NCBI GenBank assembly: GCA_012026685.1 | Contig: VEOY01000001.1 | Coordinates: forward strand, 1-38,668 | Length of the DNA: 38,668 nt | Reading direction: 5' to 3' | Source of the DNA: Nitrospirota bacterium | GTDB lineage: Bacteria > Nitrospirota > Thermodesulfovibrionia > Thermodesulfovibrionales > UBA6898 | Shown here: piece after piece, positions 1-38,668 of the stretch | Numbering within the stretch: position 1 is the stretch's first letter | Layout: every line of letters starts with the position of its first letter | Notes under the pieces: generated by a model | Told to the model about the DNA's origin: nothing | Databases searched by the model: none | Seen by the model: only the letters and a program-made list of their open reading frames with translations | Position numbers and translations under genes: made by a program

Positions 1-647
1 GTCTTCCCCGACATTCCCGACTTCAGGCTTACACTCAGGCCTTTTGCTGTTTTTTCAACAGGATGGAAGGATACGTTGGATACGGCAAACTCTTCCATGG
101 TGTTGAGACTGCTGAAGGGTTTATTTACGCTGTCGGCATGACACCGGTAGCAGATCTCGGACTCGTTTTCCGCAACCTCCTTTTTCGAGCCTCTCCGGTC
201 GTATCCAGGAGCGCCCTGAAGAACGTTGTCCTTTCCGACAGCATGCGGCGCATGGCAGTCGAGGCAACTGACATGCCTTGGCTTTGCACCGGTTTCCTCA
301 GGCATTTTTTCGTTGCCCCTGTGATATCTGGCGGTATCGATCACGGGATGTTTGTACCTTTTGAACATGGCAGAATACACTTCTGACGAGGCACGAATAG
401 GCCCGTCCCCCATGGGACTGTGACAGCTGAAACAGAGCTCAGGCACATCCTTCCTCAGCATCGCGCTGCCCGGCCTGCCGTGCCCTTTATGGCAGGCGCC
501 GCATCCGAACTCATTGACGGACAGGTCCAGATGCGTAGGCGTTACTCTCGCTCCGGCAGCAAGCGAGACGAGGCCTGTAAGAACAGACATTATAACGAGC
601 AGTTTTACCGGACTACCACCAATCTTTTTCATAGCAGAGCCTATCAT
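1..647 (-). CDS. Multihaem c-type cytochrome, 3' end cut by window edge
   Basis: This reading frame is open from an ATG at 647 to the left edge, so about 215 residues are visible and the C terminus is missing. GGAGG lies 8 bases before the ATG, which supports this start; an internal ATG at 632 begins MKKIGG and is a possible alternative. A signal peptide (hydrophobic KLLVIMSVLTGLVSLAAG) is followed by four CXXCH haem-binding motifs: CGACH, CFSCH, CLDCH and CYRCH. The spacing and the CLDCHAPHA pattern fit doubled-CXXCH cytochromes. It is the last visible gene of the operon that starts at the outer-membrane barrel, 17 bases after the tetrahaem cytochrome. It is exported to the periplasm or beyond and probably carries electrons. 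The total haem number is unknown because the gene is cut. Confidence 0.88.
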   Translation of the reverse strand, partial: MIGSAMKKIGGSPVKLLVIMSVLTGLVSLAAGARVTPTHLDLSVNEFGCGACHKGHGRPGSAMLRKDVPELCFSCHSPMGDGPIRASSEVYSAMFKRYKHPVIDTARYHRGNEKMPEETGAKPRHVSCLDCHAPHAVGKDNVLQGAPGYDRRGSKKEVAENESEICYRCHADSVNKPFSSLNTMEEFAVSNVSFHPVEKTAKGLSVSLKSGMSGK

Positions 648-664
648 TATTATTGCCTCCCGCA

Positions 665-1507
665 TCAACAGGGCCCGCTATGGCAGGCAGTGCAGAGCGC
701 CGACCAATTCGACCAGTTCGTTGTACCGTGATATTTCGAGGGAGGCCCTGTTCCAATACCCGGGATCACGAGAAAATCCGTATTATTATTGTGAGGGTCA
801 TGGCAGGATGCGCACTGCACGCCCTCAAAGTAATTCACACCGGCAGGCGTTGTCTTCAGGAACCCGTTGGAACCGTCATTATACGTATTGTTCGTGGGCT
901 TGAGCTTGACCCTCGGGTCAGAAGGCGGATATACGATCGAATACTTTCCGCTGCCCGGAGTGCATGCGGTATTTTTCGCTGTTATGAGAGTGTTGTTCAC
1001 CGGCACTGAGATCGGATGCGTGCCCGACAGGTTTATCCCTATATATCCGTAGGCAGTTGGGGGCATTGCTCCCGATCCGCTGACCCCGACCATGAATACG
1101 GATCCCGTACTGCCCGGCCCGGGAAGATTCGCGAGGGACCCGATAGCCACTGTCCCATCATGACAGCTGAGGCAGAGTTTCGAACCAAGGTCAGGCTGCT
1201 TGACCGTCGTGATCAGATTGGGCCAGGTTGCTCCTGTCGGAAGACTATAGACCTGCGTGCTCAGGGTATGGTTCCACAATGGCGTCTTGTTCGACCCGTC
1301 CTTCAGCGCGCTGTGCGGCGTGTGACAGAACACGCAGATCTCATCGACGTTGGTGGAATAAATGTTCCTTGTTATCGGCGCGGTAGGAGCCGTCGAGGAA
1401 AGGTTGTGCCTTGTATCACGAATACCCGCAGTCCAGGCTGTCCCGGCAATAGCCACAAACGAAACAATGATCAGCACCAGTATGCCGCATCGGAACAAAC
1501 TTCTCAT
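665..1507 (-). CDS. Secreted tetrahaem c-type cytochrome
   Basis: This 280-residue protein has an N-terminal signal peptide (hydrophobic residues about 8-24, ending near TAWTAG) and four CXXCH motifs at about residues 58 (CVFCH), 112 (CLSCH), 232 (CASCH) and 272 (CTACH). It is a small periplasmic or outer-surface electron carrier. The N-terminal pattern EICVFCHTPH followed by PLWN is shared with the cytochrome at 5807-6499, so the two are paralogues. The long middle section (about residues 120-230) carries no haem and is rich in Gly, Pro, Asn and Thr. The start overlaps the stop of the upstream NHL gene by 4 bases (ATGA) and has GGAG upstream, which indicates translational coupling. A haem partner inside a porin or a soluble shuttle are both possible; the sequence does not decide. 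Confidence 0.9.
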   Translation of the reverse strand: MRSLFRCGILVLIIVSFVAIAGTAWTAGIRDTRHNLSSTAPTAPITRNIYSTNVDEICVFCHTPHSALKDGSNKTPLWNHTLSTQVYSLPTGATWPNLITTVKQPDLGSKLCLSCHDGTVAIGSLANLPGPGSTGSVFMVGVSGSGAMPPTAYGYIGINLSGTHPISVPVNNTLITAKNTACTPGSGKYSIVYPPSDPRVKLKPTNNTYNDGSNGFLKTTPAGVNYFEGVQCASCHDPHNNNTDFLVIPGIGTGPPSKYHGTTNWSNWSALCTACHSGPC

Positions 1508-2592
1508 CGCACCTTCTCCTCGATCAGCTTGAAAGCCTGAATCTTGTGATTATACGTATCTGCCACATAAATCGTATTACGCTCATCTATGCTTATTCCG
1601 GTGGGCATGGAGAATGTCCCCGGAGCCACGCCCTGCCCGCCGAAGAACAACAGCAGGTCTCCCCTGTCATCGAATATTTTTATCATGTCCTGCATGGTGT
1701 CCACCAGGTAGATATGCCCGAACGTATCCACCGCAATGCCTTTGGGCTTGTCGATCTCATCATAGGCATCGCCCTGTTTACCAAAGGTGGATATAAAATT
1801 CCCGTCCTTGTCAAATATCTGTATCCTGAAGTTCATCGCGTCACTGATATAGATCCTGCCGTTTGTGCCGGCTGCAATGTGCGTGGGATAGTTGAATTCA
1901 CCGTTGCCGCTGCCTCGTTGCCCGAAACCGGATCGGTATGCGCCTGATGCATCAAATACCTGGACCCTATGCTCCGTCGAATCAAGTACATAGACCCTTT
2001 GCGTTGCCTGCTCGATGACAATCCCCGTCGGTCTCTTGAAAAATCCTTTTTCCCCGAGATAGCCGGAAAACGTTCCTGACGGCTCGTAGATATTCACCGT
2101 AGCAGCTTCTGAATCTGTCACGAACATTCTGCCCCTGTTGTCCACAGCAATCGCTATCGGCATCCGCAGCTGTCCGATACCCTCGAACCCAAAGTGCAGA
2201 AGCTCCTGCGTTTTCAGGTCGATGACCGATACCCGGGGGATACCCTGATCGACAATGTAGAGTTTGTTGTTCATCGCATGGATGCCATAGGGCTTCAGCA
2301 TATACGGCAGGTCGGCAAAGGCCTCGGTACTGCCCTCATGCTCAATATATTCCGCGATGTTCTCACCCTGCGGCGCAAAGGAATACAGGGACCAGAGATA
2401 TGTTATCCTCGGCTTCTCCGGCGGAGGCGGCCAGACGAATTCCCCGGCATAACGGGTGTCCAGGTTCGCCCTGAACGCGGGCGCGCAGCCCATCGTCCCG
2501 GACAGCGCGGCCATCATGATGACAGCGATCGGCGCATAGGAGCTTATCCCTGACTGTTTATATCTCTCTGCCATGTTCTTCATGATCTTCAT
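1504..2592 (-). CDS. NHL-repeat beta-propeller lipoprotein
   Basis: This 362-residue exported protein has a signal sequence whose hydrophobic core ends in SGTMGC, an imperfect lipobox, so lipid anchoring is likely but not certain. The mature N terminus contains VWPPPPEKPRITYL, a proline-rich motif also found in the two NHL proteins at 6738 and 7820. Six NHL-type blades follow, each with the pattern P-x-GI-x-V-D then (I/V)-Y-V-x-D, for example KPKGIAVDTFGHIYLVDT. Such six-bladed propellers usually bind proteins or ligands, and some are enzymes. No catalytic residue set is evident here. It lies 11 bases after the PpiC gene and overlaps the tetrahaem cytochrome gene by 4 bases, so it belongs to the barrel/cytochrome operon. 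A scaffold or assembly role in an electron conduit is inference. Confidence 0.88.
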   Translation of the reverse strand: MKIMKNMAERYKQSGISSYAPIAVIMMAALSGTMGCAPAFRANLDTRYAGEFVWPPPPEKPRITYLWSLYSFAPQGENIAEYIEHEGSTEAFADLPYMLKPYGIHAMNNKLYIVDQGIPRVSVIDLKTQELLHFGFEGIGQLRMPIAIAVDNRGRMFVTDSEAATVNIYEPSGTFSGYLGEKGFFKRPTGIVIEQATQRVYVLDSTEHRVQVFDASGAYRSGFGQRGSGNGEFNYPTHIAAGTNGRIYISDAMNFRIQIFDKDGNFISTFGKQGDAYDEIDKPKGIAVDTFGHIYLVDTMQDMIKIFDDRGDLLLFFGGQGVAPGTFSMPTGISIDERNTIYVADTYNHKIQAFKLIEEKVR

Positions 2593-2603
2593 TGATATGA
2601 ACT

Positions 2604-3545
2604 TCAGGGGACCGATATCCTGGCCCCGGACCTGAGATCTTCAAGCAGTCTGCTCTTCAATTCCTTCTCTCTCTTTTGCTGAATTTCCTTTTTCAGCTTT
2701 TCCCTGACCTCTTCAAAGGCGAGCTGCCGCGTCGGCAATTTAGTTTCAAGATAAAAGATGTAATACCCGTAGATCGTCTCGATGACGCCGGTCATTTCGC
2801 CGGGGTCGACATTGACCAAGGCCTTCTCTATCTCGGGCAGGAGCATATCCCTGTGCAGATAGCCGACATCCCCGCTCTTGTACTTATAATCGTCCTCGGA
2901 AAACTCCCATGCCAGCAGTCCGAAGTCTTCTCCCTTTTTTGCCCGTGCAAGCACTTCCTCCGCCTTTTCCTTCTTCTTGGCCCTCTCCTCTTTCGTCGCA
3001 TCCGCCGGGACCTTGAAGAACATCTCCCTCAGCTTCCACCGTTCCGGGGCAAGGTACTTTTCCCTGTTCGCTTCATAATAGGCCGCAAGGTCAGCGTCGC
3101 TGATCGCCGCCTTCTTTACGACCTCGGCATCAAGGAACTGCTGCACGATATTATCGCGGGAAAGCTGCTGCTTTATGCCCTGCTCTGTCAGTCCTGCCTT
3201 CGCAAGTGCTTCATGAAATTCCTTGTCTGACTTGAACTGCGCCCTCATTCCGGCAAGCTTATGCTCCACTGTTCCTTCATCCGGCTTGATGCCCTTTTTT
3301 TCCGCAGCCTGATATTGCAGTTCCTTGTCTATGAGCTCCTGAAGGGCTTCTTCCCGCAATGCCTTCATCTTTTCCTCGGACACGGTCTTATGAAACGCTA
3401 TATACGGTATTTTTTCCGCCATATATTTCTGCAGATCAGCATTGCGGATCTGCGCTCCGTTCACCGTCGCGACCACCGCATCGTCCGCAAGCGCCGCAAC
3501 AGCAAAACCCAGAAGCAAAAGAAAACCGATAACAGCCTTTTTCAT
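2604..3545 (-). CDS. Periplasmic PpiC/SurA-type peptidyl-prolyl isomerase
   Basis: This is a 313-residue exported parvulin-family chaperone. The signal peptide is MKKAVIGFLLLLGFAVAALA. An N-terminal SurA_N-like helical region contains VNGAQIRNADLQ and is followed by a charged, possibly coiled-coil stretch. The parvulin domain spans about residues 165-275, with the typical FGLLAWEFSED, GDVGYL and YGYYIFYLE segments. Its likely job is folding outer-membrane or periplasmic proteins, and the barrel gene directly upstream is the obvious client. The start at 3545 is preceded by AAGGG at 6 bases. The frame extends to an ATG at 3572 that overlaps the barrel stop (TGATG), but no ribosome site precedes that codon and the extension would spoil the signal peptide. 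PpiC-type genes beside NHL and cytochrome genes also occur in Desulfuromonadales. Confidence 0.9.
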   Translation of the reverse strand: MKKAVIGFLLLLGFAVAALADDAVVATVNGAQIRNADLQKYMAEKIPYIAFHKTVSEEKMKALREEALQELIDKELQYQAAEKKGIKPDEGTVEHKLAGMRAQFKSDKEFHEALAKAGLTEQGIKQQLSRDNIVQQFLDAEVVKKAAISDADLAAYYEANREKYLAPERWKLREMFFKVPADATKEERAKKKEKAEEVLARAKKGEDFGLLAWEFSEDDYKYKSGDVGYLHRDMLLPEIEKALVNVDPGEMTGVIETIYGYYIFYLETKLPTRQLAFEEVREKLKKEIQQKREKELKSRLLEDLRSGARISVP

Positions 3546-3571
3546 GATCATCCCTTCGTGCGCGTCAGTCA

Positions 3572-5389
3572 TCAGAACAGGAACGGTCTTGTCAGCCGCA
3601 TGGTGAGCCTGTGCTGCCGCTCTTCCACATTGTTCTCCCTCTCGTCAACCTTGTACTCATATTCAGCCGTAAAATAGAGCTTCCTCAGATTCCAGCTGAA
3701 GGACGGGCGTATGCCATAGCTCGTCAATTTCTCCCCGTTCGTCGTCCTGCTGTATCCCGACTCCAGCCTCAGCAGTGTCCGCCTCCAGGGCGACATCGCT
3801 ATGGTGTTGCTCAGCAACAGCCTGGTAGTTTTATCCGTGTTCGATACAGACCCTGCACCTACCGCATGGTCCATCCCGCTCCCCCGCGCAAGGGAAGCGG
3901 ACAGGGAGAACTGGACCTTGTTGAAGAACACGGTGGTCACCGTATTGTCCCATGTCGCGTAATCAAAGGTGTCGCTGTTCGTGCTCCTGGTATATTCCAG
4001 TCTCGAGGTGAACACGGTATTGCGTACACTCCCCTGCAGACCGATCGTGGCAGTATGCTGTGTCGTGCCGACGGTATTGCTCGCAGAGAAGTATCTGCTG
4101 TCATAAAATTGTTTGCCGTCATCCTCGAAACCGGATACTTTGTGGAAATCGTACCGGGCGAAGAACTGCAGGTTGGGCGAATAGATGTAGCGGGACTCGG
4201 CGCCGAGATTATACGCGCTGTAACTGTTGAAGAAGACGTCACCAAACACGTTCAGCGATATCCTGTCCGTGAGCATGGTCGAGGCAGAGCCGGTACCCCG
4301 CAATGCATAATCATAGGTGCTGGTCCTGTCATTGTAACGCGTTACGGCGCCCACGGAATAGGTGGTCCTGATCTTGCCGAAATCGCTCGTAGACCCGATC
4401 CTCGCCGATCCGTGATAGACCTTATAACCGAAACTGTTGTCCACGTTCGTATACAGAGCGGTCACCTGATAGTTCCAGAGCTTGTTCTTCAGGGTCAGAT
4501 ATCCATAGTAGTTCAGGTCCATGTTCAGTCTTTTCTGGTTCAGAAAATCCTCACGCTGGCGGTCCTCGTAGTCGACCAAAAAATGGAACGTGTCGGTCTT
4601 GCCCACATTCGTATTCACCTGAAACATGCCGGTGTATTTCGTCTCGTTGTCCTTTTCAAAGGCCTGGCCAGAATTATCGTACTTCATGTACTCCAGTTCA
4701 ATGAAATAATTGCTCCGTGTAGACTTCGTATCAAAATTGCCGTTCATTCTCACGGCGGCAAGATAGGATGTGAGCGTATTGTCTTCATCGTTAAAGCGGT
4801 AGGAATACCGTTCGCCCTCGAACTGATAGACCATCGGCAGGATCCGGTCGAGAAAATTTCCCTTTATCTGGGAGGTAAGACCTTTGAGCCCGACGTTGTT
4901 GGCATTTTTATCCGCGTCATCGTCACTGTTGTTATTGTTGTTGTTATTGTTGTTATTGTTGTTGTTGTTATTGTTGTTGCCGTTCTTGTTCGCCCTGACC
5001 ATGGAATTATAGACCGTCCAATCCCTCATGTTCGTAATGGTGGGTACGTTCCTCTTCCGCTGATAGGTCAGTATGACACTCTCGTGATCACCCTGGTAAT
5101 TGTCGTAGTCATAATACTCTGCCCGCAGGATCACGTTCAACGGCTTCCTCTTGAAAAAATCGAGATTGAGAGAATATCTCTTTTCGTCAGGCGCGGCTGC
5201 GGAACCGCTGCTCGTATACCAGTAGAACCCGAGATCGTAGGTAAGGAAGTTAGGCCTTACGAAATAACTTTTGACATTGAGGTCATAGATCTGGCCGAAT
5301 ACGCTCGTTCTTTCCGAGTAATCAGCGCCATCGCCCCTTCTTTCGAACTTCCGGGTCTCGTAGTTGAACTCGATGGAACCGTAGATCAC
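3572..5389 (-). CDS. Large outer-membrane beta-barrel protein (porin-like), 5' end disrupted
   Basis: The frame encodes about 605 residues of alternating hydrophobic and polar strands rich in Tyr, Phe, Thr, Asn and Arg, and ends in TRPFLF, the C-terminal phenylalanine recognised by the BAM machinery. Many strand pairs with Asp/Asn-rich loops are visible, so a barrel of 20 or more strands is plausible. That size matches porins of porin-cytochrome conduits. One loop contains 17 consecutive Asn residues (4928-4978) followed by SDDDADKN. The only in-frame conventional start is a GTG at 5389 with no signal peptide and no ribosome site. Reading upstream in frame gives a plausible mature N terminus (SSSGTAEALILDPLER) and then an amber codon at 5477-5479, so the annotated start is doubtful. 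The gene is first in an operon with PpiC, NHL and cytochrome genes. Confidence 0.8.
   Translation of the reverse strand: MIYGSIEFNYETRKFERRGDGADYSERTSVFGQIYDLNVKSYFVRPNFLTYDLGFYWYTSSGSAAAPDEKRYSLNLDFFKRKPLNVILRAEYYDYDNYQGDHESVILTYQRKRNVPTITNMRDWTVYNSMVRANKNGNNNNNNNNNNNNNNNNNSDDDADKNANNVGLKGLTSQIKGNFLDRILPMVYQFEGERYSYRFNDEDNTLTSYLAAVRMNGNFDTKSTRSNYFIELEYMKYDNSGQAFEKDNETKYTGMFQVNTNVGKTDTFHFLVDYEDRQREDFLNQKRLNMDLNYYGYLTLKNKLWNYQVTALYTNVDNSFGYKVYHGSARIGSTSDFGKIRTTYSVGAVTRYNDRTSTYDYALRGTGSASTMLTDRISLNVFGDVFFNSYSAYNLGAESRYIYSPNLQFFARYDFHKVSGFEDDGKQFYDSRYFSASNTVGTTQHTATIGLQGSVRNTVFTSRLEYTRSTNSDTFDYATWDNTVTTVFFNKVQFSLSASLARGSGMDHAVGAGSVSNTDKTTRLLLSNTIAMSPWRRTLLRLESGYSRTTNGEKLTSYGIRPSFSWNLRKLYFTAEYEYKVDERENNVEERQHRLTMRLTRPFLF
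4928..4978. repeat. Trinucleotide (AAY) repeat encoding 17 asparagines in the barrel gene
   Basis: Seventeen consecutive AAC or AAT codons lie on the minus strand and encode a polyasparagine tract in a probable surface loop of the outer-membrane barrel. Because the unit is three bases, slippage would change loop length without shifting frame. Confidence 0.9.
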
Positions 5390-5476
5390 ATAGCGTTTGT
5401 AATAGAGCGCCCTCTCAAGCGGGTCGAGGATCAGCGCCTCGGCAGTGCCGGAAGAAGACAGCGCACCGGAACACGG

Positions 5477-5569
5477 CTAAAAAGAGAACAGGTCTCCCAT
5501 CCATGACATGGGCGCGCAAAGAAATATGCATGCCCAGACCGAGAAGAAAAGGACCTTCAGCTTTTTCAT
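5477..5569 (-). other. Signal-peptide-like 30-codon leader ending in an in-frame TAG ahead of the barrel gene
   Basis: An ATG at 5569 opens a reading frame whose N terminus (MKKLKVLFFSVWACIFLCA) looks like a Sec signal peptide. It runs to a TAG at 5477-5479. The same frame then continues without a stop into the barrel at 5389. No good ribosome site precedes the ATG. In another frame, an ATG GAT GGG start also gives a signal-like stretch (RPVLFLAVFRCAVFF) that would join the barrel after a single-base shift. Either way the barrel currently lacks an intact export signal. The cause could be a nonsense mutation, a small indel, a sequencing or assembly error, or readthrough. Bases 5570-5709 between this and the sigma-54-like site are AT-rich and show no other gene. 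Confidence 0.6.
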
Positions 5570-5709
5570 GCTGCCGCGCTGTTCCAGAATTCAGCCTCGA
5601 TACGGATCTTTTTCGTCTGTCCAGCAGAAAATGTCGTCATTTTTTCGGAGCAAACAATCTTGCAATAATACCATATGAGCAGTTTTTTTATACATTATTT
5701 TTATTTAAA

Positions 5710-5725
5710 AGCAATTATTATGCCA
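5710..5725 (-). promoter_or_regulatory. Sigma-54 (RpoN)-type promoter of the barrel/cytochrome operon
   Basis: On the minus strand the bases read TGGCATAATAATTGCT. This matches the sigma-54 consensus TGGCAYR-N4-TTGCW at every defined position, with the -24 GG and -12 GC at correct spacing. Transcription would start near 5699, about 130 bases before the signal-peptide ATG at 5569. The site lies directly downstream of the terminator of the preceding cytochrome gene, a sensible place for a new promoter. Activation would require an enhancer-binding protein; none is encoded in the window. Confidence 0.58.
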
Positions 5726-5753
5726 CTACAAAACTTTATTTTTTCATCAGCTC

Positions 5754-5786
5754 AAAAAAAAAGGCAGACCCTTTCGGATCTGCCTT
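5754..5786 (-). terminator. Rho-independent terminator after the tetrahaem cytochrome
   Basis: On the minus strand an 11-bp stem (AAGGCAGATCC pairing with GGGTCTGCCTT, including one G-T wobble) closes a GAAA loop and is followed by a run of nine T. It begins 21 bases after the stop of the cytochrome at 5807-6499, so it ends that transcript before the sigma-54-like promoter of the next operon. Confidence 0.9.
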
Positions 5787-5806
5787 GAAGTCAGATGCAA
5801 CATCAA

Positions 5807-6499
5807 TTAGCCTTTGGTCACATGGCATGCAATACACATTGCGGAACCGGCAGTTGCCTGCCTCAGGAAGTTCACTTCGTTCGCACCAGCTGCATAAGCC
5901 TGGTTGTGCACGTCATGGCATGTTGCGCACTCGATCTTGCCTGCGAACGTCGGCATCGCGGTGCCAGTGATGTTGTTGTTACCAGCATCAATAGCAGGAA
6001 AGCCGTTGTTCTGAAGGTCGGTACCCGGGACATACGTGAAGCCTACCGGATGATCGTTCGTCAGGGCATTGTTGTTGTCGAGAGCACCCCAACCGATGTT
6101 GGAGAACGAATTCGCTCCGATCGTGTTGGTAGCCGAAGCTCCCAGAGCATACGGAGCTACGTTCCCAACACCTGAGCCAGGACCATTGACAATGGACGAA
6201 GCAACACCATTGTGGCAGGTCATGCAAGCCAGAGACTGGGCGCCGAGAGCCAGAGCCGGACTGTCCATCTCGAACGTTGCGTTAGAATAATAACGATACG
6301 TCGGAGATGTCTGTGTCCTGTTCCAGAGCGGACCGCTCGTTGAAGCAACAGCCGCGTGCGGCGTGTGGCATGCGACGCAGATCTCTCCGGTTCCACCTGA
6401 AAGGTCATGCTGTGTACCGGTAAGGCCGGCACCAGCAGCGAAGGATACCGCGGCAAAAGCGAGCACTAAACAAAAACTCAAGCCAAGGATTCTTTTCAT
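5807..6499 (-). CDS. Secreted tetrahaem c-type cytochrome (paralogue of the one at 665-1507)
   Basis: This 230-residue exported cytochrome has a clear signal peptide (MKRILGLSFCLVLAFAAVSF) and haem motifs at residues 41 (CVACH), 92 (CMTCH), 191 (CATCH) and 222 (CIACH). The mature start HDLSGGTGEICVACHTPH and the PLWN motif are shared with the product of 665-1507. The haem-free middle (about 100-185) is rich in Gly, Ala and Asn. The ATG at 6499 has AAGGGGGTG about 7 bases upstream, a strong ribosome site; an in-frame ATG at 6535 is less likely because the signal peptide would be internal. It appears to be a single-gene transcript, with a sigma-54-like promoter upstream and the terminator at 5754-5786 downstream. 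Its role is probably periplasmic or extracellular electron transfer. High expression is suggested by the strong ribosome site and terminator. Confidence 0.92.
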   Translation of the reverse strand: MKRILGLSFCLVLAFAAVSFAAGAGLTGTQHDLSGGTGEICVACHTPHAAVASTSGPLWNRTQTSPTYRYYSNATFEMDSPALALGAQSLACMTCHNGVASSIVNGPGSGVGNVAPYALGASATNTIGANSFSNIGWGALDNNNALTNDHPVGFTYVPGTDLQNNGFPAIDAGNNNITGTAMPTFAGKIECATCHDVHNQAYAAGANEVNFLRQATAGSAMCIACHVTKG

Positions 6500-6565
6500 A
6501 ATTTTCACCCCCTTCCCATAGTAAAATGGACTCACAATAAAATATGAGTTTCAGTTAAGAATTAT

Positions 6566-6580
6566 GCAATATGCATACCT
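6566..6580 (-). promoter_or_regulatory. Sigma-54-type promoter candidate of the tetrahaem cytochrome
   Basis: On the minus strand the bases read AGGTATGCATATTGC, followed by A. The -24 GG, -12 GC and full TTGCA are at the same spacing as the site at 5710-5725, with mismatches at the first T and the C of TGGCA. Transcription would start near 6554, giving a leader of about 55 bases to the ATG at 6499. An overlapping sigma-70 reading (TTGTAG, 18 bases, CATAAT) is also possible. Confidence 0.42.
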
Positions 6581-6737
6581 GTAACTACAAATTAAATTAA
6601 TTTAATAATACACATTATTTCTGAGCCAATCAACCATTTTTCCCCATCCACTGTACTATAAATTCAATAATTATTGCGCGCTTGAGCTATCGTTCATGCG
6701 AAATTTCACTCAACAGGATGCCTTTTCACCCACCAAA

Positions 6738-7799
6738 TTACTGTCCCTTCTTCGCACCTCCAAGGTATTGGAAGACCTGTATCCTCTTGTTGAACGTGTC
6801 GGTCACATATATCCTGTCCTTCTCGTCAATGAAGATCGTGGTCGGAAGCAGCAGGTTGCCGAGCTGCCGACCTGATGTAGCGGCAAACGTGAGGAGCTGG
6901 TTCGTTGCTTCGTCGAACACCTGAAAATTGCCGAAATCAATATCAAGGCCATACAGATGACCCTCTGAGTCTAGCGCCACTCCGATGATCTTCGAAAAGT
7001 TGCCGAAGCCCGACCCCACGCCCTGGCCGATCTTCTTCAGGAACTTCCCCTCAGGCGAGAAGACCTTTATGTAGCGGCCGAACATGTCGGACACATACAG
7101 CTTCCCGTCCTTTCCCACAGCAACCGACGAGGGGACATTGAAGCCGTCGTCCTCATCGGAACGGTCTCCCTTTCCGATGGTGAAGAGCAGTTTGCCGGAA
7201 TAGTCGAAGGCCTTGACCGAATGCAGTTTTGTGTCGCAGACATAGACCGTCTGGGTCCGTGTGTTGAGAGCAAGGGCAACAGGCCGCAGGAACGTGCCGG
7301 GGTTCTGCCCGATCCCGAACTTCAGGCTACCGTTTTCGACGTCATAGACAAGTACGCTCTTGCTGCCGAGGTCTGCGACGAAAAGATATCCCCGGTCATT
7401 GTCAATGGCAAGTCCCATGGGAATGGTCGCCCGCTTGACCGCGGTCTCTCCTATGGTCGTGAACTTCTTGTGCTCAAAGTCGAGCTTGAAGACCTTCAGC
7501 AATTGCGTGTCGGAGACAAAGATATTGCCCTTCCTGTCAGCAACGATGCCGTGCGGCCTCTGCAGGAAGGTCGGCCCCTCTTCCCCGATGACGCGGAGGA
7601 GGGTGTTTTCCTCTTCTACATCCTTGCTGCCCCAGTAGACGGCGACGAACTTTATCCTCGGCTCGTCAGGAGGGGCCGGCCAGACAAGCTTGTCGAGCTC
7701 TTCCTGCGCGGGCTTAAAAGGCTGAGGCGCAGTCGCGCAGCCTGCTACAAGGACCATAAAAAACATGAACACTATGGCGAAGGAAAAATATTTTCTCAC
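6738..7799 (-). CDS. NHL-repeat beta-propeller lipoprotein
   Basis: This 353-residue lipoprotein has the signal sequence VRKYFSFAIVFMFFMVLVAGC, whose lipobox LVAGC is canonical. The mature N terminus carries VWPAPPDEPRIKFV, the proline-rich motif common to all three NHL proteins here. Blades follow, with patterns such as RPHGIVADRKGNIFVSDT, VPSSVAVGKDGKLYVSDM and LPTTIFIDEKDRIYVTDT, six in total. A GTG at 7799 with GGAGGT 9 bases upstream gives the neat signal peptide and is preferred. An ATG at 7823 overlaps the stop of the upstream NHL gene (ATGA) and would add eight residues. It is the last gene of the 11-haem cytochrome/NHL/NHL unit. Membrane-anchored scaffolding or redox-partner binding is inferred; no enzyme motif is visible. 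Confidence 0.88.
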   Translation of the reverse strand: MRKYFSFAIVFMFFMVLVAGCATAPQPFKPAQEELDKLVWPAPPDEPRIKFVAVYWGSKDVEEENTLLRVIGEEGPTFLQRPHGIVADRKGNIFVSDTQLLKVFKLDFEHKKFTTIGETAVKRATIPMGLAIDNDRGYLFVADLGSKSVLVYDVENGSLKFGIGQNPGTFLRPVALALNTRTQTVYVCDTKLHSVKAFDYSGKLLFTIGKGDRSDEDDGFNVPSSVAVGKDGKLYVSDMFGRYIKVFSPEGKFLKKIGQGVGSGFGNFSKIIGVALDSEGHLYGLDIDFGNFQVFDEATNQLLTFAATSGRQLGNLLLPTTIFIDEKDRIYVTDTFNKRIQVFQYLGGAKKGQ

Positions 7800-7819
7800 G
7801 ATCGTCCAACCTCCGTAAT

Positions 7820-8872
7820 TCATTTCAGAATTTCAAAAACCTGCACTCTCCGGTTCAACTGATCAGCAACATAGATGCGACTGAACTGCCTGTCTATGCA
7901 GATCCCTGCAGGGAGAGAGAATTCTCCGGGTCCGGTCGTGCCGGACGCACCGATAAAGAGCAGCAGCCTTCCCATGGGATCGAATATCTGAAAATTGTTG
8001 AACGCAGCATCAGTGACATACACATTGCCCATGAAGTCCGTCGCGACGCCCTTGGGCCGGGAGAAGGTCCCGGGCTCTGCCCCGAGCCTGCCGAATTCCC
8101 TGATGAATACCCCTTCGCCGTTGAACACCTGCACCCGGAAGTTGGCGCTGTCCACAACGTAAAGGTTTCCCATGTTGTCCATGGCAATGCCCATGGGATA
8201 GTTGAACATGCCGGGCCCCGGACCTCTGCCGCCGAAACCAAAGAGGTGCTTGCCGGAGAGGGAAAAGACTTCCACCCGGTGGGTCCTGCTCGAGACAACA
8301 TATATGCGGCCCTTCGCATCGTCAATGACCATGCCCGAGGGGTTGTCCAGGACCTCCTTGCCGAACGACGTGATCAGCCTGTCGGTACTGCTAAAGACCA
8401 GGACAGCATCATGCCCGGTATCCGCGACATAGATGTTCTGCATGGCGTCAACCGCAACGCTCGAAGGCACACGAAGGGCCTGTTCCTTCTTCCCGATCAC
8501 GGTCACCTGCTTGAGAGCTTCATCAAAGATAAAGACCGCATGCTTCAGCGTGTCCGCCACATACACCCTGCCGGACCTGTCAGTTGCGACACCATACGGT
8601 TTCAGAAGGTCGTCGGACGGCCTGTCCCCCGCTATGATATCAAGAGAACCGGTCTTCCAGTAATCAGCCTCCCCGAAAAGACTTTTCACGTACCTGATGC
8701 GGGGCTGTTCAGGGGGCAGAGGCCAGACATAGCTTCCGACATCAGGCCTGGTCTCCTGCTCAGGAGCACACGCGAACAGCATTGGCAGGGCAACGGCTAA
8801 AAAAAAGATGCGCCCGAGCAGAGACGCGGGGAGGCGCGCCATGTTGCGGCTGCCTTTGCTCACAGCTCTCAT
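7820..8872 (-). CDS. NHL-repeat beta-propeller lipoprotein
   Basis: This 350-residue exported protein has a hydrophobic segment ending in LPMLFAC, a usable lipobox, followed by VWPLPPEQPRIRYVKSLFGE. This N-terminal motif is shared with the NHL proteins at 1504 and 6738. Six NHL blades are visible, for example KPYGVATDRSGRVYVADT, YPMGIAMDNMGNLYVVDS and LPAGICIDRQFSRIYVADQ. The ATG at 8872 lies 2 bases after the stop of the 11-haem cytochrome and is preferred; an upstream ATG inside that gene and an ATG at 8842 are alternatives. The pairing of a multihaem cytochrome with two lipid-anchored propellers suggests they form or assemble one complex at a membrane surface, but that is inference. Confidence 0.87.
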   Translation of the reverse strand: MRAVSKGSRNMARLPASLLGRIFFLAVALPMLFACAPEQETRPDVGSYVWPLPPEQPRIRYVKSLFGEADYWKTGSLDIIAGDRPSDDLLKPYGVATDRSGRVYVADTLKHAVFIFDEALKQVTVIGKKEQALRVPSSVAVDAMQNIYVADTGHDAVLVFSSTDRLITSFGKEVLDNPSGMVIDDAKGRIYVVSSRTHRVEVFSLSGKHLFGFGGRGPGPGMFNYPMGIAMDNMGNLYVVDSANFRVQVFNGEGVFIREFGRLGAEPGTFSRPKGVATDFMGNVYVTDAAFNNFQIFDPMGRLLLFIGASGTTGPGEFSLPAGICIDRQFSRIYVADQLNRRVQVFEILK

Positions 8873-8874
8873 GA

Positions 8875-9798
8875 TCAATATTTGTGGCAATATTGACACA
8901 AGCCCATGGTAGAAGCTGCCTTGTATCTGAAGAGCTTTCCCCAATCAGAGCTGTGGGGTTCATGACAACTGCCGCAGTAGAACTCACTGTCCTTTCGCAC
9001 CGGGTCCTTGACGACCTTTTTGCCCTTTTTGACCGACCCGAGATAATGCCCTCCGCGTGCAGAGAATCCGGTCACGGCATGCGGCGTTTTCATAACTTCA
9101 GCATGACATTCGAGGCAGACGCTGATCGGTCTTTTCAGAAGAAGTTTCTGCTCTTCCGAAGCATGGGGAGAATGACAGCCGGCGCACATGCCCCCCGCGA
9201 CCGGCGCATGGACGGTTTTTCTGGTGAACGGCCCCTTATCGTGACAGGTAAAACAAAGGTCAGGCATGGAGGCTTTCAGTAATTTTTCCTGCGCGGACGC
9301 ATGGGGGTCATGGCATGAAGTACACAGACCGATGCTGACAGGGGAATGGACGACGGCCCCGGAAAACTTAGCTTTATCATGACAGGTGAAACACAGGTCC
9401 GGCATCGGAGTGATCAGGAGCTTTTCATTGTCCGATGCATGGGGATTGTGACAGGAAAGACATCCCATCTGAAGCGCTGGATGAACGGTCTTTTTGCTGA
9501 AGACACCCTTGTCATGACACCCGTAGCATAACGCCGGCGGTTCCGAAGCAAGGCCTTTGGCAACCTTGTTCGTTTTCTTGTGGGGAATGTCCGCTGCATC
9601 TATCCCGGAATGACATGACGGGCATCCCATCTGTACGGCCGCATGACGGTTCTTTTTTGCTGACAGGTCGCTGTGGCAGGTATCGCAGTTCACCTGCTCA
9701 GCCCGGCACTCAACAGTATTTGAGGCGATAAACCAGGCAGGCATGACAAGAAGAACGAAGATCCAACTGTTCTGTAGGGCATGATATGAATGCTTCAT
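8875..9798 (-). CDS. 11-haem doubled-CXXCH cytochrome
   Basis: This 307-residue secreted cytochrome contains eleven CXXCH motifs: CDTCH, CPSCH, CYGCH, CLSCH, CFTCH, CTSCH, CFTCH, CAGCH, CLECH, CGSCH and CQYCH. The core is a tandem repeat of about 40 residues with the pattern LCFTCHDK, a His-containing VHxPV, then CxxCHxPHAS and KLL, typical of the Paired_CXXCH family. The signal segment is SWIFVLLVMPAWFIAS. The C-terminal part (SCHEPHSSDWGKLFRY) is clearly related to the end of the 15-haem protein at 20270. The ATG at 9798 is chosen because a consensus promoter at 9806-9835 places the transcript start at or next to this codon; ATGs at 9807 and 9822 lie within the promoter. It heads a three-gene unit with two NHL lipoproteins. 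Its role is long-range periplasmic or surface electron transfer. Confidence 0.92.
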   Translation of the reverse strand: MKHSYHALQNSWIFVLLVMPAWFIASNTVECRAEQVNCDTCHSDLSAKKNRHAAVQMGCPSCHSGIDAADIPHKKTNKVAKGLASEPPALCYGCHDKGVFSKKTVHPALQMGCLSCHNPHASDNEKLLITPMPDLCFTCHDKAKFSGAVVHSPVSIGLCTSCHDPHASAQEKLLKASMPDLCFTCHDKGPFTRKTVHAPVAGGMCAGCHSPHASEEQKLLLKRPISVCLECHAEVMKTPHAVTGFSARGGHYLGSVKKGKKVVKDPVRKDSEFYCGSCHEPHSSDWGKLFRYKAASTMGLCQYCHKY

Positions 9799-9805
9799 GC
9801 CTTGC

Positions 9806-9835
9806 ATTATAAAGAGTATCATTTTTTGATGTCAA
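9806..9835 (-). promoter_or_regulatory. Consensus sigma-70 promoter placed on the start codon of the 11-haem cytochrome
   Basis: On the minus strand TTGACA (9830-9835) and TATAAT (9806-9811) are separated by 18 bases. Both hexamers match the sigma-70 consensus exactly. The expected start of transcription, about 7 bases after the -10 box, falls at 9798-9800, which is the A of the ATG or just before it. The mRNA would be leaderless or nearly so. Confidence 0.75.
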
Positions 9836-9847
9836 ACTTTAACGTTA

Positions 9848-10807
9848 TCACTTTCCGTCGGGATCTTTGGCACAACGGAATCCCACAGTGTTCGAAAGCG
9901 TCTCGGGAGCAGACGCATACCGAGCACCGACCCTTAGTCCGGCAGGCAGGGAGACCCAGGACCCTCCACGAACAACCTTTTTCCTGCCCTTTTGAGGCCC
10001 CTGAGGATCTTCTGAAGAAGATGACCGGTAATATGTTTCGTCGTACCAGTCAGAACACCATTCAGCGACATTTCCTGCCATGTCGTAAATGCCGACGGTA
10101 TTCGGAGGGTAATTCCCCGCTTCCCTGAACGGGGGGGGCAGGGTATTGTCTGACCATCTCTTGCCGAATACAGGACCGCTTTCGAGCGGAGGCATGGTAT
10201 CGCCCCAGGGGAAGTCAGCATGCTCAAGGGTCCCCCGGGCAGCTTTTTCCCATTCCGCTTCTGTCGGCAGTCTTTTGCCCGTCCATCTGCAGTATGCGTC
10301 AGCCGCCTGCCATGACACACTGACGACCGGATATTTTTCGAATCCCCTGACCGGCAGATATCCGCCGCCCTTGAATATGATCTCGGATGGGTACCATGAA
10401 GACCGCTCTACCCGTTCGAGGTCGTCCCGCAGCACGATCCACTGCCAGCGCACGCTGTTTTTCCCCTCGGCCGGTCTGACCGCGTTCAGAAAGACGGCAA
10501 ACATCTCGTTCGTGACCTCATGGCGGTCTATGGAAAAAGAGCGAAGGGTAACCCTATGGCGAGGTTTTTCATTGTCAGGATATTCATCTCCTTTGCTGCC
10601 CATATCGTAGGCTCCGGCAGGGATGAGCACCATGTCAGACATGCCGGCGCCACCCGCCGGATCCTGCGCGGCCTGGGCCACCGGCATCATTGAACAGACA
10701 AAAAACAGCAACACTGAAAGGCCCAATCCACTGCTTTTCGTCGTCCTTGCCGGGCTGTCCTGCAACAACGCCGTCCGCCCATAAAGCTTGCTTTTAAAGG
10801 TGATCAT
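9848..10807 (-). CDS. Exported formylglycine-generating-enzyme-like (SUMF1-fold) protein lacking the catalytic cysteines
   Basis: This 319-residue protein has a basic N terminus, a signal segment (LSVLLFFVCSMMPVAQAA) and one complete FGE-sulfatase/SUMF1 domain from MVLIPAGAYDMGS (about residue 59) to TVGFRCAKD (about 307). Conserved blocks are NEKPRHRVTL, HEVTN, PVVSVSWQAADAYCRW, RLPTEAEWEKAARG, GNVAEWCSDW and VVRGGSW. True formylglycine-generating enzymes have a cysteine pair shortly after RGGS; here that stretch reads WVSLPAGLRVGARY with no cysteine. It is therefore probably not a sulfatase activator but a binding or structural version of the fold. The start at 10807 is chosen because longer forms would overlap the divergent gene at 10902. 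It lies just upstream of the cytochrome/NHL unit on the same strand, with 49 bases between them that contain the next promoter. Confidence 0.87.
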   Translation of the reverse strand: MITFKSKLYGRTALLQDSPARTTKSSGLGLSVLLFFVCSMMPVAQAAQDPAGGAGMSDMVLIPAGAYDMGSKGDEYPDNEKPRHRVTLRSFSIDRHEVTNEMFAVFLNAVRPAEGKNSVRWQWIVLRDDLERVERSSWYPSEIIFKGGGYLPVRGFEKYPVVSVSWQAADAYCRWTGKRLPTEAEWEKAARGTLEHADFPWGDTMPPLESGPVFGKRWSDNTLPPPFREAGNYPPNTVGIYDMAGNVAEWCSDWYDETYYRSSSSEDPQGPQKGRKKVVRGGSWVSLPAGLRVGARYASAPETLSNTVGFRCAKDPDGK

Positions 10808-10901
10808 CTTCTCCGGCAATCTGCAACCCTCACCAATTTTCACTATATTACCATACCAAGCATTTGATTTTTGAATATGACTCTTAATAAAATTAAAGAC
10901 A

Positions 10902-11891
10902 ATGAATAAGATATCCGCTTCCATCTTTGCATTGCTGCTTGTGCCGCTCATGGGATGTTCGCTCCTCGAAATGCGGCATGATCAGTCCGGAGATATGTCA
11001 TCCGCTACCCCCCTCGCCGGGAGGGAGGCCCTTTCGGTCCGGCACCTGAGGGACATTCAGCCCGGGCCCGGAGACACGGCAAAGACCGATGATGCGTACA
11101 TTATCGTGCATCCGTCGTATTATCTCTTTTTCCAGAAAAAGCCTTATGTCATTGAACCGTCGGATACGAAGAATATTACGCAGTCATTTGCTGAAATGGA
11201 TTTCCCTGCGGAAAATACCATGCTCAACCTCATGAAGTTCTATGAATCCCGTGAGATGGCCTTTCTTTCGTCAGCGCGGAACGACCAAAAACTGGTCATC
11301 CTGGTCATTCCGGGAAAATACGAGCGATCCCGCTCTTATCTCTACAAACCGGACGATGAGAATGATGCTGATGAATATGCCCGTTATATCAACGAGGCAA
11401 CATTCGGCGCAGATACCGTCCTCTATCTTGAGTCTCAAGATACGAACAGCGGCAAGATCGCCAGGAAGGACATGGCGACCCTGATCCAGTATCTTAAGCA
11501 AAAAAACGTGCAGAACATATTTATCGGCGGAGGGTATGTGGGCAGATGTCAGGAAGAGTTTTACCGATCCCTGTCAAAAGAATGGCCGGAGAGCAGTATT
11601 GCGCTGATGCCCGAACTCTCGGCTTTTTCTCCGAATGACCTTACCGACGCAACGGCCAAGATGCTTCTCATGCCGGATATGAAACTTAACGTGACAGCGG
11701 CCAATTATTTTATCAGGAACGGCGGGATAAAGAAGCTCAGCATCAAGCCGAACCTTAAGACAGCTTCGGACATCAAGGTATCACTCGTCGCGGAAAAAAC
11801 CGACCCCGCAGCCGATAATTCGCATAAGTCAGCAATGGAAAATACCGGGAAGCTTAATGACCCCGCCGTTGAAAACAACGAAACGCCTTAG
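10902..11891 (+). CDS. Unrecognised lipoprotein
   Basis: This 329-residue protein has a short signal sequence ending in a lipobox (MNKISASIFALLLVPLMGC). I do not recognise the mature domain. It looks like an alpha/beta fold, with predicted strands such as DAYIIVHPSYYLFF, KLVILVIPG and VQNIFIGGGYVGRCQEEFY; the last resembles a glycine-rich ligand loop. The C-terminal 35 or so residues are polar, low in complexity and probably disordered. It is one of only two plus-strand genes, is divergent from the SUMF1-like gene (the two start codons are 94 bases apart), and is followed after 47 bases by the membrane protein at 11939, so those two are probably co-transcribed. No strong ribosome site precedes the ATG. 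The function is unknown. Confidence 0.75.
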   Translation: MNKISASIFALLLVPLMGCSLLEMRHDQSGDMSSATPLAGREALSVRHLRDIQPGPGDTAKTDDAYIIVHPSYYLFFQKKPYVIEPSDTKNITQSFAEMDFPAENTMLNLMKFYESREMAFLSSARNDQKLVILVIPGKYERSRSYLYKPDDENDADEYARYINEATFGADTVLYLESQDTNSGKIARKDMATLIQYLKQKNVQNIFIGGGYVGRCQEEFYRSLSKEWPESSIALMPELSAFSPNDLTDATAKMLLMPDMKLNVTAANYFIRNGGIKKLSIKPNLKTASDIKVSLVAEKTDPAADNSHKSAMENTGKLNDPAVENNETP

Positions 11892-11938
11892 GTCATGACT
11901 GAGCAAGATCCCTATTTCCGACACTGGCCGCCGGGCAA

Positions 11939-13717
11939 ATGATCATGAACATATCCTTATTGAAAAAAAGCATTATCGTTCTGCTGTTCGTATGTGCCGT
12001 CTGTTTCACTCTTCTGGCTCCGATCCGCGACAATGATCTCTTCTGGCATCTCGCAACGGGAAAATGGATCGCTGAACATAAGATGCTGCCTGAGACAGAC
12101 CCGTTCTCGTACACAACGTCACTTAAGGCCCAGGAAGATTTTTTCAGGGCAAAGATGATCCTCACGCAGTACTGGCTTGCCAATCTTGTTCAGTACGGCA
12201 TATTTTCCTTCTCCGGTTTTTATGGCATCGTCGCGCTCAGGGTCCTGATCGCTCTGCTGACCCTGCTCACCGTGCTCGTCCACGTGAGGAGAAAGGGTAT
12301 CCCTGCATTGACAGGGCTTCTTTTATTGCTTCCTCTCGCCTTTGTCCTCGGCAATTACAAAGGGGACCGCCCCAACCAGATGTCATTTCTGTTCTTCGCG
12401 CTCTTTTTATTTCTCTGCGACACGTTAAAAAAAGGGGGGAAAAAAGGATATCTGCTGCCGGCAGTATATATTCTGTGGGCCAATGTACATGGCGGTTTTA
12501 TTCTCGGCGGAGTCATTGCGATACTTTTCATTGTGTCTGAAATGCTCAGGACTACGTTCGATAAAGAGCATCTTCTTGACAGGAAACTGGTCTTCGTCAT
12601 GGCACTGACGTTTATCGCAGGATTCCTGAACCCGAACGGTTACAATGCGGTTTACAGCATGTTCTTCGAGGTATCCAAACTTCATGCGGCCAGCATCGGA
12701 GAACACAAAACCGCATTTTATTTCACTCATGTAGGCACCTATTTTTATGTCTGGACCTTGGGATTGTCTCTCCTCCTGCTCATCATGTATCTGGCATCCC
12801 GGATATTCCCCGGATATTCTTTCAGAAGAGATCGTATCCCCGCTCTCTTTGATGAATTCCTGATCCTGGTGGCTCTGGCTGCATTGTCCGTTTCTGCCAT
12901 TCGTTATATACCATTCCTGGTTATTGCTCTCCTACCCATGGCCGCTCCTCTTTTTTCCGGAAAATTCCAGGAGTATGTTGAGAGACTGTCAAAATATTTC
13001 ATTCCGGAGATCATCCTTGCCGCAGCCTCGGTATGGATGATCGCGGTCTCATACAATGTCACCATTTTCAAGAACAAGCCGGTCAGCTCCTATTATCCTG
13101 ACGACGCGGTACAGTTCATAAAACAGAGAGACATCAAGGGCCATTTCTTCAACTATTATGACTGGGGAGGATATTTGATCTGGGAGTTCTACCCGGAGAA
13201 GTTCGTATTCATCGATGGACGTGCTCTCAGCCTGAAGACGGCCCTGGCAGCCGAAGCTGTCACATTAAATGCTGTCGAAAAGGTCATGGACAAGCCTCTG
13301 TACAAGGCCATACTCGATTCCTATTCCGTGCGGCATATCCTCATTCCGGCGGTCAACTACCTTGGGGATATCAATTACATCCTGAAGCCCCTTGTCGATG
13401 ACCCCGAATGGCATCTTATCTTTGTCGGAAGGAACTCCCTTATTCTTACGCGCGACCGGATAGAACCATCGTACCCCAAGTCTCTCTGCTACGCGTTGGC
13501 GATCGCCAACGCCCGGCAGGTTGCCGCATTTTCTCCGAACAACCCCCTGCCGTACCTGACCTTTGCCAAGGCAAATGTGTACCTGGGCGGATCAGCGAAT
13601 GCCATCAAGGGACTTGAGGAAGCCTTGCAACTGAGGCCTGGGCTGCGGGGCGGGTCTGTTGAAAAAGCGCTGAATCTTCTGAAGGCAGGAAAAGAGATCC
13701 CTGTTAATATGCACTGA
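11939..13717 (+). CDS. Polytopic membrane protein, GT-C glycosyltransferase-like
   Basis: This 592-residue protein has about 9-11 hydrophobic segments over residues 8-375, followed by a soluble C-terminal domain of about 210 residues. After the first membrane segment, the acidic motif PIRDNDLFWHLATGKWI resembles the DxD-like first loop of GT-C enzymes that use polyprenyl-phosphate sugars. The C-terminal domain includes YYDWGGYLIWEFYPEKFVF and ends in a TPR-like stretch (NPLPYLTFAKANVYLGG). Typical relatives are annotated as hypothetical or GT39-like membrane proteins. The start is either the ATG at 11939 or the one at 11945. It follows the lipoprotein at 10902 on the same strand and converges with the GT2 gene at 13757. 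A sugar-transfer role fits the neighbouring polyprenyl-phosphate glycosyltransferase but is not proven. Confidence 0.75.
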   Translation: MIMNISLLKKSIIVLLFVCAVCFTLLAPIRDNDLFWHLATGKWIAEHKMLPETDPFSYTTSLKAQEDFFRAKMILTQYWLANLVQYGIFSFSGFYGIVALRVLIALLTLLTVLVHVRRKGIPALTGLLLLLPLAFVLGNYKGDRPNQMSFLFFALFLFLCDTLKKGGKKGYLLPAVYILWANVHGGFILGGVIAILFIVSEMLRTTFDKEHLLDRKLVFVMALTFIAGFLNPNGYNAVYSMFFEVSKLHAASIGEHKTAFYFTHVGTYFYVWTLGLSLLLLIMYLASRIFPGYSFRRDRIPALFDEFLILVALAALSVSAIRYIPFLVIALLPMAAPLFSGKFQEYVERLSKYFIPEIILAAASVWMIAVSYNVTIFKNKPVSSYYPDDAVQFIKQRDIKGHFFNYYDWGGYLIWEFYPEKFVFIDGRALSLKTALAAEAVTLNAVEKVMDKPLYKAILDSYSVRHILIPAVNYLGDINYILKPLVDDPEWHLIFVGRNSLILTRDRIEPSYPKSLCYALAIANARQVAAFSPNNPLPYLTFAKANVYLGGSANAIKGLEEALQLRPGLRGGSVEKALNLLKAGKEIPVNMH

Positions 13718-13756
13718 CGCAGATAGCTGCGCAGGACTGATCATGGCAAGGGCCGG

Positions 13757-14683
13757 TCATTGATCTTCGAAGTTGATCTTCCCCTGAATAATGAACGTGG
13801 GCCGTTTTCTCGATTCATCAAAATTTCTCCACAGATATTCGCCCAGGACCCCCAGCATCAGCATCTGCACCCCTGACACAAGGAGCAGCACGACCATCAA
13901 CGATGCCCATCCTTCAACCGGCACATAAAAGATGATCCGGTTCAGGATGATAAAAAGAGCGTACAGGAATCCCGTCACCGCAAAAAGTATCCCGAGCAGA
14001 GAGATCATCCGTATCGGGAAATATGAGAACGAGACGAACGTGTCGACGAAAAGCTTTATCTTTTTCCCTAATGTCCATTTCGAGACGCCCCTTGCCCTGC
14101 TCCCCTTTTCATAGCGCACAACCGTCTGGCTGAACCCGCTCCAGAGGATAAGGCCGAAGATCGAGGTGTTCTTCTCTCCCATGCCGACGACGACGTCGAC
14201 GACTTTCCTGTCTATCAGAAATACATCGGTGCCTTCCTGAGGCATTGTCCGCAATGCAAACCGCCTGACCATCCTGTAGTAGATCCCCTGAAAGAACCTC
14301 GACGACGAATCCGCCCACGTCCGCACGCCGATAACAACCTCGTTCCCTTCCCGCCACTCTTCAATGAGCGTCCCTATCAGCTCGGGGGGGTCCTGAAGGT
14401 CGGCGGATATAAAGGCGCAGGCATCCCCCTTTGCGTAGGTAAGGCCTGCGAGACATGCAGCATGACTGCCGAAGTTGCGCGAAAATCTAATGACCCTGAC
14501 GCGGGGGTCCAGGACGGTCATTTGTTGAAGCGCTTCATATGTTCCGTCCGTCGAACCGTCATCAATAAAGATGAACTCAAAGGTGTCCCGGCCCGCACGG
14601 ACAGCGCCCGCCAGTCTTTCCAGGACAAGAGGAAGGTTCTCCTTTTCATTGAACACCGGGATAACAACAGAGATCAGCGCCAT
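13757..14683 (-). CDS. GT2 polyprenyl-phosphate glycosyltransferase (GtrB/DPM1/ArnC-like)
   Basis: This 308-residue membrane-anchored family 2 glycosyltransferase begins with SVVIPVFNEKENLPLVLERL, has the nucleotide-binding IFIDDGSTDGT and the metal-binding SADLQDPPEL (DxD-like), and ends with two transmembrane helices at about residues 225-250 and 265-290. Family members transfer a sugar from a nucleotide donor to undecaprenyl phosphate on the cytoplasmic face, making a lipid-linked donor for GT-C enzymes. The C-terminal sequence GVLGEYLWRNFDESRKRP is typical. It lies 18 bases after the acetyltransferase gene and is the last gene of the seven-gene sugar operon. The GT-C-like protein at 11939 is a natural downstream partner, although it is encoded on the other strand. 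Confidence 0.93.
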   Translation of the reverse strand: MALISVVIPVFNEKENLPLVLERLAGAVRAGRDTFEFIFIDDGSTDGTYEALQQMTVLDPRVRVIRFSRNFGSHAACLAGLTYAKGDACAFISADLQDPPELIGTLIEEWREGNEVVIGVRTWADSSSRFFQGIYYRMVRRFALRTMPQEGTDVFLIDRKVVDVVVGMGEKNTSIFGLILWSGFSQTVVRYEKGSRARGVSKWTLGKKIKLFVDTFVSFSYFPIRMISLLGILFAVTGFLYALFIILNRIIFYVPVEGWASLMVVLLLVSGVQMLMLGVLGEYLWRNFDESRKRPTFIIQGKINFEDQ

Positions 14684-14701
14684 CAGGATACCAATGCAAT
14701 G

Positions 14702-15154
14702 CTATTCATTTTTTTCCCCCTCTCCTGTCCACATCCCTATTTCCTTTTCGATGTTCCTTACAACCTTTCCGGGGACCCCGGCAACAAGGGAGTACGCGGG
14801 AATGACGGCATGCTCCGTTACCACTGTCCCGGCAGCGATAATGCTGTGGTGACCAATACGGGCGCCCATGAGGATCGTGGCATGCTCCCCGATAAATACG
14901 CAGTCGCCAACGATGGTCTCAGATGTATCCATGGCCGGATATTTCCCCTCGGTGACGCATCGTTTTGCCGTCGAATGGGTCATGATATGCACACCGCAGC
15001 TGATATTGCACTGTTTTCCTATGGTCAGGCCGCCGATGCCGTCGATTACCGTAAAAGCACCGATCCAGCATCCTTCGCCGATCTTAGGCTCATTGATGAT
15101 CCATGCATGGGGGTTATATTTGTTGTCCGGGAAGCCGTGCTCCTTACCCGTCAT
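14702..15154 (-). CDS. Left-handed beta-helix (hexapeptide) acetyltransferase
   Basis: This 150-residue protein is built of hexapeptide repeats ([IV]-G-x-x-x-x), such as IGEGCWIGAFTVIDG, IGKQCNISCGVHI and VGDCVFIGEHATILMGARIG, and ends with the usual IPAYSLVAGVPGKVVRNI. It resembles small sugar N- or O-acetyltransferases of the WbbJ/FdtC/PglD type using acetyl-CoA. The HIMTHST segment contains the likely catalytic histidine. The start at 15154 overlaps the stop of the DegT gene by 4 bases (ATGA) and has GGGAG 8 bases upstream, so a GTG at 15169 was rejected. Next to a DegT aminotransferase, the most probable job is N-acetylation of the amino group that enzyme installs. Confidence 0.9.
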   Translation of the reverse strand: MTGKEHGFPDNKYNPHAWIINEPKIGEGCWIGAFTVIDGIGGLTIGKQCNISCGVHIMTHSTAKRCVTEGKYPAMDTSETIVGDCVFIGEHATILMGARIGHHSIIAAGTVVTEHAVIPAYSLVAGVPGKVVRNIEKEIGMWTGEGEKNE

Positions 15155-16275
15155 TTCAAAAACTCCCACAGCTGATTCACGACATACATGGCCTCATCGG
15201 CCGTCAGTGTCGGATACAGGGGAAGAAGAACGGTGCTGTCGCTTATCCGTTCAGTTACGGGGAGCGACGTTTCAACATCGCTGTAGCAGCGTTCCCGATG
15301 GATGGCCATAATACCCCTGCGCGTCGCAATGCCCTTATCAAGCAGCCCTTCCATTAGGGCGTTACGGGACAAAGGAGATGAAGACAGGATTTCGATCCAA
15401 TACGACTGATAGTTGTGAAAAACCGTTTCAGGAATTTTGGGGACCCGGATGCAGGATATGCCGCTTAATTCATGGTCATAATATGAGGCGATCTGACGCC
15501 GTTTCTCAAGGATCGCATCAAGCTTCCTGAGCTGCTCAATGCCGACGGCCGCCTGTATATCGGTCATGCGATAATTGTAGCCAATCTCGGGATACTCTTC
15601 AATGATCACTTTCTTCGCCTGATGCCGTTCCATGTCCGACACGGACATGCCGTGATGCCGGAACCTCCGGAGTCTCGCGGCGACATCCGCATCATCGGTC
15701 GTGACCATGCCTCCTTCGCCGGTGGTGATGATCTTCCGGGGATGAAAGCTGAAGCAGGCGATGTTCCCGTGCCCCCCGATCCTTGTCCCTTTATAGGCAG
15801 ACCCTATCGCGCAGGCAGCGTCCTCGATGAGGATCAGACCGTGCTTATCCACAATCTCTTTGATCCGGTCAAGGTCTGCAGGAAGACCCATCTGGTGGAC
15901 CGGCATGACGGCCTTCGTCCTCTTCGTGATCGAACCTTCGATCTTCTCAGGATCCATGTTGCAGGTCCCGGGATCGATCTCAACAAAGGCCGGTCTTGCG
16001 CCGCAATGGACAACGGCATTCGCTGTCGCAATGAAAGAGAGCGAAGGCACAATGACCTCGTCACCGGAGCCGATGCCGGACACGGCAAGCGCCGCATGGA
16101 GGGCAGTGGTGCAGGACGTTGTCGCGACCGCATGCTTCGCCCCCACATACCGGGCAAATCTCTCTTCGAACTCCCGGACCAAAGGCCCCTGCGAGACCCA
16201 GCCCGAGCGTATCGCCCTGACGGCGGCCTCTTCCTCTTCAGGCCCGAGGAACGGTCTTGCGATAGCAATGTTCAC
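15151..16275 (-). CDS. DegT/DnrJ/EryC1/StrS-family sugar aminotransferase
   Basis: This 374-residue PLP enzyme transfers an amino group, usually from glutamate, to a keto-sugar nucleotide. Visible family features are SGWVSQGP near the N terminus, the cofactor-binding TTSCTTALHAAL, the EDAACAIGS block, and the Schiff-base lysine in FSFHPRKIITTGEGG (about Lys181). The GTG at 16275 is chosen because it overlaps the upstream stop (GTGA) and has GGGAG 5 bases ahead; longer forms would run far into the epimerase gene. With the SDR upstream and the acetyltransferase downstream it forms a plausible dehydratase-aminotransferase-acetyltransferase set making an N-acetylated amino sugar. The exact sugar cannot be read from sequence alone. 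Confidence 0.93.
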   Translation of the reverse strand: MNIAIARPFLGPEEEEAAVRAIRSGWVSQGPLVREFEERFARYVGAKHAVATTSCTTALHAALAVSGIGSGDEVIVPSLSFIATANAVVHCGARPAFVEIDPGTCNMDPEKIEGSITKRTKAVMPVHQMGLPADLDRIKEIVDKHGLILIEDAACAIGSAYKGTRIGGHGNIACFSFHPRKIITTGEGGMVTTDDADVAARLRRFRHHGMSVSDMERHQAKKVIIEEYPEIGYNYRMTDIQAAVGIEQLRKLDAILEKRRQIASYYDHELSGISCIRVPKIPETVFHNYQSYWIEILSSSPLSRNALMEGLLDKGIATRRGIMAIHRERCYSDVETSLPVTERISDSTVLLPLYPTLTADEAMYVVNQLWEFLK

Positions 16276-17276
16276 TTCTGCTCCCAGTTGAACACGACAT
16301 CCTCTTTCATAAGCGCTCCGAAGTCGTATCCCCGGGTCTTGAACCATTCGATATATCTGTCGAGCCCATCATCAATGCTGACCTCAGCCCTGAATCCGAA
16401 AAGTTTCTCCGCTTTTTCAACACCGGCAAAATGTCTTCGTACATCTCCGGGTCTCGCGGTTTCCATAACCGGACTGATATGGCCTTTGCCGAGCTTCCGA
16501 TAGATCTTTTCGGCAATTGACCTGATGCTTACCTCCTCACCCCTGGCAATATTGACCGTCTGCCCTATCATCATGTCGCATTCCGATGCCATCATAATGC
16601 CCCGCACCGTATCAGACACATAGGTGAAGTCCCTTGTCTGGGCACCGTCGCCGAAGATATGCGGGGGTTCGTTGTTGAGCGCCCTCAGAACGAATTTCGG
16701 GATGACCTCACCCTGCGCGCCCTCGAAATGCTCACGCGGGCCGTAAGTGTTGAAAGGGATGACCACCATGGTGGACATGCCGTAGGTGCGGTGATATGCC
16801 AGGGTGTACTTCTCCCCGGCAAGCTTGCTGGCGCCGTATACCGTCGTCGGCTCGTTCGGGTGCTGTTCGTCCATAGGGACCCTGAGCGCCGTGCCGTAGA
16901 CCTCGGAGGACGAAACATAGACGAACCTTCCAACCGAGTTCTCGCGCGCGGCCATCAGGAGGTTGAGCGTACCGGTCGCGTTGACCTCATGGTTGATCTC
17001 CGGATCGCTGATCGAGACCCGGAGGCACTGGACAGCCAGATGATAGATAACATCAACGTCCCTCGTAACAGTGCGGCAGAGGACCTTGTCCCGGATGTCG
17101 CCGGTCACGATCCCGATAGCGCCCTTGTCAGAGAGGTGACGAATGTTCCCGAGCTTGCCCGAAGAGAAATTGTCGATGACGATGACCCGGTTCCCGCGGG
17201 CCAGTTCGTCCACAAGGTTGCTGCCGATGAAGCCGGCGCCACCGGTCACCAGCACTCTCTTTCCCCGGATGTCCAT
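16272..17276 (-). CDS. NAD-dependent sugar-nucleotide epimerase/dehydratase (extended SDR)
   Basis: This 334-residue Rossmann enzyme has the NAD-binding motif TGGAGFIGSN (residues 11-20) and the catalytic serine region VSSSEVYG (about 121-128), with Tyr147 and Lys151 in YGASK. The Glu in SSEVYG is typical of 4,6-dehydratases and UDP-glucuronate decarboxylases rather than simple 4-epimerases, so the reaction is uncertain. Further family blocks are FNTYGPREHFEGAQGEVIPK and DGAQTRDFTYVSDTVRGI. It converts a UDP- or dTDP-sugar in the cytoplasm and probably supplies the keto substrate for the following DegT enzyme. It overlaps that gene by 4 bases and lies 17 bases after the other DegT gene. Confidence 0.92.
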   Translation of the reverse strand: MDIRGKRVLVTGGAGFIGSNLVDELARGNRVIVIDNFSSGKLGNIRHLSDKGAIGIVTGDIRDKVLCRTVTRDVDVIYHLAVQCLRVSISDPEINHEVNATGTLNLLMAARENSVGRFVYVSSSEVYGTALRVPMDEQHPNEPTTVYGASKLAGEKYTLAYHRTYGMSTMVVIPFNTYGPREHFEGAQGEVIPKFVLRALNNEPPHIFGDGAQTRDFTYVSDTVRGIMMASECDMMIGQTVNIARGEEVSIRSIAEKIYRKLGKGHISPVMETARPGDVRRHFAGVEKAEKLFGFRAEVSIDDGLDRYIEWFKTRGYDFGALMKEDVVFNWEQK

Positions 17277-17293
17277 CGCTTATCCGCCTGCCC

Positions 17294-18400
17294 CTACCGG
17301 TCGAAGAATTCCCGGATAGAGTCCGCGATGTAGATAAGGTCCGCTTCGGCCAGCTCGGGATAGATGGGCAGCGACAGGATCTCATCGCAGACCTTCTCCA
17401 CGAGCGGAAATTCGCCGCGCTTGTATCCGTACCCGGCCATTGCCTTTTGCAGATGGACGGGGTTCTTGTAATGGATGCCGGTGCCGATACCCTGAGCGTT
17501 CAGATGCTCGAGCAGGCGGTCACGCTCCGGCGTGCGTACCACATAGAGGTGATAGACGTGCTTCCTGTCCGCTGCCTCGGCCGGGAGCTGCAACGGCGTG
17601 TTGGCGAGGAGGCGACCATACGCAGCCGCCAGTTCCCGCCGCTTCACATTATATTCGTGGAGATACCTGAGCCGCACCCTCAGGACCGCTGCCTGTATCT
17701 CGTCGAGCCTGCCGTTGTACCCAACCACAACGTGCTCATACTTCGATGTATGCCCGTGGTTGCGATAGAGGCGTACCCGCTCCGCGATCGCGTCGTCATT
17801 GGTGGTGACCGCGCCGCCCTCGCCGTATGCACCCAGGTTCTTTGTGAAATAAAAACTGAAGCAGCCGGCGCTGCCGAGCGAGCCGCTCCTTTGGTCCTTG
17901 TAAAGCGCGCCGTGCGCCTGGCAGGCGTCCTCGATGACTGCGAGACCATGACCGTCCGCAACGCTGTTGATGGCTGCCATATCAGCACACTGGCCGTACA
18001 TATGTACCGGGATGATCGCCTTTGTCTTCGCCGTGATCTTCTTTTCTACCGACAGGGGATCAACAGCATACGTCACAGGATCAATATCGGCAAATACCGG
18101 GGCAGCACCGATACAGGCAATGGCCTCTGCCGTAGCAAAGAACGTGTGCGGTGACGTAATGACCTCGTCTCCGTCCTTTACGCCGGCCGCCAGAAGCGCG
18201 AACTGGAGCGCCTCAGTGCCTGAACCGACGGCAATGGCATGCTTCACCCCGCAGAAAGAAGCAAATTCCCTTTCAAAGGCCTGACAATTGGGGCCCAGGT
18301 TGAGGTTCATGTTGTCCAGGACTTCTTCGATCGCCCTCATGATTTCACTCTTTATCGGGGCGAATCCTGCTTTAAGATCAACGAAAGGGATGTTCTTCAT
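17294..18400 (-). CDS. DegT-family aminotransferase, WbpE-like
   Basis: This 368-residue PLP aminotransferase has IPFVDLKAGF at the N terminus, VGSGTEALQFAL for phosphate binding, VIEDACQAHGA and the lysine in FSFYFTKNLGAYGEGG (about Lys187). Proteins starting PFVDL and preceded by a WbpB-like oxidoreductase and a WbpD-like acetyltransferase usually form the 3-amination branch that makes UDP-2,3-diacetamido-2,3-dideoxy-glucuronate from UDP-GlcNAcA. That assignment here rests on gene order and general similarity. The ATG at 18400 overlaps the acetyltransferase stop by 4 bases (ATGA). It differs clearly from the second DegT protein at 15151, so the operon carries two distinct aminotransfer steps. 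Confidence 0.93.
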   Translation of the reverse strand: MKNIPFVDLKAGFAPIKSEIMRAIEEVLDNMNLNLGPNCQAFEREFASFCGVKHAIAVGSGTEALQFALLAAGVKDGDEVITSPHTFFATAEAIACIGAAPVFADIDPVTYAVDPLSVEKKITAKTKAIIPVHMYGQCADMAAINSVADGHGLAVIEDACQAHGALYKDQRSGSLGSAGCFSFYFTKNLGAYGEGGAVTTNDDAIAERVRLYRNHGHTSKYEHVVVGYNGRLDEIQAAVLRVRLRYLHEYNVKRRELAAAYGRLLANTPLQLPAEAADRKHVYHLYVVRTPERDRLLEHLNAQGIGTGIHYKNPVHLQKAMAGYGYKRGEFPLVEKVCDEILSLPIYPELAEADLIYIADSIREFFDR

Positions 18401-19053
18401 CTGCTTTCTTCCCCATAGGGAGGCCAAACATAGGGCCTCTCAAAAAAACCCTTAAAACAGATGAGTTCATCCATCTTCTTTATGACCTTCGCGGGATTTC
18501 CCGCAACAACAGTATCGGGAGGCACGTCATCCACCACGACAGACCCTGCACCGATCAGGCTGTTCCTCCCGATTCTCACACCAGGGAGGATCGTTGCGTG
18601 TGCGCCGATCTTCACGTAATCCTCGACAACGGCTCCGCCCTTGCACTCCTTATATCTCGGACATCCCATGGGATGGGGGTCGTCCGTGAAAACAACATTC
18701 GGCCCGACAAAAACATGCCTGCCGAGGGTCACCATCTCCATGAAGCAGCTGCTATGGACCCGGCAGAAGTCGCCTATGTTGTTGCCGAACTCAAGCACGG
18801 AGTTCGTTCCTATGCTGACATTATCGGCGATGACATTATCTTCCCGTATCGAAACGCCCTGGCCGGTCTGGAAGAAATCGCCTATGCGGCTCCCGGCGTA
18901 GATCGTGGTAAAGGGCCGCACATGGCCGCTTTTCCCGATCGAGAGACCCAGTTCTCCCTCGCGCCTCCCGCGCGGCGGCTTGCCGATGATAGAAGGAACA
19001 TCGATGACGGTCCCCTCACCGATCCTGATGTTTTCAAAAAGAACATTGTTCAT
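18397..19053 (-). CDS. Hexapeptide N-acetyltransferase, WbpD-like
   Basis: This 218-residue left-handed beta-helix acetyltransferase starts MNNVLFENIRIGEGTVID and carries repeated hexapeptides (IGDFFQTGQGVSI, IADNVSIGTNSVLEFG, IGAHATILPGVRIG), a loop VFTDDPHPMGCPRYKECKGG, and the end VAGNPAKVI. In WbpD/WlbB enzymes an acetyl group goes from acetyl-CoA to the 3-amino group of UDP-GlcNAc(3NH2)A. Residues after about 195 (FKGFFERPYVWPPYGEESR) form a short polar tail. It overlaps both neighbours by 4 bases, downstream of a Gfo/Idh/MocA dehydrogenase and upstream of a DegT enzyme, as in wbp-type pathways. Confidence 0.92.
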   Translation of the reverse strand: MNNVLFENIRIGEGTVIDVPSIIGKPPRGRREGELGLSIGKSGHVRPFTTIYAGSRIGDFFQTGQGVSIREDNVIADNVSIGTNSVLEFGNNIGDFCRVHSSCFMEMVTLGRHVFVGPNVVFTDDPHPMGCPRYKECKGGAVVEDYVKIGAHATILPGVRIGRNSLIGAGSVVVDDVPPDTVVAGNPAKVIKKMDELICFKGFFERPYVWPPYGEESR

Positions 19054-20066
19054 AGACGGACCTTTGCACCGCCTTTTTTCAGTGACCGGTCCGCTGCCTC
19101 CAGAATCCGGACAACCCGCAGTCCTGCTTCACCGTCCGTGATCGGAGTGCCTCCGTTCTTTATGCATGAAACGAAGTGTTCTATTTCCGTGCTGAGAGCC
19201 TCCCGGTTATCATGCGCAGGTGCATGCATGTCACCAATGCGGTACTGGACCAGACTCTGATGAATGGCCGTTTCACTCGGACGCGCAAGGGATATCCCTT
19301 TATCGTATATCTTAACTTTTTCGGCCGGATCGAGATCGTCGAATACTGCCATTTTTTTACTTCCGCCGATAATGATCTTCCTGATCTTGACAGGCGACAT
19401 CCAGTTTACGTGAAAATGCGCTATGAGGTTTCCTTTAAAGGCAATGGTCACATACGCAACGTCCGCCAGGCCGCCGGGCGTATGGGATGCCCCTGTCGCG
19501 ACAACGCTTACCGGCCTTTCTTCGAGCAGGTAGTCCATGATGGAAAGGTCATGCGGAGCAAGGTCCCAGATTACGTTCACATCGTGCTGAAATAATCCGA
19601 GATTGATCCTGACAGAATCAAAATAATATACGCTCCCTAATTCTGCCCCTTGAACGAGTTTTTTGATATGCCTGACCGCCCCGGTGTAAATAAAGGTGTG
19701 ATCAACAAGCAGGACGAGTTTTTTCTGTTGCGCGCGGTCGACAAGCTTCTCGGCTTCCTTCACTGTCGCGGTAAGCGGTTTTTCGACAAGCACATGCTTG
19801 CCGGCATCGAGGGCTTCCCTGACGAGTTTATAATGGGTGAAAACAGGTGTTGCTATGGCAACGGCGGTGATCGCCGGATCCCTGATGATCCGGCGGTAAT
19901 CGGTCGAGGTCGCTGCATGGGGATATTTGAATTTTATCTGCTCAAGCCGGTCCCGGTTGAGATCACAGACAGCTGCAAGCGCCGTATGCCGGTTCTCATT
20001 AAAATATCTGATGAGGTTCGGTCCCCAGTAGCCGCATCCGATGACTCCCACCGAGATCTCTTTCAT
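19050..20066 (-). CDS. Gfo/Idh/MocA-family sugar-nucleotide dehydrogenase, WbpB-like
   Basis: This 338-residue NAD(P)-dependent oxidoreductase has the Rossmann motif GVIGCGYWGPNLIRYF (residues 7-22), the hallmark EKP at about residues 95-97 (HVLVEKPLTA) and a C-terminal substrate domain containing DLAPHDLSIMDYLL. In wbp-type pathways it oxidises C3 of UDP-GlcNAcA. It is the first gene of the sugar operon, with GGGAGAAC just before the ATG. The 203 bases upstream to the 15-haem cytochrome stop must hold the promoter, but no convincing consensus was seen there. A 22-codon frame (20063-20131) ends on its start codon but is not clearly a gene. Confidence 0.92.
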   Translation of the reverse strand: MKEISVGVIGCGYWGPNLIRYFNENRHTALAAVCDLNRDRLEQIKFKYPHAATSTDYRRIIRDPAITAVAIATPVFTHYKLVREALDAGKHVLVEKPLTATVKEAEKLVDRAQQKKLVLLVDHTFIYTGAVRHIKKLVQGAELGSVYYFDSVRINLGLFQHDVNVIWDLAPHDLSIMDYLLEERPVSVVATGASHTPGGLADVAYVTIAFKGNLIAHFHVNWMSPVKIRKIIIGGSKKMAVFDDLDPAEKVKIYDKGISLARPSETAIHQSLVQYRIGDMHAPAHDNREALSTEIEHFVSCIKNGGTPITDGEAGLRVVRILEAADRSLKKGGAKVRL

Positions 20067-20269
20067 GTTCTCCCTGCTTTCAGATCGATCATATCTGTCC
20101 TCAACGCGCCAAATTTGCTGAAACGTATCATTTTACTCTCAAAGCGTATTCTGAGGCAAATTTCGGACCGTTCGCGGGAAGTTCATCCGTGCAAACGCAT
20201 CACCGATAACCCATAGGGGAACTCTTCACGCATCTCCGGGAAAGCAAGCGGTATCTTCGTGCGAAACGA

Positions 20270-21457
20270 TTATACTTTCTTGTGGCAGAAGGAACAGAGT
20301 TGCATAGGCGTATCCGCAGGATATCTGAACAGCCTTCCGGTCGCGGAACTGTGCGGGTTATGGCAGGACACGCAGGACAGCTGGATCTTCTTATCCTCAA
20401 GCATCACTTTTTTCTTGGTCCTGAGAGGGTGGCCCTTGTGCGCGATAGCGTTGATAATGTGGGGTTCCGTCCTGACTTGCGGATGGCAGGTGTAACACAA
20501 ACTGTTGATCTTCTTGATGAGAAGCGCTTTCCTTTTTGCGGCATGAGGCAAGTGGCAGGAAAAGCACATGCCGCCTGCTACCGGCGGATGAACGTTCTTA
20601 TTCTCGAAAGCGGCCTTGTCGTGGCAATTAAAGCACATCTCAGGCACTGCGGCAAGAAGGAGCTTCTCCTGCTCAGATTGGTGCGGCTGGTGGCAGTTGG
20701 TGCACATACCGGCGGATACGGGAGCATGAACGATCTTCCCCGCAAAACCCTTTGGGTCATGGCAGCTGAAGCACAGGTCAGGCATAGGTTGAAGAAGCAG
20801 TTTTTGCTGGGCCGCCGCATGCGGCGCGTGGCATGATGTACACATGCCTCCCATTACCGGCGGGTGAACGTTCTTCTTGCCCGAGGTTATGGCCTTGTCA
20901 TGGCATTGGTAACAGAGGTCCGGAGGTGCAGCGACAAGAAGCTTCGCGTTCTTGCTGCTGTGCGGATCATGACAGGAAAAACACATTCCACCCGCGACGG
21001 GCGGGTGGACATCCTTGTTTTCGAACTTTGTCTTGTCGTGACAATTAAAGCAGAGGGCCGGAGCAGCAGCAATAAGCAGTTTCGGATTATCCGACAGATG
21101 CGGATCATGGCATGCAGTGCAATCTCCGGACGCAACCGGGGGATGCTGCACTTCCCGGCTGAACCGTTCCTTGCCATGACACGAAAAACACAGGTCTGCA
21201 CCGGTTGCGAAAAGGAACCTGCTGGACTTTGCAGCCTTTTCGTGAGGCTGCGTATGACAGGCAACACATCCCCCGGTCTTGATTATGGGATGCACCACCT
21301 TGCCTGCAAACTTTATCTTATGGCACTTTGAACAATCAGGATACTCTTTGGCGGAAAGAGGCCGGGGCACAAAGAGGCAAGCAAAAAGAAAAAATACCGC
21401 GGACAGGATTATGACAACAGAGCGAAGGTCTTTCCGTGTTTTTTGGCCTCTATGCAT
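20270..21457 (-). CDS. 15-haem doubled-CXXCH cytochrome
   Basis: This 395-residue exported cytochrome has fifteen CXXCH motifs, from CSKCH near residue 42 to CSFCH at the C terminus, arranged in a repeat of about 37-40 residues: LCFNCHDK, F-x-N-K-x-VHPPVAGGMCFSCH, PH, KLL. Each repeat supplies extra histidines suitable as axial ligands. The N terminus MHRGQKTRKDLRSVVIIL starts a signal segment ending near RPLSA. The ATG at 21457 is preferred over one at 21505 because a promoter-like pair (TTGACT, TAGTGT) lies between them. The C-terminal pattern CHNPHSSATGRLFRY matches the 11-haem protein at 8875, so they are paralogues. It is probably a periplasmic or surface electron wire. It is flanked by sugar and membrane genes rather than by other cytochromes. 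Confidence 0.93.
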   Translation of the reverse strand: MHRGQKTRKDLRSVVIILSAVFFLFACLFVPRPLSAKEYPDCSKCHKIKFAGKVVHPIIKTGGCVACHTQPHEKAAKSSRFLFATGADLCFSCHGKERFSREVQHPPVASGDCTACHDPHLSDNPKLLIAAAPALCFNCHDKTKFENKDVHPPVAGGMCFSCHDPHSSKNAKLLVAAPPDLCYQCHDKAITSGKKNVHPPVMGGMCTSCHAPHAAAQQKLLLQPMPDLCFSCHDPKGFAGKIVHAPVSAGMCTNCHQPHQSEQEKLLLAAVPEMCFNCHDKAAFENKNVHPPVAGGMCFSCHLPHAAKRKALLIKKINSLCYTCHPQVRTEPHIINAIAHKGHPLRTKKKVMLEDKKIQLSCVSCHNPHSSATGRLFRYPADTPMQLCSFCHKKV

Positions 21458-21467
21458 AAACAGCTTT

Positions 21468-21496
21468 ACACTACCAAATCCGGAATTCCAAGTCAA
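21468..21496 (-). promoter_or_regulatory. Sigma-70-like promoter of the 15-haem cytochrome
   Basis: On the minus strand TTGACT (21491-21496) is followed after 17 bases by TAGTGT (21468-21473). The -35 box is one base from consensus and the -10 box is poor (three of six). The predicted start of transcription is only 2-4 bases before the ATG at 21457, an arrangement like that of the 11-haem paralogue. Confidence 0.4.
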
Positions 21497-21561
21497 TGCC
21501 GGCACATTGGTTCCCTGATCCAGAAATATACGTGCCGGTCCCTTGAGGACTTTCGTAACGC

Positions 21562-23139
21562 TTATAAGAGAATTTCCTGGTCCGTGAATTTAAGAATATC
21601 TTTTCTGGTCTTTTCCTTAAGCTGTGCATCATAGAAATCAATGGGGTTGTACCTGTCCGTGAGCATCACCGCCGCTGTTTTGGCAGGAAACCGAAATTCC
21701 CTGCCAAAGTATTTCACCACCCTTTCACTTACCATGGGATGGATAGTGAATGACCTGAGACGGTCGGGCGATATGCCGGCAAATGATGCGTCATGCGCAA
21801 GAATCGCGATATTGCCGACCCCCTCATTCTCATCAGGGGAGAATAGAGGGTATATTTTCACGTGCTGAAAAGAGCTCTGGAGCGTCTTTACGACGGACGC
21901 GGTCATATAGTTTTCCCCTCCGAGACTGCCGATGAGATTAATAGCGAGTATGCCCTTTGGATTGAGGTGCTCTTTGAGGGCATGGACAGCTTCTCTGCTC
22001 AACAAATGAGCAGGGGTCGTATCGCCATTAAAGACGTCGAGGATCATGAAATCATAGGAATTCTCCGTATTCTCAAGAAAATACCGCGCGTCCTGAACGT
22101 AGACATTTCCGCTCACACCGAATTTAAAAAAGTCCCGGGCAACACGTACGACCTCCGGATTGATTTCCACAACGTCCGTTCTGATGCCATTTTTTTCATA
22201 CCATAAAGGAACGATGCCGGCGCCGAGGCCAATGACAAGGCAGCTCTTCCCCTCCGGATGCGTGAGATAGGGCAGCAGTTCCAGAAAATACGCAAATTCA
22301 TAAACAGATTCATTGCTGTTCAGGTCGATGCCTCCCTGTATCTGGCCGTCCAGCATAAGCTCTCTCGTGTGCTGAGTCCCAAAAGAATAATCGACCACCT
22401 TTATTGCGCCGTAAAAAGTCTCTTTGCGATAGATCTCCGTCACACGGGTGCCGCTCTGAAGGACCTTGTCCACAAGCGGCTCCTGGTATTGCCAGGCCGC
22501 CGCCATCAGCAGAACAAGCGCCGCGGCAGAGGCAACTTTTTTTCTAAAGAAGACGAGATAGACGCACGAGATCAGGACAAGGAGAAGTCCGGTTGTCAGA
22601 AATATCTTATACACATCAAAATACGCGACAAGAACGTAGCCGGTCATGATCGTGCCGATGAAGCTTCCCATAGTCGAGATCGAATAAAATATCCCCACTA
22701 AACGGCCCAGATTGCGGACTTCCTTTGCCGCAAGCCTCACAACATAGGGAGAGATACAACCCAGGAGCATGAGAGAAGGACCAAACAGCACTGCGGAACT
22801 GAGAAAAGACCCCATGCGCAGACCGTAGGACTGGAAAGTCATGAGGACCGGCTTTCGCAGCACCGGGATGAGCATGACCAAAACGCCAGACAAAAAAACA
22901 ATGCCATAGAGATAATCAGGCGTATTTTTTTTATCTGAGAGAATGCCTCCCATGGCATAGCCGACAGAAAGTGCGACAAGGGTGACCGTTATCAGCCCTG
23001 TCCAGACGAACAGACTGACACCAAAGAAAGGGCCAATGACCCTCGAGCCAAGCACTTCGACCACCATGACCAGTGCGCCGCAAACCGCAGCCGTTACGCC
23101 GAGGAACAAGATAAAAGATAGAGGCTTTTCGTTATTCAT
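21562..23139 (-). CDS. Membrane-fused spermidine-synthase-like methyltransferase-fold protein
   Basis: This 525-residue protein has an N-terminal membrane part of about six or seven helices (residues 8-225), including MVVEVLGSRVIGPFFG and GCISPYVVRLAAKEV. These are typical of the fused MFS/spermidine synthase family. The C-terminal part is a Rossmann fold like spermidine synthase, with VIGLGAGIVPLW (glycine-rich nucleotide loop, about residue 297), VVEINPEVVRVARDFF and ILDVFNGDTTPAHLLS. Substrates of these fusions are largely unknown, and some are thought not to make polyamines. It lies 15 bases after the DUF2304 gene, so it is probably the last gene of the glycan locus transcript. It directly precedes the 15-haem cytochrome promoter. 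Confidence 0.88.
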   Translation of the reverse strand: MNNEKPLSFILFLGVTAAVCGALVMVVEVLGSRVIGPFFGVSLFVWTGLITVTLVALSVGYAMGGILSDKKNTPDYLYGIVFLSGVLVMLIPVLRKPVLMTFQSYGLRMGSFLSSAVLFGPSLMLLGCISPYVVRLAAKEVRNLGRLVGIFYSISTMGSFIGTIMTGYVLVAYFDVYKIFLTTGLLLVLISCVYLVFFRKKVASAAALVLLMAAAWQYQEPLVDKVLQSGTRVTEIYRKETFYGAIKVVDYSFGTQHTRELMLDGQIQGGIDLNSNESVYEFAYFLELLPYLTHPEGKSCLVIGLGAGIVPLWYEKNGIRTDVVEINPEVVRVARDFFKFGVSGNVYVQDARYFLENTENSYDFMILDVFNGDTTPAHLLSREAVHALKEHLNPKGILAINLIGSLGGENYMTASVVKTLQSSFQHVKIYPLFSPDENEGVGNIAILAHDASFAGISPDRLRSFTIHPMVSERVVKYFGREFRFPAKTAAVMLTDRYNPIDFYDAQLKEKTRKDILKFTDQEILL

Positions 23140-23154
23140 GACAATTCCTTTGTC

Positions 23155-23490
23155 CTATTTTTTCTCATATCTCTGCAATGCCAGCTCCTGCGCGAGCTTC
23201 TTCAGGTCGTCCGTCAGCTTCGATATCTTGATCGACTGGTGCAGGCTGATAAAAAGGAGGAACAGCAGGCCGAAGAAGAAGAGCAACGCGGACGGATATA
23301 TCCCTCCCAGCAGATTGCTCATATACAGCAGCAGATCATACCAGATGGAGAGGACCACGATGAGCAGCCCTGTAAGGAGCCAGACCCAGGCGTATTCCTC
23401 CCTGAGCTTTCTCCGTCTGACCATCTCGATGATATAAATGAACAGCGATACCCCTATGAACACCGAAAGGATCTTCAATTGAGCTGTCAT
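23155..23490 (-). CDS. DUF2304 small membrane protein
   Basis: This 111-residue protein has three hydrophobic helices (about residues 5-20, 35-52 and 65-82) and a charged C-terminal helix (SIKISKLTDDLKKLAQELAL). The pattern RRRKLREEYAWVWLLTGL is characteristic of DUF2304. Such genes are commonly found directly after a GT2 glycosyltransferase of the polyprenyl-phosphate type, as here, where the two overlap by 4 bases. A role as partner or regulator of that membrane-associated transferase is likely, but no activity is known to me. Confidence 0.9.
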   Translation of the reverse strand: MTAQLKILSVFIGVSLFIYIIEMVRRRKLREEYAWVWLLTGLLIVVLSIWYDLLLYMSNLLGGIYPSALLFFFGLLFLLFISLHQSIKISKLTDDLKKLAQELALQRYEKK

Positions 23491-24200
23491 GCTTCCTCCT
23501 GTGGATATTTCTCCCGTAGCAGGGTCACAAAGATCGAGAGGACCATTTTGAACAGGTAGTACAGCGGCACGATACCGCTGTGCATGGATATCTTCTTGGG
23601 ACTCTGATGCATCCTGACCGGGACCTCCTTGAAACGCATACCGCTGCGATGAAGCATTATCAGTACATCGGCATCGGGAAAATCAACAGGATAGGCATCG
23701 CTCGCATAGAACTGCATGGCCCGCAGATTCAGCGCCTGAAAGCCGGATGTGGGGTCGGTGATCTTCTGACCCGTAAGAAAGGATGCGATGTTCCTGAACA
23801 GGACCATGCCTATCTTCCTGATCAGCGGCGGCCGATAGTCACTTTCACCGAGGAACCGTGACCCGATAACAACATCCACCGTTCCGGTCTGCACGTCCTT
23901 CAGGAGGATGGGGATAGAGACCGGGTCATGCTGACCGTCGGCGTCCATCTGTACAGCGCGGACATATCCTTCTTTCAGCGCATAGCGGTACCCTGTCTGG
24001 AGTGCCGCCCCGTATCCGAGATTAAAGGGCAGATCAAGTACGGTTGCCCCGGTATCGCGCGCCTCCTGTGCTGTCCCATCGAGAGAGCCGTCATTGACAA
24101 CCACAATAGGGGCGTCCGCGACAGCCTGGATGCCCCGGATAGTATGCCGGAGCCTCCCTGCCTCGTTGTAGGCCGGTATGATTATTACGAAGTCATGCAC
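23487..24200 (-). CDS. GT2 glycosyltransferase (polyprenyl-phosphate mannose/glucose synthase-like)
   Basis: This 237-residue family 2 glycosyltransferase has the N-terminal FVIIIPAYNEAGRL, nucleotide-binding VVNDGSLDGT, GYGAALQTGYRYA, the metal-binding region QMDADGQHDP and a C-terminal PTSGFQALN. It lacks the two clear C-terminal helices of the protein at 13757, although residues 208-225 are hydrophobic. It probably charges a lipid phosphate with a sugar, working with the DUF2304 membrane protein encoded immediately downstream (4-base overlap). Confidence 0.92.
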   Translation of the reverse strand: MHDFVIIIPAYNEAGRLRHTIRGIQAVADAPIVVVNDGSLDGTAQEARDTGATVLDLPFNLGYGAALQTGYRYALKEGYVRAVQMDADGQHDPVSIPILLKDVQTGTVDVVIGSRFLGESDYRPPLIRKIGMVLFRNIASFLTGQKITDPTSGFQALNLRAMQFYASDAYPVDFPDADVLIMLHRSGMRFKEVPVRMHQSPKKISMHSGIVPLYYLFKMVLSIFVTLLREKYPQEEA

Positions 24201-24242
24201 GATGCACCTGTGTCGTATTTAAGCGGATTTCCTGCTGCATTT

Positions 24243-24818
24243 TCAACCGTCGGATGTCTCTCTCTGCGCATAAACAGCATACACCCGCAGCTTGTTGTGG
24301 GTGAGGACATCCCCTGCCCGTTCGCAGGGTACCGGGAAATAACTTGCCCGGATGTCCCGGAAACCATGAAGAGTGAGATAGGATACGATGTCCGTTTCTC
24401 CCCAAAACCGGACGTGCGTACTGTCAAAAGCATACCCTTTCCTGCCGGGGAGTTCGACCATGATCCGTCCTCCATCCCTAAGCACGCGCGTCACTTCTTT
24501 CATGGCTGCGTCCGGATGTTCGAGATGTTCGAGCACGTTGCTCAGCAGGACCCCATCGAAGGAGCCTTCACGAAATGGAAGGCTGTACGCGTCTGCGCAG
24601 AGGCATTGGCGTCCCCTGCCGGCACAGTACGACACGTTGTCCATATCCCGATCAACGCCCACTGCATCACGGTATATCTCCAGGAATTCCCCGATGCCGG
24701 AGCCGATATCGAGCACCCTGCCGTTGAAAAAGCGGCGGACCGGCAGGAAAAAGAGCCTTCGCAGGAGCAGCCGCGCCCAGCCCCTGTCCCGGAGGTACGC
24801 GGCATATTCAGACCTCAT
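24243..24818 (-). CDS. SAM-dependent methyltransferase (class I)
   Basis: This 191-residue protein has SAM motif I RVLDIGSGIGEFLEIY at about residues 35-50, an acidic residue in AVGVDRDMDN, the VLEHLEHPDAAMKEV block and motif III VLRDGGRIMVELPG. The start at 24818 has GGAAGG 6 bases upstream and overlaps the preceding glycosyltransferase by 11 bases. A longer in-frame form starting at 24983 would lie mostly inside that gene and is rejected. It probably methylates a sugar hydroxyl or the growing glycan, given its surroundings; the substrate is unknown. Confidence 0.9.
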   Translation of the reverse strand: MRSEYAAYLRDRGWARLLLRRLFFLPVRRFFNGRVLDIGSGIGEFLEIYRDAVGVDRDMDNVSYCAGRGRQCLCADAYSLPFREGSFDGVLLSNVLEHLEHPDAAMKEVTRVLRDGGRIMVELPGRKGYAFDSTHVRFWGETDIVSYLTLHGFRDIRASYFPVPCERAGDVLTHNKLRVYAVYAQRETSDG

Positions 24819-26007
24819 ACGCCGCCTTCCGGTACAGATCGAGATAGCGGGGTGCAATGCTTTCGATTCCGTAACCGCTCCTGATCGTTTCAGCGGCGTT
24901 CGCTGCAAGGTTCCGCCGCAGGAGCTCATCATCGAGGAGTTCGAGGATCGCCTTGCCGAGTTCCTGCTGATCGCCGGGGGCAACCAGGAGACCGTTTTCG
25001 CGGTCCTTCACGATATCGGTCACACCGCCTATCCGCGAAGCTATCACCGGCAGGCTGCAGGCCATGGCTTCAAGCAGCGCGTTCGGCAATCCTTCCTTGC
25101 CGGAAGGAAAGACGAAAATGTCAGTTATATGCAGATAATCGAGGATATTCGGCACAAAGTTCCTGAAGACAACGCGGTCCTGAATGCCGAGCGACCGTGC
25201 CATGTTCTCGAGCCCTGCCTTCATCTCGCCCTGGCCGAGGACGATCAGAACCACGTCGCTGCGGCGCCTCAGAACTTCGGCCATGGCCCCGAGCAGCACG
25301 TCGACCCGTTTCCTCTTAACAAGCCTGCCGGAAAAGGTCAGTGCCCGGTCAGCAGAGTCAATGCCGAGCCCTTTCTTCAGACGTTCACGGGCGTCCGGGT
25401 CATGAAGCGGATGGAATTGCCCGGGCAGTATGAAATTGGGGATCTCGTGGATCACGGCCGGGTCGAAGCCATCCTTAAGGAGATCATCCCTGATCTCGGA
25501 ACTGATGGCGACAAATGCGTCGACCCTCCGGAGAATGCGGATGAAGATGTCGCCGAGAAAGAGATAAGCCCCGCGGAACGAGCCTGCTTCGATCTTCATT
25601 TTCGCCCCCGCCACCTTTGCCACGATCTTCTTGCGCATGAGCTTGAGAGGCATCACACTGAAAATGAGCGGAAGGCTTGCCCCGTGGAAATGGACAAGGT
25701 CATATTCGTTCCGGTACCGGAAGAGGGCCAGCAGGAGATTCAGACAAAAGCTCAGGGAGATCAGCATATTGCCGAGCGTCTTCTCCTCGAGGTCATGCTT
25801 CCGGGAACCGAAGGCAGGCAAGCGCCTCACCTCGATGTCCTGCGCAGGCTCCCAGTCAGGCAACCCGGGGATGTTCCTGCAGATAACGAACAGGCGGACC
25901 CCGGCGGCATGAAGTTTTTCGGTCAGCGCCACTGCCTGCCTGCCGACGCCGCCGAGGTGCGGGTGGTAAAGGGGCGAAACGACGCAGACCCTCGGCAGCT
26001 TATCCAT
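24808..26007 (-). CDS. GT4 glycosyltransferase
   Basis: This 399-residue GT-B fold enzyme starts MDKLPRVCVVSPLYHPHLGG, with the acceptor-domain loop HLGGVGRQA. The C-terminal donor domain has FSGRLVKRKRVDVLL, VLIVLGQGEMK and the E-x7-E motif in EGLPNALLEAMACSLPVIAS. It transfers a sugar from a nucleotide donor with retention. The ATG at 26007 overlaps the asnB stop by 8 bases, so the two are translationally linked. Confidence 0.93.
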   Translation of the reverse strand: MDKLPRVCVVSPLYHPHLGGVGRQAVALTEKLHAAGVRLFVICRNIPGLPDWEPAQDIEVRRLPAFGSRKHDLEEKTLGNMLISLSFCLNLLLALFRYRNEYDLVHFHGASLPLIFSVMPLKLMRKKIVAKVAGAKMKIEAGSFRGAYLFLGDIFIRILRRVDAFVAISSEIRDDLLKDGFDPAVIHEIPNFILPGQFHPLHDPDARERLKKGLGIDSADRALTFSGRLVKRKRVDVLLGAMAEVLRRRSDVVLIVLGQGEMKAGLENMARSLGIQDRVVFRNFVPNILDYLHITDIFVFPSGKEGLPNALLEAMACSLPVIASRIGGVTDIVKDRENGLLVAPGDQQELGKAILELLDDELLRRNLAANAAETIRSGYGIESIAPRYLDLYRKAAYEV

Positions 26008-27886
26008 CGATGAACATCCGGTGCCAGAGTTCGAGCATAAGCAGGTTCCAGATATGGTTCTGCCAGTTCCATCTGCCCGAGACATGCTCGTCGAGGATCA
26101 TTCTTACCCGTTCCTGCCGGAAATAGCCGCGATCCATTGCCCGCCCGCTCATAAGGACATCATATGCCATATCCTTCAATTCGCCCCTGAACCATGCATC
26201 GAGAGGCACGGTGAACCCCTGCTTCGGTCTTGAAAGGACCGTATCAGGAAGGATGCCCCTGAACGCCTTCTTCAGGATGTATTTCGTTGCCCTTCCCCTC
26301 AGCTTCAGGTCCACGGGGATCCGGGCCGCAAACTCCATGAACCGGTGATCGAGAAAGGGAGAGCGCGCCTCAAGAGAGTGCGCCATGGAGGCAACATCGA
26401 CCTTGACGAGGAGGTCATCCGGAAGGTACATCATCGTGTCAGCGTAGAGGGCTCTGTCAAGCATATGGTCTGCGTCGGCCTCCCTGAAGTGCCGGTCAAG
26501 AAGTGCGTAGGGATCATGCCCGGCCACCGCTCCGGCGAACTCCTGGGTGTAAAGGCCTGATTTCATTTCGGGAGTAAAATGGCTCAGCCAGTGGGCATTG
26601 CGCAGAAAAGGTCCAAGAGGATATTCCTGCAGAAACCGTTTGAGCTTCCAGACATAGCTCATGGAGCTGCGCCGGTGAGGCAGCAGCATCAGGACTGAGA
26701 GCATGGCCTTTGCAGCAGGCGCAGGCACGAACCGCCCAAGCCTGTCCGCAAAAGCGTTGGCCGCATAACGCTCATAACCGGCGAAATTCTCGTCTCCGCC
26801 GTCTCCGTTCAGCACCACGGTGACATGCTCCTTTGCCAGCCGCGAAACGTGGTAGGTAGGGATGGCGGATGCATCGGCAAACGGCTCGTTATAATGCCAG
26901 ACGATCTTATCGAGGATATCGCGCACGTCAGGTTCAACCATGAATTCGGTATGTTCGGTGCCGAACCGTTCAGCAATTACCCTCGCATATTTCAGCTCAT
27001 TGTAATCCTTTTCGCCAAAGCCGACGGCAAAGGTCCTGACCGGTCCCGAAGCCTCACGGGCCATGAGAGCCACCACGGCGCTCGAATCAATGCCGCCGCT
27101 CAGGAACGCCCCGAGCGGGACATCGCTCACCATCCTGGCCCTGACCGCCTCTGTGAGCCTCCTGACGATCTCCTGACCGGTCTCCTCTTCGGACATCGGG
27201 TGCTTCGGCAGATAGGAAAGTTTCCAGTACCGCATCACCTCCGCACGGCCGTCCCTGAGCGTCATGACATGCGCAGGCGGCAGTTTCCGGATGCCCTCGA
27301 ACGCGGTCCAGGGAGACGGGACATCCTGATACGTCAGATAGTGGTGGATCGCCACTCGGTCCGGCTTCGTCTCTGCCGAGTCATCGCAGAGGACGGCCTT
27401 GATCTCCGACCCGAAGATGAAAGCGTCCGGGGTGTGGCGGTAATACAGCGGCTTCTTTCCCGTCCGGTCACGCGCAAGAAAAAGCGTTCTGACGCGGGTG
27501 TCCCATATGGCAAAGGCGAACATGCCGTTCAGCCGCCGGACGCAGTCGATCCCGGATTCCTCATAGAGATGCAGGATCGTCTCCGTATCGCTCCGGGACC
27601 GGAAGACATGACCCCTGGCGACCAGTTCTTCCCTGAGCAGGGGAAAGTTGTAGATCTCGCCGTTGAAGACGATCAGGATCGTGCCGTCCTCGTTGCGCAT
27701 CGGCTGATGGCCTGCCGTGGACAGGTCGATGATCGACAGGCGGCGGTGGCCAAGACCGATGCTGCCGCTCACCCAGATGCCTTCATCGTCCGGCCCGCGG
27801 TGGATGAGCGCGTTTGTCATACGTCGCATCAGTTCTCCGCTGACCGGCTCGCCGTTGAATGTGATCTTACCGCAGATGCCGCACAT
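26000..27886 (-). CDS. asnB: Glutamine-hydrolysing asparagine synthase-type amidotransferase
   Basis: This 628-residue protein has the class II glutaminase nucleophile at Cys2 (MCGICGKITF), the glutamine-binding RNEDGTILIVFNGEIYN and the synthetase ATP site FLSGGIDSSAVVAL (about residues 261-274), followed by ARSPFLDHRFMEFAARIP. All key residues look intact. In free metabolism it makes asparagine. Inside glycan clusters, such enzymes are often thought to amidate uronic acids of the polysaccharide (compare WbpS), which would fit the wbp-like uronate pathway in region 3. The start follows 95 bases of GC-rich non-coding sequence, an unusually large gap for this locus, so transcription may also begin there. 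Confidence 0.94.
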   Translation of the reverse strand: MCGICGKITFNGEPVSGELMRRMTNALIHRGPDDEGIWVSGSIGLGHRRLSIIDLSTAGHQPMRNEDGTILIVFNGEIYNFPLLREELVARGHVFRSRSDTETILHLYEESGIDCVRRLNGMFAFAIWDTRVRTLFLARDRTGKKPLYYRHTPDAFIFGSEIKAVLCDDSAETKPDRVAIHHYLTYQDVPSPWTAFEGIRKLPPAHVMTLRDGRAEVMRYWKLSYLPKHPMSEEETGQEIVRRLTEAVRARMVSDVPLGAFLSGGIDSSAVVALMAREASGPVRTFAVGFGEKDYNELKYARVIAERFGTEHTEFMVEPDVRDILDKIVWHYNEPFADASAIPTYHVSRLAKEHVTVVLNGDGGDENFAGYERYAANAFADRLGRFVPAPAAKAMLSVLMLLPHRRSSMSYVWKLKRFLQEYPLGPFLRNAHWLSHFTPEMKSGLYTQEFAGAVAGHDPYALLDRHFREADADHMLDRALYADTMMYLPDDLLVKVDVASMAHSLEARSPFLDHRFMEFAARIPVDLKLRGRATKYILKKAFRGILPDTVLSRPKQGFTVPLDAWFRGELKDMAYDVLMSGRAMDRGYFRQERVRMILDEHVSGRWNWQNHIWNLLMLELWHRMFIDG

Positions 27887-27981
27887 GTTTCATCGTCTCA
27901 CAAAGCATCCCTGAGCCCGTCGAGCGCATTTCGCCGGACCCGCCGCCCGCTTGCAGGGCCGATGCCAGGGCGTTCATGAAG

Positions 27982-28824
27982 TTACTTGACCGCAAGCAGC
28001 TTGATCCCGAGCACCAATTTGAACGGCGGCAGGGACGCCAGGCTTCTGCCCAGTCCGCGCGGCAGCCTGTCCAGCAGGGCTTCGACCAGACGGACCGGCC
28101 ATGCCGGAACGGCGATATAGCGGCCCTTCGCGCCGATCAAGAGCCGGCTTCGTGAAAACCCGGCTTTTCGGAAGATACACACCAGTTCCGTTACCGTGTA
28201 TTCCCTGATATGGAACCCGGTCGCGACCTCATCAAAATATCCCGATATGTCATGAGGGCCGTACAGACGGTTCGGCGTGACGCAGAGATACATACCCCCG
28301 GGAACCAGGGCGTTGCAGACATCGCGCACCTGCTCACCCGCATCTTCGGGATGAAGATGTTCCAGCACCTGATTGCTGTAAGCCATGTCGACGCTTCCCG
28401 GCGGCAGGGGGACACCGCACCCGTCAGAGAGGATGAACGTACAGTTCGCCGGAAGGCGAACACCCTCGGCAGCGCGCCCTGAAACGTCAACCGCATATAC
28501 TTCTTTCACCTGTTCCGCGATCTCCACCGACAGGCTGCAGTCTCCCGGACCGATCTCCAGGAACCTGGACTGCGGGCGCAAGAACCTCGCGAGCAGCATC
28601 TTCTGTTCCCGGACAGAGGTCTTTCTGCTGACTGCATCTCCCGGTCTTAATTGCTTGTCGCGAAATACGCGCTCATACCATTCATCATATGCAGCGCGGT
28701 ATTCTTCCTTTCTCCGGCTTCGGTCGGCATGCCGCAGCCGTGACGCAAGTTCTTTTTCTATTTCATATGCCTGTCTGAGCTGACCGGCTGTCCTGCGTTC
28801 TCCGGCAGGGATCTTTTTCACCAT
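27982..28824 (-). CDS. SAM-dependent methyltransferase
   Basis: This 280-residue protein has a basic, helical N-terminal region of about 85 residues followed by a class I methyltransferase domain: RFLEIGPGDCSLSVEIA (motif I, about residue 90), VYAVDVSGRA, SVDMAYSNQVLEHLHPED and LVPGGMYLCVTPN. The C-terminal part ends in a basic, hydrophobic stretch (PRGLGRSLASLPPFKLVLG) that could touch the membrane. It lies 21 bases after the GT4 gene upstream. The likely substrate is a glycan or sugar nucleotide. Confidence 0.9.
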   Translation of the reverse strand: MVKKIPAGERRTAGQLRQAYEIEKELASRLRHADRSRRKEEYRAAYDEWYERVFRDKQLRPGDAVSRKTSVREQKMLLARFLRPQSRFLEIGPGDCSLSVEIAEQVKEVYAVDVSGRAAEGVRLPANCTFILSDGCGVPLPPGSVDMAYSNQVLEHLHPEDAGEQVRDVCNALVPGGMYLCVTPNRLYGPHDISGYFDEVATGFHIREYTVTELVCIFRKAGFSRSRLLIGAKGRYIAVPAWPVRLVEALLDRLPRGLGRSLASLPPFKLVLGIKLLAVK

Positions 28825-28845
28825 GCCATGTGACTCCGCCTTCGG

Positions 28846-29991
28846 CTATACATGCATGACATCCCGGTATTTCTGCGCGATGGTCCCGGCAGAAAGGTCA
28901 TTGAGCTTTGCCGAGGCATGAGCGGCAAACAGCCGCCCCTCTTCCGGATGGGTCAGGAGCCGGTACATTGCCTCTGTAAGAGCACTCTCATCGCCCGGCA
29001 AGACGAGCAATCCGCTCGCACCATGTTCGACAATGTCCTCGATCCCGTCGTATGCCCTTGTTGCTATGACCGGGACGCCGCACGCCATGGCTTCGACGAT
29101 GACCATGCCGAACCCCTCGTACAGAGAGGGGACGACGACCATCGTCGCATGCCTCATATATTTCCAGGGGTTCTCCACATACCCGGCGAAAAATACATCA
29201 TCCGAAATGCCGAGTTCTCCGGCCAATATTCTGAGGGCATCTTCTTCTTTGCCTTCACCCAGAATGACGAGGCGCGCGTCGTGTTTAGCCTTCAGCCCTG
29301 CAAACGACCGCATAAGGCAGTCGAACCCTTTTTCCTTCGACAGCCTGCCTGCCGACAATATCACGGGAACGTCCCCGGCAAACAGTGCCCCGGGCACTGC
29401 TTCCCCGGAAAGAGCCTGTATCTTCTGCACATCGACCGGATTCGGCACCACGTGTACCAGCGAAGCGTCAATCCGGAAAAGGCTTGCCAGATCATCACGC
29501 ACGCCCTTTGAAACGGCAATGATCGCGTCAGCCCCGCCATAGGTGAGCAGCGCCAGCCTTTTCAGGACCTTCTCCCGGTAGCTTTCAGCGTATCTTTCCA
29601 TATGGCTGACCAGGAGGGTGTGGACCGTCAGCACGACCCTGGTGTGTACTCCGGAGAACCGCCTGCCCATGATGCACGCGACATTCAGGTAGTCCATGAA
29701 ACTCACGATCGTTCCGGGACGCTCCTGCCGTATGATCCTTGCCAGGAGAAATACAAGCCTGATTAATTTGAACAGGGAACGTACCGCGTTGCCGCCTTCC
29801 TGAAGATCAAGATATGTCACCCCGATATTCGGCCGCTGGACCTGCACCGTTTCTCTCCTGAGCAGGACCAGCAGTACCCGCATGTCCCCGGCTGTCGCAA
29901 ATGCTTCGATGAGCGTTGCCGCGACTTTTTCGGCGCCTCCTCCTTTCAGGGAAGGGGCAACGAGCATGATCTTCTTCTTTTCTACCGGCAT
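28846..29991 (-). CDS. GT4 glycosyltransferase
   Basis: This 381-residue GT-B glycosyltransferase begins MLVAPSLKGGGAEKVAATLI, the glycine-rich loop typical of GT4. It has ILSAGRLSKEKGFDCLM and LVILGEGKEEDAL in the donor domain, and the E-x7-E motif EGFGMVIVEAMACGVPVIA. It probably adds one residue to the glycan in the cytoplasm. It starts 10 bases inside the upstream fusion gene, so expression is coupled. Confidence 0.93.
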   Translation of the reverse strand: MPVEKKKIMLVAPSLKGGGAEKVAATLIEAFATAGDMRVLLVLLRRETVQVQRPNIGVTYLDLQEGGNAVRSLFKLIRLVFLLARIIRQERPGTIVSFMDYLNVACIMGRRFSGVHTRVVLTVHTLLVSHMERYAESYREKVLKRLALLTYGGADAIIAVSKGVRDDLASLFRIDASLVHVVPNPVDVQKIQALSGEAVPGALFAGDVPVILSAGRLSKEKGFDCLMRSFAGLKAKHDARLVILGEGKEEDALRILAGELGISDDVFFAGYVENPWKYMRHATMVVVPSLYEGFGMVIVEAMACGVPVIATRAYDGIEDIVEHGASGLLVLPGDESALTEAMYRLLTHPEEGRLFAAHASAKLNDLSAGTIAQKYRDVMHV

Positions 29992-31562
29992 TGGACAAGA
30001 CAGGCGACGGAGTCAGGGAACAGTCGGGCACAGAGCCGGGGGGAAAGCCTGAACACATACGCCGCAGCTGAAAAGACCATTCTTTCCTTCAGGCCCGTTT
30101 TCCGGTGGTATCCTTCGGAGAGATAGAACTCAAAGACGTTGGTAAAGTCGCACCGCACCATAGCGCCGATGCTTTCCAGCTGTCTTCTGAGAGTACCGAA
30201 GCTGTAGAAGTTCAGATGCCCGACCTTCCGGAAGATGTCGCGTCTGAGTCCTCCCATCTTGATAAGATTCAGCAGATTGTAATACAGGTTGTTCTCCATC
30301 GGCACTTTAAAGATGACGTACTTCGCTATCCGCTTCAACTCCCTGAGCGCTGCCGGGACATCCGACACATGCTCCAGGACATCGACCATCAGGACAAGAT
30401 CGAACTCCTTGTCCCTGAACAGAGTCTTCTCAATGCTGCCCTCAACCACGGATTCAAGGTCGGGATTATTTTCCTGCTGCCTGCGCAGCATTTCAACGGA
30501 CAGATCGACCGCATGCTTTTCCACGGTTATGTTGCTCGCCCTGATGTGGTCGGATATCTCCTTCAGATACAGTCCTGCGCCGCCTCCGACATCCAGTATC
30601 CTGACTCCCGCATGCCCGGACCTCTGCAGGAACAGGTCCACGAGCGGGACCAGTTTCGTTATTTTCCACGGTACGTCCTCTGCGTCCAGCGTCGGATTAT
30701 TCGCGATATAGGCGCCCGAAGCATACATATTCTCTTGTCGGTCACCGGGCCGTTTTGCGCACTTTTTCGTCAGGACCGGCCTTCTCTTCATCAGCTCCGT
30801 GCCGACCTCCGCATATTTTTTTGCCTGTTCCCATACGCGTATCCCGTTCAACGAGCCGGTCGGGAATACGTACAAATAGGGAGGAGGCACCACTTTGCCT
30901 GCCCTGATGTTTTCCTCAGAGTTCATGCCCCTGTATTCCCGGGCCCTCGACAGGGGATCAGGCTCCCGGGTCAGATCCAGATGACGGGCAATGATCTTTC
31001 TTGACGGGTTGGATATCCGGTATCCCGCCTTGCCAAGTTCGTATGCGATCCTGCTGTCGCAGCCGGGCACGCCCAGACGAAAGCCGGCAGACATGTTCTT
31101 CAGCGACACCGGAGTCCTGAAAATCCACGCATCCTGCGTCCCCTGCCCGTACACCGGAGGGATCATCTTCAGGCTGCCGTCTTTTTGAATATCATGACGG
31201 GTCAGCGCAAATATTCTCCCCGTCAAATCGACACCCCTCAGATGCCGCAGACTTTCATCAAAATATATGTCCGCGTTTGCCAGTACCCAGGTCCCGCCGT
31301 TGTCGTGCTGATTTGCATATTGAAAGGCCCTCTCGTACGTCAGCCGTTCACGGATGACCGTCAGGACGATCTTGTCCGGGTTTCCAAAACGCGAGAGGTC
31401 AGGCATATCCTCGGTCAGGAGATGGATCCTGCCGATATGCCGGTTCTCGAGATTCTGCCGGAGGCAGGCGTCCAGCTCTTTCTGACGGTCCTCATGGCCG
31501 CAGGTAAAATACTGGACGATCAGCTGGACGCCGGCGGATATTTCAGGGGGGATCAATGGCAT
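29982..31562 (-). CDS. Two-domain protein: GT-A-like N terminus fused to a SAM methyltransferase
   Basis: This 526-residue protein has two parts. Residues about 10-230 look like a GT-A-type nucleotide-sugar transferase with a metal-binding NADIYFD (about 96-102), preceded by TYERAFQYANQ and followed by RIFALTRHDI. From about residue 310 a class I methyltransferase follows: RILDVGGGAGLYLKEI, AVDLSVEML, LVLMVDVLEHVSDVPAALRE. The fusion suggests that sugar transfer and methylation are done by one chain, for example adding and capping a residue. I see no known named family for the combination. No clear ribosome site precedes the ATG at 31562. The 49 bases before it, down to the TylF-like gene, hold nothing else. 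Confidence 0.85.
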   Translation of the reverse strand: MPLIPPEISAGVQLIVQYFTCGHEDRQKELDACLRQNLENRHIGRIHLLTEDMPDLSRFGNPDKIVLTVIRERLTYERAFQYANQHDNGGTWVLANADIYFDESLRHLRGVDLTGRIFALTRHDIQKDGSLKMIPPVYGQGTQDAWIFRTPVSLKNMSAGFRLGVPGCDSRIAYELGKAGYRISNPSRKIIARHLDLTREPDPLSRAREYRGMNSEENIRAGKVVPPPYLYVFPTGSLNGIRVWEQAKKYAEVGTELMKRRPVLTKKCAKRPGDRQENMYASGAYIANNPTLDAEDVPWKITKLVPLVDLFLQRSGHAGVRILDVGGGAGLYLKEISDHIRASNITVEKHAVDLSVEMLRRQQENNPDLESVVEGSIEKTLFRDKEFDLVLMVDVLEHVSDVPAALRELKRIAKYVIFKVPMENNLYYNLLNLIKMGGLRRDIFRKVGHLNFYSFGTLRRQLESIGAMVRCDFTNVFEFYLSEGYHRKTGLKERMVFSAAAYVFRLSPRLCARLFPDSVACLVQCR

Positions 31563-31611
31563 GCGACAGGCATAATTCAGACAGTTCAGGTATGCACGTC
31601 TTCGGCATCGG

Positions 31612-32403
31612 TCACGGCTTTATCCAGTATCTCGCTTCGGCATCGATGTGGTTCAGATATGCAGCGATCCTTCTCTGCTCCATGAATTCGTCGACAGCTT
31701 TTCTGCAGCCGTCATACGCACCATAGTCATCAATGATGACAAACCCGCCGCTTACCACCTTGTCATACAGGTAGTCCAGACATATCTTTGTAGATGCATA
31801 CCAGTCTCCGTCGAGCCTCAGGATCGCTGTTTCCCCGATGGATGCGGCATCACCCGGCAGGGTATCCTGAAACCACCCCTGATGATAGTGCAGGTAATCA
31901 GGAGCGTAACCGATCTTCCTTTCCAGAAGATCCCTGTTCCCCTCCAGCGTCCCCGGGCCGCCGAAGGCATCATAGAAGCCTTTCAGGGGTCTCAGACTGC
32001 CGTCACCTGTTCCGGATGCCCACTTGGCGGCTTCCCTGACAGCCCTCTCGCCGTCCACTGATCTGTCAGGTTCGCAGATATCCTGAAACGAGTCAAACAG
32101 ATGAATGTGCCTCCGCCCGGCACTGAATTCCATGTTGGCAAGGGCCATGGTCGCGACCGCTCCGCCTTTCCAGACGCCGCATTCGACAAAGCATCCCGGT
32201 ATATCATGCTTCTCACAAAAAACGGCCTGATCGTACAACGACATCAGTCTTTCCGGTGAAAGCATGGTATAAGGCCGCACCCGCTGAACCACCTCGCTGA
32301 TCTTTTCATCCGCGAGGGAAGAACAGACGGCAGGGCCGGCGCTCTTCTTTATCAGGCTGTATCCGAGCCGGTCAACTATACTGACAATGAACTGTCTTAC
32401 CAT
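31612..32403 (-). CDS. TylF/MycF-family O-methyltransferase
   Basis: This 263-residue protein resembles macrocin-type sugar O-methyltransferases (TylF). It has GCFVECGVWKGGAVATMAL for SAM binding (about residue 70), HLFDSFQDI, the metal-binding region ILRLDGDWYASTKICLDYLY and VIIDDYGAYDGCRKAVDEF. TylF enzymes methylate hydroxyls of deoxysugars on macrolides; homologues in surface-glycan loci methylate glycan residues. It lies 7 bases after the GT4 gene upstream, consistent with one transcript. Confidence 0.92.
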   Translation of the reverse strand: MVRQFIVSIVDRLGYSLIKKSAGPAVCSSLADEKISEVVQRVRPYTMLSPERLMSLYDQAVFCEKHDIPGCFVECGVWKGGAVATMALANMEFSAGRRHIHLFDSFQDICEPDRSVDGERAVREAAKWASGTGDGSLRPLKGFYDAFGGPGTLEGNRDLLERKIGYAPDYLHYHQGWFQDTLPGDAASIGETAILRLDGDWYASTKICLDYLYDKVVSGGFVIIDDYGAYDGCRKAVDEFMEQRRIAAYLNHIDAEARYWIKP

Positions 32404-32410
32404 GTCCGCC

Positions 32411-33691
32411 TCATCCCTCCTTCGTCAACGAACCGAACAGCGAATGAAAAGCTCCCGCCTGGATCCCGGGGTGACAGTGGTCCAGCCCGGTCTGTCTGCA
32501 GCAGGCGGACATGTCCGCTGCCTCCGCTCTGCTCAGTTTCAGGATGTTCGCCATGCCGTGTGCCAGGTCCGCGGAATTTTTCAGCTCCGCGCGATATCCT
32601 GTCTTCCCCGTATGTACCAGGTCCCGGGCCACGCCCATGTCGAAGGAAACAACAGGGGTCCCGCACATTATGGCCTCGTTGATCATCATCGGGCCTGAGT
32701 CTTCGATGGAAGGGCAGACGAACAGATCAGCGGCCTGGTACGCTGCGGCAAGTGACCGGTCATCGCCGAGAAAACCGAGATGCCTGCAGGCAAGGCGTCT
32801 GCCAAGCGATTCCCTCACATCCCGTTCATGACCCGCTGTTATCAGCATGATCTCCTCCCCCTTCACGTCCGGCCTGTCCAGGAGAATATTCAGCGCTTCG
32901 ACAAGGTACGACAACCCCTTCCGCCGGGACTTCAGGGACTGCGCTCCGAAGAATATGATCTTCCTGTCGAGGGGCAGACCGAACGACGTTCTCGGCAGCT
33001 CCCGGGCTGCGGGCCTGAACGTGTCGGGATCCACCCCAAGCAATATCTTTTCAATTTTCTTGCCGCTGAAAAGGGACGCTCTCCCTGCCTGTTCGGCGAG
33101 CCGGGCCGTTGCAGGGACAAGGGTGATATTCATGCTCCGGATGAATTCTCTTTTTCTGCTCCAGATGCTGTGGGACAGGTCGTCCGCGGCCGGGGAATAT
33201 AATGCGGGGCAGCTGCCGCATTGCGCTGTATACCCCGTGCAGTCCCATGCATAGTGGCATCCCCCCGTGAGGGGAGCCATATCAAGCAGGTGCCATACCA
33301 CGGGAGCGCGGTAATGGTCGCTGATATGATACAGATGCTCTGCGCTCAGAAAGTTCGATATCCAGTGAGCCACGATAATGTCCGGCCTGAAGGGAACCCG
33401 GCGAAACAGGGGCCCGATATCCCTGACAGCAGCATGCTCGGCATCCCGAAAGACGTAGTCAGGGTTGGACCTTGCGGTACTGCCGTCGGGACCGGCCGCG
33501 AACTTCACCTTATTCTTCAACAGGTGAAATATATTCTGCGGGTGGCAGGATATGACATCGCTCCCGCGGCACAGCTGTGCATGCACCATCAGCCGGGAGT
33601 TCAGCCCTGCTGCCGTCAGATGCCGGTGCAGACGGGATGCCGCCATATACGCACCGCCGATATCATATGTCTGCAGATGCAGTATGTTCAT
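32411..33691 (-). CDS. GT4 glycosyltransferase with a cysteine-rich insertion
   Basis: This 426-residue GT-B enzyme starts MNILHLQTYDIGGAYMAASR. Before the donor domain it has a short insertion with four cysteines at residues 145, 151, 158 and 161 (GGCHYAWDCTGYTAQCGSCP), which may bind a metal or form disulfides. The donor domain contains IIFFGAQSLKSRRKGLSYLV and the catalytic region SIEDSGPMMINEAIMCGTPV. Similar cysteine insertions occur in WcaC-like colanic-acid transferases. The start follows a 42-base gap after the gene at 33734. Confidence 0.92.
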   Translation of the reverse strand: MNILHLQTYDIGGAYMAASRLHRHLTAAGLNSRLMVHAQLCRGSDVISCHPQNIFHLLKNKVKFAAGPDGSTARSNPDYVFRDAEHAAVRDIGPLFRRVPFRPDIIVAHWISNFLSAEHLYHISDHYRAPVVWHLLDMAPLTGGCHYAWDCTGYTAQCGSCPALYSPAADDLSHSIWSRKREFIRSMNITLVPATARLAEQAGRASLFSGKKIEKILLGVDPDTFRPAARELPRTSFGLPLDRKIIFFGAQSLKSRRKGLSYLVEALNILLDRPDVKGEEIMLITAGHERDVRESLGRRLACRHLGFLGDDRSLAAAYQAADLFVCPSIEDSGPMMINEAIMCGTPVVSFDMGVARDLVHTGKTGYRAELKNSADLAHGMANILKLSRAEAADMSACCRQTGLDHCHPGIQAGAFHSLFGSLTKEG

Positions 33692-33733
33692 CTTTGATGC
33701 TGAAGCACGGTCCTCTTCACCATGAGGGAACGG

Positions 33734-34657
33734 CTAGGATATCCATCGTTTCAGTGTTCGCATGATGCGGTCCCGCGTATCCCCTTTCCCTGCCAGAAAG
33801 CGTGCGATATCTCTTGTGGCGATGCCGGATTCGGCCACCTCGGGATACTTCCGCACCGTAAACTCCGGATCCACGCCATGCATGAAGGATGCATCCCTGC
33901 AGTGCGTCCCGGACGCGTCGAATCCTATGTTTTCAATCAACGACTTCACGGGATGAAGGGTAAGCCCTCCCATCGCGAACACGCTGAGATACCAGCGTAT
34001 TGCCCAGGAATCGATATCCCCTCTGCGCTGTGATTTCAGCATGTCGAAATAATCATACGAGCCGTTGAGGTCGAAGCGATATCTGAGCCGCCGATCGCCC
34101 CTGATCTTCTCATAGGCAGACATGTGCGGATCGAAGTATCTCCAGGCCCTCTTCCATGTCCCCCATCCCCAGCATGTCGTAAACGGCAGAAATACGGCAT
34201 CCGTACCTGAACTCAGTTCGACCGGGAACATGTACCCCGATATCTGCATTACTTTCCCGCTGTCTTCGTATCTTTGCAGCGCCTCATTCATGTATGCCAG
34301 AAAATGGGGGGATGCTATGAGGTCGTCTTCAACGACGATAACGCGTCCATGCTTTTCGCACAGTTCCGTTACGCCGGCGATGACAGACCCGGCGAGACCC
34401 AGATTGTGCTGCCGTTCAACGAGCCTGACACTCCTGAACCCTTCCGTCTGCCTCGCCATTTCCCTCACGCGGCGGACCGCCCCCGCTGCATCGGGGTTTC
34501 CCGGGCCGGCGGAAAAGACGGTCAGATCGCTTTCTTTTGCGCCGTCATTTTTTCGCAAGGCCTCCACGGTCCGCTGCATATGTTCCGGCCGGTTGTAGAC
34601 GAACAGGGCTATCGGCGCCGATGATCCGCCGCTGACCGAAGACGTGTCCGCCGGCAT
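33734..34657 (-). CDS. GT2/GNT-I-like glycosyltransferase
   Basis: This 307-residue protein has a GT-A fold signature: APIALFVYNRPEHMQRTVEA, NLGLAGSVIAGV, the metal-binding VIVVEDDLIASPHFLAYMNE (EDD) and CWGWGTWKRAWRYFD. The EDD and CWGWGTW motifs are typical of bacterial relatives of N-acetylglucosaminyltransferase I, often annotated simply as glycosyltransferase. The donor and acceptor are unknown. It starts 2 bases after the methyltransferase-like gene upstream. Confidence 0.87.
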   Translation of the reverse strand: MPADTSSVSGGSSAPIALFVYNRPEHMQRTVEALRKNDGAKESDLTVFSAGPGNPDAAGAVRRVREMARQTEGFRSVRLVERQHNLGLAGSVIAGVTELCEKHGRVIVVEDDLIASPHFLAYMNEALQRYEDSGKVMQISGYMFPVELSSGTDAVFLPFTTCWGWGTWKRAWRYFDPHMSAYEKIRGDRRLRYRFDLNGSYDYFDMLKSQRRGDIDSWAIRWYLSVFAMGGLTLHPVKSLIENIGFDASGTHCRDASFMHGVDPEFTVRKYPEVAESGIATRDIARFLAGKGDTRDRIMRTLKRWIS

Positions 34658-34659
34658 AC

Positions 34660-35298
34660 CTATCGCTTTATTGCATCCAGGATCAGCGACGTGTACCGGA
34701 GCCTTCCGCCACTGTTCCTCGGATCGTGTTTCCCTGATCTCCGGATCAGGCCGTCCACATCGCTCCAGGGTTCTGTGTGAAATATCCCTGCTTCGTCCCA
34801 GTATTCGAGAAGCCTTACCTCAAACCCCTGAGAACTGAAGAGATCGCACAGGGTACGGTAAGTGTAAAGCACCTTGTGGTCTTCGCATCCCGGTCCGGTC
34901 CCCCCGGGTCTGACCACTTCGAGGTATTGGGCATCGGGGAAATAGCCGTCAGGGACCGCAATGCGGATATGGCCTCCCGTCTTCAGAAAATGCCTGCAGT
35001 TCTGAGCGGCAAGCTCTGCATCCTCATGCGTCAGGTGCTCCCAGACATGTTCCGCCACCATGGCATCGACGGACCCTTCGGAAAAGAATCTTGCCCAGGT
35101 TGACCGGTCGGTCAGGTCGATATGCTCCCTGTCGGTGCCCACCCATCCATCGGCGCGGACATCAGCAGCGCCGACCGCAACCTTCAGGAGTGAGCGTTTC
35201 GCCGCCCGTCTTATCCTCAGGGTGGTGAGTTGATGACCGATCATGAGGCGAAGGGACAGAACCAGTCTGTTCACCAATTGCATTGATTCATCCGCCAT
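34660..35298 (-). CDS. Methyltransferase-like protein
   Basis: This 212-residue protein resembles class I SAM methyltransferases. It has LKVAVGAADVRADGWVGTDR near the N terminus, the DAMVAEHVWEHLTHEDAELA block and FLKTGGHIRIAVPDGY. Motif I is degenerate (VAVGAAD rather than the usual GxGxG), so SAM binding is less certain. It lies 2 bases from its neighbours on both sides, in a run of closely packed glycan genes. Confidence 0.8.
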   Translation of the reverse strand: MADESMQLVNRLVLSLRLMIGHQLTTLRIRRAAKRSLLKVAVGAADVRADGWVGTDREHIDLTDRSTWARFFSEGSVDAMVAEHVWEHLTHEDAELAAQNCRHFLKTGGHIRIAVPDGYFPDAQYLEVVRPGGTGPGCEDHKVLYTYRTLCDLFSSQGFEVRLLEYWDEAGIFHTEPWSDVDGLIRRSGKHDPRNSGGRLRYTSLILDAIKR

Positions 35299-35300
35299 GG

Positions 35301-36158
35301 TCAGGTCCTCTCACCGCGCAATCTCAGGATTGCCCACTGATATACTATTGCCAGCGCGTCGATATAGAGCCTGCACAGATTTCTGATGATATACTGCCGG
35401 TCACTGGACAGTAATATGAAGATAGTCCACATCAGCCGGTTATAGGTGGACCGCTTTGAAACGAAGAGATTATTGAGAAGCTGCAGCAGGCCGATGCGGT
35501 AATCTATGCTTCTCGTGCCCGTCGTCTCCCGGTTCAGATATACCGCTGCCCTCTCCGCAATCGCCAGATGGAACCCCTTCTTGAAAGCCCGGTGGGTGAA
35601 TTCATAATCAGAGCCATAATGCGGCAACAGCAGGGGATGAAAGCCGCCCACCGCGCAAAACACCCTGAACGTCATGAAGAGACCTCGTGTCGACAGGACA
35701 TTGATATCATCAGGCGCTGATGCCGATGCAAACGAGAAGGACTTCCAGTCGATATTCATACCTTTGTCCAGCAGCTCATGCGTGGTCTGGTCATGGCACC
35801 GCGCCAATATGAGACTCTGCGGGAATATCCGTGCCTCCTCCTGAACCGTGCACAGGAAATCTTTCCCGAACGTAATGTCATCGTTCGCGATGAGGACGAT
35901 ATCGTCTTCACTGACATCCGCCCTCCCGAGCAGATGCTTCCTCGCCTTCTGAAGGCTGCCGGCCCACCACAGATTGCCGTCCCCGCGCAGGACCGTGATG
36001 TCCCGTATCTCCCGGGCAGCATACTCGGCCGTACCGTCGGTGCAGCCGTCATCAACCAGGATGAGATGGTAATCGCCGCAGGTCTGCTCCTTCAGGCAGG
36101 ACAGGAACTTCCTGGTCTCATCGACGCGGTTGTGAACCGGGAGAAGGATATAGATCAT
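35301..36158 (-). CDS. GT2 glycosyltransferase
   Basis: This 285-residue family 2 transferase starts MIYILLPVHNRVDETRKFLS, with the nucleotide-binding LVDDGCTDGTAEYA and the metal-binding IANDDITFGKDF. The block LPHYGSDYEFTHRAFKKG is typical of rhamnosyltransferase-like GT2 enzymes. The C-terminal 60 residues contain two hydrophobic stretches (WTIFILL and LYIDALAIVYQWAI) that may associate with the membrane. It overlaps the preceding methyltransferase by 4 bases (ATGA). Confidence 0.92.
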   Translation of the reverse strand: MIYILLPVHNRVDETRKFLSCLKEQTCGDYHLILVDDGCTDGTAEYAAREIRDITVLRGDGNLWWAGSLQKARKHLLGRADVSEDDIVLIANDDITFGKDFLCTVQEEARIFPQSLILARCHDQTTHELLDKGMNIDWKSFSFASASAPDDINVLSTRGLFMTFRVFCAVGGFHPLLLPHYGSDYEFTHRAFKKGFHLAIAERAAVYLNRETTGTRSIDYRIGLLQLLNNLFVSKRSTYNRLMWTIFILLSSDRQYIIRNLCRLYIDALAIVYQWAILRLRGERT

Positions 36159-37120
36159 CGGGCCCTGCGGAGCACGAAGAGGAAGTTGTCACCGGTCCCG
36201 AGCGCGTCGAACAGGCGGGTGATCATATGATTTATCCGGGTCTCATGGAAGAGACCGAGCATGCGCAGCCCGAACTGCTGCCCCGGCGACCGCCCCGCTT
36301 TTGGGGACCAAAACGGAGAGGGCTCTCCCATGTCCGGATAGGTGAGCAGATGCATCCACTGATAATGCAGCCATTCGGAACTGGTTATGGTTGCAGCTTT
36401 TTCCACTACCAGTCCAACCTGTTCGGCCGCTATCTTCATAGAGCTTCGTGAAAAATGATGCAGGTGATAGGGGGCATGCCAGTTGATCCACCTTTTCTTG
36501 AACAGTTTCGCCCCCCATCCGTTCGCATTGGGAGTACTCAGGACCGCGATCCCTCCTCTTTTCAAAATGCGGGCAATTCCCCGCAACGTGGCGACCGGGT
36601 CTGCAACGTGCTCAATGGCCTGATCCATGGTCACGCAATCAAAATAGCCCTCCTCATACATGTCGGGGTCAAACAGTCCGATATGGACCGTATAGCCGTA
36701 TTCGGCAACGACCCGTTGTATGTTCTCATCCGCCTCAACGCCGTAGACATCACATCCTCGGGCCTTATGGTAGCCCAAGGTCTCTCCGAAACCACAACCT
36801 ACATCAAGCACTCGCACATTTCTTGGAACCCAGCGAAAGGCTGACCTGAAAGAGCCGTCAAGCCATGCCTTAAACCCCCTGACTTCCCTGTGCGGGCTGT
36901 AATCATCCAGCTTGAAAGAGGATCGGGGATAATAATTCTTATACATGTCCGTTAATTGCTCCCCGGTAAGCGCTATCTCAAGAAATTTATGTCCGCATGA
37001 TCGGCAATTCAAAAGCTGAAAGCTGCCGGGATATCCATAGCGGTCATCGTGCAATTCATACAGTTCCGAACATTTTTCCCCACACAGAATGCAGCTCCGC
37101 TCTTGAGGATTTTCGATCAT
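36155..37120 (-). CDS. SAM methyltransferase with N-terminal zinc-ribbon-like cysteines
   Basis: This 321-residue protein has two cysteine pairs at residues 10/13 (CILC) and 39/42 (CRSC), which may form a zinc ribbon. A class I methyltransferase domain follows: RVLDVGCGFGETLGYHKA (about residue 103), VYGVEADENIQ, DCVTMDQAIEHVADP, LKRGGIAVLSTPNANGW. This layout is common in methyltransferases of capsule and lipopolysaccharide loci. It overlaps the GT gene upstream and the GT2 gene downstream by 4 bases each. Confidence 0.92.
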   Translation of the reverse strand: MIENPQERSCILCGEKCSELYELHDDRYGYPGSFQLLNCRSCGHKFLEIALTGEQLTDMYKNYYPRSSFKLDDYSPHREVRGFKAWLDGSFRSAFRWVPRNVRVLDVGCGFGETLGYHKARGCDVYGVEADENIQRVVAEYGYTVHIGLFDPDMYEEGYFDCVTMDQAIEHVADPVATLRGIARILKRGGIAVLSTPNANGWGAKLFKKRWINWHAPYHLHHFSRSSMKIAAEQVGLVVEKAATITSSEWLHYQWMHLLTYPDMGEPSPFWSPKAGRSPGQQFGLRMLGLFHETRINHMITRLFDALGTGDNFLFVLRRAR

Positions 37121-38415
37121 AATTTTTTGATTCTTTCAATGACCGGCGTGAACTGTTTCGAAAACAGGTAATTCTCCTCGTAACATGTATACGCATTGCC
37201 ACGCATCAGATCATAGTTGTTGAAGATCATTTCCATGGCTTCGCTGATCTTCTCGACGCGGTCCACACATCTGCCGCAGCCGTATTTCTCTATAACCTTC
37301 GTCATGCCTGGATAATCGTTGGTAATAACGGGCAGCCCGCTCTTCAGATAATGCGATAATTTTCCTGAGGCAGAACTGACAAGCGTAAAGTTTTTTCCGA
37401 TATCCCTGTAAAGAGCGATACCGATATCGGCGGAAGCCAGTAAAGACGGCAGGTCATCATATGCCACCGGCTCTCTGGATATCTTGACCTTCTTACCCTC
37501 ATATTTCCGCAGTTTTTCAATGAATCTCGGATTATGATAACCATGGCTGTGGAGAACGAGCACTCTGTTGTCCGGCCACGTCATGGCTGTTTTCGCGAGC
37601 TCTTCGCACATAGCCCATTCAGTGATGAACCCGGCATATAGCAGAATCCTGTCCTGTGCTGATAAGTTGAACTTCTTTCTCAACCAGTCTGTTTTTTCCT
37701 CAAATCTCGGTCCATCTGCGCACACAGGCACAGTGAGAATATCTGATATGCTTATTTCATTGTCCCTGGCAAGAGACTCTGCCCTTTCTTCATCCAGCGT
37801 AATCGTAAAAGCAGCATTTTTATTGAATTTTTTTTCGCAAGACTTCACCACCTTTTCCATGATAGTTCTGCTTTCAGCAACAAGATGAAGTTCGAGATTG
37901 TAGTAAACAACCGGAACGGACATTTTCTGACCAATAGTGGCAGCTGCCGCTAAACCTCCGGGTTCAGCTCCGATAAAACATTTATACCGGTTCCTCCCGA
38001 TACTATCTTCAGCCTTGCGAACGCACTGCGCAATGCCATCGAGAAAGACTTTTTCAGTCTCCGCCAACCTTTTTCCCTGGAAAAAACGGTCCAGGAGGCG
38101 ACCCTTAAGCTGCATCAGCAAAAACACCCCGTGTCCCAGCGCTTGAACAATCGACGGTGAACGTCGGGTTTTCAGGAACCTTACCAACCAACCACCCCCT
38201 CCTGTTTCCACGGGACTGTCATTTTCTTCAAACCGGTAAATGCGGATGTTCGGGTTTCTGAAATCGAGACCACCGATGAAGGTATGGTGGGTGAAATAAT
38301 CCACGCTGAATCCGGCGGCTTCCAATGCAATCCCCGTATTGATAAGGCTTGGAGAATTTCCCAGCCCGTAGCCATAGATAAAGATACCTATCCTCTGCGT
38401 CTCTCGCTGGATCAC
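37117..38415 (-). CDS. GT4-like glycosyltransferase
   Basis: This 432-residue protein has a GT-B-like layout: an N-terminal GIFIYGYGLGNSPSLINTGI loop and a C-terminal donor half with ILLYAGFITEWAMCEELA, VLVLHSHGY and LASADIGIALYR. The usual E-x7-E region is replaced by SSASGKLSHYLKSGLPVIT, seen in some GT4 subfamilies. It lies 54 bases downstream of the partial methyltransferase gene at the right edge; that short gap shows no other feature. Confidence 0.87.
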   Translation of the reverse strand: MIQRETQRIGIFIYGYGLGNSPSLINTGIALEAAGFSVDYFTHHTFIGGLDFRNPNIRIYRFEENDSPVETGGGGWLVRFLKTRRSPSIVQALGHGVFLLMQLKGRLLDRFFQGKRLAETEKVFLDGIAQCVRKAEDSIGRNRYKCFIGAEPGGLAAAATIGQKMSVPVVYYNLELHLVAESRTIMEKVVKSCEKKFNKNAAFTITLDEERAESLARDNEISISDILTVPVCADGPRFEEKTDWLRKKFNLSAQDRILLYAGFITEWAMCEELAKTAMTWPDNRVLVLHSHGYHNPRFIEKLRKYEGKKVKISREPVAYDDLPSLLASADIGIALYRDIGKNFTLVSSASGKLSHYLKSGLPVITNDYPGMTKVIEKYGCGRCVDRVEKISEAMEMIFNNYDLMRGNAYTCYEENYLFSKQFTPVIERIKKL

Positions 38416-38469
38416 GTGATGTATATTCAGGGTTATGGGAAGTCCGATCTTACACTGATGGTCTGATAG

Positions 38470-38668
38470 TCAAATTGCCTTTAAGACAAAAGTCGCGTTC
38501 CAGTCGCTGATCCGCAGGCTCTCCTTCTGCTTCATGAACGGCTCACTTGCCGCGAGCGAGAAACCGCTCCGTGATGCATAGTCCGCTATCTCCTGCGGGA
38601 AGAAATATCTCATGGGATGGGTTTCCCGGACCCTCTTCATGATCCTTTCACCCTCGATACAGAGGATA
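38470..38668 (-). CDS. Partial methyltransferase, C-terminal end only (5' end beyond right edge)
   Basis: The minus-strand frame is open from the right edge to a TGA at 38470-38472 and encodes about 65 residues. The segment THPMRYFFPQEIADYASRSG and the end LRISDWNATFVLKAI resemble the C-terminal part of class I SAM methyltransferases, in which a RYFFP-like motif precedes the helix facing the active site. The SAM motif itself is outside the window. It is the seventh methyltransferase-like unit of the locus. Confidence 0.72.
   Translation of the reverse strand, partial: ILCIEGERIMKRVRETHPMRYFFPQEIADYASRSGFSLAASEPFMKQKESLRISDWNATFVLKAI

Follow-up and report, generated by a model that had tools for sequence, protein, structure and literature searches.

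The closest described systems are the Uet (undecahaem electron transfer) clusters of Tenderiales and Gallionella, in which a tetrahaem cytochrome, a prolyl isomerase, a beta-barrel, NHL proteins and an undecahaem cytochrome are encoded together, and which as described do not contain an MtrA-like part (PMC10734462). The means by which cytochrome nanowires are held at the outer membrane and electrically connected with it have been named as an open question (PMC12307469).

The window, i.e. the whole analysed stretch of 38,668 nucleotides of contig VEOY01000001.1 of a Nitrospirota bacterium, carries the following features in its first 10 kb:

3-668, minus strand: heptahaem cytochrome H7, cut by the contig end, four CXXCH motifs visible
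665-1507, minus strand: OmcE-like tetrahaem cytochrome J4 (OmcE 7tfs, E 3.6e-16)
1504-2592, minus strand: NHL six-bladed propeller, probable lipoprotein (Cys 36; PF01436, E 2.8e-29)
2604-3572, minus strand: PpiC/SurA-type periplasmic prolyl isomerase with signal peptide (PF13145, E 2.2e-19; PF13624, E 4.4e-14)
3572-5569, minus strand: large outer-membrane beta-barrel in UetC-like position, MtrB-like fold in the AlphaFold2 model
5477-5479, minus strand: in-frame TAG, codon 31 of the barrel frame
5761-5786, minus strand: intrinsic-terminator-like site, an 11-pair stem followed by a T-run
5807-6535, minus strand: stand-alone OmcE-like tetrahaem cytochrome A4, UetA-like (9yuq_N, E 4e-20; 7tfs, E 8e-18)
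6738-7823, minus strand: NHL lipoprotein with lipobox VAGC (PF01436, E 1.5e-23)
7820-8944, minus strand: NHL propeller protein, probable lipoprotein (PF01436, E 3.3e-35)
8875-9822, minus strand: MtrA-like 11-haem cytochrome (11 CXXCH; 6r2q_A, E 1.9e-14)

The genes for the barrel, PpiC, the NHL lipoprotein, J4 and H7 lie head to tail with intergenic gaps of -1, 11, -4 and -4 bases, and therefore look like one coupled operon; position 1 is the end of the contig and not of a gene. This co-directional operon had been described in an earlier note on positions 1-5569, and all of its genes could be recovered. That description stopped short of the second OmcE-like gene with its terminator and of the MtrA-like protein; the cluster extends upstream of the barrel, with A4, two NHL proteins and the 11-haem cytochrome, up to position 9822. 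The terminator-like site is located directly 3' of A4 and splits it from the barrel operon, the A4 gene having a leader and a terminator of its own.

The AlphaFold2 model of the barrel, with about 26-28 predicted strands, is of medium confidence (pLDDT 71.5). Its top match among solved structures was MtrB (6r2q_B; Z 19.2, rmsd 4.4 Å over 332 residues), a likeness of size and shape rather than of function, because the model is of medium confidence and ordinary porins come close (Z 18.9 and below). Lower-ranked matches mostly had an rmsd of 6.5-12 Å. No Pfam family was found for the barrel at E-values up to 0.01 and hence no MtrB_PioB domain (PF11854), by which a canonical MtrAB system at the locus is ruled out. 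The missing Pfam family and the co-occurrence with cytochromes also argue against a substrate porin or TonB receptor, yet the porin Z of 18.9 is near the 19.2 of MtrB. A profile was required to follow the family: a single-sequence search reached only 6 of the 176 genomes of the order, the profile search 64. At one further Nitrospirota locus (L082) an HMM run on the locus itself matched the barrel at 4e-27, though the genome-wide profile search had given none there, presumably owing to that search's initial filter or to masked bases. Compared with Rhodocyclales and Gallionella barrels adjoining PpiC, the profile gave a probability of 94.9 and an E-value of 4.4e-8, covering the C-terminal 280 columns only, at 9% identity.

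Both tetrahaem proteins are homologous to the nanowire cytochrome OmcE, with eight of its eight haem-ligand histidines kept; the earlier note had recognised multihaem cytochromes here but missed this homology. In a phylogenetic tree J4 and the N-terminal domains of the fused 11-haem proteins came together in one group (SH-aLRT 91) that was separate from A4 and Geobacter OmcE; A4, which has four CXXCH motifs, fell on the side of Geobacter OmcE. A4 is a candidate filament subunit and possibly polymerises. OmcE-like proteins were present in 69 of the 176 genomes.

Four haems had been counted earlier for each visible partner, and four CXXCH are indeed seen in each, but the complete relatives of the cut H7 gene have seven. 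To one of these (L039:13649-14638) H7 is 44% identical; the missing end of the gene was found on no other contig of the genome. The counterparts of J4 and H7 are fused as one chain at L055, L074, L083 and other loci. At the level of sequence, the four haems of J4 and the seven of H7 correspond to one 11-haem protein elsewhere, matching UetJ, so that J4 would be the N-terminal and H7 the C-terminal part of a split UetJ-like undecahaem protein. The low haem numbers, which together with a central propeller had suggested a different type of conduit, result from this split and from the contig end, and the set of genes corresponds to the published Uet set (PMC10734462), so that a different type is not supported. 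A gene encoding 21 haems is located on contig C29, where it is cut by the end of that contig.

The gene order was found to be conserved. NHL, J4 and H7, or the fused form, directly follow barrel and PpiC in 19 of the 20 loci read in other genomes of the order, with the NHL gene directly 5' of J4; in 15 of 19 relatives PpiC is the barrel's neighbour on one side or the other. Barrel and OmcE-like genes lie within 10 kb of each other in 60 of the 64 barrel genomes, and the two proteins occur together in 62 genomes versus 25 expected (p = 8e-37; 176 genomes). The same set, tetrahaem-PpiC-barrel-NHL-J4-H7, is present at L082, and PpiC-NHL-J4-H7 at L107 and L108. Part of the order was also seen in other phyla: an acidobacteriotal locus (L074) encodes a tetrahaem protein, a large haem-free protein, an NHL protein and an 11-haem protein. 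The Geobacter OmcE loci have NHL and MtrA-like neighbours, and over a range of about 10 kb they lack PpiC, H7 and a barrel of this kind. Neither of the outcomes named beforehand as speaking against a conduit was obtained: the barrel was not placed in a substrate-porin or transporter family, and the gene order proposed for comparison recurs in other genomes.

Taken together, the homologies, the conserved order, the co-occurrence and the correspondence of four plus seven to eleven haems indicate, with a probability of roughly two in three, that the locus encodes a Uet-like porin-cytochrome conduit. A porin-cytochrome conduit, as first proposed, is the best reading of the MtrB-like fold, of a barrel that travels with multihaem cytochromes and of the conserved order. 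It is assigned as Uet-like rather than as an unknown type because 4 + 7 matches UetJ and because tetrahaem cytochrome, prolyl isomerase, barrel and NHL proteins are all included; it would be a variant in which the undecahaem protein is split and an MtrA-like 11-haem protein is encoded alongside. In such a conduit the large barrel would open the outer membrane and H7 would most likely run through or into it, a placement that is a guess, as the heptahaem model is of low confidence (pLDDT 46). J4, which in many relatives forms a single 11-haem chain together with H7, would face outward, and the separately transcribed A4 could act as an outer cytochrome that may polymerise. The MtrA-like protein would carry electrons on the periplasmic side, PpiC could help to fold the barrel or the cytochromes, and the NHL lipoproteins may brace the complex at the membrane.

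A rather improbable alternative is that the barrel is occupied by the MtrA-like protein (8875-9822) instead of H7, in the way that MtrB holds MtrA, leaving J4 and H7 outside as MtrC-like terminal cytochromes. It would agree with the match of this protein to the MtrA chain of the solved Mtr complex (6r2q_A), with the MtrB-like fold of the barrel and with the many-haem relative found upstream in most related loci; against the DmsE/MtrA family TIGR03508 the protein scored E 2.7e-35 and 122 bits, under the curated cut-off of 192. However, MtrA-like proteins accompany Geobacter OmcE with no such barrel nearby, while H7/J4 stays beside the barrel. On contig C165 of the same genome, a true MtrB_PioB gene is accompanied by an MtrA-like gene of its own, and the described Uet clusters lack an MtrA-like part (PMC10734462).

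The barrel frame, starting at ATG 5569, is interrupted just past the signal peptide by the TAG at 5479-5477 and is open from 5476 onward; the next in-frame start (GTG 5389) is situated within the mature protein. An alternative genetic code was rejected, since several other genes of the window end in TAG, which is therefore an ordinary stop here. It seems unlikely that this nonsense codon, present in none of the family's other barrels, has inactivated the operon wholly or in part in this strain, because the 634 remaining barrel codons are intact and so is every downstream frame. This would fit a recent change, a strain mixture or a metagenome consensus error, and the codon has no bearing on the function of the family. 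More doubtful still is a barrel that exports and assembles OmcE-type filament subunits with PpiC and NHL as assembly factors and no electrons crossing. In its favour, helpers of assembly are typically of the PpiC or propeller kind, ushers turn up in the structural comparison of the barrel, and the secretion route of cytochrome filaments is open (PMC12307469). But the ushers match no better than the other barrels do, it is the heptahaem protein that is tightly conserved as a partner, and OmcE-type proteins can evidently be exported without barrel or PpiC, as the Geobacter loci have neither.

Within the Uet-like reading, it can tentatively be proposed that J4/H7 and the fused UetJ form the base plate of a nanowire, with H7 crossing the barrel and J4 being the first subunit of an A4 filament. 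If true, conduit and wire would be joined by the same haem-stacking interface in every Uet system. The module is widespread and links an OmcE-like domain, either by fusion or through an adjacent gene, to a heptahaem protein associated with the barrel; it offers a concrete, testable candidate for the nanowire anchor. On these counts roughly one in three of the sampled genomes of the order would hold a Uet-like conduit, and split and fused undecahaem forms are available for comparison.

The locus shares with the Uet clusters a tetrahaem cytochrome, a prolyl isomerase, NHL proteins and a total of eleven haems, and it has a beta-barrel in a UetC-like position; the gene order is near-identical at L082. 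PpiC (2604-3572) stands beside the barrel like UetB, the NHL protein (1504-2592) directly before J4 like UetHI, and A4 is likened to UetA by position, not by comparison with a named UetA sequence. The single undecahaem polypeptide UetJ is represented here by two genes, the barrel is only distantly similar, and an MtrA-like 11-haem protein is found instead of the trihaem cytochromes UetDEG, none of which is encoded by an ORF in the first 12 kb of this contig, which ends at position 1. The Geobacter OmcE filament (7tfs) shares four haems and eight ligand histidines with J4 and A4, and differs in the surroundings of its genes. MtrCAB, MtoAB and PioAB are alike in having a barrel of MtrB size and similar fold with an MtrA-like cytochrome nearby, but the barrel here is without PF11854, the real MtrAB-like pair being the one on C165. 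In the SEEP-SRB1 core operon and the Oet/Ext conduits, PpiC and a six-bladed propeller are likewise combined with multihaem cytochromes, those of the SEEP-SRB1 operon having 16 and 26 haems versus 4, 7 and 11 here (PMC5539420, PMC10553843).

The window is one complete contig (G000:C40) of an assembly of 3.04 Mb in 213 contigs. The cytochrome cluster is listed below in transcription order.

9822-8875, minus strand: MtrA-like 11-haem cytochrome, first in transcription order
8944-7820, minus strand: NHL propeller protein
7823-6738, minus strand: NHL propeller protein
6535-5807, minus strand: OmcE-like tetrahaem cytochrome (A4)
5569-3572, minus strand: large barrel
3572-2604, minus strand: PpiC
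2592-1504, minus strand: third NHL protein
1507-665, minus strand: second OmcE-like tetrahaem cytochrome (J4)
668-3, minus strand: multihaem cytochrome truncated by the contig end (H7)

The genes from the barrel to H7 overlap or almost touch. The A4 gene is set apart by a leader of 202 bases and a strong terminator-like site, and such a separate unit would fit a subunit produced in greater quantity. A formylglycine-generating-enzyme-like gene (PF03781; 9848-10951, minus) lies immediately upstream of the MtrA-like gene, and a relative is also found within the cluster at loci L050, L051, L052, L053 and L056 of other genomes. Elsewhere in the window, a 15-haem paired-CXXCH cytochrome (20270-21505, minus) is encoded amid sugar-nucleotide and glycosyltransferase genes.

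OmcE-like proteins were found in 69 of the 176 genomes of the order, and a barrel profile built from 16 relatives matched in 64. Both occurred together in 62 of the 176 genomes, against 25 expected (p = 8e-37), with the two genes at most 10 kb apart in 60 of 64. Twenty loci, picked by tetrahaem match, were fully read. The gene order, from which the earlier note had proposed a porin-cytochrome conduit, is kept in other genomes: the barrel was present at 19 of the 20 loci and flanked on either side by PpiC in 15 of these 19 (two of the four without PpiC end at contig ends), while barrel and PpiC are followed by NHL, tetrahaem and heptahaem genes or a fused form. The whole set, i.e. tetrahaem, PpiC, barrel, NHL, tetrahaem and heptahaem, occurs in Nitrospirae GWC2_42_7 (L082), and PpiC, NHL, tetrahaem and heptahaem genes are found outside the phylum (L107, L108). 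Behind the heptahaem gene of L039, L043 and L056, as often in relatives, comes a second cluster: another OmcE-like gene, an NHL protein of 900 residues and a many-haem (up to 23) cytochrome. At some loci of Gammaproteobacteria and Acidobacteriota (L091, L092, L099, L103, L104) an OmcE-like match lies within an 18-24-haem protein adjoining a pentahaem OmcE-like gene and NHL, mostly with an 11-haem fusion as well.

The earlier note had also counted four haems for the cut gene. Four are indeed visible before the contig end, but its complete relative in L039 (44% identity across the shared part) has seven, as do further complete relatives. The tetrahaem and heptahaem parts form one chain with 11 CXXCH motifs in L055, Acidobacteriota (L074), Desulfobulbaceae (L080) and many Proteobacteria. 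Judged by open-frame lengths, split and fused forms are both found across the phylum, and as two loci within one genome in G004, G166, G378 and G429. In a quick tree of 119 OmcE-type domains, with weak support on deeper branches, heptahaem-preceding tetrahaem genes and the N-domains of fused proteins formed one group (SH-aLRT 91) that includes J4, while A4 fell outside it, on the Geobacter OmcE side.

Both tetrahaem proteins match Geobacter OmcE (7tfs; E 3.6e-16 for J4, 8e-18 for A4) and 9yuq, another tetrahaem cytochrome in the PDB. In OmcE, one haem-ligand histidine is common to neighbouring subunits (PMC9473688). The four CXXCH histidines and four more (34, 65, 164 and 239 of J4) are invariant in an alignment of 27 relatives; every haem could therefore bear two histidine ligands, the OmcE inter-subunit one among them, as predicted from sequence.

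The barrel matched no Pfam or NCBIfam family. Its AlphaFold2 model has about 26-28 strands (mean pLDDT 71.5), and MtrB (6r2q_B) was the top match by Z (19.2), by far the top by rmsd (4.4 Å over 332 residues) and, by Foldseek TM-score (0.45), the highest among the matches listed. Since ordinary porins follow closely in Z, the modelled likeness to MtrB would back barrel size and shape only. PpiC-adjoining barrels of Rhodocyclales/Gallionella matched the C-terminal half by profile (probability 94.9). The frame contains a TAG at codon 31 (5479-5477, minus), between signal peptide and mature protein, which is absent from all barrel relatives compared; TAG serves as a normal stop in the window. Possible causes of this one are a consensus error, a difference between strains or a recent loss. 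In the loop that joins predicted strands 6 and 7, an Asn run (18 Asn among 20 residues) is encoded by an (AAC/AAT) repeat at about 4915-4990 (minus); most relatives have an Asn-rich loop there, often with Asn at alternate positions (NGNGNG, NANANA, SNSNSN).

Most likely, electrons cross the outer membrane via the barrel, between the periplasmic MtrA-like protein and the exterior, carried by H7 and its partner J4; A4 would be located outside the cell, perhaps as a filament. The flow could go to minerals or come from donors. Going by gene linkage, H7 would be the protein that fills the barrel; alternatively, the MtrA-like protein may sit there. This protein (8875-9822) matches the DmsE/MtrA family with a score under the cut-off, and also MtrA of the solved Mtr complex (E 1.9e-14), a chain listed under a wrong molecule name in its PDB entry. 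As another alternative, the barrel may serve as export channel for filament subunits. The need for cytochrome filaments in electron transfer is disputed for OmcS (PMC11077965).

The same genome encodes a canonical pair on another contig (L151, G000:C165, 2207-5187), in which an MtrA-like gene with nine haems comes first and an MtrB_PioB barrel (PF11854, E 1e-84) second. A further contig (L150, G000:C29, 9723-13502) carries a cytochrome of at least 21 haems extending past the contig end; in L045, L046 and L049 a relative of this cytochrome lies behind the conduit operon.

Geobacter OmcE loci contain MtrA-like and NHL proteins, with no such barrel or PpiC. The central propeller had been taken as a possible sign of a different conduit type. 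Neither it nor the prolyl isomerase marks a new type, because clusters with such parts are already described: prolyl isomerase and propeller with multihaem cytochromes are the core of a cluster in ANME-partner bacteria (PMC5539420), NHL proteins adjoin an OmcE homologue in Geoalkalibacter (PMC12016550), and the undecahaem conduit Uet comprises tetrahaem UetA, prolyl isomerase UetB, barrel UetC, trihaem UetDEG, NHL UetHI and undecahaem UetJ (PMC10734462). Tetrahaem, prolyl isomerase and NHL proteins are common to Uet and the window, and the barrel is a candidate counterpart of UetC; however, UetJ is a single chain whose counterpart here is split in two, and the trihaem UetDEG are absent from the open reading frames of the window's first 12 kb. 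Because of these two differences from strict Uet membership, we call the cluster a Uet-like variant rather than Uet.

Follow-up and report, generated by a model that had tools for sequence, protein, structure and literature searches.

The gene for an 11-haem c-type cytochrome in a Nitrospirota genome is probably expressed as a leaderless mRNA: we estimate at roughly 80% the probability that its transcription starts at or within ca. 3 nt of A9798, that translation starts there independently of a Shine-Dalgarno (SD) sequence and that the product is an exported 11-haem cytochrome. The gene lies in the first 38,668 nt of contig VEOY01000001.1 (assembly GCA_012026685.1), the stretch of DNA analysed here and referred to as the window; the host genome (G000), of the class Thermodesulfovibrionia and the order Thermodesulfovibrionales, comprises 3.04 Mb in 213 contigs. 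The elements of the promoter region, the start site and the presumed transcription unit are:

9835-9830, minus strand: -35 hexamer TTGACA, exact consensus (sequence read directly, scans)
9822-9805, minus strand: in-frame upstream ATGs at 9822 and 9807, within the promoter and outside the predicted transcript (sequence)
9811-9806, minus strand: -10 hexamer TATAAT, exact consensus, after an 18-nt spacer (sequence read directly, scans)
9798-9796, minus strand: proposed ATG start codon and transcript 5' end (A9798; 9799-9801 possible), from geometry and homologues, the 5' end being predicted
8875-9798, minus strand: 11-haem c-type cytochrome, 307 aa from 9798, Paired_CXXCH_1 (CXXCH count, profile match)
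7820-8872, minus strand: NHL-repeat protein with a lipobox by eye; its ATG at 8872 lies 2 nt past the cytochrome stop
6738-7823, minus strand: second NHL-repeat protein, with an ATGA overlap with the preceding gene

Direct reading of the minus strand bears out the initial annotation as to the exact TTGACA-18-TATAAT promoter followed by an ATG at 9798, the two in-frame ATGs upstream and the lack of a ribosome binding site; no AGGAG-type SD precedes any of the three ATGs. The promoter agrees with the sigma-70 type, i.e., both hexamers at a spacing of 16-19 nt, at 12 out of 12 positions, and only 7 nt (GCAAGGC) separate TATAAT from the ATG at 9798, within the 5-8 nt expected for a leaderless gene. 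When TATAAT is placed at -12 to -7, position +1 is C9799 and the A of the ATG is +2. Transcription starts prefer purines, which favours A9798, and the leader of the cytochrome mRNA would therefore be 0-1 nt; if G9800 or G9801 were used, it would be 2-3 nt. The first 60 nt of this predicted mRNA show only weak folding (z +1.15).

The window contains the exact TTGACA-18-TATAAT sequence a single time, 100 dinucleotide shuffles do not contain it at all, and a promoter scan of positions 1-20000 of the window found the cytochrome promoter as the sole site matching at 12/12 positions. In the whole genome, 15 sites combine TTGACA and TATAAT at spacers of 16-19 nt, against 0 for the reversed pattern and ca. 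0.75 expected from the base composition of the window. Two of these 15 sites, those of the cytochrome and of lexA, have the ATG of a frame of at least 60 aa at 5-8 nt downstream, and the remaining 13 include SD-led genes and a tRNA.

The encoded protein contains 11 CXXCH motifs in frame, in agreement with the haem number assigned previously, and has a hydrophobic N-terminus that by eye resembles a signal peptide. It matches Paired_CXXCH_1 (PF09699) with 190.7 bits, well above the gathering cut-off of 20.6, and remains below the curated cut-offs of the decahaem models of the DmsE family (TIGR03508; 122.1 bits, cut-off 192.2) and the GSU2203 family (NF041028; 94.2 bits, cut-off 325). No SD was seen by eye before the ATG at 8872 of the first NHL-repeat gene, which is probably translationally coupled to the cytochrome. 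In the second NHL-repeat gene GGAGG precedes a GTG a few codons inside the frame, and this SD-led GTG is the likelier start. NHL-repeat matches were found in 19 out of 29 loci of one set of cytochrome homologues and in 4 out of 19 loci of a second set, two of which appear to be copies of loci of the first set. Other CXXCH genes also occur in the window. One, on the minus strand (5761-6535), has an SD-led ATG near 6499, and its start is probably listed too far upstream with the GTG at 6535; a strong site resembling a terminator lies at 5786-5761. Another encodes a second, 15-haem cytochrome (20270-21505, minus strand), where TTGACT-17-TAGTGT is followed by 10 nt to the ATG.

The sequence of events that we propose would be as follows. 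RNA polymerase with the housekeeping (sigma-70-type) factor would bind TTGACA-18-TATAAT and begin transcription at or within ca. 3 nt of A9798, yielding an mRNA that opens, or almost opens, with AUG. A ribosome would initiate at this 5'-terminal AUG without SD pairing and produce the exported cytochrome; according to passages from the literature on leaderless mRNAs, such an AUG is read by a 70S ribosome or by a 30S subunit with initiator tRNA and IF2. Both NHL-repeat genes would be carried on the same message, the first translated by coupling and the second from its own SD.

The arrangement recurs in related cytochromes. Seven out of eight genomes of the genus, including the host, contain a homologue with a -10 box 7-8 nt before an ATG that opens a signal peptide. 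Among 47 distinct homologous frames, eight (the host's own included) combine a promoter matching at least 9/12 positions, a distance of 6-8 nt, an ATG and the absence of an AGGAG-type SD, whereas another group of homologues is SD-led instead. The distance is 7 nt in L001 (the host's own), L007, L009, L018 and L161, 8 nt in L006 and L162, and 6 nt in L028; the fragment L159, too short to be included among the 47 frames, shows the arrangement of L161. L007 (TTGAAA-18-TATAAT-7-ATG) keeps 11 of the 12 promoter positions at the same distance. Five of the eight frames (L001, L006, L007, L009 and L018) open with MK. The homologues L008 and L012, which belong to the same genus, have an SD leader, L012 being the cytochrome examined in G006, the eighth genome. 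A ninth frame, L029, combines a GTG at 5 nt with an SD-led start. Over all 47 frames the excess at 5-8 nt is modest (10, with L007 counted twice, vs. ca. 5 per four-base bin elsewhere, bins that contain real promoters of leadered genes), and the homologue argument rests on the match in geometry within the genus. A very short leader seems to recur as well, as in L030, L164 and L166 the -10 box lies 11 nt before the ATG, comparable to the second cytochrome of the window.

In the tree of homologues, eleven rows (L002, L004, L005, L008, L011, L013-L017 and L019) form one group (support 83/95), in which all but L002, with only GTGAT, have an AGGAG-type SD of at least 5 nt (10/11). A second group of 16 rows (support 89/82, not starred) comprises seven leaderless rows, five with a very short leader and four others, one of which, an 8-haem row of L018, carried the leaderless label in the tree test by its name prefix. 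The leaderless L009 falls outside both groups. Start type requires at least two changes on the tree, a number as low being reached in 10 out of 500 shuffles (with the label error for the L018 row). From this grouping it follows that start type partly follows kinship and has changed more than once.

A further line of evidence comes from the spacing of starts in the genome at large. We called 661 genes, with 629 usable starts, on 784,241 bases, a sample that includes the window and amounts to 25.8% of the genome, with a crude caller that chose starts by hexamer score and missed the cytochrome, so that this gene does not contribute to the outcome. A promoter, for which the scan required both hexamers, was located 5-8 nt upstream of 31 of the 629 starts, whereas nine other four-base bins averaged 4.9 and 40 shuffles gave a mean of 2.8 and a maximum of 6. 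This leaves ca. 26 starts above background, or ca. 4-5% of the called starts. The same pipeline applied to 300 kb of E. coli K-12 yielded 1 out of 255 and no peak. An SD core accompanies 3 of the 31 starts vs. 277 of the 598 others (p 2.6e-5), a pyrimidine precedes the start in 25 of the 31 vs. 353 of the 598 (p 0.02), and ATG is the start codon in 29 of the 31. A gene-free scan of the host genome (174 promoter-like sites vs. 85 in the reversed sequence) reproduces the peak, the ATG or GTG codons opening at least 80 aa at 4, 5, 6, 7 and 8 nt numbering 6, 3, 9, 2 and 3, respectively. G014, which belongs to the same family, has a weak peak (11/346 vs. 4.3) and no clear one in the gene-free scan, and neither the SD nor the pyrimidine contrast reaches significance.

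The genes with this signature include lexA, smpB, argH, trpC and rpiB. Nineteen of the 31, chosen partly for their familiar-looking N-termini, were scanned against protein families and 17 matched (9/10 and 8/9). In at least one model the alignment begins at residue 1-5 for RpiB, UppP, TrpC, SmpB, ArgH and MoeA; for ArgD it begins at residue 2 or 4 in some models, and for LexA at residue 19 (model position 17). UppP, MoeA and an NAAT transporter do not reach the cut-offs of the models that describe the whole protein. A divergent gene pair with 83 nt between its members was also encountered in which both starts have the leaderless geometry (L118, 2098-3297, minus strand, and 3381-4160, plus strand; L135, 571-1770, minus strand, and 1854-2636, plus strand). 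In the host genome it consists of argD (a family match) and a gene with, by eye, a P-loop, and a pair with similar N-termini and spacing is present in G014. Within the window, a gene on the plus strand (10902-11891) with a lipoprotein-like N-terminus and TTGATT-18-TAAAAT-8-ATG is another leaderless candidate; it stands head to head with the gene of the FGE type located upstream of the cytochrome, the longest frame of which (to 10951) overlaps it.

The arrangement is also conserved at lexA. The pattern TTGACA-17/18-TATAAT-5..8-ATG occurs 12 times in seven of the eight genomes of the genus and never in the reversed control, and seven of these 12 sites, one in each of the seven genomes, belong to lexA as judged by a match to the LexA of the host. 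The host gene is located as follows:

Contig C2 of G000 (L031/L058): lexA, promoter 3950-3979, ATG 3986; the others are L046, L048, L049, L050, L053 and L056

Six of these genes (query included) are full length and align from residue 1, and one is a fragment. The promoter spacer of the six contains GAAC-N4-GTTC and that of the fragment AAAC-N4-GTTC, which we take to be a LexA-type box. The conserved lexA is thus probably both autoregulated and leaderless. Among 295 sampled genomes of the phylum, a site at 5-8 nt was present in 201, and one at the control spacing of 13-16 nt in 148. Summed over the class only (the other 178 of the 295 genomes lie outside these sums), sites at leaderless vs. control spacing number 23 vs. 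10 in the 14 genomes of the family (own included), 212 vs. 90 in 86 other genomes of the order and 42 vs. 13 in 17 other genomes of the class. Many genomes of family f27 have no site at either spacing.

Homologues with matching geometry, the genome-wide excess and the clean K-12 control thus support the leaderless mRNA proposed in the initial annotation and make it probable rather than proven. The accompanying remark on its rarity in this kind of bacterium finds no support, because such starts form a regular minority in this genome, and the lexA start recurs in seven of the eight genomes of the genus.

Among the alternatives, a longer transcript, produced by read-through from the FGE-type gene or from a further promoter and translated with a leader from 9822, 9807 or 9798 without a classical SD, deserves most attention, although we consider it unlikely. 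The FGE-type gene stops at 9848, a short gap before the cytochrome promoter, and since the scan of positions 1-20000 revealed no terminator-like site in this gap, a leadered read-through mRNA may exist. An upstream start also keeps some support because in-frame upstream ATGs are not confined to the host: L007 likewise has one overlapping the -10 hexamer, and in L009 and L018 one lies 12 nt ahead of the ATG. However, the gap is occupied by the 12/12 promoter, none of the three ATGs is preceded by an AGGAG-type SD, and the -10 region lacks an in-frame ATG in L006, L161, L159 and L162. Furthermore, the FGE-type gene has no tblastn match at 1e-8 in any of 48 homologous loci (flanks up to 2.5 kb) and is, therefore, not the usual partner of the cytochrome.

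It is still less probable that the promoter is real and the cytochrome gene is a short-leader rather than a strictly leaderless gene (leader of ca. 4-10 nt). Transcription start sites wobble by a few nucleotides, and a class with 10-13 nt between the -10 box and the ATG does exist, to which L030, L164, L166 and the second cytochrome of the window belong, but with a gap of only 7 nt transcription would have to begin no more than 3 nt past the -10 hexamer to give a leader longer than 3 nt. That the consensus match arose in the gap by chance and is no promoter at all is very improbable. Consensus scans do yield many false sites (26 found vs. 14.7 in shuffles), yet this is the only perfect match in the scanned half of the window, the genome holds none of the reversed pattern against its 15 sites, and L007 has retained almost the entire promoter at an identical distance. 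A leaderless cytochrome mRNA remains our preferred reading.

More tentatively, leaderless initiation might be established and inherited in this class of Nitrospirota as a second way of expressing genes, in line with the site counts of the order given above. In one group of multihaem cytochromes, a promoter abutting the start could have taken the place of the SD leader, so that the same kind of operon would be SD-led or leaderless depending on the species, possibly altering its response to ribosome or energy stress. If the leaderless reading is correct, tools that rely on the SD may misannotate the N-termini of a share of the genes of these uncultured bacteria, and the related cytochrome operons would allow naturally occurring SD-led and leaderless forms of one gene to be compared.

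Leaderless starts are already well known, and what is new here is that related cytochromes differ, some being leaderless and some SD-led. No report of leaderless mRNAs in Nitrospirota was found in the open-licence papers searched; a Leptospirillum paper uses the term leaderless for a protein, not an mRNA. In the parts consulted, PMC10783764 has Thermodesulfovibrionia in an anti-SD table beside 45, and PMC8547445 concerns Magnetospirillum. The main text of Zheng et al. (2011; PMC3160421) does not contain "Nitrospir-", and the phylum is absent from its group table, where the row "Other Bacteria" could hold it.

With regard to the protein, the cytochrome shares with PF09699 and the DmsE- and GSU2203-type cytochromes the common doubled CXXCH repeats, and TIGR03508 and NF041028 match it in part; it differs from these decahaem types in its 11 haems, its scores below both curated cut-offs and the NHL-repeat genes that follow. 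With regard to the start, the TA-led leaderless genes described by Zheng et al. (2011) have, in the part consulted, a -10-like signal ca. 10 bp upstream of the start and no SD, and form a minority of genes. The candidates reported here appear alike in all three respects, whereas the cytochrome has a full -35/-10 promoter. The -10-adjacent ORFs of Deinococcus-Thermus (PMC12340547, consulted in part) are similar in that the -10 element lies a few bp upstream of the ORF and the mRNA is leaderless, as predicted here. However, these ORFs comprise about one third of the genes of D. radiodurans and carry a TANNNT motif, while the corresponding fraction of called starts in the present genome is ca. 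4-5%, with both hexamers required by the scan.
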